64,000 bases of DNA from Haloarcula marismortui ATCC 43049. Its GTDB lineage: Archaea; Halobacteriota; Halobacteria; Halobacteriales; Haloarculaceae. The position numbers and the translations under genes are program-made. The stretch is from NCBI RefSeq assembly GCF_000011085.1, contig NC_006396.1, positions 1,240,001 to 1,304,000 on the forward strand, read 5' to 3'. Below the pieces are notes generated by a model that was not told where the DNA came from, did no database searches, and was given only the letters and a program-made list of their open reading frames with translations. Positions 1 to 64,000 of the stretch are shown one piece after another (position 1 is the stretch's first letter; each line of letters begins with the position of its first letter).

Positions 1-324
1 TCGACAGCAAGGGGATTCCGGTCCGACTGTAACGCCGTCTCCGGCTTGGGGTCGCAATAGTAAACACACGTACCTGTCTCTCTGTATGCCGCAGTTTTCC
101 CGACGCCTCAGATAGCATCGGTTTTCTCCGCGCCTCAAGGTTCCATGTCAGTTCTCACTGTTTGCGGGCATATCTTTTTTAGCTACTGGCAGGACCTGTC
201 CACAGGGTGGATTGTATCTGTCGAGCCAACTGACCGACCGACTGCGGGGGACCGTCCCCAGAAAACCGCGACACTGTGGCCTGGCATCGGGCAGGTTTTA
301 TTCGCCCACCACGGAGAATCAACA
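1..324. other. intergenic leader region with no convincing gene
   Basis: I see no convincing gene here. Reading frames open at the left edge close within about 110 bases, and none resembles a known C-terminus. An in-frame ATG at 145 would extend the next gene by 60 residues, but that extension is rich in Cys, Trp and His and does not look haloarchaeal. A TATA box at 296-302 instead marks the start of the next gene. Confidence 0.4.
296..302 (+). promoter_or_regulatory. TATA box of the zinc-ribbon gene
   Basis: The sequence TTTTATT is centred about 26 bases before the ATG at 325, the spacing expected for a leaderless archaeal mRNA. It decides the start at 325 against the upstream ATG at 145. 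Confidence 0.55.
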
Positions 325-1173
325 ATGAAATGGCGGTGTGAATGGTGTGGCAAACCCCACGAGGAGAACGACCCGCCGTGTGATAACTGCGGCCACGGTT
401 CTTTTGAGGAGGCCGTGACGCAGGTCAACGAAGAGGTCGTCGAGGGTGGGCCCAGATGGGTCTGTCTGGACTGCGGTCGCCAGCATCAGAAGAACTCTCC
501 GCCGTGCAAACGCTGTGGCGGGAGTAACTTCGAGCGACGAGTGGGGCCACCGGAAGACGACCCGCTCGATGACATACAGACCGGCTGGCTGGACGTACTC
601 GAGACGAAGTATGTGATCGGCTACGCCGCCGTAGCAGTGTTGCTCGGACTCATCGTACTCGCCGCTGTGGGCGGCATCACGCTGCCGGGCTTTGCCGCTG
701 AAACTCCCGCTGGTCCGCCGCCGATTGCGTCCCCTGCTGGAAGCGGCGACACGGTCAACTCGTTCTCGATTGCCGATGTCGAGGACACATACCTTGACGT
801 GTACAACGTCCGGCGGTCGGGCGTCGGCGGCGGGACCGTTTCGCGGAACGCGACCATCGACGACGCTGCAGCCTACTACAACAAGGGCCGTGTCGATGCG
901 AGATACGACAACGCAGAGCGGCCCACGCGGGAGGGTGTGTCCCGATTCGACCTCCCCTGTGAGCGCCCAGTCGTGGTCAGCTATGAGGTGGCCTACGACC
1001 GAACACCCCAGTCGCTCGACCAGTTCCAGAATGAGACGGCGCTGGCGACCGCACTCGTCGACAGCTACCTCGAGCGGGGCAACAGAATCCAGCGAGCGGA
1101 CACCGGACTGGTTGGCCTCGACATCCACGTTGGTCCGGACGAACGCGTGTTCGTCACGTACGTACTCTGTTAG
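325..1173 (+). CDS. double zinc-ribbon membrane protein, function unknown
   Basis: This 282-residue protein has two zinc ribbons near the N-terminus (CEWC at 5-8 with CDNC at 19-22; CLDC at 47-50 with CKRC at 61-64). An acidic linker and one membrane segment at about 96-120 follow. The remaining ~160 residues would lie outside the cell. The two ribbons look like an internal duplication (H-x(5)-PPC repeated). The outer part has a weak resemblance to CAP/SCP-type secreted domains, which I cannot confirm. The ribbons would be cytoplasmic, so a sensor or scaffold role is possible, but that is inference. It converges on rpoL with only two bases between the stop codons. The start is chosen from the TATA spacing. 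Confidence 0.7.
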   Translation: MKWRCEWCGKPHEENDPPCDNCGHGSFEEAVTQVNEEVVEGGPRWVCLDCGRQHQKNSPPCKRCGGSNFERRVGPPEDDPLDDIQTGWLDVLETKYVIGYAAVAVLLGLIVLAAVGGITLPGFAAETPAGPPPIASPAGSGDTVNSFSIADVEDTYLDVYNVRRSGVGGGTVSRNATIDDAAAYYNKGRVDARYDNAERPTREGVSRFDLPCERPVVVSYEVAYDRTPQSLDQFQNETALATALVDSYLERGNRIQRADTGLVGLDIHVGPDERVFVTYVLC

Positions 1174-1175
1174 AA

Positions 1176-1460
1176 TTACGCGGCGGCTTCGAACGCGTCC
1201 GTGAAGTTGTCTGCTTTTTCGATGACGGCGTCGGTTCCGTCTTCGAGGGCCTCCAGCGCGTCGACGCCCTCCTCGGTCTTGATGGTCAGGACCGGGTCCG
1301 TCTGGCCACCGGACTGTTCCGGGTTCACGTCGTAGGTCGCCGCCGTGACGCCCTCTGTCTCCAGTAGCGCTCCCTTGATCACGTTCATGAACGTGTGGTC
1401 CTCACCGGCGATTTCGATAGAGAGTTCCGTGTCGGATTTGTCGATAACGCGAAGGTCCAT
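1176..1460 (-). CDS. rpo11: DNA-directed RNA polymerase subunit Rpo11 (subunit L)
   Basis: This 94-residue protein is the archaeal Rpo11/L subunit, equivalent to eukaryotic Rpb11 and to the N-terminal domain of bacterial alpha. With Rpo3, Rpo10 and Rpo12 it nucleates assembly of the core polymerase. The family signature is the central segment [14 protein letters not shown], where the dimerisation helix follows the first strand. Haloarchaeal acidity and length fit. An in-frame GTG two codons upstream (1466) could also start translation; I prefer the ATG at 1460, which gives MDLRV, the usual family N-terminus. It is transcribed alone, convergent with the zinc-ribbon gene. Confidence 0.93.
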
Positions 1461-1539
1461 ACCCACTGTTTGGTCACCTGCGACCCATCAACGCTTCGCT
1501 TCCTGTCCGCTGTGTCGGTGACGCCGTGACACCCGTGAA

Positions 1540-1851
1540 CTACACGAGCGCGTACACCATCAGGAAACCAAAGTAGATGAGCACGAGTGCGCCCAGTGCC
1601 TGGAGTCGGAACGTCGAAAGCGACTCTTCCTCCTCGTCGTGGGCTACCCGGAAGGCCTCGACCTCCTCGTCGTCGAGTTCATTGGGATGGGCTAGGCCGC
1701 GGTGGAGCGCGAGCCAGGACTCGCGGGCGAACGGCCGGCCGCAGTACGAACAGCTGTAGGCCGTGGCGTCGGCCGGGACATCGTAGGCTGCTTCGTCGTC
1801 AGTACTTGTCGCTGCCGTATCGGCCGCTGGCTGGGTTGCTGTGTCAGTCAT
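1540..1851 (-). CDS. C2H2 zinc-finger protein with C-terminal membrane anchor
   Basis: This 103-residue protein has an N-terminal acidic, Thr/Ala-rich stretch and then one C2H2-type finger at about 34-58 (C-x2-C, then HRGLAHP). The region before a single C-terminal membrane segment is charged. Its ATG overlaps the stop codon of the upstream membrane protein (ATGA at 1848-1851), so the two are translationally coupled. A much longer open frame upstream is only the shadow of that neighbour. The finger sits on a membrane-tethered protein next to cytochrome oxidase subunit III, so a role in oxidase assembly or metal delivery is conceivable. No direct evidence supports that. Confidence 0.8.
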   Translation of the reverse strand: MTDTATQPAADTAATSTDDEAAYDVPADATAYSCSYCGRPFARESWLALHRGLAHPNELDDEEVEAFRVAHDEEEESLSTFRLQALGALVLIYFGFLMVYALV

Positions 1852-3227
1852 AGATGTGGGAGTGCCACCTCCGGCTGGGAGACGACCCAGAGGCTTGTCA
1901 TCGTGTAGAACACCATGACCGCGATGAAGGGATACTGCGACCGAATCGCCTGCAGTCGCGCGGGAAAGAGGTCGTACGCGGCGGCGTGGGCCACCCAGAT
2001 AGCGACCAAGTGACCGACGATGACCGATGCGAGCGCAACCGCGCCGAACCACGCCGGCAGGTCGATGGTCGGCACTACTGCCGGGTCCGCAAACGGCGAC
2101 GTGAGCGCGACGGCCAGCGATGGGGCGAGCACGAGGAAGTACCCGAGGTAGTGCGCGAAGTGGTAGCCAACGGCGATAGCGACGAGCGGCGGCGCGAACC
2201 GCTGTGCGAGAACCGCTGGGGCCAGATACGTATCCGACATATCGCGGGAAAGCCGGACCGCGAGCCGATACACGCCGAGGAAGCCGGCGAAGCCGAGCCC
2301 GAGCGCGACTGGATACAGGAGGTGCGGCGGGACGCCGGCGTCGACGATCGGCGTCGTCAGGTCGCGCCAGGCCGGCGTCGTGACCAACCCGTCGTAGGTC
2401 GTGACCCACAACAGGGCGACCACGAAGGCGACTTCGTCCGGGCCGTCGACCAGCCGCGGCGTCGAGAGGTCCATGCCGGGAAGCCGAAGTCGAAGGCCGT
2501 CCTCGTCGCGGCCGATAGGCGCAAAGCGACCGTAGTAGCGGAACACCCGCTCCACCGGGTCAGCGTGGGCGAACCAGTCGTCGGATCCGAACACGAGTGC
2601 GCCCGCAATTGTCAGCACGGTGTATCCGGCGACAACCGACGCAAGCAGTCGCGGCTGGTCGGCGAGCGGGCTGACGACCTCGACCCATACCAGCACGAGC
2701 AACCCACCGACGGCAGGCCACGACCCGACGCGGGCCGGGTAACTGCGGTTGAGCGACGGGAGGAGTTTGGCGAGCGTCTTGAATGGATTGAGCGTCGCCC
2801 AGCTGTTGCCCACGAGGTACGTCGTCATCGCGAGCCCGGCCCACCAGCCGACCCAGACGAGCAGTATTGCGAGATTCGTCCGGGCGTTCGTCGGTCCGAA
2901 GAAGCCCACGACGAACACCGCGGCGAGTCCGCCGAGCCCAACGAGTTGCCCAGCGAGCCGTAGGATGCCTTCGAAACCACCCGACAGCGGACGGCCCCAG
3001 TTGTGGATGCGCTCCACGAACGTCCGGTCGGTGACGAACGACGCCAGCAAGAACGACGCGCCGACAGCCGCACCACCGGTACTCAGGAAGAGCCACGTCG
3101 GTATCGTCAGCGACTCGCGGCCGCCGCCGGCGAGACTGCCGCCGTGTGCGCTTGCCGTCCCCGTCGCGGCCAGCCAGCCCAGTCCACACACCACCAGCGC
3201 GACCGTACGACGCCTCCCAGATGTCAT
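1848..3227 (-). CDS. polytopic membrane protein, similar to so-called fenitrothion hydrolase family
   Basis: This 459-residue protein has a signal-like first segment ending near AHGG, followed by about ten hydrophobic segments. The mature N-terminus (AHGG, then a segment with IPTWLF) recalls a bacterial membrane family annotated as fenitrothion hydrolase; this is from memory and the enzymatic name should not be taken literally. A catalytic motif is not visible. The start is set at the ATG giving MTSGRRR followed by a signal-like segment. The 145 residues further upstream in frame are unlikely to be translated. It forms a two-gene operon with the zinc-finger protein and is divergent from coxC, so a link to the terminal oxidase is possible. 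Confidence 0.7.
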   Translation of the reverse strand: MTSGRRRTVALVVCGLGWLAATGTASAHGGSLAGGGRESLTIPTWLFLSTGGAAVGASFLLASFVTDRTFVERIHNWGRPLSGGFEGILRLAGQLVGLGGLAAVFVVGFFGPTNARTNLAILLVWVGWWAGLAMTTYLVGNSWATLNPFKTLAKLLPSLNRSYPARVGSWPAVGGLLVLVWVEVVSPLADQPRLLASVVAGYTVLTIAGALVFGSDDWFAHADPVERVFRYYGRFAPIGRDEDGLRLRLPGMDLSTPRLVDGPDEVAFVVALLWVTTYDGLVTTPAWRDLTTPIVDAGVPPHLLYPVALGLGFAGFLGVYRLAVRLSRDMSDTYLAPAVLAQRFAPPLVAIAVGYHFAHYLGYFLVLAPSLAVALTSPFADPAVVPTIDLPAWFGAVALASVIVGHLVAIWVAHAAAYDLFPARLQAIRSQYPFIAVMVFYTMTSLWVVSQPEVALPHL

Positions 3228-3328
3228 CGTCGGCAGTTGGGCCTTCGCCCTCGTGTAGCTTCCGGGATGTGGGCGAGCCACTCCTCGCCTGGGCTGGAGG
3301 CGGAACGCACCGCAGGGAATTGGATGGG

Positions 3329-3337
3329 CTTTTAGTA
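3329..3337 (+). promoter_or_regulatory. TATA box of coxC
   Basis: CTTTTAGTA is centred about 27 bases before the ATG at 3360, so the mRNA is probably leaderless. Its reverse complement is also AT-rich and may serve the divergent membrane-protein operon, though the distance to that start is about 100 bases. Confidence 0.5.
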
Positions 3338-3359
3338 TTCCGTTCGCAAGGGCCCTAGT

Positions 3360-4223
3360 ATGAGTGTCTCCGATGAACACGCGGACGACGGGCACGGGGA
3401 GCATCACCTCCCGGCGACGGAGGACTGGCCCCACGGGTTCGGTGAGGCCAGCTGGTGGCCCTTTGTGACGGCAATCGGTGGTTCGGGCATCTACGTTAGC
3501 GCAGCTCTGCTTGTGCTCTCGATGGGCGAAAACGCACTTGTCAGCCAGACGGTCGGGGCGGGAGCGATGGCCGGGAGTGTCGGCCTCTTCCTCGTCGGCA
3601 TCTACGGCTGGCTGTACCACGCCTTCGTCTCGGACTTCTGGGAGCGCGGGACGGACTACCACTCGGACAAGACGCTGAAGTTCGCGATGCTGTTGTTCCT
3701 TGGGAGCGAAATCGCCACCTTCGGCGCTGGCTTCGTCTACTACTTCATCGTTCGTGGCGGCGAGGTCTGGACACAGGCGGCCGTTCCTGAGGTGTTCGGC
3801 TCACTCGTGATCGTCAATACGCTGCTTCTGATCGCCAGCTCGGTGACGCTGCACTACAGTCACATCGCGCTCCGGAGCGGGAACCGGAGCCGGTTCCTGA
3901 AGCTGCTGGGCGCGACGCTGCTACTGGGAATCGTCTTCATCGGCGGCCAGGTGTACGAGTACTACGAATTCATCGTTCACAAGGGCTTCAGCATCGGCGG
4001 TGGCATCTACGGGTCCGCATTCTACGGGCTGACGGGCCTCCACGGCCTCCACGTCACGATGGGTGCTGTCCTTCTGGGTATCGTCTTTATTCGCGGGTAC
4101 TACGGTCAGTACTCGGCTGAACGGCACACCTCCGTCTCGACGGCATCGATGTACTGGCACTTCGTCGACATCGTCTGGATCTTCCTCGTCGTCGTGCTCT
4201 ATATGGGCGCGAACCTGGTGTAG
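3360..4223 (+). CDS. coxC: cytochrome c oxidase (heme-copper oxidase) subunit III
   Basis: This 287-residue subunit III of a haem-copper terminal oxidase has seven predicted membrane segments. It has the conserved Glu of the second half in the stretch GSEIATFGAGF and the family's closing motif with WHFVDIVWIF near the C-terminus. Subunit III has no redox centres; it stabilises subunit I and helps sustain proton uptake. The N-terminal ~25 residues are acidic and His-rich before the first helix. Subunits I and II are not in this window, so the gene is detached from the rest of its oxidase here. Upstream and divergent is an operon of membrane proteins of unknown role. Confidence 0.93.
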   Translation: MSVSDEHADDGHGEHHLPATEDWPHGFGEASWWPFVTAIGGSGIYVSAALLVLSMGENALVSQTVGAGAMAGSVGLFLVGIYGWLYHAFVSDFWERGTDYHSDKTLKFAMLLFLGSEIATFGAGFVYYFIVRGGEVWTQAAVPEVFGSLVIVNTLLLIASSVTLHYSHIALRSGNRSRFLKLLGATLLLGIVFIGGQVYEYYEFIVHKGFSIGGGIYGSAFYGLTGLHGLHVTMGAVLLGIVFIRGYYGQYSAERHTSVSTASMYWHFVDIVWIFLVVVLYMGANLV

Positions 4224-4234
4224 GTCGCCGACGA

Positions 4235-4243
4235 GCTTTAGAC
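4235..4243 (+). promoter_or_regulatory. TATA box of the 4266 gene
   Basis: GCTTTAGAC is centred 27 bases before the ATG at 4266, which indicates a leaderless transcript. Confidence 0.5.
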
Positions 4244-4265
4244 GGCCGCCACTCGTTTCACACGC

Positions 4266-4508
4266 ATGGACCGGCTAGATGTCAGCGGGAGCTTCGACGT
4301 ACACGAGTACCGACACGGGCTCAAGCTGCTGAAAGACGACCGCGGGACGATGACGCTGTCGAACCGGAAGGGGTTCGCCTGTCCGGCCTGTGGCAACGAG
4401 TTCGAGACGCTCTTTATCAGCGAAAAGCGGACGAACACCTTTGGAGACCCCGGGTCGCCCTTCTGTCTGGTTCGGACTGACGACCAGCTACTGGTCCTGA
4501 CACATTGA
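4266..4508 (+). CDS. small CPxC-containing haloarchaeal protein
   Basis: This 80-residue protein has one clear cysteine pair (CPAC at about 39-42, in FACPACGNEFETLF) and a third Cys near the end. It resembles a small haloarchaeal family I remember as flagella cluster protein (DUF7385-type); its function is not established. Only half of a zinc ribbon is evident, so zinc may be bound by a dimer or be absent. It is a single gene with its own TATA box and follows coxC by 42 bases. Confidence 0.75.
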   Translation: MDRLDVSGSFDVHEYRHGLKLLKDDRGTMTLSNRKGFACPACGNEFETLFISEKRTNTFGDPGSPFCLVRTDDQLLVLTH

Positions 4509-4531
4509 GCCGTGTCGACCCCGGTAACAAG

Positions 4532-4538
4532 GCTTATG
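4532..4538 (+). promoter_or_regulatory. TATA box of the lipoprotein gene
   Basis: GCTTATG is centred 28 bases before the ATG at 4563, suggesting a leaderless mRNA. Confidence 0.45.
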
Positions 4539-4562
4539 CCAGCCCATCCGATTCGGTGAGGT

Positions 4563-5198
4563 ATGCATCGGATTGTCCCTGCGATTGGTCTTGCTGCTCT
4601 CGTCGTTCTCTCCGGGTGTGTGACAGCGACGGTTGACTCAACAGTGGCCGCGGACGGCACTGTTTCGGAGTACGACCTGACCCTCGAAATGTCCCCATCT
4701 GTGTACGACGGCCTGCAGAGCCAGGCCCAGCAGGAGGGCTATGACTCGGTCGAAGGCTACCTTCTGGCCGACGTGAACACCAGTCGGATGTCGAACTACA
4801 CGTACGACCAAGAACTGGAGGGTGAGAACGTCACACTCTCGATGACATTCACGGACTGGAACCCCGGCCCGGAAAGCGACGTGTCGGTCAACGCTAGCGG
4901 GGGCAACGTCACGTACGAAGACCGGACGTTCGTCACTGCGAACGAAGATACTGATGTGGCCTTCGGCAACGGTGTCGCGGTCGAGTATCAGCTGACAATG
5001 CCCGCTGACATCTCGTCCTCGAACGCTGATATCGTTCAGAACGAGACCGCTGTCTGGGAATACGCGGCTGACGAACCGGTCGACGAACCGATCCGCGCGA
5101 CCAGCCCCGCGCCGTCGTCGGCCTTCGGCCCCGGAATGGGGATTCCTGTCGCCGTTGTGGCGCTGCTCGGGGCCGCACTGCTGGCCAGTCGAGACTGA
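4563..5198 (+). CDS. surface lipoprotein with C-terminal membrane anchor
   Basis: This 211-residue exported protein begins with a signal peptide ending in a lipobox (VVLSGC, Cys at 19). A Thr/Asn-rich exterior domain with several N-glycosylation sequons follows. It closes with a Pro/Ser linker, the short motif FGPGMG, one hydrophobic segment and a basic/acidic tail (SRD). The last part has the architecture of archaeosortase-processed tails, but the motif is GPGMG, not PGF. It could therefore be a variant sorting signal or simply a transmembrane anchor. Carrying both a lipid-attachment Cys and a C-terminal anchor is unusual. Function unknown. Confidence 0.75.
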   Translation: MHRIVPAIGLAALVVLSGCVTATVDSTVAADGTVSEYDLTLEMSPSVYDGLQSQAQQEGYDSVEGYLLADVNTSRMSNYTYDQELEGENVTLSMTFTDWNPGPESDVSVNASGGNVTYEDRTFVTANEDTDVAFGNGVAVEYQLTMPADISSSNADIVQNETAVWEYAADEPVDEPIRATSPAPSSAFGPGMGIPVAVVALLGAALLASRD

Positions 5199-5312
5199 GT
5201 AGCTGAGAGCGTCCCGCACGCATTGTTTTTCCCCCCAGCGTCGACAGACTCTGGCCGGGTGGCTAATACAGTTCTAAATGTTGCAACGAGCGATACCGCT
5301 AATATATCCGAT

Positions 5313-5322
5313 ATTTTATAAT
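5313..5322 (+). promoter_or_regulatory. TATA box of the alcohol dehydrogenase gene
   Basis: An AT-rich stretch with ATTTTATAAT lies about 37 bases before the ATG at 5355, so a leader of about ten bases is expected. The 5270-5330 region is distinctly AT-rich compared with its surroundings and may hold further regulator sites. Confidence 0.5.
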
Positions 5323-5354
5323 GCGGGTTTATTGTCGTTTCGTCCGGATACAGG

Positions 5355-6398
5355 ATGATGCGCGCAGCCAGACTCCACGAGTACACGCACGACATGTCGG
5401 ACGGGCTCTCGATAGACGACGTAGATGCGCCACAGGTCGCATCCGGAGATGATGTCATCGTCGAAGTCGAGGGGGCCGGCTGGTGCCAGACTGACAACCA
5501 CATCATCGAGGGAATGTGGGAGCAGTACGTCCCGCAGGACCTCCCGATGACACTGGGCCACGAGAACGCCGGGACAGTCATCGAAACGGGCGACGACGTT
5601 GACATCGTCTCTGCGGGCGACCAGGTCATCTGTCACCCGGTCCAGACCTGTGGCACCTGCCGACCGTGCCGGCAAGGGGAGACGATGTACTGCGAGAACG
5701 ACGCGTTCAACGGCCTGACGACGGACGGCGGCTTCGCCGACCAGTTACTGACCGGCGACCGGTCGGTCATTCCCCTGCCCGAGGGCGTCGACCCGGCCGA
5801 CATCGCCCCGCACGCCGACGCCGGCATCACGGCCTACCACGCGGCGAAGAAGGCTGTCAACGGGCTCAACCCGGGCGACACCGCTGTCGTTATCGGCATC
5901 GGCGGCCTCGGCCACATCGGCCTCCAGTGTCTCGACGCGATGTGTGCCGCTGACCTCGTCGCTGTCGACATCAAGCAGTCCGCCCGCGACCTCGCCGACG
6001 ACCTCGGCGCACACTACACCATCGACCCCGAAAGCGAAGACGTCGCCAGCGAGGTCGAAGCCATCAGCGACGGCGTCGGTGCCGCACAGGTGCTTGACTT
6101 CGTCGGGGCCGACGAGACGACGGCGCTCGCGCCAGACATCTGTGCCGCCGGCGGCGACCACCACATCATCGGCTACGGCGGGCACATCCACGAACCTGCT
6201 CAGGCGCTCGTCAACGGCGAGTTCGCCTATCAGGGTAACATCGTCGGTCAGTACACCGAACTGCAGGAACTGGTTGCGCTCGTCGACCGCGGCGCGGTCG
6301 ACCTGCACACGACCCAGTACGACCTCGGCGACGTGAACACCGTCGCACAGATGCTGGAAGACCGGGAGATTGACGGCCGAGCAGTCATCACACCCTGA
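5355..6398 (+). CDS. zinc-dependent NAD(P) alcohol dehydrogenase
   Basis: This 347-residue medium-chain dehydrogenase oxidises alcohols to aldehydes or ketones (or the reverse) with NAD or NADP. The catalytic zinc ligands are in WCQTD and GHENAG near the N-terminus. The structural zinc is held by the four cysteines of CGTCRPCRQGETMYC at about 98-112. A Rossmann motif GIGGLGHIG lies near residue 180. An Asp after the second strand (VAVDIK) favours NAD, which is a weak indicator. The gene stands alone behind a strong TATA box. Two adjacent ATG codons occur and the first is used here. The substrate cannot be told from sequence. Confidence 0.9.
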   Translation: MMRAARLHEYTHDMSDGLSIDDVDAPQVASGDDVIVEVEGAGWCQTDNHIIEGMWEQYVPQDLPMTLGHENAGTVIETGDDVDIVSAGDQVICHPVQTCGTCRPCRQGETMYCENDAFNGLTTDGGFADQLLTGDRSVIPLPEGVDPADIAPHADAGITAYHAAKKAVNGLNPGDTAVVIGIGGLGHIGLQCLDAMCAADLVAVDIKQSARDLADDLGAHYTIDPESEDVASEVEAISDGVGAAQVLDFVGADETTALAPDICAAGGDHHIIGYGGHIHEPAQALVNGEFAYQGNIVGQYTELQELVALVDRGAVDLHTTQYDLGDVNTVAQMLEDREIDGRAVITP

Positions 6399-6469
6399 AG
6401 CGTCTGTTCGCTTCTTGAACTGCCTGCGTTGGGGTGCCGTATCGCCGAACAGGGCACCCACCTTTCGGC

Positions 6470-6775
6470 TTACCGACCGTCCGCGCGGGTCTGCTCCGTT
6501 TCGTCTGCCAGATCATGATAGCGTCTGAGAAACACGTCTCGGCGCACAGTCCCAGCACCGGCCGCTTCAAGCCGGTCTTCCAGCCCGGTTCGGCCGAAGT
6601 GGCAGTACTCCCGGTAGCAGGGCTTACACAGGTACTCGAAGGATTTGTCGTCGCGGTTCCAGCGGTCGCCGTACTTGTCGTATTCGCGGGCATTCGACCG
6701 AGCAACCGTGTCACCGCAGGCGATGCAGCAGACCTCTTCATCGGTGTCGCGGTGCCAGGCGTTTCTGAAATCCAT
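6470..6775 (-). CDS. small zinc-finger protein (DUF7562-like)
   Basis: This 101-residue protein has two cysteine pairs (CCIACGD near 15 and CKPC near 47) that can form one zinc ribbon, followed by a charged helical tail. It matches a conserved haloarchaeal family I remember as DUF7562. The start is taken at the ATG giving MDFRNAWHRD. A longer in-frame reading begins 20 codons upstream but adds a basic, hydrophobic stretch untypical of the family. It converges with the alcohol dehydrogenase gene. Function unknown. Confidence 0.75.
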   Translation of the reverse strand: MDFRNAWHRDTDEEVCCIACGDTVARSNAREYDKYGDRWNRDDKSFEYLCKPCYREYCHFGRTGLEDRLEAAGAGTVRRDVFLRRYHDLADETEQTRADGR

Positions 6776-6939
6776 TAGAACCACACTCCCTCTGACTGCC
6801 CACACGTATGTCCGTCGTGGCGCTCTCGTGAGCACACCGCAGTACCCGCCGGTAGTCCGTACTGTGTGACCATCGTTTACAACCGGATGTTCTGTCCAGC
6901 GCCCTGTTGCCGTATTGCATCACTGACGAGGGTCGTTTT

Positions 6940-6948
6940 TATATGGCT
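6940..6948 (+). promoter_or_regulatory. TATA-like promoter of the candidate structured RNA
   Basis: A T-rich box followed by TATATGG lies about 25-30 bases before position 6970. No open reading frame follows it, which suggests transcription of a non-coding RNA. Confidence 0.4.
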
Positions 6949-6964
6949 CGTGCGACATCGCTAT

Positions 6965-7109
6965 GCCAGCGACGCAGGACCGACGGCTGCTGACAGGCTG
7001 TCATGGGTATGAAAACTACTTGTCAAGGCGGCACTGGAAACGGGAAGCCGGTGGAAGATTGTGAACCACGGTCGGAGCAAAGCTCCTCTCTGGTTCAAAT
7101 CCCACAGTA
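6965..7109 (+). ncRNA. candidate two-hairpin H/ACA-like guide RNA
   Basis: No gene lies between 6776 and 7141, but this stretch folds well. Hairpin 1 pairs 6986-6995 with 7021-7032 (GCTGC/GCGGC and TGACA/TGTCA, with a two-base bulge). Hairpin 2 pairs GATT 7057-7060 with AATC 7098-7101, GAACCA 7063-7068 with TGGTTC 7091-7096, and GGAGC 7074-7078 with GCTCC 7082-7086 around an AAA loop. An internal loop lies between the last two stems. ACA at 7104-7106 follows the second stem by two bases, as in H/ACA RNAs. The left loop strand ACGGTC could pair with GACCGU in the peptidyl-transferase region of 23S rRNA; that target sequence is from memory. The right strand does not match, and no clear kink-turn is seen. 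Confidence 0.4.
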
Positions 7110-7141
7110 GCTTTCGCTCGTCACGTTAGTTCCTCGCAAAA

Positions 7142-7215
7142 AGCCGGTGGAGGGATTTGAACCCTCGGCCTAATCCTTACGAAGGATTCGCTCTGCCAGT
7201 CTGAGCTACACCGGC
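7142..7215 (-). tRNA. tRNA-Thr (anticodon CGT)
   Basis: Read on the minus strand, the acceptor GCCGGTG pairs with CACCGGC. The anticodon stem AATCC/GGATT encloses the loop TTCGTAA with anticodon CGT, and the T-arm loop is TTCAAAT. The discriminator base is T, as usual for archaeal tRNA-Thr. CCA is not encoded. No intron is present. Confidence 0.95.
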
Positions 7216-7293
7216 GCGTCGCTCGCGTACATCAGTTGTTGGACGCATAACCGCAATAAGGATTGCGAATTGGGGCTACCGAGAGGAACGTTC

Positions 7294-7707
7294 TCACTCC
7301 TCTCGGGACCCGACGACGGTGACCGGGTCGTCCGCCTCAAGCAGGACCTGCTGGGACACGCTCCCGAACACGGCCTTGCCGGTCGGCGACCGCTTTCGCG
7401 ACCCCATGACGATCTGGTCGGCGTCGAACTCGTCGGCCAGCTCGACGATGCCGTCGGCCGGCGGCTGCTGACCCTCGGCCAGTTGGACATCGACGTTGTG
7501 GTCCTTGAGGTAGTCACGCACGAGTCTGACTGTCGAGATCCGCTCGACGTTGCGTATCTCCTCGGGCGCTTCTGCCTCCTCCTTGGTCAATGCGTGTGTG
7601 ATCACGGCCTCGATTTCGGTCTCAGCAGACGGTAGCTCCGCGACGAAGGCGGCCTGGCCGCGAGCGCGGTCCTCATCGGCGTCGACGGGAACAAGTATTG
7701 TGTACAT
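7294..7707 (-). CDS. UspA-family universal stress protein
   Basis: This 137-residue single-domain UspA protein has the fold's N-terminal strand ILVPVD. The nucleotide-binding pattern near the end (IVMGSRKRSPTGKAVFGSVSQ, with G-x2-G-x9-G-S/T spacing) indicates an ATP-binding member. Such proteins usually act as cytoplasmic dimers in stress responses, and no partner is suggested by the neighbourhood. A ribosome-binding site GGAGG lies just before the ATG on the minus strand, and a TATA-like GCTTAAC about 45 bases upstream, so this gene has a short leader. It is followed by tRNA-Thr on the same strand. Confidence 0.88.
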   Translation of the reverse strand: MYTILVPVDADEDRARGQAAFVAELPSAETEIEAVITHALTKEEAEAPEEIRNVERISTVRLVRDYLKDHNVDVQLAEGQQPPADGIVELADEFDADQIVMGSRKRSPTGKAVFGSVSQQVLLEADDPVTVVGSREE

Positions 7708-7793
7708 ATTTTACCCTCCTAGATACAAGCGTCCGACTTCCTCGTCGTTAAGCAATTCGGTCCCCGTACCGGTGATGATAATAACTGTTCGTT

Positions 7794-8774
7794 TCAGCGT
7801 GTCAGTCGAACGTCGAGGACGATGTTGTGTTCCTTCGGGGCATACGACCGGACAGTGTGGCGCGTTTCGACCGTCACGTCGTAGGCTGGCTCCGCAGCCG
7901 CCCGGATCGCTTTCTCGCCGGGTCCGAACAGGTCGTCCTCGTGCTGGATATCGTAATAGTGAACCACACATTCGTCGGCCGCCAGCCGGACAGCGGTCTC
8001 CAGAAACTCGTCGGCGCTGTGTGGCAGGTTCATCACGACGCGGTCGGCCCAGTCCTCGTACTCGCCGGCCACCTCACGCACGTCGCCGCAGATACCCGTC
8101 ATGCGGTCAGCGACACCGTTACGCTCCGCATTCGCCTGCAGATACTCGATCGCCGTCTCGTTGATGTCGGTCCCAACGCAGCTCGCCCCGCGTTTGGCAA
8201 ACGGAATCGCGAACGGGCCGACACCGGCAAACATATCGAAGGTCTGCTCGCCTTCGCCGACCTGCTTGGTGACGCGATGGCGTTCCGTCGCCAGCCGCGG
8301 CGAAAAGTACACTTCGGCGAGGTCGAGGTCGAACGTACAGCCGTACTCCCGGTGGGTGACTTCTGTTCCTTCACCAGCAAGTATGTCCCAGTCCCGGACC
8401 CGCTGTTCGCCTTTGATCTTCGATGCGCGGTTCAATACCGCTCGCACGGGCAGGTCCGAACCCATGATTGCATCGGCGATCATTCGGGCTCGCTCGTCAT
8501 CATCTTCATCGACAATCGCGACATCACCGATGCGCTCGTAGCTCGGGTCGAAGTCGAGGGCGTCCGCCGGCATCGTCTGGCCCTCGCGGACCGGCGGGTC
8601 TGCCTCGACAACGGTGAAGTCCGACGGCACCGCTGTGGGGTCGGTAACAGGAACGTACAGCTGCCCGTCGACAACCGTGATGTCATAGCCGTCGTCGACG
8701 AGGTTTGCCTCGGCGAGGCGCTGGCGCGTCTCTTCGCCGGCCTCACGGGGAACGCGAACGCAGGGAACGCCCAT
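7794..8774 (-). CDS. trm5: tRNA (guanine37-N1)-methyltransferase Trm5
   Basis: This 326-residue enzyme methylates N1 of guanosine-37 next to the anticodon using S-adenosylmethionine, preventing +1 frameshifting. Archaeal Trm5 is a class I methyltransferase, unlike bacterial TrmD. The N-terminal D1 domain is followed by the D2/D3 core with the SAM loop DMFAGVGPFAIPFA at about 188-201 and the catalytic motif NLPHSADEFL near 256. The C-terminal APKEHNIVLDVRL is also typical. Some archaeal versions contribute to wyosine-type bases at position 37. The gene is divergent from dphB, with a 75-base gap. Confidence 0.93.
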   Translation of the reverse strand: MGVPCVRVPREAGEETRQRLAEANLVDDGYDITVVDGQLYVPVTDPTAVPSDFTVVEADPPVREGQTMPADALDFDPSYERIGDVAIVDEDDDERARMIADAIMGSDLPVRAVLNRASKIKGEQRVRDWDILAGEGTEVTHREYGCTFDLDLAEVYFSPRLATERHRVTKQVGEGEQTFDMFAGVGPFAIPFAKRGASCVGTDINETAIEYLQANAERNGVADRMTGICGDVREVAGEYEDWADRVVMNLPHSADEFLETAVRLAADECVVHYYDIQHEDDLFGPGEKAIRAAAEPAYDVTVETRHTVRSYAPKEHNIVLDVRLTR

Positions 8775-8817
8775 ACTCCCCCTCCCCGACCACGGGCGGT
8801 AAGCCTGACGCTTCGCG

Positions 8818-8827
8818 CCCTTTATCC
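8818..8827 (+). promoter_or_regulatory. TATA box of dphB
   Basis: CCTTTATC is centred 27 bases before the ATG at 8850. It fixes the start and argues against the very long open frame upstream, which is antisense to trm5. Confidence 0.5.
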
Positions 8828-8849
8828 CCGGCCGCGACCCACTTCAGAT

Positions 8850-9629
8850 ATGCTCACATTCGTCGGGCTGGGCCTCTATGATGAGCGCTCGGTCACGGTC
8901 GCGGGCCGCGACGCCATCCGGGACGCTGACCGGGTGTTCGCCGAATTTTACACGAGCCGGCTGATCGGTACTGATATCGAAACGCTGGAGGACACACTGG
9001 AGACGAGTATCGAACGCAGAGACCGAGCCGGCATCGAGCAGGACCCTGAGCCGATTCTCGAAGCCGCCGAGAGCGAACACGTCGTCTTCTGTACCGCCGG
9101 GGATACGATGGTCTCGACGACACACGCTGACCTCCGGCTTCGGGCCGCGGACCGTGGTATCGAAACCCGAATCGTTCACGGGACGACCGCCCAGACTGCT
9201 GCCGGCTCGCTGACCGGCCTGCAGAACTACCGCTTCGGGAAGGCTACGACCCTTCCGTTCGAGGACGCACACGGCGGTGACGGCGTTCCGGACAGCGTCG
9301 TCGCTACCATCGAGGACAATCGAGACCGGGACCTGCACACGCTGGTCTACCTCGACATCAAAGTCGACGACCCCCACTGGGAGGAAAGCGACGACACGTA
9401 CATGACCGCCAGTCAGGCCGCCACCATGCTGTCGGAGCCATTCCCGGACACACTTGGGGTTGTCGTGGCCAGGGCCGGCAGTCCAGACCCATTAGTGGCC
9501 GCTGACACGCTCGACGAACTCGCTACGCAGACGTTCGGCGACCCGCTACATCTGCTCGTCATTCCCGGTTCGCTCCACCCACTTGAGGCGGATACACTGG
9601 AGTCAGTTGCTGGAGCAGCGTTAGAATAG
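8850..9629 (+). CDS. dphB: diphthine synthase
   Basis: This 259-residue SAM-dependent methyltransferase (tetrapyrrole-methylase fold) performs the methylation step of diphthamide synthesis on the modified His of elongation factor 2. It has the family N-terminus LTFVGLGLYDERSVT, then AGDTMVSTTH near 77-86. The His/Thr motif HGTTAQTAAGSLTGLQNYRFGK follows in part. The C-terminal segment ends with IPGSLHPLEADTL. Length matches archaeal DphB. It lies next to trm5, another translation-fidelity enzyme, but on the opposite strand. Confidence 0.93.
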   Translation: MLTFVGLGLYDERSVTVAGRDAIRDADRVFAEFYTSRLIGTDIETLEDTLETSIERRDRAGIEQDPEPILEAAESEHVVFCTAGDTMVSTTHADLRLRAADRGIETRIVHGTTAQTAAGSLTGLQNYRFGKATTLPFEDAHGGDGVPDSVVATIEDNRDRDLHTLVYLDIKVDDPHWEESDDTYMTASQAATMLSEPFPDTLGVVVARAGSPDPLVAADTLDELATQTFGDPLHLLVIPGSLHPLEADTLESVAGAALE

Positions 9630-9653
9630 CGAGCGTCGGTTCCGCGACGCAGT

Positions 9654-10655
9654 TCAGTCGTCACCGGGCGTCGCAGGACCCGACTCCGACTGGTCCTTTT
9701 CGAATGTCGTTCCAAGGTCGTACTCGGTTCCGGTCACCAGAAACAGGAGGTCTTCGACGATAACGGTGAGCTCCGGTAGCTCCCGCATCAGTACCCACGT
9801 CAGCCCGACGAGGACGATGACTGAGCCGAACTGCGCCAGCATCCGGTCGACGATGTAGTAGGATACCAGCTGTGCGTCGCTAAGGCCGAACAGCGCCATG
9901 ACCGTTCCCGGGAAGAACTGCGCTTTCTGGAGGCCAAATGCCAGCGCGATCCCGAGGTTCCGAATGAGGTTCAACACGTAGATGATGCCGACGGCCACGA
10001 CCAGCACGCGGAGTTTCCGCCGCCACGGTGCCTTGACTGCCAGTATTCCGCCGGCGAAGATGGAGATGCTGCCGATACCTGTACAGGCCAGAATGATAGT
10101 GTACGTTATCGGCCGCTCGTTCCCGTCGAACCAGAACGTGTTCTCGTAGGGGTACTGCTTCGACGCGATGTCGATGCCGTTGTGCGAGAGCCCGTCCACC
10201 ACCATCGGGTCGTACCCGATGAGCGTCATCAGGAAGACGACCTGATCGGTGACGACTTCGATGATTGTCTGGCGGAGCGGTCCAATGGTGAGGAAGGGCA
10301 CGTAGATGACGCCCATGATACCGATGGCACGGGTCAACACCAGCAGCGACTCCCGGCCGTTCCAGAGTAAGTAGCCGGTGTACAGCGACAGGGGCACGGC
10401 GATGACGCTTCCCAGTCCCTCGACGACGCTTTTCTGTATCAAAATGAAGTGTGGTGCCAGAACGAGCCAGTACGCTGCGAACAAAACCCAGCCGACCGTC
10501 CCGACTGGGCGGGCAAGTTCCTCGTCGTACTGGGCGACGGCTACGCTTCCGAGAAACGCCGCAAGAACGAGCCACATCAGCGGTTCCGAGACCGTGACCG
10601 GGTCGAACGACAGTCCAGCGATGTCGACACCCGTCTGCAGGACTGTCTCACTCAT
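9654..10655 (-). CDS. artA: archaeosortase A
   Basis: This 333-residue polytopic membrane enzyme recognises the C-terminal PGF-CTERM tripartite signal, removes the tail and promotes prenyl-lipid attachment of surface proteins. The catalytic triad expected from the Haloferax enzyme is visible: Cys191 in ACTGIGS, Arg232 in LIRNLG and Arg271 in YIVDRM, each at a membrane boundary. About eight hydrophobic segments are present, with a charged C-terminal tail. Its TATA box (CATATACG, minus strand, near 10682) is 27 bases before the ATG at 10655, so the in-frame TTG six codons upstream is not used. It lies immediately downstream of the S-layer gene, its presumed principal substrate. Confidence 0.95.
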   Translation of the reverse strand: MSETVLQTGVDIAGLSFDPVTVSEPLMWLVLAAFLGSVAVAQYDEELARPVGTVGWVLFAAYWLVLAPHFILIQKSVVEGLGSVIAVPLSLYTGYLLWNGRESLLVLTRAIGIMGVIYVPFLTIGPLRQTIIEVVTDQVVFLMTLIGYDPMVVDGLSHNGIDIASKQYPYENTFWFDGNERPITYTIILACTGIGSISIFAGGILAVKAPWRRKLRVLVVAVGIIYVLNLIRNLGIALAFGLQKAQFFPGTVMALFGLSDAQLVSYYIVDRMLAQFGSVIVLVGLTWVLMRELPELTVIVEDLLFLVTGTEYDLGTTFEKDQSESGPATPGDD

Positions 10656-10678
10656 TGCCTGTACGTTAGCCAAACCGG

Positions 10679-10686
10679 CGTATATG
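10679..10686 (-). promoter_or_regulatory. TATA box of artA
   Basis: CATATACG on the minus strand is centred 27 bases before the artA ATG. Archaeosortase can therefore be transcribed separately from the S-layer gene upstream. Confidence 0.5.
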
Positions 10687-10802
10687 TTTTGTCGTTGCGC
10701 TACTGTGCGGTGTCGTCGTCAGAACGCGTCAACGACAGCGCCGCCGCTACCGGCGTAGCACGCAAAAGAAAGAACGGTGTTCAGAGACTGGAGCGATTCC
10801 AG

Positions 10803-13442
10803 TTAGTTGTCGCGTCGGACGGCGAGGAGCGCAGCAGCGACGAGCGCGATGAGCGCGATGGCTGCCGTGAAGCCGGGACCGGACGCTTCCGTGGTCTCAG
10901 CTTCGTCGGTTCCGGAGTCCATGGTGGTGGTCTCCTCAGTCTGCTCCTCGGTTTCCGGCGGTTCGGTTTCGGTTTCCGTCGGCTCTTCCTCGGAGGTGAC
11001 GGTCACGTTCGCACTGTCCGTGACAGGGCCGTCGCCCGAGGTGTACGGGTCGTCAGCACCCGGGAAGTCGTACGCTTCGTTGCCGTTGGTGTCGAGGTGC
11101 GGCATCGCGACCGCGGTGAAGTCCTCGTCCATCGGCTCGTCGAGCGTGATCGTGATGTCCTCGTGGCTGCCTTCCTCGAGGTATTCAGAGTTCCCGACGA
11201 CATCACCGGATGCGTTACCGGCGTGGATTGCGATGAAGCCACCGGCGGACAACTGTGCGTTGTCGACGACGACTTCGCTCCCGTCGGATTCCTGGTCACT
11301 GATGCTCACGGTTGCCGTCGCGCCTTCGACGATCGTGCCGTCGATGTCGTCACCGACGTCACTGCCGTCGACACGCGTCTGTGCCGTGAAGTTCGTTCCA
11401 GGGCTCCGCTCGCTGAGGTCAGCCGTTGCGGTGAACGTCCCGTTCTCCGTGACGGCCGTCTCCGGCTGGAGCAGGAACGGACTGCTGCTCGACTGGCTGC
11501 GGAGTCGGACGGTCACTTCGCTGCTCGGTGCGACGTTCGTCGTCCCGAAGAACTGCTGACCAGGACCAGCCTGAACAGAGATGTCGTCGTCGTTGTTCAG
11601 CGTCGCATCCGCGTCGACGAACTGAACACTGTCGTTGACGACTTCGCTGTCATCGTCGTCGTCGACGAGGTCACTGGTCGAGTCGTAGACAGTGAAGTTT
11701 GCCGCGTACTCGTCTTCGTCCTCGAGATTGAGTTCGTCGTTATCTGCGAGGTCAGCTCCGTCGATGGCGACGAAGTGCGTGTCGTTGGCCTCGTCGTAGA
11801 TGACCTTGTAGTCGCTAATCTGGTCGATGTCAAAGCCGGAGCCATCGGAGTTAGCGCCAGGGTCACTATCCTCGAGCTCGTGCTGGAACGCAGCACCAGG
11901 ATTGTTGTCGCCATCGGCAGCCTCATCGCCGGATTTGGCACCGTAGTCGCTCGTGTCGATGTCACCGCTACCGTCGGTGAACACACCTTCGAGACCGGAG
12001 GCCTCGACTTGGATGATGATGTCGTCGTTGACATCGTTGATTGCCGCTTCATCGGTCTGCGTGATGTTCCCGGCCTCGATCAGGTCGTAGACCGGTGCGG
12101 TTTCATCATCCTCGAGGTCGCTGATCTCGTCGTTGTACGTGTCGCTCGGAGCGCGCCACAATTGGACGGTCTCGGTGGTCCGCTCTCCGAGGGAGAGCGT
12201 TCCGACGTCGTCCTCGTCTTCGATTTCCACGGTTGAATTGTCAGGGATTCCAACGTGGCCTTCGACGGTCAGCATATCGTAGTCCGTCGCCTCAAGGATA
12301 TCGGCGCCGGCAGTGCCTTCTTCGTTAAAGTTGCCGAGGGTCCGCTCGTTGACGTTATCGATGGTGGTATCGTCGTCACCAGCGACAAGGACCTCATCGG
12401 CATCGCCGGAGCCAGCCTGGTAGCTGTTGAACTTGACGTAGACTTGGCCGTCCTCGTCGTCGTCAGTCACTTCGGCGATGGCGTAGTAGTTATCATCATC
12501 CTTGTCACCGACCTGCACGGTCGCTTCGTCGGTGTTGTCGAGCTGGATGGTAATGTTCGCCACGTCACCGCGTTCTTCGCTGACGACGCCATCTTCGAAG
12601 GCTGCTTCGTCGTCACCGGTGTCGGCGACCTCGATACTGTCCGAGTCCGAGGCGTCGGAGTCGGTCACGTTGGTTTCGATCGTGTAGTTACCTTCGTTGA
12701 TGTCCGTGAAGTTCAGCGTGTATTCGGCCTCTGCGTTGCCGATAATCTGAATCTTCTCGGTGTCGTCGAAGAACTCGTCTGCGTTGTTGACATTCTCAAG
12801 TTTGTCGCCCTGGGTACTGTCGGTGATAACCGTCACACCGTCAGGCAGGCTTTCACCGTCGCCAAGGTTGTTGACGAAGATATCGGCGAGTTCGTCACGG
12901 TCGAGGTTATCGGACGAGACGTTGACCGAGTACCCGTTCCGGACGTCGGACTCAATCTCGAACTCGACGTCGGCCGAGTCACCGGTGGTGCCGACCTCAC
13001 TATCGTCGAAGTCGGCGGTGAGGTCCTGCAGGACGACCTCGAATGTCTCAGATTCTTTAAGACCGTTTCCGGAGCTTACATCATTTTCACTGCGGTCGCT
13101 AAGATCGACGACTTGTCCGCTTGAAGAGCGCTGGATGACGAAGTCACCTTCGCTCAGGCGGTCATCGAGGTCGAACTCGATTTCACCGTTGTCGCCGGAG
13201 TTGACCGTGCGGCGAAGCGAGCCGACTCGGTCGTTATCGCCGCTGTCGTCAACGGTCCGGACTTCATAGTCTGCGTTGTTACCTGCCACGTCAAGCGTTA
13301 CCTCTTGGCCGCTGTAGAACGTCCCAGCGTCCAGATTAGCCGCAGCAGCCCCTCCGGAGAGCGCGACGGTCCCGGCGAATACCGAGAAGACCATCAGCGC
13401 AGTCAGGAAGAGACTACGTATTTTTTCGTTTGTATCTGTCAT
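10803..13442 (-). CDS. csg: S-layer (cell surface) glycoprotein with PGF-CTERM
   Basis: This 879-residue, extremely acidic protein would form the hexagonal S-layer that serves as the cell wall. It starts with the haloarchaeal surface-glycoprotein signal peptide (TNEKIRSLFLTALMVFSVF, cleaved near residue 35). Long Asp/Asn-rich beta domains with many N-X-S/T glycosylation sequons follow. A Thr/Glu/Pro-rich stalk typical of O-glycosylated membrane-proximal regions precedes the sorting tail at the C-terminus (GPGF, a hydrophobic helix, then RRDN). The tail is the substrate for the neighbouring archaeosortase. The start is the ATG at 13442; an upstream in-frame start would precede the signal peptide by 23 residues. 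Confidence 0.93.
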   Translation of the reverse strand: MTDTNEKIRSLFLTALMVFSVFAGTVALSGGAAAANLDAGTFYSGQEVTLDVAGNNADYEVRTVDDSGDNDRVGSLRRTVNSGDNGEIEFDLDDRLSEGDFVIQRSSSGQVVDLSDRSENDVSSGNGLKESETFEVVLQDLTADFDDSEVGTTGDSADVEFEIESDVRNGYSVNVSSDNLDRDELADIFVNNLGDGESLPDGVTVITDSTQGDKLENVNNADEFFDDTEKIQIIGNAEAEYTLNFTDINEGNYTIETNVTDSDASDSDSIEVADTGDDEAAFEDGVVSEERGDVANITIQLDNTDEATVQVGDKDDDNYYAIAEVTDDDEDGQVYVKFNSYQAGSGDADEVLVAGDDDTTIDNVNERTLGNFNEEGTAGADILEATDYDMLTVEGHVGIPDNSTVEIEDEDDVGTLSLGERTTETVQLWRAPSDTYNDEISDLEDDETAPVYDLIEAGNITQTDEAAINDVNDDIIIQVEASGLEGVFTDGSGDIDTSDYGAKSGDEAADGDNNPGAAFQHELEDSDPGANSDGSGFDIDQISDYKVIYDEANDTHFVAIDGADLADNDELNLEDEDEYAANFTVYDSTSDLVDDDDDSEVVNDSVQFVDADATLNNDDDISVQAGPGQQFFGTTNVAPSSEVTVRLRSQSSSSPFLLQPETAVTENGTFTATADLSERSPGTNFTAQTRVDGSDVGDDIDGTIVEGATATVSISDQESDGSEVVVDNAQLSAGGFIAIHAGNASGDVVGNSEYLEEGSHEDITITLDEPMDEDFTAVAMPHLDTNGNEAYDFPGADDPYTSGDGPVTDSANVTVTSEEEPTETETEPPETEEQTEETTTMDSGTDEAETTEASGPGFTAAIALIALVAAALLAVRRDN

Positions 13443-13872
13443 AGTTTGTTGATTGCTATCGGGCGACCCCAGCAGTTTTCCACCTGGTCGGAACGCGGTC
13501 ACCGCGACCACGCATAGACCGAACCGGCGTACTCACTTCTGGCGTCATGGGTAGGGGTACAGTCTAAACGACAGGTGTCTGTTGTAAATGTTTTGTGGTA
13601 AGAAAATCCAACTGTCATGAATGGCCAGGGAACGAAGGCGCTGTCAGTGGCGATTAGATGTGGTTTAAGAATCTTGTAGGTGTATAACAAGATCAGCATT
13701 CGGGCGTTTGACGACCCAGATCTACGTATCGGAGATGGTATCGCTGGCCTGAGACGATAGGGCTTCACGAATCCTCACTGCTCGCTCAGGAACGCCTCCG
13801 CAGACGAATCTCCTTCTGACAGCTACCGCGCGAGAATAGATTAGAACAGACGGGTAGTACCGACCAGTGCCG
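13443..13872. other. long upstream region of the S-layer gene
   Basis: This gene-free stretch of about 430 bases separates csg from the VOC gene. It is AT-richer than its surroundings, especially 13570-13690. On the minus strand, GTTTAGA (13563-13569) could be a TATA box giving a leader of roughly 95 bases; other S-layer genes have long leaders too. A small minus-strand open frame here (13499-13768) is Cys/His/Tyr-rich and unlike haloarchaeal proteins, so I do not call it a gene. Confidence 0.45.
13563..13569 (-). promoter_or_regulatory. possible csg promoter TATA box
   Basis: GTTTAGA on the minus strand would place the start of transcription near 13539, about 97 bases before the csg ATG. 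The match is weak and other AT-rich candidates exist further upstream. Confidence 0.3.
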
Positions 13873-14625
13873 TCAGTTCGTCACGATTTCGATTTCGCGG
13901 CCGTCGGGGTCTTTGGTGAACGCATAGCGGTCGTCACAGCTCTCAGGGTCACGGTAGTCCTCGGCGTGGCGCCCCATCAGCGTCTCCCACGCGCCGTGGA
14001 GGTCATCAGTCTGGACCGCGAGATGCCCCCACGCGTCGCCGAGTTCGTAGGACCGGCCGTCGTAGTTGTAGGTGAGTTCGACCGACATCGCCTCGTCGGG
14101 GGCGTCCTCGGGTTTGAGGAAGTACAGTGCGAAGTCGTCGAACTCCTCACGGCGGAACAGTTCGTAGTTGAGCTTCCGGACGTACCAGCCGATAGCCTGT
14201 TCGGCGTCTTCGACACGGATCATTGTGTGGTCGAGGGACCACTTCGTGCCGTGGTCTCGCTCGACGATCTCGATTTCGTGGCCATCAGGGTCTGTGACGA
14301 AGGCATAGGAACCGCCACAGGAGTCTGGGTCGCGGTAATCCTCGACGCCGGCGTCCATCAGGTCGTCGTAGGCGTCGTACACGTCATCACAGCGGACGGC
14401 GATATGTCCCCACGCGTCGCCCATCGTATACGAGCGCCCGTCGTGGTTGTACGTGAGTTCGAGCAGTGCACCCTCGTCGTGGACATCCTCCGGACCAAGG
14501 AAGACATTAGTAAAGCTATCGGCCTCCCAGCGACCCTTCTCCTCGTAATCGAAATACGTCTGGTACCAGTCCAGTGAGGCGTCCAGATCCTCGACGCGCA
14601 TCATCGTATGATCGAGTGACCACAT
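13873..14625 (-). CDS. tandem VOC (glyoxalase-fold) protein
   Basis: This 250-residue protein consists of two similar vicinal-oxygen-chelate units, about 1-123 and 126-250. Each has the four usual metal-ligand positions: His in SLDHTM, Glu in LELTYN or VELTYN, His in DAWGH and Glu near the end in EIEIV. Both sites appear intact. Glyoxalase I would isomerise a hemithioacetal, but haloarchaea use other thiols than glutathione, so the substrate is open. Related folds include dioxygenases and epimerases. The start is the ATG giving MWSLDHTM, which begins the first beta strand. A TATA-like CCTTTTC lies 27 bases upstream. Confidence 0.85.
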   Translation of the reverse strand: MWSLDHTMMRVEDLDASLDWYQTYFDYEEKGRWEADSFTNVFLGPEDVHDEGALLELTYNHDGRSYTMGDAWGHIAVRCDDVYDAYDDLMDAGVEDYRDPDSCGGSYAFVTDPDGHEIEIVERDHGTKWSLDHTMIRVEDAEQAIGWYVRKLNYELFRREEFDDFALYFLKPEDAPDEAMSVELTYNYDGRSYELGDAWGHLAVQTDDLHGAWETLMGRHAEDYRDPESCDDRYAFTKDPDGREIEIVTN

Positions 14626-14697
14626 ACACGGTATGTGGTTCGAGCGAGCGAAAAGGCTACCGCCAGAGGCGGTTCCGTCCGGATTCGATACCACAGG

Positions 14698-15138
14698 TCA
14701 CCGCGTCGCCGTGTCCGCTCGGATAGCCGGGAGGTAGTACCACCAGACCACGATAAGCAGGACAAGGGAGCCGACCGGGACAGCCACGTAGTTGAGCCGC
14801 CTGTTGAACCCCAGAAACACCGGAAACTGCGTCAGACCCGCACCTGCGAGTGCGAGGGCGGTCACCCGAACATCCTCACGCCAGACGACACCCGCAACGG
14901 CGCTGGCTAGAGCAAAGGCATACAGCAGGACGCCCGAACCCCACGATTCGATAAACTGCGGGAGTGCGCTGGTAAAGCGGATGAAGTAGCTGTAAACCGA
15001 GAGCAACTCCGGCGGGTTCGTGTTGAACAGGCCAAACGAGAAGACGAGCGTCAGTTCCTTTCCAATTAGCACCACTGTCCAGGGGACGAAGCCGGCAACA
15101 ACGACGGCGATAAGACGGCGTCTGGGACCGCGGTCCAT
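14698..15138 (-). CDS. small membrane protein, TIGR04206-like (artA-associated family)
   Basis: This 146-residue protein has four or five predicted membrane helices and a basic N-terminus (MDRGPRRR). It resembles a haloarchaeal family I remember as TIGR04206, named for frequent proximity to archaeosortase A. That would fit its place some 4 kb from artA. No catalytic motif is visible and its role in sorting, if any, is unproven. It follows the VOC gene on the same strand by 72 bases but has no clear operon partner. Confidence 0.65.
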   Translation of the reverse strand: MDRGPRRRLIAVVVAGFVPWTVVLIGKELTLVFSFGLFNTNPPELLSVYSYFIRFTSALPQFIESWGSGVLLYAFALASAVAGVVWREDVRVTALALAGAGLTQFPVFLGFNRRLNYVAVPVGSLVLLIVVWWYYLPAIRADTATR

Positions 15139-15268
15139 AGTTGGTAGCAGGGTTCCACACCAATGAACGCATCTACTCCGCTATGTGGTACGGTCCTCCA
15201 CAGGATTGTTCTTCCGTGGGACCTCTTTTCAGTTGTTTGCGTGCACGCGAGAACCGACGCGCGACAAC

Positions 15269-16378
15269 CTAGCGGTTAGCGACGATTCGCAGGATATCCT
15301 CGTCCGCGAGTTCGTGGTCGCGCCCGACCTGCTGTTCGTCGTGCTTGGCGCTCGGGCCGGTTACACGAGCAAAGCGGAAGCGCTCGTCGAAGCTGCCGCC
15401 GAGTTTCTCGCAGGCGTCGTCAACGGTGTCGCCTTCACGGAGTATTAGCGGTTCCTCGCGGTCAACACCGCGGCCCGGCTTGTCCATGTAAATCCGGATC
15501 AGGCCGAGTTCCTCCCAGATGCGTTCGGTGAGGCTATCCAGTCCTTTCTCTTCCTCGGCGCTGATGAAGATCGCTTCCTCTGGGTCAATGTCTCGCTCTT
15601 GGAGTTCGTCTTCGACTTTCGGAAGATAGTCGGGCTCGATAAGGTCGGCTTTGTTGACGGCGACGAGGGACGGCAGGTAGACACGGTTGTCCATCACGCC
15701 GTCGATGAGCTGGTCGATATCGAGCTGCTCGCCGATGGTTACGTCGGCGTTGACGTACCCGTGTTCGCGCAGGACAGCTTTGACCGTCTCGTCGTCGAGT
15801 TCGACGCCGGTAGCCGTGTTAACCGAAATCCCGTCTTTACCCTTCTTGCGGACGTTGACCCATGGTGGATCCTGATCGAGGCGGATTTTGTTCTTGTACA
15901 ATTCCTCTCGGAGGCGGTCGTATTGGTCAATCTCGAAGACGGAGATGAGGAAGACGATGAGGTCAGCGGTCCGGACGACGGACAGCACTTCTTTCCCACC
16001 ACCGCGGCCGCCAGCAGCCCCTTCGATAAGTCCGGGAACATCGAGAATCTGGATGTTCGCACCCTTGTGCTTGAGCATTCCCGGGTAGACATCAAGTGTG
16101 GTAAACTCGTAGGCTCCCGTTTCGGACTCGGCGTTTGTGAGTGCGTTCAGCAGCGTCGACTTCCCAACGCTGGGGAACCCGACGAGCGCGACGGTCGCAT
16201 CGCCGTGTTTCTCAACGCCGTAGCCACCGCCGCCGCCCGAGGAAGCCTGCTGTTCGAGCTTCTCCTTTTTCTCCGCGAGCTTGGACTTCAGCCGACCGAT
16301 ATGGGCCTCTGTAGACTTGTTGTAGGGAGTGCTGGCGATTTCGTCTTCGAGTTCCTGAATCTCCTCTTCGAGCCCCAT
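15269..16378 (-). CDS. drg: Drg-type OBG-family GTPase
   Basis: This 369-residue GTPase belongs to the developmentally regulated GTP-binding (DRG) branch of the OBG family, ribosome-associated factors in archaea and eukaryotes. An N-terminal coiled region (1-45) is followed by the P-loop GFPSVGKS at 67-74. The switch segment DVPGLIEGAAGGRGGG at about 112-127, the specificity motif NKAD near 243, and a C-terminal TGS domain (from about 290) complete the order. The DRG-specific insertion between the switch and NKAD is present. It sits next to the ribosomal stalk genes but on the opposite strand. Confidence 0.93.
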   Translation of the reverse strand: MGLEEEIQELEDEIASTPYNKSTEAHIGRLKSKLAEKKEKLEQQASSGGGGGYGVEKHGDATVALVGFPSVGKSTLLNALTNAESETGAYEFTTLDVYPGMLKHKGANIQILDVPGLIEGAAGGRGGGKEVLSVVRTADLIVFLISVFEIDQYDRLREELYKNKIRLDQDPPWVNVRKKGKDGISVNTATGVELDDETVKAVLREHGYVNADVTIGEQLDIDQLIDGVMDNRVYLPSLVAVNKADLIEPDYLPKVEDELQERDIDPEEAIFISAEEEKGLDSLTERIWEELGLIRIYMDKPGRGVDREEPLILREGDTVDDACEKLGGSFDERFRFARVTGPSAKHDEQQVGRDHELADEDILRIVANR

Positions 16379-16507
16379 TAGATGTATGTCGGCCCCTCAC
16401 ACCGAATAAGGCTTTCCTCCCTCGCCGACGCGACCCCAGCGGCATACGTCATGGGGCCGTCCTGCCGTTCAGAATGGTCAAACGACCCTCATGTAATTCG
16501 ACACACC

Positions 16508-16513
16508 TATAGG
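16508..16513 (+). promoter_or_regulatory. TATA box upstream of the VNG_1110C-like gene
   Basis: CTATAG is centred 27 bases before the in-frame ATG at 16537 and only 18 bases before the ATG at 16528. If the mRNA is leaderless, translation would start at 16537. Confidence 0.4.
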
Positions 16514-16527
16514 CTGCCCTCCGTCAT

Positions 16528-16737
16528 ATGTCGATAATGGGAGCGGCGAGTCGGTTTCGCGACAGCACGCAGATACTGCTGCCAGTCGGTGCGCTCGACG
16601 GCATTCGCGAGGAACTGGAACAGCGGTTCACTGTGAGCGTTCATCAGGAAGGCGAACAGATCCGGATAATTGGCTCCCCGGTCGAAATCAAAGACGCGAG
16701 CGATTTCCTCGCTCGGAACGGCGTGACGTTCGCCTGA
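16528..16737 (+). CDS. VNG_1110C family small protein
   Basis: This 69-residue acidic protein resembles the conserved haloarchaeal VNG_1110C family, which in Halobacterium also lies just before the gene for uL11. The conserved core is QILLPVGALDGIREELE followed by a short beta/alpha unit ending DFLARNGV. It has no known function, and its steady linkage to ribosomal genes hints at a translation-related role. A second in-frame ATG at 16537 fits the TATA spacing better and would shorten it by three residues. The opposite-strand open frame here is a shadow. Confidence 0.72.
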   Translation: MSIMGAASRFRDSTQILLPVGALDGIREELEQRFTVSVHQEGEQIRIIGSPVEIKDASDFLARNGVTFA

Positions 16738-16842
16738 GCTGACAAGTACTCCATTTGTTGTCGCGCTGGCGTTCTGATGATGAGTCAACGGTGAGTGTTC
16801 GTGCGTGTGGGAGCCTCACGCAGTTATCCGTGAAACGCAATC

Positions 16843-16849
16843 CTTTAAA
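16843..16849 (+). promoter_or_regulatory. TATA box of rpl11
   Basis: CTTTAAA is centred 27 bases before the rpl11 ATG at 16873, which indicates a leaderless transcript independent of the downstream uL1 operon. Confidence 0.55.
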
Positions 16850-16872
16850 CTGCCGCGAGGATTCCACTATGT

Positions 16873-17361
16873 ATGGCTGGAACTATCGAAGTCCTCGTTC
16901 CCGGTGGGGAGGCCAACCCTGGCCCGCCACTCGGTCCGGAACTCGGCCCGACACCGGTGGACGTGCAGGCAGTCGTACAGGAGATCAACGACCAGACGGC
17001 AGCGTTCGACGGCACCGAAGTCCCCGTCACCGTCAAGTATGACGACGACGGTTCTTTCGAGATCGAAGTCGGTGTCCCGCCGACGGCCGAACTCATCAAG
17101 GACGAGGCTGGCTTCGAAACCGGCAGCGGCGAGCCCCAGGAGGACTTCGTCGCTGACCTCTCTGTCGACCAGGTCAAACAGATCGCCGAGCAGAAGCACC
17201 CCGACCTGCTCTCCTACGACCTCACGAACGCCGCAAAAGAAGTCGTTGGGACGTGCACCTCTCTCGGTGTCACTATTGAAGGCGAGAACCCACGCGAGTT
17301 CAAGGAGCGCATCGACGCAGGCGAGTACGACGACGTGTTTGCGGCCGAAGCCCAAGCGTAA
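16873..17361 (+). CDS. rpl11: ribosomal protein uL11
   Basis: This 162-residue large-subunit protein binds 23S rRNA at the GTPase-associated centre at the base of the stalk and contacts uL10. The N-terminal domain holds the typical PGGEANPGPPLGPELGP stretch. The C-terminal RNA-binding domain includes DLTNAAKEVVGTCTSLGV. Length and acidity match haloarchaeal uL11. It has its own promoter and a T-rich stop signal after it, so it is a separate unit from uL1-uL10-L12. Confidence 0.97.
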   Translation: MAGTIEVLVPGGEANPGPPLGPELGPTPVDVQAVVQEINDQTAAFDGTEVPVTVKYDDDGSFEIEVGVPPTAELIKDEAGFETGSGEPQEDFVADLSVDQVKQIAEQKHPDLLSYDLTNAAKEVVGTCTSLGVTIEGENPREFKERIDAGEYDDVFAAEAQA

Positions 17362-17393
17362 GTCGGACTGGCGTTGCTGTGCGACTGGCGTGT

Positions 17394-17406
17394 GTTTTTC
17401 CTTGCT
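17394..17406 (+). terminator. T-rich terminator after rpl11
   Basis: A run of five T residues followed by further T-rich sequence, about 33 bases after the rpl11 stop and before the next promoter, is the usual archaeal termination signal. Confidence 0.4.
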
Positions 17407-17510
17407 TTCGACGCTGCTGAGCCACTGCACAGTCGATGGTACCCCCGTTAACGACTGGCCCCTGCGAACCGGAAACACGCCCGTCAGCGGTCCTTGTGCT
17501 GGTTCGACGG

Positions 17511-17517
17511 GTTTAAG
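17511..17517 (+). promoter_or_regulatory. TATA box of the uL1-uL10-L12 operon
   Basis: GTTTAAG predicts transcription from about 17541, leaving a leader of about 65 bases before rpl1. This contrasts with the leaderless neighbours and fits regulation at the mRNA leader. Confidence 0.55.
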
Positions 17518-17544
17518 TGTCGCATTGGCGTCTACTCGCACGAG

Positions 17545-17594
17545 ACAGGCATCCGCCTGTTTCACTGACCCGTAGAAGCCGATTGGCGTACTAC
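17545..17594 (+). promoter_or_regulatory. structured rpl1 mRNA leader, probable uL1 autoregulatory site
   Basis: The leader contains two hairpins. The first is ACAGGC (17545-17550) with GCCTGT (17555-17560) around ATCC. The second has GTAG (17572-17575) pairing with CTAC (17591-17594) and an inner GCC/GGC, with an asymmetric internal loop. The second runs directly into a strong ribosome-binding site (GGAGGTGA at 17595-17602). Archaeal uL1 is known to repress its own operon by binding an mRNA copy of its rRNA site, and in halophiles that site is in the leader. Assignment of this hairpin is inference. Confidence 0.5.
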
Positions 17595-17605
17595 GGAGGT
17601 GAACA

Positions 17606-18244
17606 ATGGCAGATCAGGAAATAGAGAACGCAGTCTCGCGCGCACTCGAGGACGCACCTGAGCGGAATTTCCGCGAAACGGTCGACCTCGCTGTGAACCT
17701 GCGCGACTTAGATCTTAACGACCCGTCGAACCGCGTCGACGAGTCCGTCGTGCTTCCTGCTGGCACCGGTCAGGAGACCACTATTGTGGTCTTCGCCGAG
17801 GGCGAAACCGCCCTTCGTGCCGAGGAAGTCGCAGACGACGTACTCGACGAGGATGAACTCGAGGAACTCGGTGGCGACGACGACGCCGCCAAGGACCTTG
17901 CCGATGACACTGACTTCTTCATTGCGGAGAAGGGACTGATGCAGGACATCGGTCGCTACCTCGGGACCGTCCTCGGTCCGCGTGGGAAGATGCCGGAACC
18001 GCTCGACCCCGACGACGACGTCGTCGAGGTCATCGAACGCATGAAAAACACCGTGCAGCTCCGCAGCGGGGAACGGCGAACGTTCCACACGCGGGTCGGC
18101 GCGGAGGACATGTCCGCCGAGAATATCGCGGACAACATCGACGTTATCCTCCGCCGTCTGCACGCGGACCTCGAGAAGGGCCCGCTCAACATCGACACTG
18201 TCTACGTGAAGACGACGATGGGGCCTGCGATGGAGGTTGCCTGA
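17606..18244 (+). CDS. rpl1: ribosomal protein uL1
   Basis: This 212-residue protein forms the L1 stalk that controls release of deacylated tRNA from the E site. The family's RNA-binding signature is visible in the second domain ([19 protein letters not shown]) and near the C-terminus ([10 protein letters not shown]). It is the first gene of the uL1-uL10-L12 operon and is preceded by a strong GGAGGTGA ribosome-binding site. As in other archaea it is likely to repress its own operon through the leader hairpin. The start of uL10 follows its stop codon by one base. Confidence 0.97.
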
Positions 18245-18245
18245 T

Positions 18246-19292
18246 ATGAGCGCCGAATCCGAACGCAAGACCGAAACCATTCCCGAGTGGAAGCAGGAAG
18301 AGGTCGACGCCATCGTAGAGATGATCGAGTCCTACGAGAGCGTCGGCGTCGTCAACATCGCCGGGATTCCCTCCCGGCAACTGCAGGACATGCGACGTGA
18401 CCTGCACGGGACCGCCGAACTTCGCGTTTCCCGGAACACGCTGCTTGAGCGTGCACTCGACGATGTCGATGACGGACTCGAAGACCTCAACGGCTACATC
18501 ACCGGGCAGGTTGGACTCATCGGGACCGACGATAACCCGTTCTCGCTGTTTCAGGAACTCGAGGCCTCCAAGACGCCCGCACCCATCGGTGCCGGTGAGG
18601 TGGCCCCGAACGATATCGTGATTCCGGAAGGCGACACGGGCGTCGACCCCGGTCCGTTCGTTGGCGAACTCCAGAGCGTGGGTGCCGACGCACGCATTCA
18701 GGAAGGCTCCATTCAGGTCCTTTCTGACTCGACGGTGCTTGACACCGGCGAGGAAGTCTCTCAGGAACTTTCGAACGTGCTGAACGAACTCGGTATCGAA
18801 CCGAAGGAGGTCGGTCTCGACCTTCGCGCCGTCTTCGCCGACGGTGTGCTGTTCGAACCCGAGGAACTGGAACTCGACATCGACGAGTACCGGAGCGACA
18901 TCCAGGCGGCTGCCGGCCGAGCGTTCAATCTCTCGGTCAACGCCGACTACCCGACCGCGACGACGGCCCCGACGATGCTCCAGTCCGCTCGTGGCAACGC
19001 CAAGAGCCTCGCGCTCCAGGCGGCCATCGAGGACCCCGAGGTCGTGCCTGACCTCGTGAGCAAGGCTGACGCACAGGTCCGTGCGCTCGCCTCGCAAATT
19101 GACGATGAAGAGGCACTCCCGGAGGAGCTTCAGGGCGTCGAGGCCGACGTGGCGACAGAGGAACCGACTGACGACCAAGACGACGACACCGCATCCGAGG
19201 ACGACGCGGACGCCGACGACGCGGCCGAGGAGGCCGACGACGATGACGACGATGACGAGGACGCTGGCGACGCGCTCGGAGCGATGTTCTAA
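18246..19292 (+). CDS. rpl10: ribosomal protein uL10 (P0)
   Basis: This 348-residue stalk base protein binds 23S rRNA beside uL11 and carries dimers of L12 on its C-terminal helices. The N-terminal RNA-binding domain includes [14 protein letters not shown]. The archaeal/eukaryotic insertion domain is in the middle, and the helical L12-binding region lies at about 240-300. The last 45 residues are a very acidic Asp/Glu tail ending DALGAMF, the factor-binding tail shared with L12. The ATG at 18246 is preferred over an upstream one that would overlap rpl1. Confidence 0.96.
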
Positions 19293-19309
19293 CAACACAG
19301 ACTACAACA

Positions 19310-19657
19310 ATGGAATACGTATACGCTGCACTCATCCTGAACGAAGCTGACGAAGAGATCAACGAAGACAACCTCACCGACGTGCTCGACGCCGCGGGCG
19401 TCGACGTCGAGGAGTCCCGTGTCAAGGCCCTTGTCGCCGCCCTCGAAGACGTCGACATCGAGGAGGCCGTCGACCAGGCCGCTGCGGCACCGGTGCCGGC
19501 AAGCGGTGGCGCGGCCGCACCCGCAGAGGGTGACGCCGACGAGGCCGACGAGGCCGACGAGGAAGCCGAAGAAGAGGCTGCCGACGACGGCGGCGACGAC
19601 GATGACGACGAAGACGACGAGGCAAGCGGTGAGGGCCTCGGCGAACTCTTCGGCTAA
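19310..19657 (+). CDS. rpl12: ribosomal protein P1 (L12 of the archaeal stalk)
   Basis: This 115-residue acidic stalk protein recruits translational GTPases to the ribosome. The N-terminal dimerisation domain ([13 protein letters not shown] through the first 55 residues) is followed by an Ala-rich hinge. A highly charged Asp/Glu run then ends in GEGLGELFG, the tail that binds elongation factors. The tail matches that of uL10. It is the last gene of its operon and is followed by a T-rich terminator. Confidence 0.96.
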
Positions 19658-19676
19658 CTCGGTTCAACACAGCTCA

Positions 19677-19686
19677 GTTTTTCTTT
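19677..19686 (+). terminator. T-rich terminator of the stalk operon
   Basis: GTTTTTCTTT, about 20 bases after the rpl12 stop and ahead of the convergent surface-protein gene, is a typical archaeal termination signal. Confidence 0.5.
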
Positions 19687-19836
19687 GCGTGCGCTCGACC
19701 GGTGAGAGGAGTCAATACTGACCCCGCCGATAGCCGTGTTTCTATATACGATTATGCTGAGCCACGTCCAGACATGTAATCTAGACTGTACCGCTGACAC
19801 AGAAGCCGTTCTCAAAAAAGCGGGTCTGCTGTGGCC

Positions 19837-22800
19837 TTAACTACCGATTGTAATCGTATCGGAGTCAATCGAGATGGGTGAGTCGTTCGTGGTTGCGCCA
19901 CTCTCGTCGACTTCCTTCAGGTAGATTTCTCCCGTCGCAGTATCGTCAATTGACCCGCTGGCCGTGTCGTTGTACACTGTGACCTCGTACGTGTAGTATC
20001 CGGGGTCGAGGTCGGTGTCGTAGCCAGCCCACGCCGGGTACTTGTCGACATCTCGCAGGTCGCCGCTACCGACTGTGACATTTGTAGAGCCTGTGAACAC
20101 GGCCGACCCGTCGCTCTTGTTCGTAATAGTGAGGTTCACTTCACGCTCGCTGCCGACCGTACCATTATTAAACACTTCGACGGTCATCCGCTGTGCACCG
20201 CCACGGCGTTCGATGAGTGTTGAAGTGTCGTATTTTTCTGCGCCGATATTGATTCCCTGCGTGTCGTTCACCACGACATTTGACCGGCCGACGAAGAACG
20301 ACTGCTTTGCTGACGTCCCGTTCCGCGTCTGCACGTAGTACGTGTAGTTGCCGCGGTCGGTCGGCATGCTGAGGTTTACTTGCTCTGTCTCCCCGTTTGT
20401 GAGCCCCGAGGTTGTCGTAGAGTCAGCCTCTGTGAACGTCGAACTCGCGTCGTCGGTGTTCTTTGTGTAGAGCGCAACTTCGGCAATTCCGTCCTCATCG
20501 CCGACATTTGTGATGTTAATCGTAGCGTTGGCAGACCCATCACTGTCGATCGCACCCGAGGCTCTGACCGAATCGACCTGCATGAACTGCTCGTCCAGTT
20601 CGCCGACGTAGATATTTCCGCCCCACCGCTTGCGTTCGTCAGACAGGGAGATATTGTACAGATACGACTGTTCCGTCGGCTTGCTACCGGTCCCGAAGAC
20701 GAAGGTGAACTGTTTTGTCTCGTTTGGCTCAATTTCTTTTGTCTCCGTACCGGCTGCGCTCCCGTCAAAGGTACTTGTGAGCGTCGCGTTACCGGACCTG
20801 CCACCCACGTTCTTGACGGTCGCCGTCACGTGTGCATTCGTCTCGTCAACACGAGCAGGAGCGTCAACGTCGATAACCCTGAACGCTGGCTTTGAGAGAG
20901 ACTCCTCGATAGAGTTCACTCTGAACAGTGCCATTGCGTCGTTGTAGTCCGGGTCATCACTGCTGTATGCGTTTTCAGGGCTTGCATCCCTCTCTGAGAG
21001 TTCATAAAGAAAAACCAGTTCACCGTCAGCAAGAGAGAGAGTTGCGTTGTCGCTGCCTGTATTGTTGAGTCGCTCTTCGCCGAGCATATCCTCAAGCCTG
21101 CGCTGTGCACTGCTTGCCTGCCCGTATCCAGGTGTTTTATCACCACTACGCAAAATGTCTACGTTCTGGTTATTCTCAGGGTTATCAACTGAAATACGAA
21201 CCTCGTCATGGTCCACGCATCGTTCTGTATCGTACTCATTTCCGTCTATCTCAAACGTCACATCAGTCGATGTGTACTCATCACACCAATAGGACGTGGC
21301 GAATAACGAGAAGGTCGTATTCTTTTCGAAGGTTCTTGTGTACTCATATGGATGATCATCACCGGTAACAAGCCGCTCTTCTGCATACGGGCCGTTCACA
21401 TCACCGTCCTCGAAGTCGTTGCCTACATCGCGCCATAACGGGATTTCGTACTCGGACTGATTCCGGACCTCCAGAGACATCTCTACACGAGTATGAGAAA
21501 TAGTATCAACAGTATTGCTTTCCAGTTCAGCCCCTTTGAGCACTATTGAGCCGTTTATTCTCCTGTTAGTTGTTACTTCTGACCCATCGCGTTTAATTAC
21601 TGGATTCAATTGAACATTCAACATCCGCCAAGCGGTCTGGTTCTCGGTCATAAAGTTCAGGCGATAGAGCCCCTCTTCAGATGGAACGGTAAACGTCTGC
21701 GTGACCGTCTCATCTTTACCCGGGTCAAGCTGCACCTCAGATGATTTGTCAGCACCCCAGTCTCTGCTAATGTGAAGCATCTGGGTATCCGTCGTTCCAC
21801 CGGTGTTGCTAACAGTGAAGCTAACCGTCGTCTTGTTCTCCGGTCTGACTGGATTATTGACGCTGACACTGGTGACATCAAACACTGGTGGGGCCGATGA
21901 GCCAACAGTGAACGTCCCGTTGACGGCGTCATTCGGTGTCTCTACGAGATAGGTATAATTGCTGTACGAAGGCGCAGTGAGTGAGCCACTGGTGAGGGTT
22001 ATTGTCTCTTCCTCTGCCCCGTTCCTGGTTCCATTGAGCGTGAAGTCCCTGCTTTTTGAGTCTATTTCAGCCCCCGACTCGTCCTTGATATGTATCGTGA
22101 CGGAGCCGGTGCTGCGAATGTCCCCGGTGTTTTTGATTGTCGCCCCAATAGTTGCCGTCTCACCACTCTCTACCCCGCCGGGGGGTGAAACTGACGTAAC
22201 TTCGAAGACACCGGAATCGCCAACAATGAAATAGCTCCCGTCATCCTTGGGCTGTGAGTATGTATCATCCTCTGTCTCGACCTCCAGATCGTATGTGCCA
22301 TTCTCGTTGGTCGGCATCGACGGGCCGAAGTCGACGGTCCGGCTCTGTCCCGGATCGACTATTAGGTTCCGTGTCGCGTTCACAGAACCGTTCACCAGAA
22401 ACAGGACCTCTTGATCCGCGGTCATTTCCCCGTTGTTCGTGACCGTGACTGTCGCCGACGGGACCTGATTCAGCCGCGCCGTCGCTGGCATCGAACTGCC
22501 TGTGATATCCAACGACGGCGTACCGGGAACAGTCGTATACACGATTCTCTCAAAGGCAGTATCGTGGTCTGATTCGACGGTGAAGTTGTGTGGTTTCGCG
22601 ACTGCGATGTCGACCGTGCCACTCACAGTGATAGATTCCCCGCCGCCGAGCGTGACCGTCTCTGTCGCCTCGCTCGGCGCCCCCGAACGATTGTGTTTCA
22701 ATGTGATGGTCTGAGTGTCTTTCAGCCCGCCAGTGTTGGTGACCATCGCTGAGACGGTTGCCTGGCCGGGATTCGAAGGGTCTGACTGCACGGTAATGTT

Positions 22801-23618
22801 ATCGACTGCGAACTTCGAATCGGACACGTCACCGAGCGCAAAGCGTACATGAATCGTTTCACCCGGCTCAGCCGAGGCCGGTGTCACAGTGACGTACTGG
22901 TCATCGTAGGTGCTCCGTGCCCAATCCGCCCACGCGCGGGCATAGCTACTGTTTTTGATCGTCAGTGTCGCGTTGGCGACCTGCGACGGGGGACACTCAT
23001 AACTGGGTGACGAAAATGAGCCGGTTCGAGCGTCCTCGTAGGACACATCAGTGAACAGGGCCATCTGTAGTGCCGCCTCGTGTGGCCGCTCGGCCGTCGC
23101 GTTCGACCGAATTGCAACCGAATTTCCTCCGATCTGCTGTCCGGAGATATTTGCGAATGAGACCGACAGCGCCCCTTGGTCGTAGTTCACTGCTGGGGGC
23201 GACGACATCGTCGCGCCCGACTCGGTCATCCGCCACACACCCCCTCCCTGATAGCCGACCTGTTGGCCGTTCTCTTGATACCGAATCGTCTGTAACGAAC
23301 GGTTCCCGGTCGAACAGGCCGAGCGGCCGTTCAACGTCAGATTGTATGTCGCATCGTCTGTAACAGTGATATCAGATCGAACCCGGTCTGGTATCTCGAC
23401 TGACTCATTGGTATCTGACCGCTGGAAGCTCTGATCAACCGACAGCAGCACCTCCTCAGCGAGCTCAACATTCGCGTCGTCGTTGATATCTCCGATCGTC
23501 TGTTGCCCACTTGAACGATCAGTATCGCGCCGATGATGACAGCACTTGCCAACAACACCACACCCAGAACGTGTGATACACCCCGGTCTCCAGCCCCCCA
23601 GCTGCCCCACTCGAACAT
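19837..23618 (-). CDS. large exported surface protein with CARDB-like repeats, apparent frameshift near the N-terminus
   Basis: About 1,260 residues. The first 37 codons from the ATG at 23618 encode a pilin-like N-terminus (GDRGVSHVLGVVLLASAVIIG). The rest lies in another frame, joining at the GGG of 23506-23508, where one missing base would restore the reading ...VQVG-QQTIGD. After the joint comes a module shared with the two proteins at 27544-31182 (YQGGGVWR, then SPPA). At least four CARDB/Ig-like units follow, each with FEVTSV- or FRVIDV-type openings and NTG motifs, and many N-glycosylation sequons. No C-terminal anchor is seen. A minus-strand TATA (ACTTATGT, near 23646) fits the ATG at 23618. 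Real inactivation, phase variation or a sequencing error are all possible. Confidence 0.7.
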
Positions 23619-23923
23619 ATTCAATTACATACCAACTATTGCACATAAGTGTACTGTTTCACACTATCTCGACAAAACAGCGACATAAGTTGGCGACGTT
23701 GAGCTATAGGTACTCAGTTATGAAACACTATTACACTCAGTGGCCGTAGCTGATATCCCGCATTCTATTTCGTATGTGAGGCGCTGGTGACCTCATAATA
23801 AAAACTGAATCCGGAATTATATAACCAAGCCAGAACTGACACAGTACGGAATGTCCACTCCAGACGGGAAAACCAGAGCTATTAGTTGGATCCACGTATC
23901 CATCTACGACGGTAAAATTAGGA
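23619..23923. other. gene-free region between the surface protein and tRNA-Ala
   Basis: It holds the promoter of the minus-strand surface protein near 23643-23650 and an isolated, palindromic TTATATAA box at 23816-23823. That box is followed 27 bases later by an ATG (23850) opening a 38-codon frame that runs antisense through the tRNA. I do not accept that frame as a gene. The stretch is AT-richer than average. Confidence 0.4.
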
Positions 23924-23995
23924 TGGACTCGCCGGGATTTGAACCCGGGGCCTCTCCCATGCCAAGGGAGTGATCTACCCCTGATCTACGAGCCC
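23924..23995 (-). tRNA. tRNA-Ala (anticodon GGC)
   Basis: On the minus strand the acceptor GGGCTCG pairs with CGAGTCC (one G-U pair), with discriminator A. The anticodon stem CTCCC/GGGAG encloses TTGGCAT with anticodon GGC, and the T-loop is TTCAAAT. There is no intron and no encoded CCA. A minus-strand TATA box GTTTAAG lies at 24028-24034. Confidence 0.95.
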
Positions 23996-24027
23996 TTGCG
24001 TGCATTGCATGCTTTCCGATGGGATTG

Positions 24028-24034
24028 CTTAAAC
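24028..24034 (-). promoter_or_regulatory. TATA box of tRNA-Ala
   Basis: GTTTAAG on the minus strand lies about 35 bases before the mature 5' end, leaving room for a short precursor leader. Confidence 0.5.
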
Positions 24035-24151
24035 CCATCGAAGCACAGGGACATAGAAAACCGGACCCACGATCTTGTTTAGACCAGCATTGCATCGACC
24101 TTGCAGGGTGTGTAGAAATCCGGTAATTGGAGTTACAGTACGGCCACAATG

Positions 24152-24159
24152 GTTATAAC
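24152..24159 (+). promoter_or_regulatory. TATA box of the pilin-like operon
   Basis: GTTATAAC predicts transcription from about 24182, some 24 bases before the first gene of the five-gene operon. Confidence 0.45.
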
Positions 24160-24205
24160 GCCTGATACCATCCCTCCAGTAATCTCAGTTTAGTGAATCA
24201 GGCTT

Positions 24206-24811
24206 ATGAACCGTAGGAGAAATGAGACGCAGTCTACCAACCGGCGTGCCAGCCAGTCACTCTGGATCGAAGAGCACCGGCGTGGGCAGACGACACTGGA
24301 CTTCGCCATCGGCATGAGCCTATTTCTAAGCGTCCTGATATTCATCTTCTTGTTCATTCCGGGGCTATTATCGCCGTTTTCTGCGGGGGTGCAGGAAGAG
24401 ACGGTCACGACCGACAGAGTGGCCGATGGACTCACAATGGGGATGCTTGGGTCGCCACAACAGCCGTACGTTCTGGAAGAACACTGTACACAGGAGTTCT
24501 TCGCTGGGAACGCACCACCGTCAGGATGTGGCTACAACTCCGGTGGGAGTGCGGAGGAACGGGTCGGGCTCAACCCGGCTCGGGAGAACGTGAACGTCAC
24601 AATCCGGGGGAACGCGACGGCAACAGCAGCCGCCGATGAAACGCTCTGCTGGGATGGAGGAAGCGAGGAACTCGTTGAAGCCGGGACCGGCTGTGGGACG
24701 ATACTCACGACCGGTGGGAATCCACCGACAAACAACGACGCGTCGGTCACTGCGTTGCGGGTGGTCTCGCTGAACGGGCAGGATGTCACAGTTCGCGTGG
24801 TGATGTGGTAG
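24206..24811 (+). CDS. pilin-like/TadE-like exported protein (DUF7287-type)
   Basis: This 201-residue protein has a basic N-terminus ending RRGQTTLDFAIGMSLFLSVLIF, a class III (type IV pilin-like) signal that prepilin peptidase would cut before the hydrophobic helix. The exterior part of about 140 residues has four cysteines (two in CTQEFF and GCGYN, two in the second half) and N-glycosylation sites. I believe the family is DUF7287, a haloarchaeal pseudopilin-like group. It opens a tightly packed operon of five genes of similar architecture; the next ATG follows the stop by one base. Confidence 0.78.
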   Translation: MNRRRNETQSTNRRASQSLWIEEHRRGQTTLDFAIGMSLFLSVLIFIFLFIPGLLSPFSAGVQEETVTTDRVADGLTMGMLGSPQQPYVLEEHCTQEFFAGNAPPSGCGYNSGGSAEERVGLNPARENVNVTIRGNATATAAADETLCWDGGSEELVEAGTGCGTILTTGGNPPTNNDASVTALRVVSLNGQDVTVRVVMW

Positions 24812-24812
24812 T

Positions 24813-25400
24813 ATGCGTGCGCAGGCGCACACGCTTGAAGCGATTGTCAGCGGAATGCTGTTACTGGCAAGTCTGGTGTTCGCGCTACAGATGACAGCAG
24901 TGACGCCGCTGTCCGCGAGCACGTCAAGTCAACACATCGAGAACCAGCAGCAGGCAATCGGCCACGGGGTCCTCGCCTCCGCGGTGGCAGAGGGCGCACT
25001 GAAACCGGCTGTGCTCTACTGGGACAACAGCACGGCGCAGTTCCACAACACAGCCGGTGGTCGGGAGTACTACACGAACGGGCCCCCGGACAACCGGTTC
25101 GGGGAGTTGCTAGAGCGTGCGTTCGACCAGCGGGGAATCGCCTACAACGTCTATCTCAGGTTCCAGAACACGCAGGGAAGAACTGTGACGACCCGCTACG
25201 TCTACAGCGGTGAACCAAGCGACAACGCAGTGCGTGCCAGCCACACAATTACGCTCATGGACGACGACCACTTGCGAGACGCGGACGGGACTCGCAACAG
25301 CACGCGGCTCGGTGACCCAGCGACCGATTATACGGTTTCGGACACCGGAAAGAACGTCTACAACACGGTCAGCGTGGAGGTGGTCGCGTGGCGCATCTGA
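24813..25400 (+). CDS. pilin-like exported protein (DUF7288-type)
   Basis: This 195-residue protein has a short charged N-terminus (MRAQAHTLE) followed at once by a hydrophobic helix (IVSGMLLLASLVFALQM) and a soluble exterior domain. The A-HTLE junction looks like a pilin processing site. It matches the haloarchaeal family I remember as DUF7288. Its end overlaps the start of the third gene by 13 bases. It is presumably a minor pilin or assembly component exported through a type IV pilus-like machine, but no ATPase or platform protein is encoded here. Confidence 0.76.
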   Translation: MRAQAHTLEAIVSGMLLLASLVFALQMTAVTPLSASTSSQHIENQQQAIGHGVLASAVAEGALKPAVLYWDNSTAQFHNTAGGREYYTNGPPDNRFGELLERAFDQRGIAYNVYLRFQNTQGRTVTTRYVYSGEPSDNAVRASHTITLMDDDHLRDADGTRNSTRLGDPATDYTVSDTGKNVYNTVSVEVVAWRI

Positions 25401-26368
25401 ACGACGACGAACGCGGACAAATAATCCTTATCGCCGCGTTAGCGCTGGCGGTGACGTTCATCGGTCTTGCGCTGGTCGTCAACTCCGCGATTTACACGCA
25501 GAACCTCGCGAGCCGGGGTGAGGTTGCTGGGAGCAACGACGCGCTGGAGATGCGAGCGATGGTGGAGGCAAACATCGGGCAGGGTATTGTCGCGGCCAAC
25601 AGGTACAACTACTCGACCCAGTCGGCGCTCGAAACTAGTGTACGCGAGAGCGTACGGACCACAAGTACGCAGACGGAGCGGCAGCGGGTCACGAGCGGGA
25701 CACTGGTAAACGTCACACTCGCCGGCTCGCCGACCTACGGCACGCGAATTGCTCAGACCAACACGTCACTGTTCGAATCCGGCGAGGCGACGCCGAGCGC
25801 CAATTGGATGGTCAGAGAACGGGTCACGCGCCCGGGCGACGGAACGAACGCGACCAGACGGTTCGTCATCAACGCGACGCAGCTCCCCAGTTCAGGAAGC
25901 GAGTTCGTCGTCACAACGAACGGCACCGGTGGTAACCCGAAATGGATGATGCGCATCTGGGGCGACGTCGGCCCCAGCGGGACGGTCAACGTGGAAGTCG
26001 ACACACCGAGCGGCACACAGACGTGTGCTGTCCCTATCGAGGAACCGTACGCCCATATCGACGTGACCGGCGGCACGGTGCAGGGCGAGCCGTGTCTCGC
26101 GCTTCAGGGCGGGAGCTTCGACGGGCGATTCGCCCATGGCGTCGGCGACGAGTACAACATCACCTACGAGTCGGGCGACCAGATCAAGGGGAACTACTCG
26201 ATGGTCGTCCGCGATAGTACGCCAGCAAACACGCTCGATACAGCGCCCGCGTCGCCGTTCAGCACGACCGCGGTCTACAACGCGACCGTCCGCTATCGCT
26301 ACGACACGTCGAACTTACGGTACGAGGCAAAGATACGGGTGGCCCCGGGTGAGCCAGATGCGTCGTAA
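25388..26368 (+). CDS. pilin-like exported protein (DUF7261-type)
   Basis: This 326-residue protein starts with GTG inside the end of the preceding gene. The N-terminus DERGQIILIAALALAVTFIGLALVVNSAI is a classic pilin-like signal with a conserved Gly-Gln cleavage region. The large exterior domain has many N-X-T sites and two Cys around residues 220-240. I believe the family is DUF7261. Overlaps on both sides indicate translational coupling within the operon. It is the largest of the five and could be the tip or adhesin subunit, which is speculation. Confidence 0.76.
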   Translation: MAHLNDDERGQIILIAALALAVTFIGLALVVNSAIYTQNLASRGEVAGSNDALEMRAMVEANIGQGIVAANRYNYSTQSALETSVRESVRTTSTQTERQRVTSGTLVNVTLAGSPTYGTRIAQTNTSLFESGEATPSANWMVRERVTRPGDGTNATRRFVINATQLPSSGSEFVVTTNGTGGNPKWMMRIWGDVGPSGTVNVEVDTPSGTQTCAVPIEEPYAHIDVTGGTVQGEPCLALQGGSFDGRFAHGVGDEYNITYESGDQIKGNYSMVVRDSTPANTLDTAPASPFSTTAVYNATVRYRYDTSNLRYEAKIRVAPGEPDAS

Positions 26369-26801
26369 CCGCGCCGTCTCGACGACGCTAAGCTACACGC
26401 TGAGTCTGGCCATCGCCTCTATTTTGGTATCTGGCCTCCTCATTGCTGGCGGCAATTTCGTCGAAAGCCGGCAGGAGCAGGTCATCAGGGACGAACTCGA
26501 AGTCATCGGACAGCAAGTGGCCTCTGACATCGCTCGTGTTGATCGGCTGGTGGTCGCTGCCGACGACGACCCGACTGTGAATCTAGATCACACGTTCCCA
26601 GCGCGGGTGAGTGGGACCGGCTACCGAGTCTCGATTGACCCCGCTGCCGATGAACTCACGCTCGAATCGACCGCTCCGGAGGTGTCGGTGACTGTGTCGC
26701 TCACAACCCGGACAGCCCTAGGGGACTCCACCGCCGGCGGCGGTGTGATAACTGTGTTCTACGACGAATCAAGCGATCAACTGGAGGTCCGAGATGGCTG
26801 A
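26358..26801 (+). CDS. pilin-like exported protein (DUF7266-type)
   Basis: This 147-residue protein has an N-terminus RRNRAVSTTLSYTLSLAIASILVSG, typical of haloarchaeal archaellin/pilin-like proteins (R-A-V-S before the helix). The exterior domain is beta-rich and lacks Cys. I believe the family is DUF7266. It overlaps the gene before it by 11 bases and the gene after it by 8 bases. The upstream extension of the frame is a shadow of the preceding gene. Confidence 0.76.
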   Translation: MRRNRAVSTTLSYTLSLAIASILVSGLLIAGGNFVESRQEQVIRDELEVIGQQVASDIARVDRLVVAADDDPTVNLDHTFPARVSGTGYRVSIDPAADELTLESTAPEVSVTVSLTTRTALGDSTAGGGVITVFYDESSDQLEVRDG

Positions 26802-27537
26802 CCGCGCGGTAAGTGAGGTGCTGAGCTTTGCTCTAGTGTTCAGTCTCATTGTGGCGTCGATAATACTCGTCTCAGTAAGCGGCCTGGGGGCGTTACAGAA
26901 CGCTCGGGACGCGGAGCAGATGGAGAACGCTGAGCGGGCATTCGATGTGCTCTCGGACAACATCGCGGACCTCCACAAACAGGGGGCACCGAGTCGTGCG
27001 ACCGAAGTCAGCCTCGGGGAGGCATCGCTCAGGACGGGCGAAAACACGACGATATCGGTACACGTCCACGACGGAACTGCGCCCAAAGACGTCGGGACCT
27101 GGGAGATACGACCGATTATCTACGCCGGCAATCAGGAGCGCGAGCTCGTATACGAGGCTGGGGCAGTGTATCGGACGAACCGGGACGGTGGCGTGCAAAA
27201 ACGGACGCCGCCGATACTCGTCTCAGATGACCGTGTTCTCATCACGGTGGTCGGCACGACCGCCAGTGACCAGCAGAGCCTGGGCGGGTCGACGGTGCTT
27301 GTCCGGACAAACCACCGGAGCAGCAACGTCTCGTTCGCCGATACCGACGGCAACATCGAACACGTCAACATCAGTGTCGACTCGGCCCCACAGCGTGAGG
27401 CACTCTGGCAGTCCTACTTCGAGAGCGAAGGGTTCACTTGCGCGGCCAACGGCTGGTGTAACTTCACGTCGTCCTCCGGCGATATCCAGCGGACGTACGT
27501 GGTCTATCACGACATCGCAGTCGAGATTGACCAGTGA
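26794..27537 (+). CDS. pilin-like exported protein (DUF7289-type), last gene of operon
   Basis: This 247-residue protein has the N-terminus DRAVSEVLSFALVFSLIVASIILVSV, a pilin-like class III signal. It continues with a helical DAEQMENAERAFDVLSDNIADLHKQGAPSRATEVSL segment, characteristic of a haloarchaeal family I remember as DUF7289, and then an exterior beta domain with two Cys late in the sequence. It ends seven bases before the convergent DUF7305-like gene. The five genes together look like a complete set of minor pilins. Confidence 0.76.
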   Translation: MADRAVSEVLSFALVFSLIVASIILVSVSGLGALQNARDAEQMENAERAFDVLSDNIADLHKQGAPSRATEVSLGEASLRTGENTTISVHVHDGTAPKDVGTWEIRPIIYAGNQERELVYEAGAVYRTNRDGGVQKRTPPILVSDDRVLITVVGTTASDQQSLGGSTVLVRTNHRSSNVSFADTDGNIEHVNISVDSAPQREALWQSYFESEGFTCAANGWCNFTSSSGDIQRTYVVYHDIAVEIDQ

Positions 27538-27543
27538 CCAGCC

Positions 27544-29268
27544 CTACCCGCTGGTCACGTTGATCCGGTTCTTCGAGACGTGGAGGTACGTCAGCCGGAT
27601 GATGTTCGTGTTTTTCGGGACGGCTCGCTCGTTTCTGAGCGCTCGGTCATAATGGACCAGCCCGCCGTTGTCTACCGTAACTGACCCGGCGACGAGGCCG
27701 CCGTACAGCTCCGCCTTTTTGATCGAGACACTGCTTGCACCGACGCCGCCAGCGGGTGCGTAAATCACGCCCTCAAACTGCGGCGTATCAGTGTCTCCCT
27801 CGATGAAGGCGTCAAAGTCCGACCGGCCGTACATCCAGAACTGCTTGGAGTTGTTGGCGTTATCGATGTCGACGTCCCCGGTGCGATAGATGTGGAAGTG
27901 GTGGCCGCTGGGGGACATTGCTTCGCCTTTGACGTAGAGGCGGACCTTTCCGCCACCGTTGACCTTGATCCGCCCGTTGTTCTCGATGTAGACGTAGTCC
28001 CGGACGGCGATAGTCACGTCGTCACCACCTGTGTTAATCGTCAGCGTCTCGCCGCTCAGCGTCAGGTCTTCGAGGTAGTATGTGCCCGCGTCCAGCGTCT
28101 GGTCACCAGCGGCAAGCTGGTTCCCCGAAATGCTGCCGGTCGCGCCGTTGTCATTGGTATCGCTTGCGTTGGCGACTCGCCGGTTCACCAAGCCATCGAT
28201 AGCGCCGGCTCCCTCGACACCCGAAATCTGTCTGACATTGCCGTTAACAGTGCCCTTGATGTGCTTCGTGGTCGAGTATTCCACGTCACGGGTGACGACA
28301 CCGCTTCCTTTGACCTCGACCCGGTCTCCGGACCGAACAGCGCCATCCACCTCGCTGTTCCCTTTCACGTACACGTCACCGGCTGTGGTGATTGTTCCGA
28401 ACGACCCCCGTGAGGTCGAATAATCGCCGACAGACGAATTGTAGCTATCCGTTCGAGCGGGGTCGGTACCACTGCCGGAGAGCGTAATCTGTCCGCCAGC
28501 GGACGTAGCCGCGACGGCGCTCGTCACTTCTCGCGGCCCCGTCGGCACGACAAGCGTCGTGGTCACGCTGTCGTTTTCGTGGTCGTAGTACGCATCGCCA
28601 TCGGTCCGCTCTTCGAAGTAGCGCCCCCAGGACCGGTAGTACTCGCTCTGGACGGTGATGTTGACCGTCCCCGTATCCAGCGGATTGATGTTCCCAGCCG
28701 CCTGGTCGGGATACACCTGCGTCGTGCCGTCCTTCGAGATGCTCGCCCGTGAGCCAAGCGACCGGTCGCCACGGACGGTGATGAGCGGGAGCGTCAGCGT
28801 CGCGTCGCGGTAGTAGAACTCCGGCGGTGAAACCATGACACTGCCACTGTCGGAACGCCGCCACACCCCGCCGCCCTGATAGGCGACTTTCTGGTTCCCG
28901 TTTTCGTAGACGACCGCGCCGAGTCGCTCATCCATCAATGTGGTTGTCGTCGAGGGCGAGGCCGAGTGGTTGGTGATGTTGACGGTCATCCGACCCGCGG
29001 TGTCGTCGATTCGGTACGTCGATTTGTCCGTCCCGACGAGTGATACCTGCTGGCTGTCGGCGTTCCCAAGCGCCACCAGCGCCGCCTGAGAGTCCAGCTG
29101 GGTCATCCCAGTCTCCGCCCGGGAGACATCGAGCCCGGCCTCAGTATCGACCAGCGCCGTCGCTCCCAGGCTGACAACGACACCGGACCCGACGATGACG
29201 AGACTGAGGACCAGTAGGAGGCCAAGCGGGGCCGATTGTGCGCGTTGCTGACCCCTGGGAACGTTCAT
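27544..29268 (-). CDS. exported surface protein with pilin-like N-terminus and polymer-forming-type C-terminal domain
   Basis: About 574 residues. The N-terminus has RAQSAPLGLLLVLSLVIVGSG, a pilin-like signal and helix. Residues ~60-260 form a module shared with its paralogue at 29416 and with the 19837 gene (VAYQGGGVWRR, then VMVSPPEFYYRD, and a YYRSWGRYFEERT segment). The second half is repetitive and beta-rich, with GVIYAPAGG and ELYGG motifs and HYDRALRNER near the end, like haloarchaeal DUF7305/polymer-forming surface proteins. A minus-strand TATA (CTTATC at 29293-29298) is 27 bases before the ATG at 29268, excluding upstream starts. It converges with the pilin-like operon. Confidence 0.75.
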   Translation of the reverse strand: MNVPRGQQRAQSAPLGLLLVLSLVIVGSGVVVSLGATALVDTEAGLDVSRAETGMTQLDSQAALVALGNADSQQVSLVGTDKSTYRIDDTAGRMTVNITNHSASPSTTTTLMDERLGAVVYENGNQKVAYQGGGVWRRSDSGSVMVSPPEFYYRDATLTLPLITVRGDRSLGSRASISKDGTTQVYPDQAAGNINPLDTGTVNITVQSEYYRSWGRYFEERTDGDAYYDHENDSVTTTLVVPTGPREVTSAVAATSAGGQITLSGSGTDPARTDSYNSSVGDYSTSRGSFGTITTAGDVYVKGNSEVDGAVRSGDRVEVKGSGVVTRDVEYSTTKHIKGTVNGNVRQISGVEGAGAIDGLVNRRVANASDTNDNGATGSISGNQLAAGDQTLDAGTYYLEDLTLSGETLTINTGGDDVTIAVRDYVYIENNGRIKVNGGGKVRLYVKGEAMSPSGHHFHIYRTGDVDIDNANNSKQFWMYGRSDFDAFIEGDTDTPQFEGVIYAPAGGVGASSVSIKKAELYGGLVAGSVTVDNGGLVHYDRALRNERAVPKNTNIIRLTYLHVSKNRINVTSG

Positions 29269-29292
29269 TATCCGACAGTGGTTATCATGGTT

Positions 29293-29298
29293 GATAAG
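29293..29298 (-). promoter_or_regulatory. TATA box of the 27544-29268 gene
   Basis: CTTATC on the minus strand is centred 27 bases before the ATG. It decides the start at 29268 against the longer open frame. Confidence 0.45.
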
Positions 29299-29415
29299 AT
29301 TGCTGGCCGGTCGCGGAACAGTCGCTACTAGCGGCGGTCTATGACAGACGCAGCGAAAACCGACCGACGCCAAGCGCTACTACTTCTGATAGCAATGGCG
29401 TGGGCGTGTCAGCTG

Positions 29416-31182
29416 TCAGTTGGACGTGATATTGACGTCGTTCGTCGAGATGTGGAGGTAGGTGATCGCAACCACGCTTGTGTCTTTGGGAATTGTGCGC
29501 TCCTGTTTGAGCGCCCGGTCAAAGTGGACTCTGCCACCTTTTTCGAGTTCGACTTGGCTGGTGACCGCACCGCCGTAGAGTTCGCTCTTCCAGATCTCGA
29601 ACGTACTCGTACCGGTCTTTCCCCCCGGCGCATAGATGACGCCGGTGACTCTAGACTTATCTGATCCCTTCTTTTCCATCCGGGCTTGGAGGGTGTCTTT
29701 GCCGTAGATCCACACCTGTGTTGACCGCTCACTGACGGCACCGGTTGTCCTGATCTCGCTCGCCCGTGTGAAGAAGTGATAGCCGTCAGCACTCCCGCCC
29801 GACGCAGGCGATGTGCCGTTTATGTATATTTTCACCTGGTTCGGGCCGGACACCGTGATGTCGTTCCTGGTGTTGAGGCTCACGTAATTCTCGACGCCAA
29901 TGATTACGTTTCCACCAGTCGTGTCGAACTCGACGTCGCTGCTCAAGTCGATCCTGTCGACGTGATAGCTGCCCGCAGACAGTGTCGTCGTTCCCTCTGT
30001 ACCGTCGATAACGCCGTCGTCGGCTATCGTTCCCCCGTTGTCGTTCGACGACGATAGGTCGTCGACCTGTGTGTTGACATGGGAGTTGATATTGGTGGTA
30101 TCTCCGAACGAGCTGATCTGCTCGTCGGAACAGGACCCGGAACACGCTCCGTGTTTATCGTCGAACGCGTCCGCCCATTCTACCCGGTCACCGTTGAACG
30201 TCATCGAGTTACTACTGAATTCGACGCGACCACCCGAGGTGATGTTTCCATTCAGTTCCGCACTCCCGGTGACGATGACATCACCTGCCGTCGTGAGATT
30301 GCCGCCATCACCGGCCTCGGAGGCGTCATATCCGTCCCCGTCTGCCGAAGTATAGCTGTCGGTAAAGGCATCGTTCCCGCTCAGTTTGATCGAACCGGAG
30401 TCGCTCGTCGCGGCGACGGCGTTCTGGACCTTTCGCGGCCCCGCAGGGACCTTGAGAATGATCGAAACACGATTGCTATCGGGATGGTACGTCACGTCAC
30501 CGTCCGTTCGCTCCTCGAAGTATCCTCCCCACGCGCGGTAGTACTCGCTCTGGACGGTAACGTTGACTTTCCCGTTTTCCAGCGGGTTCGTGAAGTTCTC
30601 GTTGCGCGTGCTGTTCGGAAAGTACGACCTCGTCCGGTTGTGAGAGATCGACGCGCCGTCTCTGATTGCCCCGGACCCGCTCACTGTCACGAGGGGAAGC
30701 GTTAGCGTCGCGTCCCGGTAGTGGAACTCGGGTGGAGAAACCATCACCGACGTTCCGTCGCCGTTGGCCCGCCAGACGCCGCCCCCCTGATACGCGAGTC
30801 GCGTCTCGTCACTGCCGTGATAGGCCACCTCGCCCATCGATTCATTGAACACAGTCATCCGGTTCCCGGACGTTGTATTCTGATAGGAGACGTTCATCCA
30901 CCCGGCGTCCTCGTCGATACGATAGGTGCTCGAACTGCTCGCGGGAAGAGAGACCTGCTGCACGTCCGTCTGTCCCAGCGCTACGAGCGCGGTTTTGGAA
31001 TTGAGTTCCGTCAGCGACTTCTCAGTTCGTTCCACGTCAAGTTGCGTTTGCGTGCTCGTAATTGCGTCGGCACCCAGTGCGACCACCGCCGTCGTCGATA
31101 CAATCATTACCGCAAAAACCAGCGCTAACCCGAGCGGAGCACTTTGCCCACGACTTCCGAGTCCCCGCTCAGCGCTACCCAT
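29416..31182 (-). CDS. paralogous exported surface protein (pilin-like N-terminus, polymer-forming-type C-terminus)
   Basis: About 588 residues and clearly a paralogue of the gene at 27544. It has the same SRGQSAPLGLALVFAVMIV start and the same YQGGGVWRANG and VMVSPPEFHYRD module. The YYRAWGGYFEERTDGD segment and the ending with GVIYAPGG, ELYGG and HFDRALKQER are also shared. It differs by two Cys pairs in the middle (CSGSCSD region). A minus-strand TATA (ATTTTAAGT, 31209-31217) supports the ATG at 31182; an in-frame GTG at 31191 would lie upstream of the expected transcript start. The tandem pair suggests a local duplication with divergence. Confidence 0.75.
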   Translation of the reverse strand: MGSAERGLGSRGQSAPLGLALVFAVMIVSTTAVVALGADAITSTQTQLDVERTEKSLTELNSKTALVALGQTDVQQVSLPASSSSTYRIDEDAGWMNVSYQNTTSGNRMTVFNESMGEVAYHGSDETRLAYQGGGVWRANGDGTSVMVSPPEFHYRDATLTLPLVTVSGSGAIRDGASISHNRTRSYFPNSTRNENFTNPLENGKVNVTVQSEYYRAWGGYFEERTDGDVTYHPDSNRVSIILKVPAGPRKVQNAVAATSDSGSIKLSGNDAFTDSYTSADGDGYDASEAGDGGNLTTAGDVIVTGSAELNGNITSGGRVEFSSNSMTFNGDRVEWADAFDDKHGACSGSCSDEQISSFGDTTNINSHVNTQVDDLSSSNDNGGTIADDGVIDGTEGTTTLSAGSYHVDRIDLSSDVEFDTTGGNVIIGVENYVSLNTRNDITVSGPNQVKIYINGTSPASGGSADGYHFFTRASEIRTTGAVSERSTQVWIYGKDTLQARMEKKGSDKSRVTGVIYAPGGKTGTSTFEIWKSELYGGAVTSQVELEKGGRVHFDRALKQERTIPKDTSVVAITYLHISTNDVNITSN

Positions 31183-31208
31183 ACTACTCACATCTAACCC
31201 GACAAATT

Positions 31209-31217
31209 ACTTAAAAT
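31209..31217 (-). promoter_or_regulatory. TATA box of the 29416-31182 gene
   Basis: ATTTTAAGT on the minus strand predicts transcription from about 31186, four bases before the ATG at 31182. Confidence 0.5.
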
Positions 31218-31414
31218 AGATGGGCAAGTTATCAATTGTAATACTGCGAAGAGTTTCGGCTGTGGAGCGGCGTCGACGACGATGTCGGCACTTCCAGACG
31301 CGACCGGGAAGCGGAACGGTTTAGTCGCGCCCTCTCAGACAGGGAGATGGGAACAGCACGACCGCAAATCTGACTCGCTGTGGACTTTCACAGCTCGGGA
31401 TTGCGGCCGTGTTC

Positions 31415-31430
31415 GGCACTGTACAGTGCC
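31415..31430. repeat. perfect 16-bp palindrome before rps15
   Basis: GGCACTGTACAGTGCC is its own reverse complement. It lies 49 bases before the rps15 ATG, near where the promoter or 5' end of the mRNA is expected. It could be a dimeric regulator site or a short leader hairpin. Confidence 0.6.
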
Positions 31431-31478
31431 AATACGCCTCGTAACGAGAGCGGTTCGTGCGGTTCCAACCAGATTACA

Positions 31479-31949
31479 ATGGCACGAATGCATACACGCC
31501 GTCGCGGTTCGTCCGACTCGGACAAACCGGCGGCAGACGAACCCCCGGAGTGGAGCGACGTTGACGAGGACGCCATCGAAGCGCGCGTCGTCGAACTGGC
31601 CGAACAGGGCCACTCGCCCAGCGAGATCGGCCTGAAGCTGCGCGACGAGGGCGTTCAGGGCACGCCGATCCCTGACGTCTCGCTCGCGACCGGCAAGAAA
31701 GTCACCGAGATCCTCGAGGAGAACGAAGCCGAGCCGGACCTGCCGGAAGACCTTCGGAACCTGCTCGAACGGGCCGTCCGCCTTCGCGACCACATGGACG
31801 AGAACCCCGGTGACTACCAGAACAAGCGTGCGCTCCAGAACACGCAGTCGAAGATCCGACGCCTCATCGACTACTACCGCGGTGACGAGGTCGACGAGAA
31901 CTTCACCTACAGCTACGACAACGCCGTCGAGGCGCTGGGTCTCGAATAG
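31479..31949 (+). CDS. rps15: ribosomal protein uS15
   Basis: This 156-residue small-subunit protein binds 16S rRNA in the central domain. It has the archaeal/eukaryotic form with an N-terminal extension (MARMHTRRRGSS, then the EWSDVD segment). The S15 fold carries the RNA-contact region with DYQNKRALQNTQSKIRRL. Its stop is directly followed by the ATG of the RecJ-like gene. The order uS15, RecJ-like, Pcc1, eS1 is conserved in many euryarchaea. The first ATG in front of it is out of character (Trp/Cys-rich) and not used. Confidence 0.96.
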   Translation: MARMHTRRRGSSDSDKPAADEPPEWSDVDEDAIEARVVELAEQGHSPSEIGLKLRDEGVQGTPIPDVSLATGKKVTEILEENEAEPDLPEDLRNLLERAVRLRDHMDENPGDYQNKRALQNTQSKIRRLIDYYRGDEVDENFTYSYDNAVEALGLE

Positions 31950-33059
31950 ATGTCGGCGACCGGTCGGGAACCGACACCAGCCACGTCGCCCGGTGACCTC
32001 GCCGGGTCGCTGCGGGAGGCCGCCTTTGTGCGCCTCGTCAGCGACGCGACCGGCGAGGCGCTGGCCGCGACCGGCCTGCTGGCGCGGGCACTGGACGACA
32101 CGCCGTTCCAGGCGAGCGTCGTCCGCCCGTTCGAGGACCCCGACCGGACCACTGAGACCGACATCACCATCGCAATCGGTCGCACGCAGCTGACCGCCGA
32201 CGTAACGTTGACCGACCGCGCCGCCGCGACTGCCTTCGAGACCGCCCGCGAACTCGGTACGGCCGACCCCGCGCTCGCCCTGGCCGGCACGATTGCCGCC
32301 GGGGACGTTGACGGGACCGTCGCCGAAGCCGCCGAGCAGGCGGGGCTCGACCAGCGGCCCGGCGTCGCAGTGCCGGGTACAGACCTCGCGGACGGGCTGG
32401 CCCACTCGACGCTGTTCGTCGCGCCCTTCTCGGGCGACGCCGACGAAGCGCGGGCCACACTGGCGGAACTCGACATCTCGCCCGACGGACCTCCGTCGGC
32501 CGACGACCACCGACGCCTCGCGTCGCTGGTCGCGCTGACAGTAACCACGGACGCGCCGCCCCGGGCCGCCGACGCGGTCCAGCGCGCACTCCGTCCGACA
32601 GCAGGCGGCCCCTTCGAGACTGTCGGTGGCTACGCCGACGTGCTCGACGCCGTCGCCCGCGAACAGCCGGGCACCGCCGTCGCACTCGCACTCGGCCACG
32701 AGGCCGTCAGTGAGGACGCGCTGGCCGCCTGGCGCAGTCACGCTACACGCGCCCACGACGCAGTGTCCGAGGCGACCACGGGTCGGTACGACGGCCTGTT
32801 CGTCGCTCGCGGCGACGCGATGCCGACCGGCACTGTCGCCCGCCTATTCGCAGACTACCGCGCGCCGGAACCGGTGACGCTCGTTGTCACCGATGACCGG
32901 GCCGCAGCCCGCGCCACGGACGGCCGGGACGTGGCCGAAACGATGCACGCAGCCGCCGAAACAGTCGGCGGCGACGCCGTTGGAACGGGCGACCGGGCAC
33001 GCGCCCGGTTCGACGTTTCGACGGCCGACTTCATCGAAGCGTTCCGGGAGGCAGTATGA
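31950..33059 (+). CDS. RecJ-like/DHH-superfamily protein lacking catalytic motifs
   Basis: This 369-residue acidic, Ala-rich protein occupies the place of the single-strand exonuclease RecJ homologue in the uS15-Pcc1-eS1 cluster. The metal-binding motifs are missing: where DADG is expected I see SDATGEAL, no DHH is found, and the region where DHHA1 motifs would lie has YDGLFVARGDAMPTGTVARLF. It therefore looks like an inactive relative, perhaps playing a structural part like Cdc45/GINS-associated RecJ homologues at the replication fork. That is inference by position and weak similarity. It abuts rps15 and overlaps pcc1 by four bases. Confidence 0.7.
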   Translation: MSATGREPTPATSPGDLAGSLREAAFVRLVSDATGEALAATGLLARALDDTPFQASVVRPFEDPDRTTETDITIAIGRTQLTADVTLTDRAAATAFETARELGTADPALALAGTIAAGDVDGTVAEAAEQAGLDQRPGVAVPGTDLADGLAHSTLFVAPFSGDADEARATLAELDISPDGPPSADDHRRLASLVALTVTTDAPPRAADAVQRALRPTAGGPFETVGGYADVLDAVAREQPGTAVALALGHEAVSEDALAAWRSHATRAHDAVSEATTGRYDGLFVARGDAMPTGTVARLFADYRAPEPVTLVVTDDRAAARATDGRDVAETMHAAAETVGGDAVGTGDRARARFDVSTADFIEAFREAV

Positions 33060-33286
33060 GACGGGCCAAGATTCGGACGACACACGACTCGCCCGAACGC
33101 GTCGCACGCGCGGTGCGGCCGGACAACACCGACGAAATGACCACGCGTGTCGAGGGTGATGCCGTGGTCACAACTGTCGAGCGCGATTCGACCGGCGGCC
33201 TGCAGGCGACCGTCGACGACTACGTCGTCAACATCCGGGTTGCAGCACAGCTCGCAGACCAACACACACAATCCAACCATGAGTGA
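33056..33286 (+). CDS. pcc1: KEOPS complex subunit Pcc1
   Basis: This 76-residue protein is the small dimeric subunit of KEOPS, the complex that makes threonylcarbamoyl-adenosine (t6A) at position 37 of ANN-decoding tRNAs. It dimerises and binds the Kae1 subunit. The short beta-alpha-alpha fold is recognisable by RPDNTDEM and the closing helix with a DDYVVNIRVAAQL segment. It starts inside the stop of the RecJ-like gene (ATGA) and overlaps the start of rps3ae. Kae1 and Bud32 are not in the window. Confidence 0.9.
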   Translation: MRRAKIRTTHDSPERVARAVRPDNTDEMTTRVEGDAVVTTVERDSTGGLQATVDDYVVNIRVAAQLADQHTQSNHE

Positions 33287-33920
33287 ACGAAGCGTTTCCA
33301 AGCGCACAGAACAGAAACGGTGGTACACCGTGCAGGCTCCCGAGCAGTTCGACCGGGAGGTTCTCGGTAAGACACCGGCAGAGGAACCGGACAAGGTGCT
33401 CGGACGCACCATCGAAACAACGCTCGGCGAACTGACCAACGACGCCAGCGAGAACAACACGAAGCTGACCTTCAAGATCAACGAGGTCGCCTCGGACTCA
33501 GCGTACACGGAGTTCATCCGCCACGAACTCACGCGGGACTACCTCCGCTCGCTCGTCCGCCGGGGCTCCTCGAAGGTTGAGGCCTACATCACCGTGCTGA
33601 CCACGGACGACTACCGCGTCCAGATTCAGCCGGTCGCCGTGACGACCAAGAAGGCCGACGCCTCTCAGGAGAAGGCCATCCGCCGAACGATGATCGACCT
33701 CGTTCGCGAGACGGCCGAAGACCACACCTTCGAACAGCTCATCGACAGTGTCGTCGAAGGGCGCCTCTCCTCGGCTATCTACGGCGAGGCCAAGGACATC
33801 TACCCGCTCCGACGCGTCGAGATCAAGAAGACCACGCTCGAAGCGCGGCCCGAAGAAGTCGCCGCCGAAGAAGAGACGGCCGTCGACGTGGACGAAGAAG
33901 ACGTCGACGTCGAAGCCTAA
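33279..33920 (+). CDS. rps3ae: ribosomal protein eS1 (S3Ae)
   Basis: This 213-residue small-subunit protein is found only in archaea and eukaryotes, at the platform near the mRNA exit. It starts MSERSVSKRTEQKRWYTV and contains the IKKTTLEARPE region near the end, followed by a very acidic tail. It overlaps pcc1 by eight bases and closes the operon. A T-run terminator follows. The longer upstream frame overlaps pcc1 and is not used. Confidence 0.95.
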   Translation: MSERSVSKRTEQKRWYTVQAPEQFDREVLGKTPAEEPDKVLGRTIETTLGELTNDASENNTKLTFKINEVASDSAYTEFIRHELTRDYLRSLVRRGSSKVEAYITVLTTDDYRVQIQPVAVTTKKADASQEKAIRRTMIDLVRETAEDHTFEQLIDSVVEGRLSSAIYGEAKDIYPLRRVEIKKTTLEARPEEVAAEEETAVDVDEEDVDVEA

Positions 33921-33942
33921 CACGTTCAAGCACCGACGTTCG

Positions 33943-33949
33943 ATTTTTC
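33943..33949 (+). terminator. T-run terminator after rps3ae
   Basis: Five consecutive T residues about 23 bases after the rps3ae stop match the usual archaeal terminator. Confidence 0.4.
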
Positions 33950-34000
33950 CGCCGTAGTGAGAGACCCTCTAACAGCGACGCGGCAGACGCGAGTCTCTAC

Positions 34001-34019
34001 TGTGACGTATACTGTCACA
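34001..34019. repeat. inverted repeat between convergent genes
   Basis: TGTGAC and GTCACA flank a seven-base spacer containing GTATAC. It lies between the ends of rps3ae and the halocyanin gene, so a bidirectional terminator hairpin or a protein-binding site are both possible. Confidence 0.45.
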
Positions 34020-34113
34020 CGACGGCGATAAGCTAGCAACCGAGAACGCAAAACAGCGTGTGAACGGCTCGCTCAGCGCGGACGAGGATGCTGCGAGAAA
34101 AGTGATGACGTGG

Positions 34114-34557
34114 CTACTCGCCGCTCGCCGCCGTATCGGGGTTTTCGGTTACGACGACAGTCCCGACCATCCCGGCTCGTTCGTGTGGGATGCAGAAGTA
34201 GGCATACTCGCCGACTGTCTCGAAAGTGTGGGTGAAATCGTCACCCTCGTACATCGTCCCGCCAGAGGAGTTCCCCCAGTTGTCACGGGCCGCCTGCTCG
34301 GTGTCGAAGCCGCCGGAGGCGAAGTAATCGGCCTCGTCGGGGATATCGTCCTCGTAGGCCGTGACCGAATGGCCCTGCTTGCTCGTGTTGAGCCACCGCA
34401 CGGTTGTCCCCGGTTCGACGGTAATCTGTACCGGGCGAAACGCCTTCGCAGACATCCCCACGTCGTAGTCGGTGTCAGCGCTCCCACCGCCGAGACAACC
34501 GGCGAGCCCTGCGACTGCCGCCGGGCCGGCCGCACGGAGAAACTGCCGTCGGTCCAT
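34114..34557 (-). CDS. halocyanin-type blue copper lipoprotein
   Basis: This 147-residue plastocyanin-like electron carrier would be exported folded by the Tat pathway (MDRRQFLRAAG) and lipid-anchored at Cys21 (LAGC). The type 1 copper ligands are all present: His63, Cys122, His125 and Met130 (FCIPHERAGM). Halocyanins shuttle electrons between membrane respiratory complexes on the outer face. The gene stands alone, convergent with rps3ae. Length matches single-domain halocyanins. Confidence 0.92.
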   Translation of the reverse strand: MDRRQFLRAAGPAAVAGLAGCLGGGSADTDYDVGMSAKAFRPVQITVEPGTTVRWLNTSKQGHSVTAYEDDIPDEADYFASGGFDTEQAARDNWGNSSGGTMYEGDDFTHTFETVGEYAYFCIPHERAGMVGTVVVTENPDTAASGE

Positions 34558-34646
34558 ACGCCGACTCGGGACTGCAGAGCCAAAGACCGCTCGGTTCCGG
34601 ACCGTGGTCAGTCTCTAGATCCCACTCACGACGCAGTCGGTGGCGG

Positions 34647-35792
34647 TCACTCGAAGGTCAGCCCGTCACGGAGGTCGCGGGCGTCGGCGAGCAGGCCGTC
34701 GCGGTCGTCGTCGGTCAGCGTCACGTGCCCCATCTTCCGGAGGCCGTACACTTCGCGCTTGCCGTACCAGTGCAGGTGTGCCCGCGGCGTCCCAAGCACA
34801 CTGTCCTCGCCCCGTAGCTCCGCCGGCTGGCGCTCTGAGACATCCCCGAGGATGTTGGTCGACACAGTGGGGAACCGCTGGTCGGTCGACCCCAGCGGCT
34901 GGCCGGTGACAGCGCGGAGGTGTTGCTCAAACTGCGAGGTGTGACACCCTTCGATAGTCCAGTGGCCGGAGTTGTGCGGGCGCGGCGCGATCTCGTTGAG
35001 AAGGATCTCGCCGTCGGTCGTCTCGAACAGTTCGATGCCGAACACGCCGCGGCCGTCCATCACGTCGAGCACGTCGTGCGCGACGTCTCGGGCGCGCTCG
35101 CGGACGGCTTTCGATGCTCGCGCTGGCGCGACGGACTCCCGAAGGATCTCCTCGCGGTGGATGGTCTCGGTCACCGGGAACGTATCGCGTTCGTCCGCAC
35201 CGCGACAGCCCATGACCGCGAGTTCACGCTCGAAATCGACCATCTCCTCGACCATCGCGGGGCCGGCGATCTCGTCGACAGCGTCCGCAACGTCCTCTGG
35301 GCCCTCAACGCGGATGTTCCCGCGGCCATCGTAGCCGCCGGTCCGGGCCTTGAGCATTGCGGGGTAGCCCAGTTCCTCGCAGGCCTCACGGAGGTCATCG
35401 GCGGTGTCAACGGCGCGGAACTCGGGGACCGGAACGCCAGCGTCCGACAGCCGGCGCTTCTGGACGAGCTTGTCCTGAATCGTTCGGAGCGTTTCGGGAG
35501 CGGGATGTACCGGCGTCCCTGTCTCTTCAGCGACCCGTTCAAGCACGTCCGGGTCGGCCAGTTCGATCTCAAAGGTGAGGTAGTCGGCGCGCTCGGCGAG
35601 TTCCCGCAGGGTTGCCGCCTCGTCGAAGTCCCCGACAATCTGGTCGCGGACGACCGGCGCGGCCGGGCAGTCCGGCGTCGGGTCGGTCACGAGCAGTTCA
35701 AGACCGAGCGGTGCAGCCGCCTCGCCCAGCATCCGGCCGAGTTGGCCACCGCCGACCACGCCGACGGTCGGCCCTGGTGACGTGAGCGTCAT
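34647..35792 (-). CDS. purK: 5-(carboxyamino)imidazole ribonucleotide synthase PurK
   Basis: This 381-residue ATP-grasp enzyme makes N5-CAIR from AIR, bicarbonate and ATP in purine synthesis. The N-terminal domain has the signature VGVVGGGQLGRML. The grasp domain follows, with MLKARTGGYDGRGN near the middle and the metal-binding stretch NEIAPRPHNSGHWTIEGC near 265. The C-terminal domain is the usual small one. It works with PurE, which is about 14 kb away at 49403, not adjacent. The ATG at 35792 is preferred over an upstream GTG. Confidence 0.94.
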   Translation of the reverse strand: MTLTSPGPTVGVVGGGQLGRMLGEAAAPLGLELLVTDPTPDCPAAPVVRDQIVGDFDEAATLRELAERADYLTFEIELADPDVLERVAEETGTPVHPAPETLRTIQDKLVQKRRLSDAGVPVPEFRAVDTADDLREACEELGYPAMLKARTGGYDGRGNIRVEGPEDVADAVDEIAGPAMVEEMVDFERELAVMGCRGADERDTFPVTETIHREEILRESVAPARASKAVRERARDVAHDVLDVMDGRGVFGIELFETTDGEILLNEIAPRPHNSGHWTIEGCHTSQFEQHLRAVTGQPLGSTDQRFPTVSTNILGDVSERQPAELRGEDSVLGTPRAHLHWYGKREVYGLRKMGHVTLTDDDRDGLLADARDLRDGLTFE

Positions 35793-35817
35793 ACCGCGCG
35801 CTTTCACAGCAGCAGGG

Positions 35818-37815
35818 TTAACCGTTCGGTTCTCGGCCGTAAGACTCGTGGACCCACACCGTCATGTCGTTCGAGCCGTATTTCGTTCGCATCCGGTGGG
35901 TTCTGGGCACGTATCCGGCGGCTTCGAGCTGTTCGGCAGGGACCGTGCTGTCAATCTGCTGGGTGATGACTATCGGTGGCTGGTCCGCCTGCGCCTGCTC
36001 GGCGAGCCTGTCGGACCGGTTCTCACAGGAGACGTTCACGTCCTCGGCCGCGTAGTACCACGGCAGCGGCAGTGAATTGTGCCATTGCAAGCAGGTCGGT
36101 CTGGTGTTCCACCACGAGTCGTTCCACTGACCGCGGTCTTCTTTGACGTACGCGTCATCGGCGTCGTAGGCGTCGCCGCGCTCTCCGTGATACATGACGA
36201 CATCGGTGCCGTTTCCGTTGGCCGTCGCGATTCGGTCCATCTCCGCCAGGTCCGTCCGGAGCGACTCCTGTGGCTGGGCGTACTGGACCAGCGGGTTCCC
36301 CTCCAGATGCTCGTTGGTGTACACCCGCGTTGCGGTCGTGTTGACGACGAGTGCAGTAACGAGCAGGACGATGGCAGCGGCGATGGCAGCGCCGGTCACG
36401 TCGTCGGTCGACAGCGATTCGTTCCCCCACCGGATCACAGCAGCGAGTCCGACGGCGGCCGGAATCGACAGCGGGACCACGACGTGGACGGCGAGCCACG
36501 GCGCGCCGATGTCGGTCCCGATGGGGTAGCCCAGAATCGAGACGTAGCCGCCGTAGGCCGCGAACGGGACGAGGTGGCGCGGCTCGACGGTTCCGAGCCG
36601 GTCCAGTGCGTACCCGAACGCCGAGAACAGGACCAGCGGGGCGGCGGTGTAGCCCAGCGCTTTCAGCAGCACCTCGTAGTGGCCGTCGACGCTCTCGTAG
36701 AACGTTTCGATAGAGTCGACTAGGCCCGTTTCAGTGGTCGTGGCTTTCTCCGAGGCCGGCGAGAACCACTCGCTGTACTGGCCGACGACGCGCTCCCATG
36801 TGGTCTGGACGAGTTCCGGGAACAGCGATGGGTTCGTCACGCCGGACCAAAAGTTCACGTCGCCACTCGCGACCGGTGCTGGCGGGTGTTCGATGCCCGC
36901 GACACCGGCCCCCCGCGGGGCGTAGAAGAACAACGAGACGAAGCCGAACACCAGCGCGGCAAGGACGATGTGGCTCGCGTACGCTGCGAGGACGGAGGCG
37001 GCGCTGTCATGGCGGTTGCGGAACGAGCGAACGATGTTGACAACGAGCCCTACATCCGCCCGGACCCGGCCCGACAGCCGGCCCCAGATTGCACGGAGGC
37101 TCGGGACGGTCCGGAGGAAGCCGACGGCGTCGCGGTAGCCGTTCGGGAGGACGAGCATCTTCGCCAGCAGAAGGCCGGTCGCGCCGAGCCAGGTTAGCAC
37201 GTAGACGATGGCGTTCTCCTTCGAGGCGAACCCGAGCGCCATGAACGCGGCGACGCCGTAGAGATACCGCGCCTTCCGAGTGTCAACGAACCGGACGAGC
37301 AGGCCGAAGGCGGTGAACATGAACGCCGCGACCAGCACGTCGCTGCGCATGAACCGCGAGAAGTACAACAGCACCGGGTTGAGTGCGAGAAACACAGCCA
37401 TGAGAACAGTCTCGTCGGACCGGAGGTGCTTGCGAAAGAGCAGCGCTGTCAGCGGGAGCAGGCCGCCGACAATCGCGACCGGGAGCCGCATCGTGAAGTC
37501 GGTCGGCGCAGCGACGGTGAACATCCAGCTATCGACGTGTTGAATGAACGGGCCGTGGATGATGTAGCGATACGCGAACGACCCAGAATCGCGGAGATGC
37601 AGCGCCCAGTAGGCCACGCGGCCCTCGTCGAAGTGGGCGACGCGGCTCCCGAGCGCCGCGATTCTGAGGACGAGTCCGAGAAGCGTCACGGCGACGACGA
37701 GCTTCACGGCGGCGCGGGGGTCGTCCGCGAACCAGGACCGGCTCCGGTCCCGGAAATCGTGGAGGGCAGACAGCAGGGACGACTCAGCCATATCTGGCTC
37801 AAGCACATGGGGCAT
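35818..37815 (-). CDS. Agl23-like membrane glycosyltransferase-family protein (TIGR03663-type)
   Basis: About 665 residues with a dozen or so membrane helices in the first 510 residues and a soluble exterior C-terminal domain. The beginning has FDEGRVAYW, the acidic motif after the first helix typical of GT39/ArnT-like lipid-linked sugar transferases. A motif RFMRSDVLVAAF lies further on. It resembles the haloarchaeal family annotated as flippase activity-associated protein Agl23, which is tied to N-glycosylation. Two starts are possible: the ATG at 37815 (used) and one at 37791. A TATA box CTTAAAAT at 37843-37850 lies about 31 bases before the first. Confidence 0.78.
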   Translation of the reverse strand: MPHVLEPDMAESSLLSALHDFRDRSRSWFADDPRAAVKLVVAVTLLGLVLRIAALGSRVAHFDEGRVAYWALHLRDSGSFAYRYIIHGPFIQHVDSWMFTVAAPTDFTMRLPVAIVGGLLPLTALLFRKHLRSDETVLMAVFLALNPVLLYFSRFMRSDVLVAAFMFTAFGLLVRFVDTRKARYLYGVAAFMALGFASKENAIVYVLTWLGATGLLLAKMLVLPNGYRDAVGFLRTVPSLRAIWGRLSGRVRADVGLVVNIVRSFRNRHDSAASVLAAYASHIVLAALVFGFVSLFFYAPRGAGVAGIEHPPAPVASGDVNFWSGVTNPSLFPELVQTTWERVVGQYSEWFSPASEKATTTETGLVDSIETFYESVDGHYEVLLKALGYTAAPLVLFSAFGYALDRLGTVEPRHLVPFAAYGGYVSILGYPIGTDIGAPWLAVHVVVPLSIPAAVGLAAVIRWGNESLSTDDVTGAAIAAAIVLLVTALVVNTTATRVYTNEHLEGNPLVQYAQPQESLRTDLAEMDRIATANGNGTDVVMYHGERGDAYDADDAYVKEDRGQWNDSWWNTRPTCLQWHNSLPLPWYYAAEDVNVSCENRSDRLAEQAQADQPPIVITQQIDSTVPAEQLEAAGYVPRTHRMRTKYGSNDMTVWVHESYGREPNG

Positions 37816-37912
37816 TAGAATCCTTCTGGTTTCTATAACAGGATTTTAAGCTACCCGCCCGTCGCCGATATCGACGTAGCGACCTGTGGCCGTGCAAGCA
37901 CGGAACGGTAGT

Positions 37913-37920
37913 TCTTTAGT
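37913..37920 (+). promoter_or_regulatory. TATA box of the ribH-aminotransferase pair
   Basis: TCTTTAGT is centred 27 bases before the ribH ATG at 37943, consistent with a leaderless mRNA, and excludes the in-frame upstream start. Confidence 0.5.
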
Positions 37921-37942
37921 CGCCCCTGCCCGGGTGTCAGGT

Positions 37943-38356
37943 ATGGTGCAGCTCGGGCTGGTTGTCGCCCAGTATGATAAACACGGGGCCGTTATCGAGG
38001 AGATGGAGCACGGGGCTTACGAGGCCGCTGCCGACAATGACGCCGAGATTGTCGCGTCGATTGATGTCCCGGGGTCCTACGATACGCCGCTGGCCGCCGA
38101 CCGGCTCGCGCGCCGGTCGGATATCGACGCCGTGGCCGTCCTCGGCGCAATCATCAGCGGCGACACCGACCACGACCAGATCATCGGCAACGCCGCCGCG
38201 CAGGGGCTGACCGACGTCTCCCTCGACCGAGACACCCCCGTCACGCTGGGCATCATCGGCCCGGGCATGAGCCAGGACGAGGCCGAGGCCCGAACCGACA
38301 AGGGGGACTCAGCCGTCCGGAGCGCAATCGAACTCGCCACTGAACTCGAACAATGA
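37943..38356 (+). CDS. ribH: 6,7-dimethyl-8-ribityllumazine synthase
   Basis: This 137-residue enzyme makes lumazine from the pyrimidine intermediate and dihydroxybutanone phosphate, the penultimate step to riboflavin. The archaeal RibH fold is seen in QLGLVVAQYD at the start, VPGSYDTPLAADRL, then AVLGAIISGDTDHDQI with the catalytic His, and PVTLGIIGPGMSQDEAEAR. Its stop overlaps the ATG of the aminotransferase (ATGA). RibL, which acts later in flavin cofactor synthesis, lies 3.3 kb away. Confidence 0.93.
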   Translation: MVQLGLVVAQYDKHGAVIEEMEHGAYEAAADNDAEIVASIDVPGSYDTPLAADRLARRSDIDAVAVLGAIISGDTDHDQIIGNAAAQGLTDVSLDRDTPVTLGIIGPGMSQDEAEARTDKGDSAVRSAIELATELEQ

Positions 38357-39513
38357 CTATGGACTTTGCATCCCGCGTCGAACGTGTAGAACCGAGCGCG
38401 ACCCTCGCAATCAGCAACAAGGCCGCAGAGCTGGAAGCCGAGGGGAAAGACGTCGTCGACCTGAGCGTCGGCGAACCCGACTTCGACACGCCAGAGAACA
38501 TCAAAGACGCCGCCAAGGACGCACTTGACGCCGGCCACACCGGCTACACGTCCTCCAACGGCATCCCCGAACTGAAGGAGGCAATCGCCAACAGTCTCCA
38601 CGATGACGGTCTCACTCAGTACGGCCCGGACAACCTCATCGTCACGCCGGGCGGTAAGCAGGCGCTGTACGAGATCTTCCAGACCATCATCGATGACGGC
38701 GACGAGGTCGCCCTGCTCGACCCGGCCTGGGTGTCCTACGAAGCGATGGCGAAACTCGCCGGCGGGACGCTGACCCGTGTCAACACTGCCGCCCACGACT
38801 TCCAGCTTGAAGGCGCGCTCGACGACCTCGCTGACGCCGTATCCGACGAGACGGAACTGCTTGTCGTCAACTCGCCGGGCAACCCCCACGGCGCGGTGTA
38901 CTCCCGCGATGCGCTGGAGGGCGTCCGTGACCTCGCTGTCGAGCACGATATCACGGTCATCTCGGACGAGATCTACAAGGAGATCACCTACGACGGCGTC
39001 GAAGCCGTCTCGCTGGGCACGCTTGAGGGCATGGAAGACCGAACAATCACCCTCAACGGCTTCTCGAAGGCCTACTCGATGACCGGCTGGCGGCTGGGCT
39101 ACTTCGCGGCCCCAGAAGAACTGGTCTCACAGGCCGGCAAGGTCCACTCTCACTCCGTCTCCTGTGCCGTGAACTTCGTCCAGCACGCCGGCGTCGAGGC
39201 CATCACGAACACCGACGACGCCGTCGAGGAGATGCGTCAGGCCTTTGCCGAGCGCCGCGAGTTCCTCATGGGCCTGTTCGAAGACCACGGCGTCCACGTC
39301 CCCGAGCCACAGGGCGCGTTCTACATGATGCCCGAAATCGCGCCGGATGGTGACGATACCGAATGGTGTGATCAGGCTATCTCCGAGGCACAGGTCGCGA
39401 CCGTCCCCGGAACCGCGTTCGGGACGCCCGGCTACGCTCGTATCTCTTACGCCAACAGCAAGGAGCGACTGCAAGAAGCCGTCGACCGCCTCGCCGAGGC
39501 GGACCTGATCTAA
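38353..39513 (+). CDS. PLP-dependent class I aminotransferase
   Basis: This 386-residue fold-type I aminotransferase of the AspC/AAT-like group transfers amino groups between amino and keto acids. Visible motifs are LSVGEPDFDTPENI, the cofactor Asp in SDEIYKEITY and the PLP lysine in GFSKAYSMTGWRLGY (near 236). The substrate-binding Arg near the end is in YARISYANSKERL. Specificity (aspartate, alanine or aromatic) cannot be told. It is translationally coupled to ribH by a four-base overlap, although the two pathways are not obviously related. Confidence 0.92.
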   Translation: MTMDFASRVERVEPSATLAISNKAAELEAEGKDVVDLSVGEPDFDTPENIKDAAKDALDAGHTGYTSSNGIPELKEAIANSLHDDGLTQYGPDNLIVTPGGKQALYEIFQTIIDDGDEVALLDPAWVSYEAMAKLAGGTLTRVNTAAHDFQLEGALDDLADAVSDETELLVVNSPGNPHGAVYSRDALEGVRDLAVEHDITVISDEIYKEITYDGVEAVSLGTLEGMEDRTITLNGFSKAYSMTGWRLGYFAAPEELVSQAGKVHSHSVSCAVNFVQHAGVEAITNTDDAVEEMRQAFAERREFLMGLFEDHGVHVPEPQGAFYMMPEIAPDGDDTEWCDQAISEAQVATVPGTAFGTPGYARISYANSKERLQEAVDRLAEADLI

Positions 39514-39608
39514 GCGCCTCGCTGCGGCTCACTCTCTTCGACACTCGGTAGCGCAGCCGTCTGGACCGCAACAAAAAAGCGGACAGGCCGCGGAGACGGC
39601 TACTTCTG

Positions 39609-39875
39609 CTACGTTACGACGAACACTGTCACCAGCGTGAGGATGACGAGGGTCTCGGGCAGGACTGTGAGAATGAGGCCCCGACCGAACATATTGGGGT
39701 CCTCGGCGATGGCCCCGACCGCCGCCGCGCCGATACCGCGCTCGGCGAACCCGGATCCCAGCGCCGCTAACCCGACGGCGAGGGCTGCGAGTCCCCCCGC
39801 GAGATAGCTGGCCGCCTCGGCGGAGATCGCTGGACCGCCGGTCTGTAACACGACCGCGCTTGCGGTTCCTGACAT
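39609..39875 (-). CDS. atpK: A-type ATP synthase proteolipid (K/c) subunit, orphan copy
   Basis: This 88-residue proteolipid has two membrane helices. The first contains LAALAVGLAALGSGFAERGIG and the second carries the ion-binding Glu in LPETLVIL, as in subunit K of the A-type ATP synthase rotor. The family loop AAVGAIAEDPNMFGRGL is fully conserved. No other ATP synthase gene is near; the neighbours are an aminotransferase (convergent) and a lipoprotein gene. It may therefore be the only rotor gene placed outside its operon or a second copy. An in-frame upstream ATG at 39956 would add 27 residues but looks wrong for the family. Confidence 0.88.
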   Translation of the reverse strand: MSGTASAVVLQTGGPAISAEAASYLAGGLAALAVGLAALGSGFAERGIGAAAVGAIAEDPNMFGRGLILTVLPETLVILTLVTVFVVT

Positions 39876-40096
39876 GGCAGTTTTCCATTCGGCGGCGAGG
39901 GCAATCACCGGACCGATGACTTCCACCCCCCGGTATTCATGCTTGTGTTTTACCATGCTCGCTGGCGGATGAATACGAATGTACAGTTTTCTGGTGGGAA
40001 TCCACTTGATTTCTGAACAGCGATGGCGTTCGAACCAGACGCTGTTTCGAGCAGTTGCCGGCGAACTATTTTGCTCCAACCGCTGGAACAGTCGGT

Positions 40097-40531
40097 ATGC
40101 GTACCCGGAGAACGGTGCTCGTCCTCTCGGCCGGAACACTTTGTCTGGCCGGCTGTGGGTCCCCTGGCGACGGCTCGAACGGCGGTCTCGCCGTCGAGAC
40201 CGCAGATGCGTCCGTCGCGCCCGGTGAGACAGCACGGATCGAAGTGCAGGCCTCGTCAGTTGGCGTCCTGACCTGGCAACTGGCCGAGATTCCCGAGCGC
40301 TGGCAGGTGACACACAAGGGATTCAAGCCGGAGCCGACCGCCGTTCGGGAGTCGTATCCACCTGAGCTAGTCTGGGACCCTGTTGTTGATTCGGTTACCG
40401 GTACCCTGGCTGTGGCCGTCCCAAACGACGCGTCACCCGGCGAGTACGCGCTGGCGGTTGAGGCCGGCACGGATGCCTTTGACGAACGGGTGGTCTCGGA
40501 AGCAACGGTCACCGTCGAGGGGGCAGCGTGA
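40097..40531 (+). CDS. small exported lipoprotein with a beta-sandwich-like domain
   Basis: This 144-residue protein has an Arg-Arg containing signal (MRTRRTVLVLSAGTLCLAGCGS) with a lipobox and anchor Cys. Roughly 115 residues follow that look like an Ig/CARDB-like beta domain, with APGETARIEVQASS at the start and SPGEYALAVEAG near the end. No ligand-binding motif is seen and function is unknown. The start is at the ATG giving the signal peptide; 14 codons upstream are open but not signal-like. It converges with the cupin gene. Confidence 0.75.
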   Translation: MRTRRTVLVLSAGTLCLAGCGSPGDGSNGGLAVETADASVAPGETARIEVQASSVGVLTWQLAEIPERWQVTHKGFKPEPTAVRESYPPELVWDPVVDSVTGTLAVAVPNDASPGEYALAVEAGTDAFDERVVSEATVTVEGAA

Positions 40532-40567
40532 TGGCGAACAACCCCGCCGTTCACCGCAGGGAGGCTG

Positions 40568-41233
40568 TCATAGGTCAGGCTGTTCGACGTGGCGCTCCCA
40601 GAAGGCCGGCTGCGTGTACTTCGCGTAGGCGCCCTGATAGCCAGCGAGTTCTGCGACCGGCGTGAGGAGCCGTGACAGCGGTTCGAGCCGTTCCTGTCTC
40701 GTGAAGACTGTGTTGCCGTCGAGACGGTCCGCGACGAGGGCCTGCTGGAGCGGGTTCTCGGGGTTTCCCTCGTCGTCGTGGGCCAGACCGCCGAGTGTCG
40801 GGAGTACTTGCCGGAGTCGACCCGGCGAGTAGATGTTCGTGATGACGACGGCTCGCTTGTCGGTGTCGTTCCGGAAGGTGTGCGTGACGCCTGTCTCGAC
40901 GGTGGCCGTTTCGCCCGCCGTCACCTCGTGGTCCGTGCCATCAAGCATCATCGTCAGCGAGCCCCGTTCGACTTCGAAGCGTTCCGGGCTCTGCTCGTGA
41001 TAGTGTTCGGGTGGCCCGCCGTAGCCGGGTCCGAAGACGCTGAGCGTCCGGATGGTGTCGCCCGATCCCTCCAGCGGGATGCCCCACACAGGTCGGGTCG
41101 GATGTGACGTGACAGGGCCGGTTCGCTCCCGAACTCGGTCGGCGAACTGGCTATCGGGGTCCAGTTCGAACCCGGTTCCCGGAACGGGGTCGCCGTTGGC
41201 GTCAAGCGTCCGGCCTGTCGTGACGGTTGACAT
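40568..41233 (-). CDS. cupin-domain protein
   Basis: This 221-residue protein has a conserved cupin barrel. Motif 1 is PEHYHEQSPERFEVERG at about 77-93 (two His and Glu metal ligands) and motif 2 ends with GVTHTF near 116. A C-terminal helical region of about 80 residues has no assigned role. Cupins of this size act as isomerases, dioxygenases or sugar-nucleotide enzymes, so the reaction is open. A GTG two codons upstream (41239) is an alternative start. It lies upstream of nothing obvious on its strand. Confidence 0.85.
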   Translation of the reverse strand: MSTVTTGRTLDANGDPVPGTGFELDPDSQFADRVRERTGPVTSHPTRPVWGIPLEGSGDTIRTLSVFGPGYGGPPEHYHEQSPERFEVERGSLTMMLDGTDHEVTAGETATVETGVTHTFRNDTDKRAVVITNIYSPGRLRQVLPTLGGLAHDDEGNPENPLQQALVADRLDGNTVFTRQERLEPLSRLLTPVAELAGYQGAYAKYTQPAFWERHVEQPDL

Positions 41234-41272
41234 AGCCACTAGTTGGCCTGCGACCTCGAAAGTGTTGTCTTC

Positions 41273-41701
41273 TCAGCTCCGTTCGTCGAGAATCCGGTCG
41301 ATAATCCGGCCAGTCGACAGAACCCGGTCAGCCGCCTCAGTTTCCAGCGGACTGGCCCGACAGATATCACAGTCGATACCCCGGGCGGACAGCGCCGCTT
41401 CGAGTTGCTCGTCGTCGTGGTGCTGGTCGTAGCCCAGTGCGATGATGTCCGGTTCGATGCGCTCGATCGGGATGAAGATATCTTCGGAGTGGCCGAGATG
41501 TGCTTCGTCGACCGGTTTGAGCGCCCCGACCATCTCCCGGCGTTGCTCGTCCGGGACGACAGGCGGCTCCTTGTGCGTGACGTTGACCGAGCGGGCCACG
41601 ATGACGTGGAGTTCATCACCCATGTCGGCGGCGTCCTGCAGGTAGTGGACGTGGCCTGGGTGCAGAATGTCGAATGTTCCCTGTGCGACGACGCGGGTCA
41701 C
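41273..41701 (-). CDS. ribL: archaeal FAD synthase RibL
   Basis: This 142-residue nucleotidyltransferase makes FAD from FMN and ATP (archaeal RibL, unrelated to bacterial RibF). Active-site motifs are [14 protein letters not shown] near 8-21 (the HxGH type, His14 and His17) and the ATP-binding [12 protein letters not shown] in place of the ISSTRIR signature of related enzymes. Start is GTG, overlapping the stop of the JAMM-protease gene by four bases, so the two are co-translated. Together with ribH at 37943 it gives two flavin genes near each other. Confidence 0.9.
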
Positions 41702-42195
41702 TGATCGAACTCCTCCTCACGTAGCTCGGCGTCGATGTCGGCCTGGTCGAAATCGAAAAAAGACTCTTCGGGCGGCTCTACGTCGAGCACCGGCAGTTCG
41801 ACTTCTGTTCCGTCGCTGTCGAACGCCTTCCAGTCATCGCGGCCATACGGGTAGCCGACGATGATGTGGACATCGCCGCGACCAAACGTCGCGAGGTCGG
41901 CGTCGCTGGGTTTGAGGACACCGTTCGGGTGCGAGTGAATTGACCCCGCTGCTCGCATATCATTCGGCACCATGCTCGTCTTGACGGTCGCACTGACCGG
42001 GTTCGACTCTGTCCCCGGGATAACGAGAACGTCGGTCAGAACTGTCCCATCTTCGTCGAGCCCGAGCTTGCTGGCGTCATCGCCCCGGAGGAAGCCCATA
42101 TACTCGTTAGGATGGGCCTCTTCGGAGGCAGCGAGCGCGAACTCGAGTGCGGACTCCGCGACCCCGAGTATCCCGCTCGTTCGAAACAGCCCCAT
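41698..42195 (-). CDS. JAMM/MPN+ metalloprotease (desampylase-like)
   Basis: This 165-residue JAMM (MPN+) metalloprotease has the zinc motif complete: Glu31, then H87-S-H89-x7-S97-x2-D100. In haloarchaea JAMM1 cleaves isopeptide bonds between SAMP ubiquitin-like modifiers and their targets; this protein may be that or the second JAMM paralogue, which sequence alone does not settle. The C-terminal 40 residues are acidic and contain an FFDFD stretch. It is upstream of and overlaps ribL. Confidence 0.88.
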
Positions 42196-42289
42196 ACCAC
42201 GCAGTCAGGTCGGACGCTTTTTACGCGTTGTGTTCGTCCCTCCGCGGATTCCGAAGAGTACAAACGGGGGAGCACCGAAGGATTGACAA

Positions 42290-44203
42290 ATGTCTTCGCC
42301 AACTGGCACCGGTGACGGTGCGACGGTCCCCGACGGCGGGACCATCGTCTACGATCTCGCGGACCAATGTACGTCCGATGATCTCGAAGAAGGCGCACTG
42401 TACCACGCAACTGTCAACGGCACCGTTGAATACGGCGTATTCGTCGACCTTTCCGACGCTGTTTCCGGGCTCGTCCACGACTCTAATCTCTTGGGCCAGT
42501 ACGACGTGGGTGACGATCTTATTGTCGAACTCGGCGAGATCCGTCCCGACGGCGACCTGAGCTTCGAGGAAGTACGGGTTGCTGACTACGAGGAACAGCG
42601 TGTTGCCCACGGCAACGCGACCACCGTCGCTGACCTCGACGACGCGACCGGTGAGACGGTCATCATCGAGGGACAGGTCGTCCAGATCAAACAGACCGGC
42701 GGTCCCACCGTGTTCCAAGTCCGTGACGAAACCGGTATCGTCCCATGTGCTGCCTTCGAGGAGGCCGGTGTCCGGGCGCACCCCGACGTCGAAATCGACG
42801 ATATCGTCCGCGTTTCCGGGCGCGCAGAGGAGCGCGACGACGGCCTGCAGGTCGAGGCCGAATCGCTGACCGTGCTCGACGGCGAAGAAGCCGCCGCCGT
42901 CGAGAGCGACCTCGACGCCGCACTGGCCGAGGCCGCCGAACCAGCCGATGTCGAACCACTGGTCGAATGGCCTGCTTTCGAGAAGCTGTGGGACGACCTC
43001 CGGGAAGTCGCGACGGAACTCCGCAAGACAGTGCTTTCGGGCCGTCCGATCCGGATGCGTCACCACGCCGACGGTGACGGGCTCTGTGCGAGCGTCCCGC
43101 TGCAGGTCGCACTGGAATCGTTCATTGCCTCCCAGTATGAGGACGCCAGCGCGCCCCAGCACCTCCTCAAACGCCTCCCGAGCAAGGCCCCCTACTACGA
43201 GATGGAGGACGTAACGCGGGACCTCAACTTCGCGCTGGAGGACCGCACCCGTCACGGGCAGAAGCTCCCGATGCTGCTGATGCTCGACAACGGCTCCACC
43301 GAAGAGGACACGCCGGCCTACCGAAACCTTCGACACTACGACATCCCGGTGGTCGTCGTCGACCACCACCACCCGGACCCGGAAGCCGTCGAGCCGCTCA
43401 TCGAACAGCACGTCAATCCGTACCTCCACGACGAGGACTACCGCATCACCACGGGGATGCTGTGTGTCGAGCTCGCCCGGATGATCGACCCCGACCTCAC
43501 CGAGGACCTCCAGCACGTTCCCGCGGTCGCGGGCCTGTCTGACCGCTCCGAGGCTGAGGCGATGCGGGACTACATCGGCCTCGCAAGCGAGAAGGGCTAC
43601 GACGAGAACGATCTGCGCGACATCGGCGAAGCCCTCGACTACGCGACCCACTGGCTGCGCTACAACTCCGGCGAAGAGCTGATCACTGACGTGCTGAACG
43701 TCGACTGTGACGACCGAGACCGCCACGGCGAAGTCGTCGAGTTCCTCTCCGAACGCGCCGAACGCGATGTTGAGGACCAGCTCGATGCCGCCATGAGTCA
43801 CGTCGACCACGAACGGCTCGACAACGGCGCACACCTCTACACCATCGACGTGGAGAACCACGCCCATCGCTTTACTTACCCTGCGCCGGGCAAAACGACC
43901 GGCGAAATCCACGACCGGAAGGTCGCCGAGACCGGTGACCCCGTCATCACCATCGGCTACGGCCCGGACTTCGCCGTCCTGCGCTCGGACGGTGTCCGTC
44001 TGGACATCCCGCGGATGGTAACCGAGCTCAGCGAGGAGGTCGACGGTGGCGGCGTCTCCGGTGGCGGCCACCTCGTCGTCGGCTCGATCAAGTTCGTCAA
44101 GGGCCGCCGCGAGTCAGTCATCGACGCCCTCGTCGAGAAGATGGCCGAAGCCGAAATCGACGAGGAGCTCGGAAGTTCGACGGCGCTGCCGGAAGAAGTG
44201 TAG
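42290..44203 (+). CDS. DHH-family RecJ-like phosphoesterase with S1 and OB-fold domains
   Basis: This 637-residue protein has an N-terminal S1-like RNA/DNA-binding domain (about 33-98) and then an OB-fold (about 120-195). The DHH domain follows, with motifs HHADGDGL at 258-265, LDNGS at 332-336 and DHHHPD at 358-363. The DHHA1 domain contains GGGHLVVGS near the end. All catalytic motifs are intact, unlike the RecJ-like protein at 31950. It is therefore probably an active single-strand exonuclease or a cyclic-nucleotide/RNA phosphodiesterase. It is transcribed alone. Confidence 0.9.
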   Translation: MSSPTGTGDGATVPDGGTIVYDLADQCTSDDLEEGALYHATVNGTVEYGVFVDLSDAVSGLVHDSNLLGQYDVGDDLIVELGEIRPDGDLSFEEVRVADYEEQRVAHGNATTVADLDDATGETVIIEGQVVQIKQTGGPTVFQVRDETGIVPCAAFEEAGVRAHPDVEIDDIVRVSGRAEERDDGLQVEAESLTVLDGEEAAAVESDLDAALAEAAEPADVEPLVEWPAFEKLWDDLREVATELRKTVLSGRPIRMRHHADGDGLCASVPLQVALESFIASQYEDASAPQHLLKRLPSKAPYYEMEDVTRDLNFALEDRTRHGQKLPMLLMLDNGSTEEDTPAYRNLRHYDIPVVVVDHHHPDPEAVEPLIEQHVNPYLHDEDYRITTGMLCVELARMIDPDLTEDLQHVPAVAGLSDRSEAEAMRDYIGLASEKGYDENDLRDIGEALDYATHWLRYNSGEELITDVLNVDCDDRDRHGEVVEFLSERAERDVEDQLDAAMSHVDHERLDNGAHLYTIDVENHAHRFTYPAPGKTTGEIHDRKVAETGDPVITIGYGPDFAVLRSDGVRLDIPRMVTELSEEVDGGGVSGGGHLVVGSIKFVKGRRESVIDALVEKMAEAEIDEELGSSTALPEEV

Positions 44204-44244
44204 GCCGTCGCCCCCGTTGCGCAGGCTGACCGCGACACAGTTTT

Positions 44245-45870
44245 CTACGTTTCAAACGAGACCCGACGAGCGGCGAGCCCGGTGACCACGAGGAGTCCGA
44301 GCAGCGCCCCGATGACACCGACCGGCGTGTCGAACCCGCCGGCCCCCCAGTCAGCGTCAAAGACCGCGCCGAAATAGTCGGCCGCGTCGCTGCCGTGCAA
44401 CACCAGTACGACCTCTCGGTTCGCAGTCGCCGCCTGTTCGTTCCAGTTGAGGCTGCCGACGACGGCCCGTTTGTCGTCGATAACTGCGCCCTTGGCGTGT
44501 ATCTTTTCGTAGCGACCGTCGGGGGCCGCCACTTTCGCCGTCAGCGGCGCGTCGTTGCGGTCGGCCCACTCTCGAAAGCGCTGTGCTGTCTGCGTGTTCT
44601 CCTCGCGGACGTACCAGGCGTCACTCAACAGGAGACGGACCTCAACGCCGCGCGACGCAGCCCGGCGGAGCGCCCGCAAAAGCGGGCTGTTCCAGTCCCC
44701 GACCGTCGGCTGGATGACGTCAATCGAGTCGTTCGCGTCGTCTATCGTCGCGACAAGTTCACCCTGGGCGTTATCGGGGGTGACCAGGAGGTCTGTCCGC
44801 TGGACGACCACCGATTCAGCCTGGAATTCGGTCGGATACGTCCCGGTCGCTGGCTCGGCTCGCTCGAACTGTCGACCCTGACGGTACTCTCCCCACCGCT
44901 CGCTGTCTTGCCAGCCGGTATCGGACTGGAACGTCTGGTTCAACCCATCGACGACCCGCGGCTGTGCCGTGACCACCCCCCAGCCGCGGCTGCTGTTGCC
45001 GCCAGTGCCGGCGGGCTTCCAGTTCTCTGTCAGCACGACGGCCTGCCCGTCGGCGACAGCGTACTTCGCGTGGTGGTAGCGGTATCTGGCACGTGGGCCG
45101 GTCATCACTCTGACGGAGACACCTGCCTCGGCCAGTCGGTCAAGAGTGCTGGCCTCTGCGGCGGTACGGCTGCCGACCGGTTCGCCTTCGAGCAGGACAC
45201 GAACCGTCGCACCGCGGCGCTGGGCGGCGATAAGAGCGTCGGCGACCCTTGCCGAAGAGAGCGTGTACCCGGCCAAGAACACTCGCTTGTCCGCGTTCCG
45301 TATCGGTCGAATCGGAGCGGCGGAGGCATCCGGCAGCGCGAACGCGCGGACCTCGCCGCCGGCAGCCCTGATGACCGGGCGGTCTGTCGCACCCAGTGAC
45401 TGCCAACGGACGACAGACCCGTTAATGACGCCGAGTTCACCCTCGACTGAATCCGTGTATCGGACAGCGTCAACAGTCCGGTTGCCTCGCTGCAGCTGGA
45501 TTCGCTCGCCGCCGTTTGCCAGCGCAAGATGACCATCGAGGCCGACGACCGGCCAGTCGGTGAGTTTCCGTGTCCGGTTCGGTGCCATTGAGAGGACGAC
45601 GCGCCCGCGAGCGGTAGTGTTCGGAACACCTGCAGTACCGTCACCGTCAGTGACGGCGTACTGCCCGATGTCTGTCCCAGCAGGGACTGTGATGACGACG
45701 AATTCCCCCTCGTCACCGCCGGCGACGGGGTCCGGATACACTGCGTGAATCGACGGTTCTTCGGGACCGCTGGCTGCTGTTGCAGTTGGAGTCGCCTGTC
45801 CAGTGGCGGTGTATGGACCTATCGCTGCGAGGACGAGCACGCAACAGACGAGTGGGGCGAACGACCGCAT
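44245..45870 (-). CDS. exported phospholipase D-like protein with two HKD motifs
   Basis: This 541-residue protein has a signal peptide (cleavage near residue 25) and an N-terminal lamin-tail-like beta domain (about 40-155). Two PLD units follow, with HHAKYAVADG (about 266) and IHAKGAVIDD (about 457). A C-terminal membrane helix holds it to the outer face. Both catalytic motifs have His and Lys, but the motif Asp is changed in the first (VADG), so the sites are HxK-type with some divergence. It could cleave phosphodiesters in lipids or DNA outside the cell. It converges with the DHH gene, 41 bases apart. Confidence 0.85.
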   Translation of the reverse strand: MRSFAPLVCCVLVLAAIGPYTATGQATPTATAASGPEEPSIHAVYPDPVAGGDEGEFVVITVPAGTDIGQYAVTDGDGTAGVPNTTARGRVVLSMAPNRTRKLTDWPVVGLDGHLALANGGERIQLQRGNRTVDAVRYTDSVEGELGVINGSVVRWQSLGATDRPVIRAAGGEVRAFALPDASAAPIRPIRNADKRVFLAGYTLSSARVADALIAAQRRGATVRVLLEGEPVGSRTAAEASTLDRLAEAGVSVRVMTGPRARYRYHHAKYAVADGQAVVLTENWKPAGTGGNSSRGWGVVTAQPRVVDGLNQTFQSDTGWQDSERWGEYRQGRQFERAEPATGTYPTEFQAESVVVQRTDLLVTPDNAQGELVATIDDANDSIDVIQPTVGDWNSPLLRALRRAASRGVEVRLLLSDAWYVREENTQTAQRFREWADRNDAPLTAKVAAPDGRYEKIHAKGAVIDDKRAVVGSLNWNEQAATANREVVLVLHGSDAADYFGAVFDADWGAGGFDTPVGVIGALLGLLVVTGLAARRVSFET

Positions 45871-45912
45871 CGGGGCGTCTGGCCGCCCGCTCGTATAAAA
45901 AGGTATCCTGCT

Positions 45913-47187
45913 TCAGGCGCTGGCTGCCTTTTCGGCCTCGGCTTGGACGATATACGCGCGGTCGTCCGTGTAGCGGGCGGCTTCGTCGAGTGCCGTTTCG
46001 GTCCCGATCTGTCGGAGCGCCCACGCGGCGGAGGCACGCACGGAGTCGCTTTCGCCGGATTTGAGGACATCGCTCAGCGGCTCGATGGCGCGAGTGTCGC
46101 CGAGCAGCCCCAGTGCGCGCGCCGCGACTGAGCGGACTTCCTCGCTGTCGGCATCAAGTCGGTTGGCGACCGGCTGGACCGACTCGGCACTGCCGATAGC
46201 GCCCAGTGCGCGCAGCGTGACTTTCTGGAGCGCAGGGTCGCCGTCGCCGTCGATGTAGTCGTGCAGCGTCTCAGTCGCACGCTCGTCGCCGATTTTCCCC
46301 AGTACCTCGATTGGCCCTTTCTCGCGTTTCTGTGCACGCTGGTGCATCGCGTCGAAGGCCGGTTCGGCGTCGCTCCCGAGGTTGTACAGTAAGTCGACGA
46401 TGTACCCGTCGAAGAACTCCGACCCGAGTTTGTCGTAGGCGAACAGGACCTGATCGAAGTCCCCTTCCTCGGCGTGGAGCTTGGCGGCGTTCCACTCCGG
46501 CGGGAAGTCCTTCCGGTTCTCGTTGGTCAGGATATCATAGAAGCCGCGGGCGTCGAGTTGCTCCTGTACCGTGAGGTCGTCCCAGACTTCGGCTTCGTCC
46601 AGCCCTGTTTCCAACGTTTCCGCCGCTTCGAGGAGCCCTTCGATAGTTTCCGTGTCCTCGTCAGGGTCGAGGTTTGCCGCTTCAATGGCGTCGACGACTG
46701 TGGTCAGCGCATCCCCGGCAGCGACGAAATCGCCGCCCGTGTCAGCGTCGTGGTCGATGAACTCGGCGCTTTCGTCGAGGAACGTCTCGACGGCTTCCTG
46801 AGCCTCGCCCTCTCCGTCGTCGGTCCACTCGCTGTCAGTGACGGTGTCGGCGGCGTTGGAAACGATGGTGACGACGTCTTCGGCGTAGGGGCCGCGCTGT
46901 TCGTCAAGGTCGTCCCGGAGGTCCGAAAGCTGGGACTCCAGTTCCTCGCAGGGGTCCTCGGCGTCGTCATCGTCCTCGTCGGGTTCGGGCAGGTCGGCAG
47001 CCTCGAGGTCACTCTCGATGTCGTCGAGGGACGACTCGACGTCGTCGAGGTCGGCCTCCGTCTCTGCGGCCTCTAACGCGTCGCCGGCCTCTGTGAGACG
47101 CGATTCCAGTTCTTCGGCGGTCACGTCGATCTCATCTGTTGCCTCGGCGTCGTCCGACGCGTCGGCCTCGTCGTCCCCGTTGCTCAT
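45913..47187 (-). CDS. HEAT-repeat protein with an acidic coiled N-terminal region
   Basis: This 424-residue cytoplasmic protein has a very acidic, helical N-terminal half (1-250) with coiled-coil character (many Leu/Glu/Asp heptads, DDVESSLDDIESDLEAADL). Then come about five HEAT/PBS-lyase-type repeats in the C-terminal half, each with the pattern AL-GxIG followed by A-x-x-x-L. HEAT arrays usually bind proteins. One Cys only. The start is at the ATG giving MSNGDDEADA; the longer upstream frame overlaps the divergent permease promoter. The function is not known. Confidence 0.82.
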   Translation of the reverse strand: MSNGDDEADASDDAEATDEIDVTAEELESRLTEAGDALEAAETEADLDDVESSLDDIESDLEAADLPEPDEDDDDAEDPCEELESQLSDLRDDLDEQRGPYAEDVVTIVSNAADTVTDSEWTDDGEGEAQEAVETFLDESAEFIDHDADTGGDFVAAGDALTTVVDAIEAANLDPDEDTETIEGLLEAAETLETGLDEAEVWDDLTVQEQLDARGFYDILTNENRKDFPPEWNAAKLHAEEGDFDQVLFAYDKLGSEFFDGYIVDLLYNLGSDAEPAFDAMHQRAQKREKGPIEVLGKIGDERATETLHDYIDGDGDPALQKVTLRALGAIGSAESVQPVANRLDADSEEVRSVAARALGLLGDTRAIEPLSDVLKSGESDSVRASAAWALRQIGTETALDEAARYTDDRAYIVQAEAEKAASA

Positions 47188-47308
47188 GTCCAAGACTGTG
47201 TCGGAGCGGGCCAAGAGCGTTTTCCTTTCGAGGCGGGCGGGTCCCGCCGCCGCCGGGCCAACGAGCAAAGAATATGTATCGGGAGTTGCAGTGCCATGGG
47301 TAGCGAGC

Positions 47309-48931
47309 ATGACTGACGCGACACCGCCGGATGACAGACAGAACCCGACCACACCGGAGGAACCGGAAACCGCCGGCTTCGTCGAGTATGGCATCGACGA
47401 CAAACCACCACGAAAGCAAGCGATACTGCTCGGCGTCCAGCACTACCTGACGATGATCGGCGCATCCGTCGCGATTCCGCTCGGACTCGCGGGTGCGATG
47501 GGGATGTTCGAGGCTGCGCCGGATCAGGTCGGCCGTCTCATCGGGACGTTCTTCGTCGTCTCAGGTATCGCGACGCTCGCCCAGACAACGCTCGGAAACA
47601 GATATCCGATCGTTCAGGGCGGGACGTTCTCCATGCTCGCGCCCGGGCTGGCCATCATCGGCGTGCTGGCCCAGCAGGGCGCGGACTGGCAGACCATGCT
47701 CGTCGAACTACAGGGGGCTGTCATCGTCGCCGGCATCGTCGAAGTGGTGATCGGCTACAGCGGCCTCATGGGAAAGCTGAAGCGATATGTCGGCCCGATC
47801 GTCATCGCGCCGGTCATTGCGCTTATTGGACTAGCGCTGTTTAATGTTCCACAGATTGCGAACCCGAACTTCGGTAGCCCCGGGACCGGGCAGAACTGGT
47901 GGCTGCTCGGGCTGACGATGCTCTCGATTATCGCGTGTTCGCAGTACCTCGACCGACGCCACCGCGCGTTCAAGCTCTTTCCCGTACTTTTGGGTATTCT
48001 GTTTGCGTGGACCGTCGCGGCTCTCCTCTCAGTCACTGGCGTCTTCGCCGCGGGCTCGGTCAGCTACGTCTCGCTCGGTTCTGTCACGAGCGCCCCGCTG
48101 GTCCAGCCGATCTACCCGTTCCAATGGGGGCTCCCGCAGTTCACGCCGGGCTTCATCGTCGGGATGTTCGCCGGGATGCTCGCCTCTGTTGTCGAGAGTT
48201 TCGGCGACTACCACTCCGTTGCCCGCATTGCTGGCCGCGGCGCGCCGAACAGCAGCCGAATCAACGATGGTATCGGCATGGAGGGGGTCGGCAACGTGTT
48301 TGCCGGCATTATGGGCACCGGCAATGGCTGTACGTCGTACACTGAGAACGTTGGAGCAATCGCTATCACCGGCGTCGCGTCCCGCTACGTCGTGCAGATC
48401 GGCGCTGCAGTGATGATTCTGGTCGGGTACTTCGGCCCGGCGGGCCAGTTGTTCGCGACCATCCCGTCGCCGATTATCGGTGGGCTCTACATCGTCATGT
48501 TCGGACAGATCGCCGCCGTCGGGCTCTCACAGCTGAAGTACGTCGACCTCGATGCCAACCGAAACGTCTTCATCGTCGGTTTCGCACTTTTTGCCGGCCT
48601 CGCGGTGCCCGAGTACATGAGCCAGGTCGGACAGGGAATGGATGTCGGCGGCGCGACAGCCCTCCAGCAGGGTCTAGCGGCTGTCCCGGTGCTGGGGAGC
48701 GTCCTCGGGACCGATGTGGTCGCGACCACGTTGTTCGTCATGGGCGGGACCGGGATGGTTGTCGGTGGCATCGTCGCATTTGTCCTCGACAACACCGTGC
48801 CGGGGACCCGCGAGGAGCGCGGGCTCGCGGCCTGGGCCGCGCTCACCGAAGACGACAGTGAATACGTCTCAGCGCTAGACCGGATTCGTGGCCGCGGCGG
48901 CGACCGCCCGTCTGCGGTGAGCGACGACTAA
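47309..48931 (+). CDS. NCS2-family xanthine/uracil permease
   Basis: This 540-residue member of the nucleobase-cation symporter 2 family takes up uracil or xanthine with protons. About 14 membrane helices are visible. The substrate-binding features are the QHYLTM motif in the first helix (about 50) and TSYTENVGAIAITGVASRY in helix 10. The Glu of the transport site is in SVVESFGDYHSVARI. The N- and C-terminal tails are acidic. The start is the ATG at 47309; the frame upstream is antisense to the HEAT-repeat gene and not used. It is followed 3 bases later by a small membrane protein on the same strand. Confidence 0.93.
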   Translation: MTDATPPDDRQNPTTPEEPETAGFVEYGIDDKPPRKQAILLGVQHYLTMIGASVAIPLGLAGAMGMFEAAPDQVGRLIGTFFVVSGIATLAQTTLGNRYPIVQGGTFSMLAPGLAIIGVLAQQGADWQTMLVELQGAVIVAGIVEVVIGYSGLMGKLKRYVGPIVIAPVIALIGLALFNVPQIANPNFGSPGTGQNWWLLGLTMLSIIACSQYLDRRHRAFKLFPVLLGILFAWTVAALLSVTGVFAAGSVSYVSLGSVTSAPLVQPIYPFQWGLPQFTPGFIVGMFAGMLASVVESFGDYHSVARIAGRGAPNSSRINDGIGMEGVGNVFAGIMGTGNGCTSYTENVGAIAITGVASRYVVQIGAAVMILVGYFGPAGQLFATIPSPIIGGLYIVMFGQIAAVGLSQLKYVDLDANRNVFIVGFALFAGLAVPEYMSQVGQGMDVGGATALQQGLAAVPVLGSVLGTDVVATTLFVMGGTGMVVGGIVAFVLDNTVPGTREERGLAAWAALTEDDSEYVSALDRIRGRGGDRPSAVSDD

Positions 48932-48933
48932 CC

Positions 48934-49356
48934 GTGGGAGACGACAGCGACGGCACGGCCGCAGACACCGTACCGCCCATCGACACCGAACGGTACACCG
49001 GCACGCTCCGAACCGGCGGGACTGTGGTTCTCGGTGCTGACCGCCTCGTCGTCGACCGCGGTGACGAGCCGGTGGTCGTCGATCTCGACGACGTGGTCGA
49101 GGTGAGTCTGCAGGACATCGACTGGTTCCTCGCGGTGATGAGCGTCGCGCTGATCGGGTTCGGGTTACTGTCGCTTGACCGGTCCGTCCTCCTCGGCGGG
49201 GCCTTCGCTGTCGCTGGTGCTGTCAGTCTCGCGCTCACCTACCGCAAGCGGTACACACTCAGGGTACAGGTCACCGGGCGTACCGACCCGCTCAGGTGCT
49301 TCCCCGCGGACCCACAGGCGCTGCTTGCCGAGCTGGAGCAGGCGCTAGCCGACTGA
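48934..49356 (+). CDS. small membrane protein with a PH-like soluble domain
   Basis: This 140-residue protein starts with GTG, only three bases after the permease stop. The N-terminal ~65 residues form beta strands (TLRTGGTVVLGADRLVVD). Two membrane helices (about 68-105) follow, then a short C-terminal segment with LRVQVTGR. The split beta domain around a membrane hairpin resembles a bacterial PH-like membrane domain, a low-confidence comparison. The tight spacing implies cotranslation with the permease. Confidence 0.72.
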   Translation: MGDDSDGTAADTVPPIDTERYTGTLRTGGTVVLGADRLVVDRGDEPVVVDLDDVVEVSLQDIDWFLAVMSVALIGFGLLSLDRSVLLGGAFAVAGAVSLALTYRKRYTLRVQVTGRTDPLRCFPADPQALLAELEQALAD

Positions 49357-49402
49357 CCGGAAATCGCCTACACTTACGCCCGTCCCCGTTCCAGTCGGTC
49401 GT

Positions 49403-50053
49403 ATGCCCGCAGACAACGTGCAGTCGCTTATCGACCAGTTGCACGAAGAGGCCGAGATGGACCGACCGAACGACCTGACGCCCGATGTCGGCATCATCAT
49501 GGGCTCCGACTCAGACCTGCCGACGATGGCCGGCGGACAGGGCAAGCGACCGGGAGCCTACGCGGCGCTCGCCGACGAACTCGGCTTCGAGGAACAGACG
49601 GACTACACTGACGCGCCCGAGAGCCGCTTCACCTTCGAAACGTTCGTTTGCTCGGCCCATCGGACGCCGGACCTGATGTACGCGTACGCAGAGACGGCCG
49701 CCGACCGCGGTATCGACGTGATAATCGCTGGCGCTGGCGGTAAATCCGCTGACCTGCCGAACATGACCGCCAGCATCGCCTACCCGCTGCCAGTCATCGG
49801 TGTCCCAGTGCAGGAGAAATCCGTCGACTCGGTTATCGGGATGCCACAGGGCGCGCCGATGACGGCGGTCGACGCCGGCAAGTCGTTCAACGCCGCCCTC
49901 TCAGCGGCACAAATCCTTGCACGGCAGCACGACGAACTCCGTGACCGGCTCGTCTCGTACCACGAGGGACTCCAGGCCGACGTTGGCGAGGCGTCGCGTG
50001 ACCTCCACGAACTCGGGACGCCCGGATTCAAACGCGAGTATTGGGACGAGTGA
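49403..50053 (+). CDS. purE: N5-carboxyaminoimidazole ribonucleotide mutase PurE
   Basis: This 216-residue enzyme converts N5-CAIR, made by PurK, to CAIR in purine synthesis. The motifs are GIIMGSDSDLPTM near 30, then CSAHRTPD near 83, and the active-site loop GAGGKSADLPNMTAS near 113. It is longer than bacterial PurE by an N-terminal extension of about 25 residues and an insertion of about 20 between the first two motifs, plus a C-terminal tail. Its partner PurK lies 14 kb away on the opposite strand. Confidence 0.93.
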   Translation: MPADNVQSLIDQLHEEAEMDRPNDLTPDVGIIMGSDSDLPTMAGGQGKRPGAYAALADELGFEEQTDYTDAPESRFTFETFVCSAHRTPDLMYAYAETAADRGIDVIIAGAGGKSADLPNMTASIAYPLPVIGVPVQEKSVDSVIGMPQGAPMTAVDAGKSFNAALSAAQILARQHDELRDRLVSYHEGLQADVGEASRDLHELGTPGFKREYWDE

Positions 50054-50163
50054 TACCCGAGGGGCGTCATACCCTAGGGGGTGTGGCCGATGCAGGTCAC
50101 TTTCCATCCGAGAGCGTGTCGGTTCTTAAAGACCCGCAAGGCCGAAAAACCGAACAATGAACC

Positions 50164-50171
50164 CTTATATG
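50164..50171 (+). promoter_or_regulatory. TATA box of the complex I operon
   Basis: CTTATATG predicts transcription from about 50194, leaving a leader of about 16 bases before the nuoA ATG at 50210. Confidence 0.55.
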
Positions 50172-50209
50172 CGAGTACTTCTAACCGAGAGACGATAGGA
50201 GATACCGGA

Positions 50210-50623
50210 ATGAGTAATCCATGGATCGCCATCGGCGCGCTCGCGGTCGTGGCGCTAGCCATCCCACTGACGATGATGGCAGTTTCGAGCCTCTTGCGGC
50301 CCAGCGTGCCGGAACAAGGCAAACGCACCACCTACGAGTCCGGTGAAGTGCCGACTGGCAGCAGTCGACAGATCAAGTTTAATATCCAGTACTACATGGT
50401 CGCGCTGCTGTTCGTCGTCTTCGACATCGAGACCGTCTTCATCTTCCCGTGGACGGTCATCTACAGCGACGCCGCCGCTGAGCTCGGGATGACCACGGCA
50501 CTGCTACCGATGGTCGTATTCATCACGATTCTCGCCATCGGACTCGGTTGGGCCTGGCGTAACGGCGCAGTTCAGTGGGTGCGCAGTCCGCGCGCCACGA
50601 AGGGGGCAGACACATATGAGTAG
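50210..50623 (+). CDS. nuoA: NADH-quinone oxidoreductase subunit A-like
   Basis: This 137-residue membrane subunit has three helices. The loop with the family motif KFNIQYYMVALLFVVFDIETVF, close to the quinone site and the proton entry, is conserved. It is the first gene of an eleven-gene operon for the archaeal complex I (Fpo-like), which lacks the NADH-binding module NuoEFG; the electron donor is therefore unknown here. The ATG is at 50210 and the end overlaps nuoB by eight bases. The frame upstream is open but not used. Confidence 0.93.
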   Translation: MSNPWIAIGALAVVALAIPLTMMAVSSLLRPSVPEQGKRTTYESGEVPTGSSRQIKFNIQYYMVALLFVVFDIETVFIFPWTVIYSDAAAELGMTTALLPMVVFITILAIGLGWAWRNGAVQWVRSPRATKGADTYE

Positions 50624-51308
50624 TGACCAAACACCACCGGCCGTCGAAGACGTATCGACACAGGAGGCCCGCATGGGTGACGGGGCTGACGACCGCTTTA
50701 ATTCGACGCTACGCGAGGCGTTCGGGTCGACGCCGTTCATCCTGACCAAGTTCGACAAGTTCATGAACTGGGTCCGGGGCTCCTCGATGTTCATGCTGCA
50801 GTTCGGGATTGCCTGCTGTAGCATCGAGATGATCCACACCTACGCGATCAAACACGACCTCGACCGCTTCGGTTCAGGGGTGCCACGCGCCTCCCCGCGC
50901 CAGGCGGACGTTATCATCGTCCCGGGGACCATCGTCTCGAAGTTCGCGCCGCGGATGAAACGCGTCTACGACCAGATGCCCGAGCCGAAGTTCGTCGTTT
51001 CGATGGGGTCCTGTACCATCTCCGGCGGCCCGTTCCAGGAAGGGTACAACGTCATCAAGGGCGCGGAGGAGGTTATCCCAGTCGACATCCACGTCCCGGG
51101 CTGTCCGCCCCGCCCCGAGGCACTCATCTACGGCGTCGCCAAGCTCCAAGAGCGCATCGCCGAGGGCGAGTCCTCGCCGGTGACGGTCAAACCCTACGAA
51201 CTGGAGCAGTTCGGCGACCTCGAACAGGACGAGCTCGTGGACAAACTCGCCAGCGAAATCGACGAGGAAGACCTCGTTATGCGGTACAACTGGAACGACT
51301 CTCCCTAA
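50616..51308 (+). CDS. nuoB: NADH-quinone oxidoreductase subunit B-like
   Basis: This 230-residue peripheral-arm subunit carries the terminal iron-sulfur cluster N2 that reduces the quinone. The ligand cysteines are visible: C67-C68 in GIACCSIEM, one in MGSCTISGG (about 132) and one in HVPGCPPRPE (about 162). The N-terminal 40 residues are an acidic extension and the C-terminal 30 residues are charged. It overlaps nuoA and is followed by nuoCD. Confidence 0.96.
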   Translation: MSSDQTPPAVEDVSTQEARMGDGADDRFNSTLREAFGSTPFILTKFDKFMNWVRGSSMFMLQFGIACCSIEMIHTYAIKHDLDRFGSGVPRASPRQADVIIVPGTIVSKFAPRMKRVYDQMPEPKFVVSMGSCTISGGPFQEGYNVIKGAEEVIPVDIHVPGCPPRPEALIYGVAKLQERIAEGESSPVTVKPYELEQFGDLEQDELVDKLASEIDEEDLVMRYNWNDSP

Positions 51309-51314
51309 CTTGCC

Positions 51315-52997
51315 ATGAGTTTAGAAAAACCATCACGCGATACGGCGCTCGATGTCGGCGTTACGGAGGACGGCCTTGATTACGACGCGCTCGCGGACCT
51401 GCTCGGTGGCCACGTCCTCGACCGTGAGGAACACGTCAACGCTGAAGGATTCGTCATCCGTCCCGATGAGGTTCAGGAAGTCCTCTCGACGCTGAAAGAG
51501 GAAGCTGGGTTCGACCACTGCGCCTGTGTCACGGCACAGGAGTACGACGACCGGTACGAATCCATCTACCACCTGCGGAAGTACAACGACCCGACACAGG
51601 AGCTGTCGATTGTCGTCCCCTCGCCGAAAGACGACCCGCACAACGAGTCGGCCGCTCGCGTTTACGACACCGCAGACTGGCACGAGCGGGAGGCCTACGA
51701 CTTGGTCGGTATCGACTACGACGACCACCCGGACCTCCGGCGCATCCTGCTGCCCGAGACCTGGCAGGGCCACCCCCTGAGCCAGGACTACAATCAGGAC
51801 CAGCCACAGATCGTCTCACTGCGCGAGCACGCGAACCCACTCAAAGACGACAAACGCAGCGAGGACGACCCGGACACGATGTTCGTCAATATCGGTCCGC
51901 ACCACCCGGCGACCCACGGCGTGCTCCACGTCGAGACGGTGCTTGACGGCGAGCAGATCGCCGACCTCGAACCCGATATCGGCTACCTGCACCGCTGTGA
52001 GGAGCAGATGTGCCAGCAGGGCACCTACCGCCACCAGATCATGCCGTACCCGGACCGGTGGGACTACATTTCTGCTGGGATCCTCAACGAATGGGCGTAC
52101 GCGCGCGCAGCCGAGGACCTCGCGGACATCGACGTTCCCGAGTACGCGCAGGTCATCCGGACGATGTCGGCGGAGATGTGCCGGATCGCCTCGCACGAAC
52201 TCGCGCTGGCGACGTTTGCGCTGGACGTGTTCGGCGACTTCACCGCTGTCTTCCAGTACGGCATCCGCGACCGCGAAATCGTCCAGAACCTGCTGGAAGA
52301 CCTGACCGGCCAGCGGCTGATGTTCAATTACCTCCGGCTGGGTGGCGTTGCCTGGGACCTGCCCGAGCCCCGCGAGGAGTACTTCGAGAAGATCCGTGAC
52401 TTCCTCGATGACCTCCCGCACAAGCTCGAAGAGATCCACGACCTCGTCACCGGTAACGAGATCTTCCAGATGCGGTGTGTCGACACCGGCGTCCTCTCCC
52501 CGGATCAGGTCAAGCAGTACGGCGCGACCGGTCCCGTGGCACGCGGCTCGGGCGTCGACTACGATATCCGGCGGGACGACCCATACGGCTACTACGACGA
52601 ACTCGACTGGAACGTCGTCACCGAGCAGGGCGGCGACAACTTCAGTCGCGTTCTCGTCCGCCTTCGTGAGGTCGAGGAGTCCGCCCGCATCATCGAGCAG
52701 TGTGTCGACCTGCTGGAGCAGTGGCCGGAAGACGACCGCGAGATTCAGGCCAACGTCCCGCGGACGCTCCGCCCGGACCCTGACAAGGAGATCTACCGCT
52801 CCGTCGAGGGCGCGAAGGGCGAACTCGGCATCTACATCCGCTCGGATGGGACGGACAAGCCGGCCCGGTTCAAGATCCGCAGCCCGTGCTTCTCGAACCT
52901 GCAGACGCTGCCGGAGATGTCTCAGGGCGAGTACATCCCTGACATGATCGCCTCGCTCGGGAGCCTCGACATTGTCCTCGGGGAGGTGGACCGGTAA
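51315..52997 (+). CDS. nuoCD: fused NADH-quinone oxidoreductase subunits C and D
   Basis: This 560-residue protein joins the NuoC domain (about 1-165, with the family motif YDLVGIDYDDHPDLRRILLPETWQGHPL) to the NuoD domain (about 185-560, with FVNIGPHHPATHGVL). NuoD forms the quinone-binding pocket with NuoB. Conserved His and Asp near the pocket are in PHHPATHG, and the final segment is GEVDR. Fused C-D subunits occur in several bacteria and archaea. The stop codon overlaps the ATG of nuoH by one base. Confidence 0.96.
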   Translation: MSLEKPSRDTALDVGVTEDGLDYDALADLLGGHVLDREEHVNAEGFVIRPDEVQEVLSTLKEEAGFDHCACVTAQEYDDRYESIYHLRKYNDPTQELSIVVPSPKDDPHNESAARVYDTADWHEREAYDLVGIDYDDHPDLRRILLPETWQGHPLSQDYNQDQPQIVSLREHANPLKDDKRSEDDPDTMFVNIGPHHPATHGVLHVETVLDGEQIADLEPDIGYLHRCEEQMCQQGTYRHQIMPYPDRWDYISAGILNEWAYARAAEDLADIDVPEYAQVIRTMSAEMCRIASHELALATFALDVFGDFTAVFQYGIRDREIVQNLLEDLTGQRLMFNYLRLGGVAWDLPEPREEYFEKIRDFLDDLPHKLEEIHDLVTGNEIFQMRCVDTGVLSPDQVKQYGATGPVARGSGVDYDIRRDDPYGYYDELDWNVVTEQGGDNFSRVLVRLREVEESARIIEQCVDLLEQWPEDDREIQANVPRTLRPDPDKEIYRSVEGAKGELGIYIRSDGTDKPARFKIRSPCFSNLQTLPEMSQGEYIPDMIASLGSLDIVLGEVDR

Positions 52998-54040
52998 TGC
53001 AGTCGGCGCCGTTACCGGAAACGCTCGCGAACCTGCTTGGGCTTGATCCCAACAGCACGGCCGTGATGATCCTGTTGAGTCTCGTTGGGGCTGGTCTCAT
53101 CGGGACGCTCATGATGACGAACACGGCGCTTGCCGGTCCATGGGCAAAGCGAAAGATTACGGCCGCGTTCACCGACCGTATCGCCGTCGACCGTATCGGC
53201 CCGTACGGGCTGTTCATTATCGTGGCTGACGCCGTTCGCCTGCTATCGAAGGAACTCATTGTTCCCGAAGGCGTCGACCGACCGGCGTGGGACCTCGCGC
53301 CGCTGATTATCGCCAGTACCGCGCTGCTTGGCTTCGCTGTGATTCCGATGGGGAACGGCATCCATCTCGCCGACCCCGAAGTCGGACTGGCGTACGTGTT
53401 CGCCGTGGCCTCAACCACGTCGATTGGCCTCGTGATGGCCGGCTATGCATCGAACAACAAGTACTCATTCCTTGGCGGACTGCGCGCCGTCGCGCAGAAC
53501 CTCGCCTACGAGATCCCGCTCATCCTGACCGGCGCGTCGGTGGTTATCTTCGCCGGCTCGCTCCAGATGAGCGAGATCGTCGCCGCACAGCAGCAGTCGC
53601 TGATCGGCCCGCTGCCGTCGTGGTATGCGTTCGTGAACCCCTTCGCGTTCGTGCTGTTCATGATCGCAAACCTCGCGGAGGTCGGCCGGAATCCGTTCGA
53701 CATCCCGGAGGCACCAACCGAGATTGTCGCTGGCTACCAGACCGAGTACTCCTCGGTGTACTTCGTCCTGATTTACCTCGGGGAGTTCATCCACATCTTC
53801 CTCGGTGGGGCGATCATCGCCACGATTTTCCTCGGTGGACCGGCCGGTCCGGTCCTACCGGGCATCGTCTGGTTCCTCATCAAGATCTGGGGCGTCTTCC
53901 TGTTCACGCAGTGGGCCCGCTCGGCGGTCCCGCGTGTCCGGATCGACCAGCTCATCGAAATCGGCTGGAAGGGAATGCTGGTGCTCTCGCTGGCGAACCT
54001 GCTGCTGACCGCGGTTATCGTCGGGGTGACCGTCCAATGA
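52997..54040 (+). CDS. nuoH: NADH-quinone oxidoreductase subunit H-like
   Basis: This 347-residue membrane subunit has eight or nine helices. It links the quinone cavity to the proton channels; the family's acidic loop is present in NPFDIPEAPTEIVAGYQTEYS. The first helix and the ERKI/AKRK-like segment (KRKITAAF) after it are also seen. It ends in an ATGA overlap with a 16-codon ORF that in turn overlaps nuoI. Confidence 0.96.
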   Translation: MQSAPLPETLANLLGLDPNSTAVMILLSLVGAGLIGTLMMTNTALAGPWAKRKITAAFTDRIAVDRIGPYGLFIIVADAVRLLSKELIVPEGVDRPAWDLAPLIIASTALLGFAVIPMGNGIHLADPEVGLAYVFAVASTTSIGLVMAGYASNNKYSFLGGLRAVAQNLAYEIPLILTGASVVIFAGSLQMSEIVAAQQQSLIGPLPSWYAFVNPFAFVLFMIANLAEVGRNPFDIPEAPTEIVAGYQTEYSSVYFVLIYLGEFIHIFLGGAIIATIFLGGPAGPVLPGIVWFLIKIWGVFLFTQWARSAVPRVRIDQLIEIGWKGMLVLSLANLLLTAVIVGVTVQ

Positions 54041-54087
54041 CGGCCACGCGAACCGACCCACGAGCGACCGGAGGAGACCTGTCATGA
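54037..54087 (+). CDS. 16-codon coupling ORF between nuoH and nuoI
   Basis: ATG at 54037 overlaps the nuoH stop and reads 16 codons (MTATRTDPRATGGDLS) to a TGA that overlaps the nuoI ATG. Ribosomes leaving nuoH could re-initiate here and reach the nuoI start. It is too short to be recognised as a protein, and a real peptide is not demonstrated. A GGAGGA ribosome-binding-like sequence sits just before the nuoI ATG inside it. Confidence 0.4.
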   Translation: MTATRTDPRATGGDLS

Positions 54088-54545
54088 TTGGAATCCTGAA
54101 ATCAATGGCGACGACGATGAAACACGCCCTCGACGGGGAGACGTTCACAGTGGAATACCCGGACGTCGCCCCTGAGGTGAGTCCCCGCTTCCGCGGCGTC
54201 CACAAGTGGAGCCAGGAGCGGTGTATCTGGTGCCGGCAGTGTGAAAACGTCTGCCCGAACAACACCATCCAGATCGTGATGGACGAGCAGCGCAACGGCG
54301 AGCAGTACAACCTCCACATCGGCCAGTGTATCTACTGCCGACTGTGCGAGGAAGTCTGCCCAACCGACGCGATCCTGCTGACCCAGAACTTCGAGTTCAC
54401 CGCGGACACGAAAGACGAGTTCGCCTACGACAAGGAACAGCTCAAGAACGTGCCGTGGTACAAGGATATCGACCCACTGGAGTCCCGCGAACCTGACCGG
54501 GGCGCGTGGATCGGCGAGGGCGACGGCGAAGTCGACTACCAGTAA
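54084..54545 (+). CDS. nuoI: NADH-quinone oxidoreductase subunit I-like (two 4Fe-4S clusters)
   Basis: This 153-residue ferredoxin-like subunit carries two 4Fe-4S clusters that pass electrons toward NuoB. Cluster cysteines are C47, C50, C53, C57 (CIWCRQCENVCP) and C82, C85, C88, C92 (CIYCRLCEEVCP). It is followed by a gap of 292 bases before nuoJ1. Confidence 0.96.
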   Translation: MIGILKSMATTMKHALDGETFTVEYPDVAPEVSPRFRGVHKWSQERCIWCRQCENVCPNNTIQIVMDEQRNGEQYNLHIGQCIYCRLCEEVCPTDAILLTQNFEFTADTKDEFAYDKEQLKNVPWYKDIDPLESREPDRGAWIGEGDGEVDYQ

Positions 54546-54837
54546 TTCTTCGACGGACTTTCAGCGGGTTTCTATCAATACACCCGAAGCGACTGGGCCA
54601 TTCTGCCTAGCACCGGCCTCTTCGGAATGGCCACAGCCGTTGAGAGGCCAGATTTACAGTGTCGAGTCGGGATGGAGTAACGGTATGCGCCACCGTGAAT
54701 GAGGATTTTCTTACACTTTTTCGCCAGCAAGGCGGGAGTGCCCCGAAATCTGGGGGGTTATCCCGGCAAACAGTGGCTCTACTGGCGAGACGAAAGAGGA
54801 ATCTTCAAAGGGACGCCGCAAAGAGTCTCCAAGTAAG
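54546..54837. other. gap inside the complex I operon
   Basis: No convincing gene is seen. A plus-strand open frame of 74 codons (54659-54883) has no recognisable signature and runs into nuoJ1. Short T-runs near 54710-54720 might terminate transcription, and the purine-rich stretch GGAATCTTCAAAGG at 54800-54813 lies before nuoJ1. So the operon may be two units, nuoA-I and nuoJ-N. No clear TATA box could be fixed. Confidence 0.4.
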
Positions 54838-55107
54838 ATGGCACTGGCAGAGTCAATTGCGTTCGCGCTGTTCGCTATCGTAACGGTGGGCAGCGCTGCG
54901 GGCGTCGTGTTAGTCCGGGACGTCTGGCACTCGGCGCTGTTACTGGGCGTGTCCCTTATCAGCGTCGCAGTGTTTTACGTCATGAACCAGGCGGCGTTCG
55001 TCGCAACGATGCAGATCCTGGTGTATGTCGGCGGCGTCCTCATTCTCATCACCTTCGCGGTGATGCTGACCCGCGAGGACGAGTCGGTGATTGAGGTGAC
55101 ACCATGA
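54838..55107 (+). CDS. nuoJ1: NADH-quinone oxidoreductase subunit J, N-terminal part
   Basis: This 89-residue protein corresponds to the first part of NuoJ, with three membrane helices. The family segment ALLLGVSLISVAVFYVMNQAAFVATMQILVYVGGVLILITF includes the pi-bulge-bearing third helix; only part is quoted by position (about 38-78). The rest of NuoJ is encoded separately by the next ORF, overlapping by four bases (ATGA). Confidence 0.9.
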   Translation: MALAESIAFALFAIVTVGSAAGVVLVRDVWHSALLLGVSLISVAVFYVMNQAAFVATMQILVYVGGVLILITFAVMLTREDESVIEVTP

Positions 55108-55502
55108 CCACAAAACCCGAACTACAGACGGAGGGGAGTTTCGTCGCTGGACTGGCCGCAATCGCCCTGTTCGTCGTTCTCGGTGCAGTGTTCATGGGCG
55201 TCTCGTTTCCCGCACCAGCGGGCTTTGGCGAGGGAGCGGCGATAACCAAGAGCCTCGGCGCGGCGCTGTTCGATATCGCCCCGAGCGCGATTATGGGCGA
55301 GGGTGAGACGGCCGTTCCCGGTGAAGGGTTCCTCGTCGCCTTCGAGATCATCGACATCGTGCTGGTGGCCGCGCTCGTCGGGGCCGTCATGCTTGCCCGA
55401 CGCGAAGTTGCCGGCGAATCGGTAACGCTCGGCGTCGAAACCACGGACGACGACGACATGGCCGTTGCCGCTGACGGTGGCCCGGGAGGTGACGACTCGT
55501 GA
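55104..55502 (+). CDS. nuoJ2: NADH-quinone oxidoreductase subunit J, C-terminal part
   Basis: This 132-residue protein carries the remaining membrane helices of NuoJ. It has one helix near 14-34, a loop with GFGEGAAITKSLGAALFD, a helix near 70-95 ending LVGAVMLARRE, and an acidic tail. It starts in an ATGA overlap with nuoJ1 and ends in a GTGA overlap with nuoK. The pair would together rebuild a single NuoJ. Confidence 0.85.
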   Translation: MTTKPELQTEGSFVAGLAAIALFVVLGAVFMGVSFPAPAGFGEGAAITKSLGAALFDIAPSAIMGEGETAVPGEGFLVAFEIIDIVLVAALVGAVMLARREVAGESVTLGVETTDDDDMAVAADGGPGGDDS

Positions 55503-55801
55503 TTCCGGCTGAGACGTATCTCCTCCTGTCGGCGGCCATATTCTGTATCGGCCTGTTCGGCATCCTCACGCGACGGAACGCGCTCATCTTCCTGATGTCC
55601 GTCGAGCTGATGCTGAACGCTGCGAACATCAACCTCGTCGCGTTCTCGCTGCAACACGGGAACCTCACCGGCCAGGTGTTCAGCCTGTTCACGATGGCAC
55701 TCGCCGCTGCAGAGGTCGCCATCGGGATTGGTATCGTCCTGGTCCTGTACCGCAACTTCACAGACGTGGACGTGACGAAGGCGACGACGATGAGGTGGTA
55801 A
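55499..55801 (+). CDS. nuoK: NADH-quinone oxidoreductase subunit K-like
   Basis: This 100-residue membrane subunit has three helices and starts with GTG. The proton-path Glu of NuoK is seen in MSVELMLNAANINL and a second Glu in AAAEVAIGIGIVL. It overlaps nuoJ2 by four bases and ends three bases before nuoL. Confidence 0.95.
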   Translation: MIPAETYLLLSAAIFCIGLFGILTRRNALIFLMSVELMLNAANINLVAFSLQHGNLTGQVFSLFTMALAAAEVAIGIGIVLVLYRNFTDVDVTKATTMRW

Positions 55802-55804
55802 CAG

Positions 55805-57898
55805 ATGGCTGCATTCACATACGCTCCGGCGATTGTCCTGCTGCCGTTCGTATCGTTCCTCGTCGCGCTGTTTGCCGGCGACCGCATGCCGAAAGGCGGT
55901 GCGCTCGCAGGCATTACCGCGACGGGTGGGTCGCTCCTGCTGTCGATCTGGGTCGCGCTAACGGTGGCCGGCGGTGAGGTCCACAACGAGATACTGTACA
56001 CGTGGACCGCAAGCGTCGAGTCACTTCGGCTGAACTTCGGCCTGCTACTTGACCCGCTGTCGGCGCTCATGCTGCTTATCGTCTGTCTCATCTCGTTCCT
56101 CGTCCACATCTTCTCGCTTGGATACATGAACGACGAGGGCGAGAATGGCCTCCCGCGCTATTACGCCGGGCTCGGCCTGTTCACGGCGAGCATGCTCGGG
56201 TTCGTCGTCGCCAACAACCTCCTGATGGCGTTCATGTTCTTCGAGCTGGTGGGCCTGTGTTCGTACCTGCTCATCGGCTTCTGGTTCCGCGACGACGGCC
56301 CGCCGAGCGCCGCGAAGAAGGCGTTCCTGGTCACCCGATTCGGTGACTACTTCTTCCTTATCGGCGTCGTTGGCATCTTCGCCACCTTCGGTACCGGTCT
56401 GTTCGCCCCGATTACGCAGGGCGGCGAAGTGGTCGCTGAGAGCTTCCCGATGCTTGCCGAACACGCTCTCGTTGACGGCGAGCTTGAGGGTATCGCGATG
56501 CTGGAGACGGTCGGCATGGGCCCACAGGCCTGGTTCACCGTGCTCGGCCTCCTCGTGCTTGGCGGCGTCGTCGGCAAGTCCGCGCAGTTCCCGCTGCACA
56601 CGTGGCTGCCCGACGCGATGGAAGGTCCAACGCCGGTCTCGGCGCTGATCCACGCAGCGACGATGGTCGCAGCTGGTGTGTACCTCGTCGCGCGTATGTA
56701 CGGCTTCTACGCGCTTTCGCCGACGGCACTGGCCGTCATCGCCCTTATCGGCGGCTTCACCGCACTGTTTGCGGCAACGATGGGCCTGGTCAAACAGGAA
56801 ATCAAGCAAGTGCTCGCGTACTCCACCATCTCCCAGTACGGGTACATGATGCTCGCGCTGGGCTCGGGTGGCTACATCGCCGCCGTCTTCCACCTGACCA
56901 CCCACGCCGTGTTCAAAGCGCTGCTCTTCCTCGGCGCAGGGTCGGTCATCATCGCCATGCACCACAACGAGAATATGTGGGACATGGGCGGTCTAAAAGA
57001 CCGGATGCCGGTGACCTACTGGACGTTCCTCGCCGGCTCGCTCGCACTGGCTGGCATCGTTCCCTTCGCCGGCTTCTGGTCCAAGGACGAGGTGCTGTAC
57101 GAGGCGCTTATCCACGGCTTCGGCACTGAGGGTGGTCTCGGCACGGCCTATCTCGTCGCGTACGCGATGGGGCTGCTGGCCGTGTTCTTCACCGGCTTCT
57201 ACACCTTCCGGATGGTGTACCTGACCTTCCACGGTGACGCCCGCTCGGACACCGCGCGTGACCCCGAGCCCGTCCGCTGGAATGTCAAGGGCCCGCTGAC
57301 GGTGCTTGGCATCCTCGCCACGACGATCGGGTTCATCAACATGAAGCCCGTCGCGGAACTAACCGGTGCGCATATCGACTTCCTGCACGTGTGGCTCAAC
57401 GGCCCTGAAGAGGGTGGTTGGCCCGCAACGCTCAACACTGGACTGCACCACTACGAGACGCTCCTGCACGACGTGGCTCACATCACGAAGGGCTACCCGC
57501 TCGGTGAGACGACGACGCTGCTCGCCTCTGCGGGAGTTTCGCTGGGTCTCGCACTCGCCGGCGTGCTCGTCGCGCGGAGCCTCTATGCCGGTGCCGACCC
57601 GGTCGAGCATACCGACAAGCTTGGCGGTCTGAAGACGCTACTCATGCACAACTATTATCAGGACGAATATCAGGTGTGGCTCGCGACGGGTGTCACCTAC
57701 CCGCTCGCCCGTGTGATGAACAAGTTCGACCAGGGTGTCGTCGACGGGGTCGTCAACGGCATCTCCAGCGTCAGCCTGTTCGGCGGCAGCCGCATCCGAC
57801 GCATCCAGTCCGGCGTCGTCAGCAACTACGCGACGCTGTTGACGCTTGGACTCGTGCTCTTGCTTGCTGCCTTCGGCATCATGGGAGGGTGGTTCTAG
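55805..57898 (+). CDS. nuoL: NADH-quinone oxidoreductase subunit L-like
   Basis: This 697-residue antiporter-like subunit is the largest of the proton-pumping membrane arm. It has about 16 helices, the Glu in FFELVGLCSYLLIGFW, and the Lys/His positions of the central channel in VGKSAQFPLHTWLPDAMEGPTPVSALIHAATMVAAG. The long C-terminal lateral helix follows. It ends directly before the ATG of nuoM. Confidence 0.96.
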   Translation: MAAFTYAPAIVLLPFVSFLVALFAGDRMPKGGALAGITATGGSLLLSIWVALTVAGGEVHNEILYTWTASVESLRLNFGLLLDPLSALMLLIVCLISFLVHIFSLGYMNDEGENGLPRYYAGLGLFTASMLGFVVANNLLMAFMFFELVGLCSYLLIGFWFRDDGPPSAAKKAFLVTRFGDYFFLIGVVGIFATFGTGLFAPITQGGEVVAESFPMLAEHALVDGELEGIAMLETVGMGPQAWFTVLGLLVLGGVVGKSAQFPLHTWLPDAMEGPTPVSALIHAATMVAAGVYLVARMYGFYALSPTALAVIALIGGFTALFAATMGLVKQEIKQVLAYSTISQYGYMMLALGSGGYIAAVFHLTTHAVFKALLFLGAGSVIIAMHHNENMWDMGGLKDRMPVTYWTFLAGSLALAGIVPFAGFWSKDEVLYEALIHGFGTEGGLGTAYLVAYAMGLLAVFFTGFYTFRMVYLTFHGDARSDTARDPEPVRWNVKGPLTVLGILATTIGFINMKPVAELTGAHIDFLHVWLNGPEEGGWPATLNTGLHHYETLLHDVAHITKGYPLGETTTLLASAGVSLGLALAGVLVARSLYAGADPVEHTDKLGGLKTLLMHNYYQDEYQVWLATGVTYPLARVMNKFDQGVVDGVVNGISSVSLFGGSRIRRIQSGVVSNYATLLTLGLVLLLAAFGIMGGWF

Positions 57899-59434
57899 AT
57901 GTGGGTCGCCGCGCTCCTGCTCGTGACCCTGCTGGGAACCGGCCTCGTGTTCCTCTCACCTGACCGGTACGCCGGAAAGCTCGCCGCAGCCGTCAGTGCG
58001 GTGCCGGCACTTGGCAGCATCTACATGTACTGGGTGTACCTCACGCAGTACGGCGGCACGGGCAACGCGCTGCTGTCGCCCGCCGATATCGCGTTCGGCC
58101 AGCAGATCCCGTGGATCACGCTGGGTGAACTGGAAGTGTCGTACTACGTCGGCCTTGACGGCATCAGTATGCCGCTGCTCGCGCTGACGACAGTACTGAC
58201 GACGCTTGCCATCGTGTCCGCGTGGACGCCAATCGACGAGCGCCAGTCCCAGTTCTACGGGCTGATGCTGTTCATGGAAGTGAGCCTCATCGGCGTGTTC
58301 TCCGCGCTCGATTTCTTCCTCTGGTTCGTCTTCTGGGAGGGCGTCCTCATCCCGATGTACCTGCTCATCGGTGTCTGGGGCGGCCCGCGCCGGAAGTACG
58401 CCGCGATCAAGTTCTTCGTCTACACGAACGTGGCGTCGCTGGTCATGTTCGCGGGCCTGTTCGCGCTCGTGTTCAGCACTGACCTCACGTCACTGTCCCT
58501 GCCCGCGATGGCCGAAGCGTTCCGCACCGCAAGCGGTCTCCCGACCATCGCCGGCGTGAACCTGATGACCATCTCGTTTATCCTGATGTTCTTCGGGTTC
58601 GCGGTGAAGGTGCCCGTCTTCCCGCTGCACACATGGCTGCCCGACGCACACGTCGAGGCCCCGACGCCGGTGTCGGTCATGCTGGCCGGTGTCCTGCTGA
58701 AGATGGGGACCTACGCGCTGCTGCGGTTCAACTTCACGATGCTCGCTGACACGGCGCGCCAGCTCGCCGTTCCGCTGGCTATCATCGGCGTTGTCAGCGT
58801 CATCTACGGCGCGATGCTCGCGCTGGCACAGCGTGACCTCAAACGCATCGTCGCCTACTCCTCGATTTCGTCGATGGGCTACGTCATCCTGGGCCTGGTC
58901 GCGTTCACGCCCTACGGCATGGGCGGGGCGACCTTCCAGATGATCGCCCACGGCCTCATCTCGGGGCTGATGTTCATGTGTGTCGGCGTTATCTACAACA
59001 CGACGCACACGCGGATGGTCGGCGACATGTCCGGCCTCGCGGACCGTATGCCCTGGACGGTCGGCATCTTCGTCGCCGCCGCCTTCGGATACATGGGCCT
59101 GCCGCTGATGGCTGGCTTCGCCGGGGAGTACTTCATCTTCCAGGGCTCGTTCAACGCGCCGACGCTCGGTGGGGCTGCACCGGTGCTGACCTCACTGGCG
59201 ATGTTCGGCATCGTCATCGTGGCTGGCTACCTGCTGTGGGCCATGCAGCGCACGCTGTTTGGTGGTTTCAATCTGGAAACAGACTACGAGGTCAGCCCGG
59301 CCGCGTTCCACGATGTCGCACCGCTGGCCGTGTTGCTCCTGCTGGTCATCGCACTCGGTGTCGCGCCGGACCTCTCCTTTGGTATGATACAGGACTCGAT
59401 TTCACCGGTTCTCGATATCGGAGGTGGTGCATAG
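57899..59434 (+). CDS. nuoM: NADH-quinone oxidoreductase subunit M-like
   Basis: This 511-residue antiporter-like pump subunit has about 14 helices. Key features are the Glu in WEGVLIPMYLLIGVWGG, the Lys in AVKVPVFPLHTWLPDAHVEAPTPVSV and the helix-break region in RIVAYSSISSMGYVILG. It directly adjoins nuoL and nuoN without spacing. Confidence 0.96.
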   Translation: MWVAALLLVTLLGTGLVFLSPDRYAGKLAAAVSAVPALGSIYMYWVYLTQYGGTGNALLSPADIAFGQQIPWITLGELEVSYYVGLDGISMPLLALTTVLTTLAIVSAWTPIDERQSQFYGLMLFMEVSLIGVFSALDFFLWFVFWEGVLIPMYLLIGVWGGPRRKYAAIKFFVYTNVASLVMFAGLFALVFSTDLTSLSLPAMAEAFRTASGLPTIAGVNLMTISFILMFFGFAVKVPVFPLHTWLPDAHVEAPTPVSVMLAGVLLKMGTYALLRFNFTMLADTARQLAVPLAIIGVVSVIYGAMLALAQRDLKRIVAYSSISSMGYVILGLVAFTPYGMGGATFQMIAHGLISGLMFMCVGVIYNTTHTRMVGDMSGLADRMPWTVGIFVAAAFGYMGLPLMAGFAGEYFIFQGSFNAPTLGGAAPVLTSLAMFGIVIVAGYLLWAMQRTLFGGFNLETDYEVSPAAFHDVAPLAVLLLLVIALGVAPDLSFGMIQDSISPVLDIGGGA

Positions 59435-60985
59435 ATGGTCGCACTCCCTGACTGGATGGCGCTCGCCCCAGCGCTCTCGCTGGCCCTCGCCTCTCTGGTG
59501 TTGTTGCTAGCGGACTCGATTGATCCGGACTCAACGAACACGGGACTGCTGGCCGGTATCTCGGTGCTCGGCTCCCTGCTTTCCTTCGGGTTCGCCGGGT
59601 GGTTCATCACCGCCGGGACTGGGATGGCAGACAACACTGGCGTCGCGCTGTTCAACAGCCAGCTCGTCGTCGACCAGATGGCCCTGTTCTTCATGGCCAT
59701 CGTCGGCAGCGTCACGACCCTGGTCGTGCTCGCGAGCTACGACTACATCACCGAACACAGCTACCAAGCCGAGTTCTTCGCGCTGGTCCTGCTGTCCGCG
59801 ACTGGGATGAGCCTCCTCAGTGCGGCCAACAGCCTGGCAACGGCCTTCGTCGCACTCGAGCTGGTGTCGCTACCGTCCTACGCGCTCGTCGCCTTCCTCA
59901 AGGAGAACAAGGGCAGCGTCGAGGCGGGACTGAAGTACTTCCTCATCGGCGCGGTGTCTTCGGCGGTGCTGGCCTACGGCATCTCGCTGGTGTACGCTGC
60001 AACGGGCGTGCTTCGGTTTGACGGCGTCGCAACCGCTATCTCCAGTGGCACGATCCAGACCATCTCCGAGGGGTCGATACAGGCCCAGTCCGGTGACCCT
60101 GCCGTCCCGATGGCTATCCTCGGCGTCGGTATCCTGATGATTATCGGCGGCGTCGCGTTCAAGACCGCCTCCGTGCCGTTCCACTTCTGGGCCCCCGAGG
60201 CATACGAGGGCGCACCAGCGCCAATCTCGGCGTTCCTCTCCTCGGCGTCGAAGGCCGCCGGCTTCGTGCTGGCGTTCCGCGCATTCGCCGTTGCGTTCCC
60301 TATCGGTGACCTGCTCGCCGCTGGCGGGGCGATCAACTGGGTGATGGCGTTCCAGATCCTCGCTATCGCGACGATGTTCATCGGGAACTTCGCCGCCGCG
60401 ACCCAAGAGACGGTCAAGCGGATGCTGGCCTACTCCAGCGTCGGTCACGCCGGGTACGTCCTCATCGGACTCGCCGCCGTGTCTGGTTCCGGTGAGGGCC
60501 TGAGTCTCAGCCTGAGCGCTGGGATGTCTCACCTGCTCGTCTACGGCTTCATGAACACGGGCGCGTTCCTGTTCATTGCGCTGGCCGAGTACTGGGGCGT
60601 CGGCCGCCGCTTCGAGGACTACAACGGCCTCGGCAAGGAAGCGCCGGTCGCCTGCGCGGCGATGACGGTGTTCCTGTTCAGCCTCGCCGGCCTGCCGATC
60701 GGCGGCGGGTTCTTCTCGAAGTTCTACCTGTTCTCGGCGACGCTCAACGTCGGCGCGTGGTCACTGGCCGCCGCGCTCATCATCAACAGTGCGCTCAGCC
60801 TGTTCTACTACTCTCGCGTCGTCAAGGCGATGTGGATCGAGGAACCGACCGGCAGCCGGACCATTGAGTCGTACCCGATGGGGCTGTACACCGCCGTGGT
60901 GGGTGCCGCCATCGTGACGGTGCTACTCGTTCCTGGGTTCAACCGCGTCTCCGAAATCGCGTTCCAGGCCGCGCAGTTGCTGTAA
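59435..60985 (+). CDS. nuoN: NADH-quinone oxidoreductase subunit N-like
   Basis: This 516-residue third antiporter-like subunit is located nearest to the peripheral arm. It has the Glu in ALELVSLPSYALVAF, the Lys in AFKTASVPFHFWAPEAYEGAPAPISAF and the broken helix with RMLAYSSVGHAGYVLIGL. It closes the operon. The three pumps together with NuoH would give a full proton-translocating arm. Confidence 0.96.
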   Translation: MVALPDWMALAPALSLALASLVLLLADSIDPDSTNTGLLAGISVLGSLLSFGFAGWFITAGTGMADNTGVALFNSQLVVDQMALFFMAIVGSVTTLVVLASYDYITEHSYQAEFFALVLLSATGMSLLSAANSLATAFVALELVSLPSYALVAFLKENKGSVEAGLKYFLIGAVSSAVLAYGISLVYAATGVLRFDGVATAISSGTIQTISEGSIQAQSGDPAVPMAILGVGILMIIGGVAFKTASVPFHFWAPEAYEGAPAPISAFLSSASKAAGFVLAFRAFAVAFPIGDLLAAGGAINWVMAFQILAIATMFIGNFAAATQETVKRMLAYSSVGHAGYVLIGLAAVSGSGEGLSLSLSAGMSHLLVYGFMNTGAFLFIALAEYWGVGRRFEDYNGLGKEAPVACAAMTVFLFSLAGLPIGGGFFSKFYLFSATLNVGAWSLAAALIINSALSLFYYSRVVKAMWIEEPTGSRTIESYPMGLYTAVVGAAIVTVLLVPGFNRVSEIAFQAAQLL

Positions 60986-61034
60986 CGGACCGACTTCCGT
61001 TCCGTTTCTCCCGTTCGTTCAGTGCGGCAGCGGC

Positions 61035-61982
61035 TTACGCTGATTCGTACACGAAGACGCCGCCGCTCTCGCGTTTTTCCACACGGTCAGTGACTTCGAG
61101 TACGTCCAAGTGGCCGACAGCCTCGCTCATCCCGGCGAAGTACTCTGTGGCCGGGAGGTCGCCGAACAGCGCGGTCATCACGTCGCTCGGCGTCGTCGCT
61201 CCGCCAGAGACGATGTCGGCGACCTCCGCGGTGCGCTGGTCGTGTTCCGCGAGGATGTCGTCGATGCGTTCCGGCGGTGATTCGACGGGCTCGCGGTGGC
61301 CGGTGAGAAAGCGGTCGTGACCCTGCTTGCGGAGCCATCGTAGCGAGTCGTTAAATGCCGGTAACACCTTCGGGCGCGTCCCCCTCTCGTCGGGCACCTG
61401 CAGGAACGGATTGGGCGTGATGTCACCCAGCACGTTGTCGCCGACAACCGCTTCGCGGCGGCCCTGAAAGTCATATGAGAAGATTATTTCGCCCGCAGAG
61501 TGGCCCTGAACGGTGTCGACCGTAAGTTCTGTATCGTCGACGGTGACGGTATCACCGGCCGCGAGCGCGCGGTCGGTGTCGACGCTCTGAGCGTAGGGCA
61601 GGAAGGCTTCCGGTAGCTGGGTGACAGTTTCAGCAGTCTCGCGTGAGACACCGCAGCGCTCGAAGAAATCCGCGAAGTAGGACTGCTCAGTGTGCAGTTG
61701 CGCCGCAAAATCGCCCATGATTTCTGCTCCCGGTTCGCTGGCGAGGACACGCGCCCCTCGCTCGGCAAACCGGTTCGCCATGCCGAAATGGTCCGGGTGC
61801 GGGTGTGTGACAAGTACCTGCTCGATGTCATCCGGCGACAGCTCGCGTGCTTCAAGCGCCTCGACCAGACGCGACCACGCTTCCTCGCTGTCGGGGCCCG
61901 GATCGACGATAGTTCGTCGCGCGATGTATGCATTGACTGGCCCGACCTGAAACGGCGTCGGAATCGACACCCGTGTGAACAT
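61035..61982 (-). CDS. metallo-beta-lactamase-fold hydrolase
   Basis: This 315-residue hydrolase has the two-metal site of the MBL fold: H60-x-H62-x-D64-H65 (THPHPDHFG), the second-metal His in GHSAGEI (about 166), an Asp in FSYDFQGR and the last His in LTGHREP (about 231). A C-terminal helical domain of about 70 residues resembles the DNA-binding-like tail of LACTB2-type proteins. It could act on thioesters, RNA or small lactones. The start at 61982 gives MFTRVSIPTPF, the usual first strand; nine further codons upstream are open. It converges with nuoN. Confidence 0.88.
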   Translation of the reverse strand: MFTRVSIPTPFQVGPVNAYIARRTIVDPGPDSEEAWSRLVEALEARELSPDDIEQVLVTHPHPDHFGMANRFAERGARVLASEPGAEIMGDFAAQLHTEQSYFADFFERCGVSRETAETVTQLPEAFLPYAQSVDTDRALAAGDTVTVDDTELTVDTVQGHSAGEIIFSYDFQGRREAVVGDNVLGDITPNPFLQVPDERGTRPKVLPAFNDSLRWLRKQGHDRFLTGHREPVESPPERIDDILAEHDQRTAEVADIVSGGATTPSDVMTALFGDLPATEYFAGMSEAVGHLDVLEVTDRVEKRESGGVFVYESA

Positions 61983-62096
61983 ATCTCCTCGTTGCAGGTG
62001 GTGGCGCAAAACAGTTCGTACCCGTGCGACACGTTTACCATCGTGGGCGCTCGTCGTCCCTCGGTTACCCGTAGTTCCTCATTGTTTTCCGGGCAC

Positions 62097-62108
62097 AAAA
62101 GATATATT
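62097..62108 (+). promoter_or_regulatory. TATA box of the 62131 gene
   Basis: AAAAGATATATT is centred 27-28 bases before the ATG at 62131, which suggests a leaderless mRNA. Confidence 0.5.
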
Positions 62109-62130
62109 CGTCCTTCTCGTAGGGTCAGAT

Positions 62131-62400
62131 ATGAACAAACACTTCGAAGACGCACGATACTACCTGAAGCGCGCCGGCAAAACCGCAACCAAGGGCGTCA
62201 AAGAGGAACTCGAACCGGTCGAGGAACGGTTCCGAGAACTCACTGGGAAGGAAGTAGAGCCGGAACCCAGCCGACTGGAGGCCGTCAAGGCCGACCTGAA
62301 GAAACTGCAGGGAAAAGCAGAGGGGGAAGCCGAGGAAGCGATCGCTGACGCCCGCGAAAAGATCAGCGAGTACCGCGGTACGGAAGAGCAGGAAGCGTAG
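62131..62400 (+). CDS. small charged helical protein (DUF7553-like)
   Basis: This 89-residue protein is extremely rich in Glu, Lys, Arg and Ala and probably one long amphipathic helical bundle or coiled coil. I believe it belongs to a haloarchaeal family annotated as DUF7553. It has no Cys and no motif of catalytic type. It stands alone with its own TATA box between the MBL gene (divergent) and tRNA-Val. The in-frame stretch upstream is antisense to the MBL gene. Confidence 0.75.
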   Translation: MNKHFEDARYYLKRAGKTATKGVKEELEPVEERFRELTGKEVEPEPSRLEAVKADLKKLQGKAEGEAEEAIADAREKISEYRGTEEQEA

Positions 62401-62448
62401 TCGGAAAGCAATTCTTAAGGGATGCGCTCGAATAGAGTTGAGTGCACT

Positions 62449-62523
62449 GGGTTGGTGATCTAGTTCGGTTATGATACCTCCTTCACACGGAGGAAGTCGG
62501 CGGTTCGAATCCGCCCCAACCCA
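62449..62523 (+). tRNA. tRNA-Val (anticodon CAC)
   Basis: The acceptor GGGTTGG pairs with CCAACCC and is followed by A. The anticodon stem CCTCC/GGAGG encloses TTCACAC with anticodon CAC, and the T-loop is TTCGAAT. Length is 75 bases and no intron or CCA is encoded. A TATA-like TCTTAAG lies about 35 bases upstream. The sequence right after it is AT-rich accessory DNA. Confidence 0.95.
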
Positions 62524-62540
62524 CTCAGTCGCTTAACGCT

Positions 62541-62628
62541 CCTGAGTGACAGCTTCCCGCTGTCTCAGGCCTTGATTCAGTAATTCCCGTAGGGGAACCC
62601 GTCTTCAGGCAGGGGAGAAGAAGTCAAG
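62541..62628 (+). mobile_element. possible solo right end of an IS200/IS605-family (TnpB-type) element
   Basis: A hairpin CCTGA..GACAGC / GCTGTC-TCAGG (62541-62569, two-base bulge) comes first. The stretch GGGGAACCCGTCTTCAGGC then runs into AGGGGAGAAGAAGTCAAG at 62592-62628. The second part folds as CCC-GTC-TTCA-GGC-a-GGG. It resembles the 3' end of haloarchaeal TnpB-type elements, which also forms the guide-RNA scaffold. No transposase or tnpB coding sequence is present. The comparison is from memory of such ends. Confidence 0.45.
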
Positions 62629-62714
62629 CGAGTTGTTGGCTCCTTCTCACCGTACCGACGTGTGGCGATTGTACCAAAAGGAAATAGTCGTGTAAGGCTA
62701 GTAAGTGTTACGGC

Positions 62715-62755
62715 TTAACCAACAACACAGCTCGAAGCAGGCAGATGTTGGTTAA
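62715..62755. repeat. perfect 10-bp inverted repeat
   Basis: TTAACCAACA (62715-62724) and TGTTGGTTAA (62746-62755) are exact reverse complements with a 21-base spacer. They could be a transposon end, an operator pair or a hairpin. Confidence 0.55.
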
Positions 62756-62956
62756 TCTCTAACCTTGTGGAAAGCGCATCGCTCGTGGGGTGATTCGAGA
62801 CAAAAGAACAGCCTTCGTGAAAGACGTGCCAGAACCATTATTTTTATACAGAATAAGGTAGGGTGAAATAATATATCGGGCTACCGCCGATAAAAGATAT
62901 GCCCTGAAATTGCGCAGGCATTATGATTTATAACAGTTCCTAATGTATGTGTGGAT

Positions 62957-63829
62957 TCATTTCAACGAGTGTAGGTCATATGAGAAATTGTCTCCGTCTA
63001 ATTCATCAATCCAGTCGGTAATGTAATCCTGTACCATTGATAAATACACCTGACAAATTGATGCGGCTGGAACGATGCGGGCGAAGGGAGAATCCCTCAT
63101 TGATTTCGATTTATCTGCAATCTCGATTCGTTCATTTTCAGGGACAAATTCATTGATGACCGAAATTGGAACATCATCGAAAAAGTAGGTGCGATTTATT
63201 TTCGAATCTTCGGCAGAATCTCCAAAGTCATACGCTAATGAATGGCCCAATGGTGGTTTCAAAGAACCACGGGCCGGACTTCCCAAGTGAACACTCTGAT
63301 GACGTGAGTTAATCAGCATTTCGTGCAGGTCAATTTTCCCTTGGGTATCTGCCCAATCACTCCACTCCGTTTCAGACATATTCCGCAACATATCGTCAAT
63401 TGAATAAGCTGCATTGAGGAATCCACCCAAATAATATCTGAAACCCTCTGATTCTCCCGTCTTCATTTTACACAAAAAGAAATCCATCTCGCTAAACTTA
63501 TGTACGACAGCTTTTGGGTCAACTTCATTAGATTCTGGTGGCCCAGATACGATGATTTGGAATCTTGAGATTCCCGGTGGTTGTGGATTATCTCTCGTCG
63601 GACTCAAATTGGGGCCATCTGGGTCTCTACCCAAAGTTAAGGAATGGTTCCAAGTATTATCGCGGTCGCCCTGAAATCCATCTAACTCGTAAATATATTT
63701 TCCATCTTTGAGTACCTGTGTGGCCTCATTTTCAAATTTATTGTCATTATCAATATCCTCTTTAATTGTAATTTTGGCTAACATCCCTTTCGGAACCGTA
63801 GCGTCACAAATGAGGCCAATTTTGCTCAT
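62957..63829 (-). CDS. orphan accessory protein with HEPN-like R-x4-H motif
   Basis: This 290-residue protein is unlike its neighbours: less acidic, rich in Asn, Ile, Lys and Ser, in AT-rich DNA. The first ~105 residues look like a beta domain with several Asp/Asn clusters (DIDNDNKFENE). The helical second part has FRYYLGGFLNAAYSIDDML, then R176-x4-H181 (RHQSVH). The order of helix then R-x4-6-H is the HEPN RNase pattern of many toxin and defence proteins. I did not recognise the family, and a fortuitous motif is possible. It has no clear partner inside the window; a possible partner may lie beyond its right edge. Confidence 0.6.
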   Translation of the reverse strand: MSKIGLICDATVPKGMLAKITIKEDIDNDNKFENEATQVLKDGKYIYELDGFQGDRDNTWNHSLTLGRDPDGPNLSPTRDNPQPPGISRFQIIVSGPPESNEVDPKAVVHKFSEMDFFLCKMKTGESEGFRYYLGGFLNAAYSIDDMLRNMSETEWSDWADTQGKIDLHEMLINSRHQSVHLGSPARGSLKPPLGHSLAYDFGDSAEDSKINRTYFFDDVPISVINEFVPENERIEIADKSKSMRDSPFARIVPAASICQVYLSMVQDYITDWIDELDGDNFSYDLHSLK

Positions 63830-63912
63830 AAGCCAGAATGTTCACGTAAGTGAATAATCGTTTTCCTCGGGACTACCAGAAACATAACCAAATTAAATCA
63901 GACGAAAATCAT

Positions 63913-64000
63913 TTACTGCTTATTGAAACCGGTACGACGCTGTGCCTTCAGTTCGAGACGCTTCCGCTCTGCCGCATCGAGGGAGTCATCGGCTCGAAGT
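63913..64000 (-). CDS. C-terminal end of a protein running off the window
   Basis: A minus-strand frame open to the right edge ends with TAA at 63913-63915 and encodes 28 residues finishing LKAQRRTGFNKQ, with a charged AAERKRLEL helix before. Codon use is GC-rich at third positions, unlike the orphan gene, so it may belong to ordinary chromosomal sequence or another island gene. Too short to identify. Confidence 0.4.
   Translation of the reverse strand, partial: LRADDSLDAAERKRLELKAQRRTGFNKQ

Follow-up and report, generated by a model that had tools for sequence, protein, structure and literature searches.

The segment 19837–31182 of the window (the whole 64,000-nt stretch of Haloarcula marismortui ATCC 43049 analysed here, positions 1,240,001–1,304,000 of contig NC_006396.1) carries eight protein genes and one tRNA gene:

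19837..23618, minus strand: gene A, DUF7289 and CARDB-repeat pilin-like protein (Pfam), frameshifted in this assembly
23924..23995, minus strand: tRNA-Ala(GGC), conserved neighbour in Haloarculaceae and integration site
24206..24811, plus strand: DUF7287 pilin-like protein (Pfam E 4e-42), signal RRGQTTLDF..., opens cassette 2
24813..25400, plus strand: DUF7288 pilin-like protein (Pfam E 2e-65), signal RAQAHTLEA...
25388..26368, plus strand: DUF7261 pilin-like protein (Pfam E 6e-13), signal RGQIILIAAL...
26358..26801, plus strand: DUF7266 small pilin-like protein (Pfam E 7e-26), signal NRAVSTTLSY..., in-frame ATG at 26358
26794..27537, plus strand: DUF7289 predicted pilin (Pfam E 9e-75), N-terminal helix and all-beta head
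27544..29265, minus strand: gene B, putative modular pilin, DUF7289 with a DUF7305 predicted beta-solenoid head (Pfam); the open frame reaches 29373
29416..31182, minus strand: gene C, putative modular pilin, DUF7289 with a DUF7305 head (Pfam and structure model)
29416..30694, minus strand: swapped block in gene C; head DNA 35–65% identical in three close Haloarcula species

The five plus-strand genes are tightly packed (24206–27537, junctions of +1, −13, about −11 and −8 nt), as an earlier note on this DNA had described, and their order, DUF7287-7288-7261-7266-7289, defines cassette 2. The note had also recognised one module common to the three large minus-strand genes, and had treated these as paralogues separate from the operon. 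The module (YQGGGVWR/SPPE/YYxxW) is Pfam DUF7289, so that the three large proteins and the fifth operon gene form one family. Pilin-like signals had rightly been assigned to the five operon genes, but those at the start of A, B and C had been missed. Of the 264 ORFs of at least 80 amino acids in the whole window, 7 have the motif scanned (Arg, Gly/Ala and a Q/V-type residue, then a 20-residue hydrophobic stretch), and because all seven belong to the cluster this is far beyond chance. DUF7266 is the eighth signal-bearing gene, via its internal start, and a class III (prepilin-like) signal is present in 8/8 cluster genes. Since pilin-like hydrophobic N-termini alone cannot separate cleavage from anchoring, the products might be uncleaved membrane-anchored surface proteins, or form a pseudopilin-like export complex without a filament; we regard this as quite improbable, because the Arg-Gly/Ala junction is conserved ahead of the hydrophobic stretch in all eight, because the structure models show a long N-terminal helix and a beta head, and because such genes adjoin and co-occur with PilB/PilC (see below). 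The leaderless promoters that had been proposed fit the conservation of the blocks upstream of A, B, C and the operon in up to 10 Haloarcula genomes, and the TATA-like stretches about 30 nt ahead of A, B and C, although this is not proof.

Gene A does contain CARDB repeats (Pfam), as had been suspected, but its frameshift had been overlooked: in a DNA alignment with the intact copies of five relatives (L052, L053, L158, L159 and L163) it is one G short in the run at 23506–23508, and as a result its pilin signal (DRGVSHVLGVVLLAS..., from the ATG at 23618) sits in another frame than the 1269-aa main ORF. The tRNA-Ala gene, on which the cluster had been described as centred, is neither a part of the pilus system nor its functional centre. 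It is conserved beside the cluster and is used as an integration site; in one relative (L060) an integrase is found with a 33-nt copy of the tRNA-Ala(GGC) 3′ end.

The AlphaFold2 model of the operon DUF7289 protein (mean pLDDT 94) has a 62-residue N-terminal helix (2–63) and an all-beta head, and the model of gene C has a helix (18–71), then a beta head, then a solenoid like that of ice-binding proteins. Foldseek gave no match at E <0.001 for either model, and no fold relative at E <0.01 for the DUF7289 head alone. Among solved structures no sequence relatives of DUF7288, DUF7289 or the B/C profile were found, an NCBIfam search returned chance matches only, and a literature search found no paper that names the DUF7287, DUF7288, DUF7261, DUF7266, DUF7289 or DUF7305 families. 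For gene C the ten top-ranking Foldseek matches are all ice-binding solenoids (best 6eio, E 1.7e-3, probability 0.99), and ComZ ranks eleventh with a weak match (E 0.13, probability 0.28). AlphaFold2 may over-predict beta-solenoids. An independent sequence match is that of the DUF7305 region of L141 to pAdhesive_15, an ‘ice-binding-like adhesive domain’, over the cut-off, and we propose with moderate confidence that the B/C head would be an ice-binding-like beta-solenoid. The earlier reading of these ends as polymer-forming (bactofilin) domains is rejected: B scores 20.2 bits with PF04519 against a curated cut-off of 27.9, C has no match, and the nearest folds are ice-binding solenoids. B and C are 44% identical; the profile match of their pilin stem (99.6%) covers residues 11–247, and the alignment finishes the pilin domain before the solenoid, yet a conserved C-terminal strand follows the latter; the solenoid may be either inserted between the last two strands of the pilin head, as in ComZ, or appended to it. 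By analogy with known modular pilins, B and C may be low-copy components with the solenoid probably at the tip, acting in adhesion or recognition.

A new observation is that gene C combines a fixed stem with a head exchanged among close Haloarcula species. Across three of these the stem is 97–100% identical and the head about 28% identical. The surrounding DNA is otherwise about 90% identical, and the flanks of the swapped block about 85–93%. Recombination would have exchanged the head, which would suit a domain that meets changing ligands, partners or viruses. The swap indicates where on the filament recognition probably takes place, and what haloarchaeal type IV pili bind thereby becomes directly testable.

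No T2SSE or T2SSF gene lies within the window, in agreement with the reported absence of a pilus ATPase and platform. PilB-PilC and cassette 1 of the same genome are located about 145 kb away (PilB-PilC at contig 1,113.5–1,118.1 kb), and the five-family order adjoins PilB-PilC in cassette 1 and across Halobacteria; in most other Halobacteria the ATPase and platform genes are directly upstream of the pilin set. Cassette 1 keeps its motor-adjacent place, and the genome carries further PilB/PilC pairs. In 80 named loci the five-gene set and large DUF7289 proteins nearly always go together, and DUF7305 never occurs without DUF7288 in 96 family genomes, contrary to the condition under which the earlier proposal would have fallen, that the two never co-occur. 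The earlier proposal of a coherent pilin-type surface system that has no motor of its own, and probably uses one encoded elsewhere, is upheld, except that it is no poorly described separate appendage: these are the pilins of a haloarchaeal type IV pilus that is already known, and in most other Halobacteria the motor genes lie beside them (PMC4858521).

Comparison of gene orders shows how this arrangement arose. The ancestral locus reads PilB-PilC-DUF7287-7288-7261-7266-7289, then large DUF7289 genes in convergent orientation, then ribosomal S15. In Haloarculaceae the cassette has been duplicated in tandem after a single PilB-PilC, the second copy being accompanied by a large DUF7289 gene (A) of its own, and in Haloarcula gene A and this second copy, found in the window, have been separated from PilB-PilC and cassette 1. 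Four relatives with both cassettes (L065, L069, L131 and L132) have the tandem order PilC-cassette 1-gene A-cassette 2-B/C-S15, with gene A directly downstream of cassette 1. Of the 96 family genomes, 48 have at least two cassettes, and 43 of these have just one close PilB (PilB was counted at a strict E-value, which more distant motors could escape); all eight Haloarcula genomes of this sample have an orphan cassette 2 and a PilB-linked cassette 1. On this comparison, the absence of a motor at the locus is a derived split in Haloarcula and some related genera. As the split falls between cassette 1 and gene A, away from the tRNA, we do not claim tRNA integration as its cause.

Upstream of cassette 2 itself, three close relatives (L057, L059 and L062) have an orthologue of this PilB (1510–1604 bits), and their cassettes group with that of the window inside one 7-row clade (100/100). 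The window cassette also belongs to a 43-row clade with PilC-adjacent cassettes of Haloferax and others, separated from cassette 1 at 100/100, and by this placement its pilins are orthologous to the PilB-linked set of other Halobacteria. DUF7288 co-occurs with PilB among the family genomes (Fisher p 3e-7), and 7/7 sampled genomes of genus g12 lack DUF7288, PilB and DUF7305. Position and orthology point to the 1.11-Mb PilB-PilC as the best motor candidate. Another motor of the genome, the PilB/PilC pair at 0.41 Mb or the one at 1.74 Mb, might instead assemble cassette 2 into a separate pilus that cassette 1 does not share; this would be consistent with the further T2SSE/T2SSF pairs and with the ability of haloarchaeal motors to serve pilins encoded in trans (PMC4858521; PMC6491452). 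We nevertheless consider it unlikely, because the PilB upstream of cassette 2 in the nearest relatives is the orthologue of the 1.11-Mb one and not of the others, because a different set of pilins (DUF7289, 7263, 7261) belongs to the 1.74-Mb motor, and because genus g12 is without both the cassette and the 1.11-Mb-type PilB.

Having been duplicated and parted from its motor, cassette 2 could also be a decaying remnant on its way out, as the frameshift in gene A might suggest, together with a premature TAG in the cassette-1 DUF7289 gene of this genome (a Gln or Arg codon in seven relatives). However, both broken genes belong to unit 1, whereas the seven genes across 24206–31182 are all intact and kept throughout Haloarcula. 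DUF7288 is the best conserved cassette member (dN/dS 0.02–0.04; present in 356 of 381 genomes of the class), and dN/dS is 0.02–0.21 across cassette 2 and gene B. The orphaned cassette 2 is under strong purifying selection; on these dN/dS values its decay is rejected, and the remnant explanation is very improbable.

In conclusion, 24206–31182 is likely to represent the second pilin cassette (cassette 2) of a haloarchaeal type IV pilus of the PilB4 type, split from a motor that it shares with cassette 1, with B and C as tip-type modular pilins and the head of C exchanged. The PilB4 label is a putative one, assigned from gene context and domain layout. The prepilins would be cleaved by the prepilin peptidase, whose gene is present in the genome, and polymerised by the single PilB4-type motor; if this motor assembles both cassettes, one motor serves two pilin sets, and Haloferax motors are able to serve several (PMC6491452; PMC4858521). 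More tentatively, gene C might encode a tip pilin resembling ComZ, in which the stem stays constant and the ice-binding-like solenoid head is replaced as a block by recombination, the tip specificities (surface, mating partner, DNA or virus) differing between close species and the two cassettes sharing one split-off motor; this fuller picture is possible rather than probable. Eight proteins made up of families and domains of unknown function thus become predicted pilus parts with a likely motor named, in what would be a naturally occurring example of two diverged pilin sets served by a single type IV pilus motor; the cases described earlier are the converse, with the motor duplicated.

The closest known system is the haloarchaeal PilB4-PilC4 locus (euryarchaeal Clade 2, Makarova et al., 2016, PMC4858521; Haloferax volcanii HVO_1160), where in most Halobacteria the pilins follow in the same order after PilC and a long PilB that is extended at both termini. 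DUF7289 agrees with what has been published on the signature minor pilin arCOG02911, an all-beta protein of 250–550 aa that is prone to duplication (PMC4858521). In contrast with that locus, the window has no adjacent motor genes and the genome has two cassettes, and the CARDB or beta-solenoid modules of the large DUF7289 proteins are absent from the main text of PMC4858521. The repetitive beta-helical sequence of B, which scores weakly with bactofilin/polymer-forming PF04519, recalls that family, but B and C have a secreted pilin-type N-terminus. Modular pilins such as Streptococcus sanguinis PilB (PMC8179133) likewise carry a grafted functional module that the filament displays; those were catalogued via a bacterial pilin domain, whereas the B/C stem is archaeal and the head of gene C is exchanged between close species. 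Finally, ComZ, the competence-associated tip pilin of Thermus thermophilus, joins a pilin-type domain to a large beta-solenoid that is structurally closest to ice-binding proteins (PMC6561018), as gene C appears to do, and a tip location for gene C is suggested by analogy with it; gene C differs in its archaeal DUF7289 pilin module, and between the two no sequence relation was found and the fold match is weak.

The region of the pilin cluster holds the following features, with families as assigned by Pfam:

19837-23618, minus strand: gene A, DUF7289 plus CARDB
23924-23995, minus strand: tRNA-Ala(GGC)
24206-27537, plus strand: cassette 2, five genes of families DUF7287, DUF7288, DUF7261, DUF7266 and DUF7289
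27544-29265, minus strand: gene B, DUF7289 plus DUF7305
29416-31182, minus strand: gene C, DUF7289 plus DUF7305

Given these assignments, the module noticed earlier in the three minus-strand proteins is DUF7289, and it is not limited to these paralogues, as the last operon gene also belongs to DUF7289 and its family matches that of genes B and C in a profile comparison (probability 99.6%, E 4e-24). A motif scan detected an Arg-Gly/Ala junction with a hydrophobic stretch in 7 of 264 window ORFs, all within the cluster, and the DUF7266 gene is an eighth cluster member with a pilin-like signal. The DUF7288 proteins of the closest named loci are 95–97% identical to the window copy, and the window lies in a Haloarcula chromosome.

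The earlier note had stated that no pilus ATPase or platform gene is present, and indeed none was found within the window. The same genome carries, at 1,110–1,118 kb of the contig, a second cassette (cassette 1) that repeats the five families and their order, immediately following PilB (830 aa) and PilC (678 aa); its genes share only 25–36% identity with their window counterparts. This PilB is labelled PilB4 from its context and extra domains, the Pfam name for these extensions being 'PilB3-like'. The genome also encodes a prepilin peptidase and, elsewhere, PilA-type pilins. A third pilus locus (L017, contig C8 ~1,734–1,741 kb) has PilB and PilC followed by DUF7289, DUF7263 and DUF7261 proteins. 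We propose that the motor at 1.11 Mb would be common to both cassettes, whose prepilins would be cleaved and assembled into a filament. According to published work, a haloarchaeal motor can also work with pilin sets other than its own (PMC6491452, PMC4858521). The structure assembled by PilB4-PilC4 is considered to contain two pilins of relatively large size (PMC4371748), and pilB4-pilC4 expression drops in virus-infected Haloferax gibbonsii (PMC12542753).

Comparison between genomes shows an ancestral order of these families, their tandem duplication and their later separation. The usual order in other haloarchaeal families is PilB-PilC-DUF7287-7288-7261-7266-7289, followed by convergent large DUF7289 genes and ribosomal S15, and DUF7288 occurs in 356 of the 381 genomes of the class. 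In four loci from relatives (L065, HArc-gm2; L069, Halorientalis marina; L131; L132) the two cassettes follow one another in a single run, with PilC first, then cassette 1, gene A, tRNA-Ala, cassette 2 and large DUF7289 genes, which identifies gene A as the tail of unit 1 and genes B and C as the tail of unit 2. A tree built from 55 cassettes places the 12 cassette-1 types in one clade (support 100/100) and the window cassette in the other clade (43) with PilC-adjacent cassettes of Haloferax and others; it is thus the orphan that is orthologous to the canonical set. Orthologous PilB lies upstream of cassette 2 itself in three near relatives of the window cassette (L057, L059, L062). Of 96 sampled family genomes, 48 have at least two cassettes, and a single close PilB is present in 43 of these (PilB copies being counted up to an E-value of 1e-150). 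In all eight Haloarcula genomes of this sample cassette 2 is orphaned and cassette 1 lies beside PilB; the opposite holds in one genus (g11), the tandem persists in several genera, and another genus (g12, 7/7 sampled genomes) is devoid of cassette, PilB and DUF7305 alike.

Cassette 2 is in use and under purifying selection, with dN/dS values of 0.02–0.21 among Haloarcula species for the cassette and gene B, and likewise for those copies of gene C whose head has not been exchanged. Both visible defects fall in unit 1. In this assembly the gene A signal, from the ATG at 23618, is in one frame and the remainder of the protein in another, as the run at 23506-23508 lacks one of the four G that relatives have; a sequencing error may be the cause, and the gene is intact in five relatives (L052, L053, L158, L159, L163). 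The cassette-1 DUF7289 gene (L016:4481-5041; contig C8 ~1,110.4–1,111.0 kb) ends early at an in-frame TAG, a codon that is Gln or Arg in seven relatives, whose proteins are ~60 residues longer.

The locus and window carry other elements. In L060 (4561-9208) the 3' end of tRNA-Ala is repeated exactly over 33 nt where an integrase gene begins, ~4.6 kb from the intact tRNA, marking an integrated element between the end of gene A and cassette 2; the same slot holds different foreign-looking genes in the Haloarcula loci L051, L052, L055 and L056. At 62000-64000 GC falls to 0.47 beside tRNA-Val (62449-62524), which suggests another integrated element. A large secreted protein with a signal peptide, encoded in a stretch of low GC (10803-13511, minus strand) ~10 kb from the pilin cluster, is probably the S-layer glycoprotein.

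In gene C the alignments show a block replacement within the gene. Across nine Haloarcula relatives (genomes present in two collections, e.g. L053/L170 and L054/L161, being entered once) its stem, residues 14–75, is 97–100% identical, and residues 256–563 show 21–29% identity in L054, L159 and L164 and 60–75% in L052; gene B is at least 85% identical throughout in the same relatives. The three odd heads are 96–97% identical to each other, and their nearest match (65%) is found in Haloarcula pellucida, in the head of the gene at the C position. DNA identity drops from ~90% to 35–65% over ~29344-30694 and returns to 83–91% in the stem. Milder versions are seen in the cassette-1 DUF7261 gene and in gene A, whose middle is 41–63% and ends 75–91% identical between Haloarcula relatives. 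In gene A (19837-23487) the stretch of low identity between close Haloarcula species is the middle of the CARDB region, and dS exceeds 1 for this gene and is ~0.3–0.5 for adjoining genes.

The DUF7289 model (mean pLDDT 94) has the pilin plan, an N-terminal helix of 62 residues and an all-beta head, for which no relative was found among solved structures at E below 0.01. The gene C model (mean pLDDT 89) has a beta-solenoid in addition, and ice-binding proteins take the first ten places in its Foldseek search (led by 6eio with E 1.7e-3 and probability 0.99), with ComZ at rank 11 (E 0.13, probability 0.28). Independently of the fold search, the DUF7305 region of one homologue exceeds the cut-off for the Pfam 'ice-binding-like adhesive domain'; DUF7305 is matched by 33 of 50 homologues and DUF7308 by 17. 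Genes B and C are predicted to encode tip proteins with a role in recognition. Modular pilins are already known in bacteria (PMC8179133), and the gene C model is similar to ComZ, a Thermus pilin with a beta-solenoid, in combining the pilin plan with such a solenoid; that of ComZ is closest to ice-binding proteins, and a tip location has been argued for ComZ (PMC6561018).
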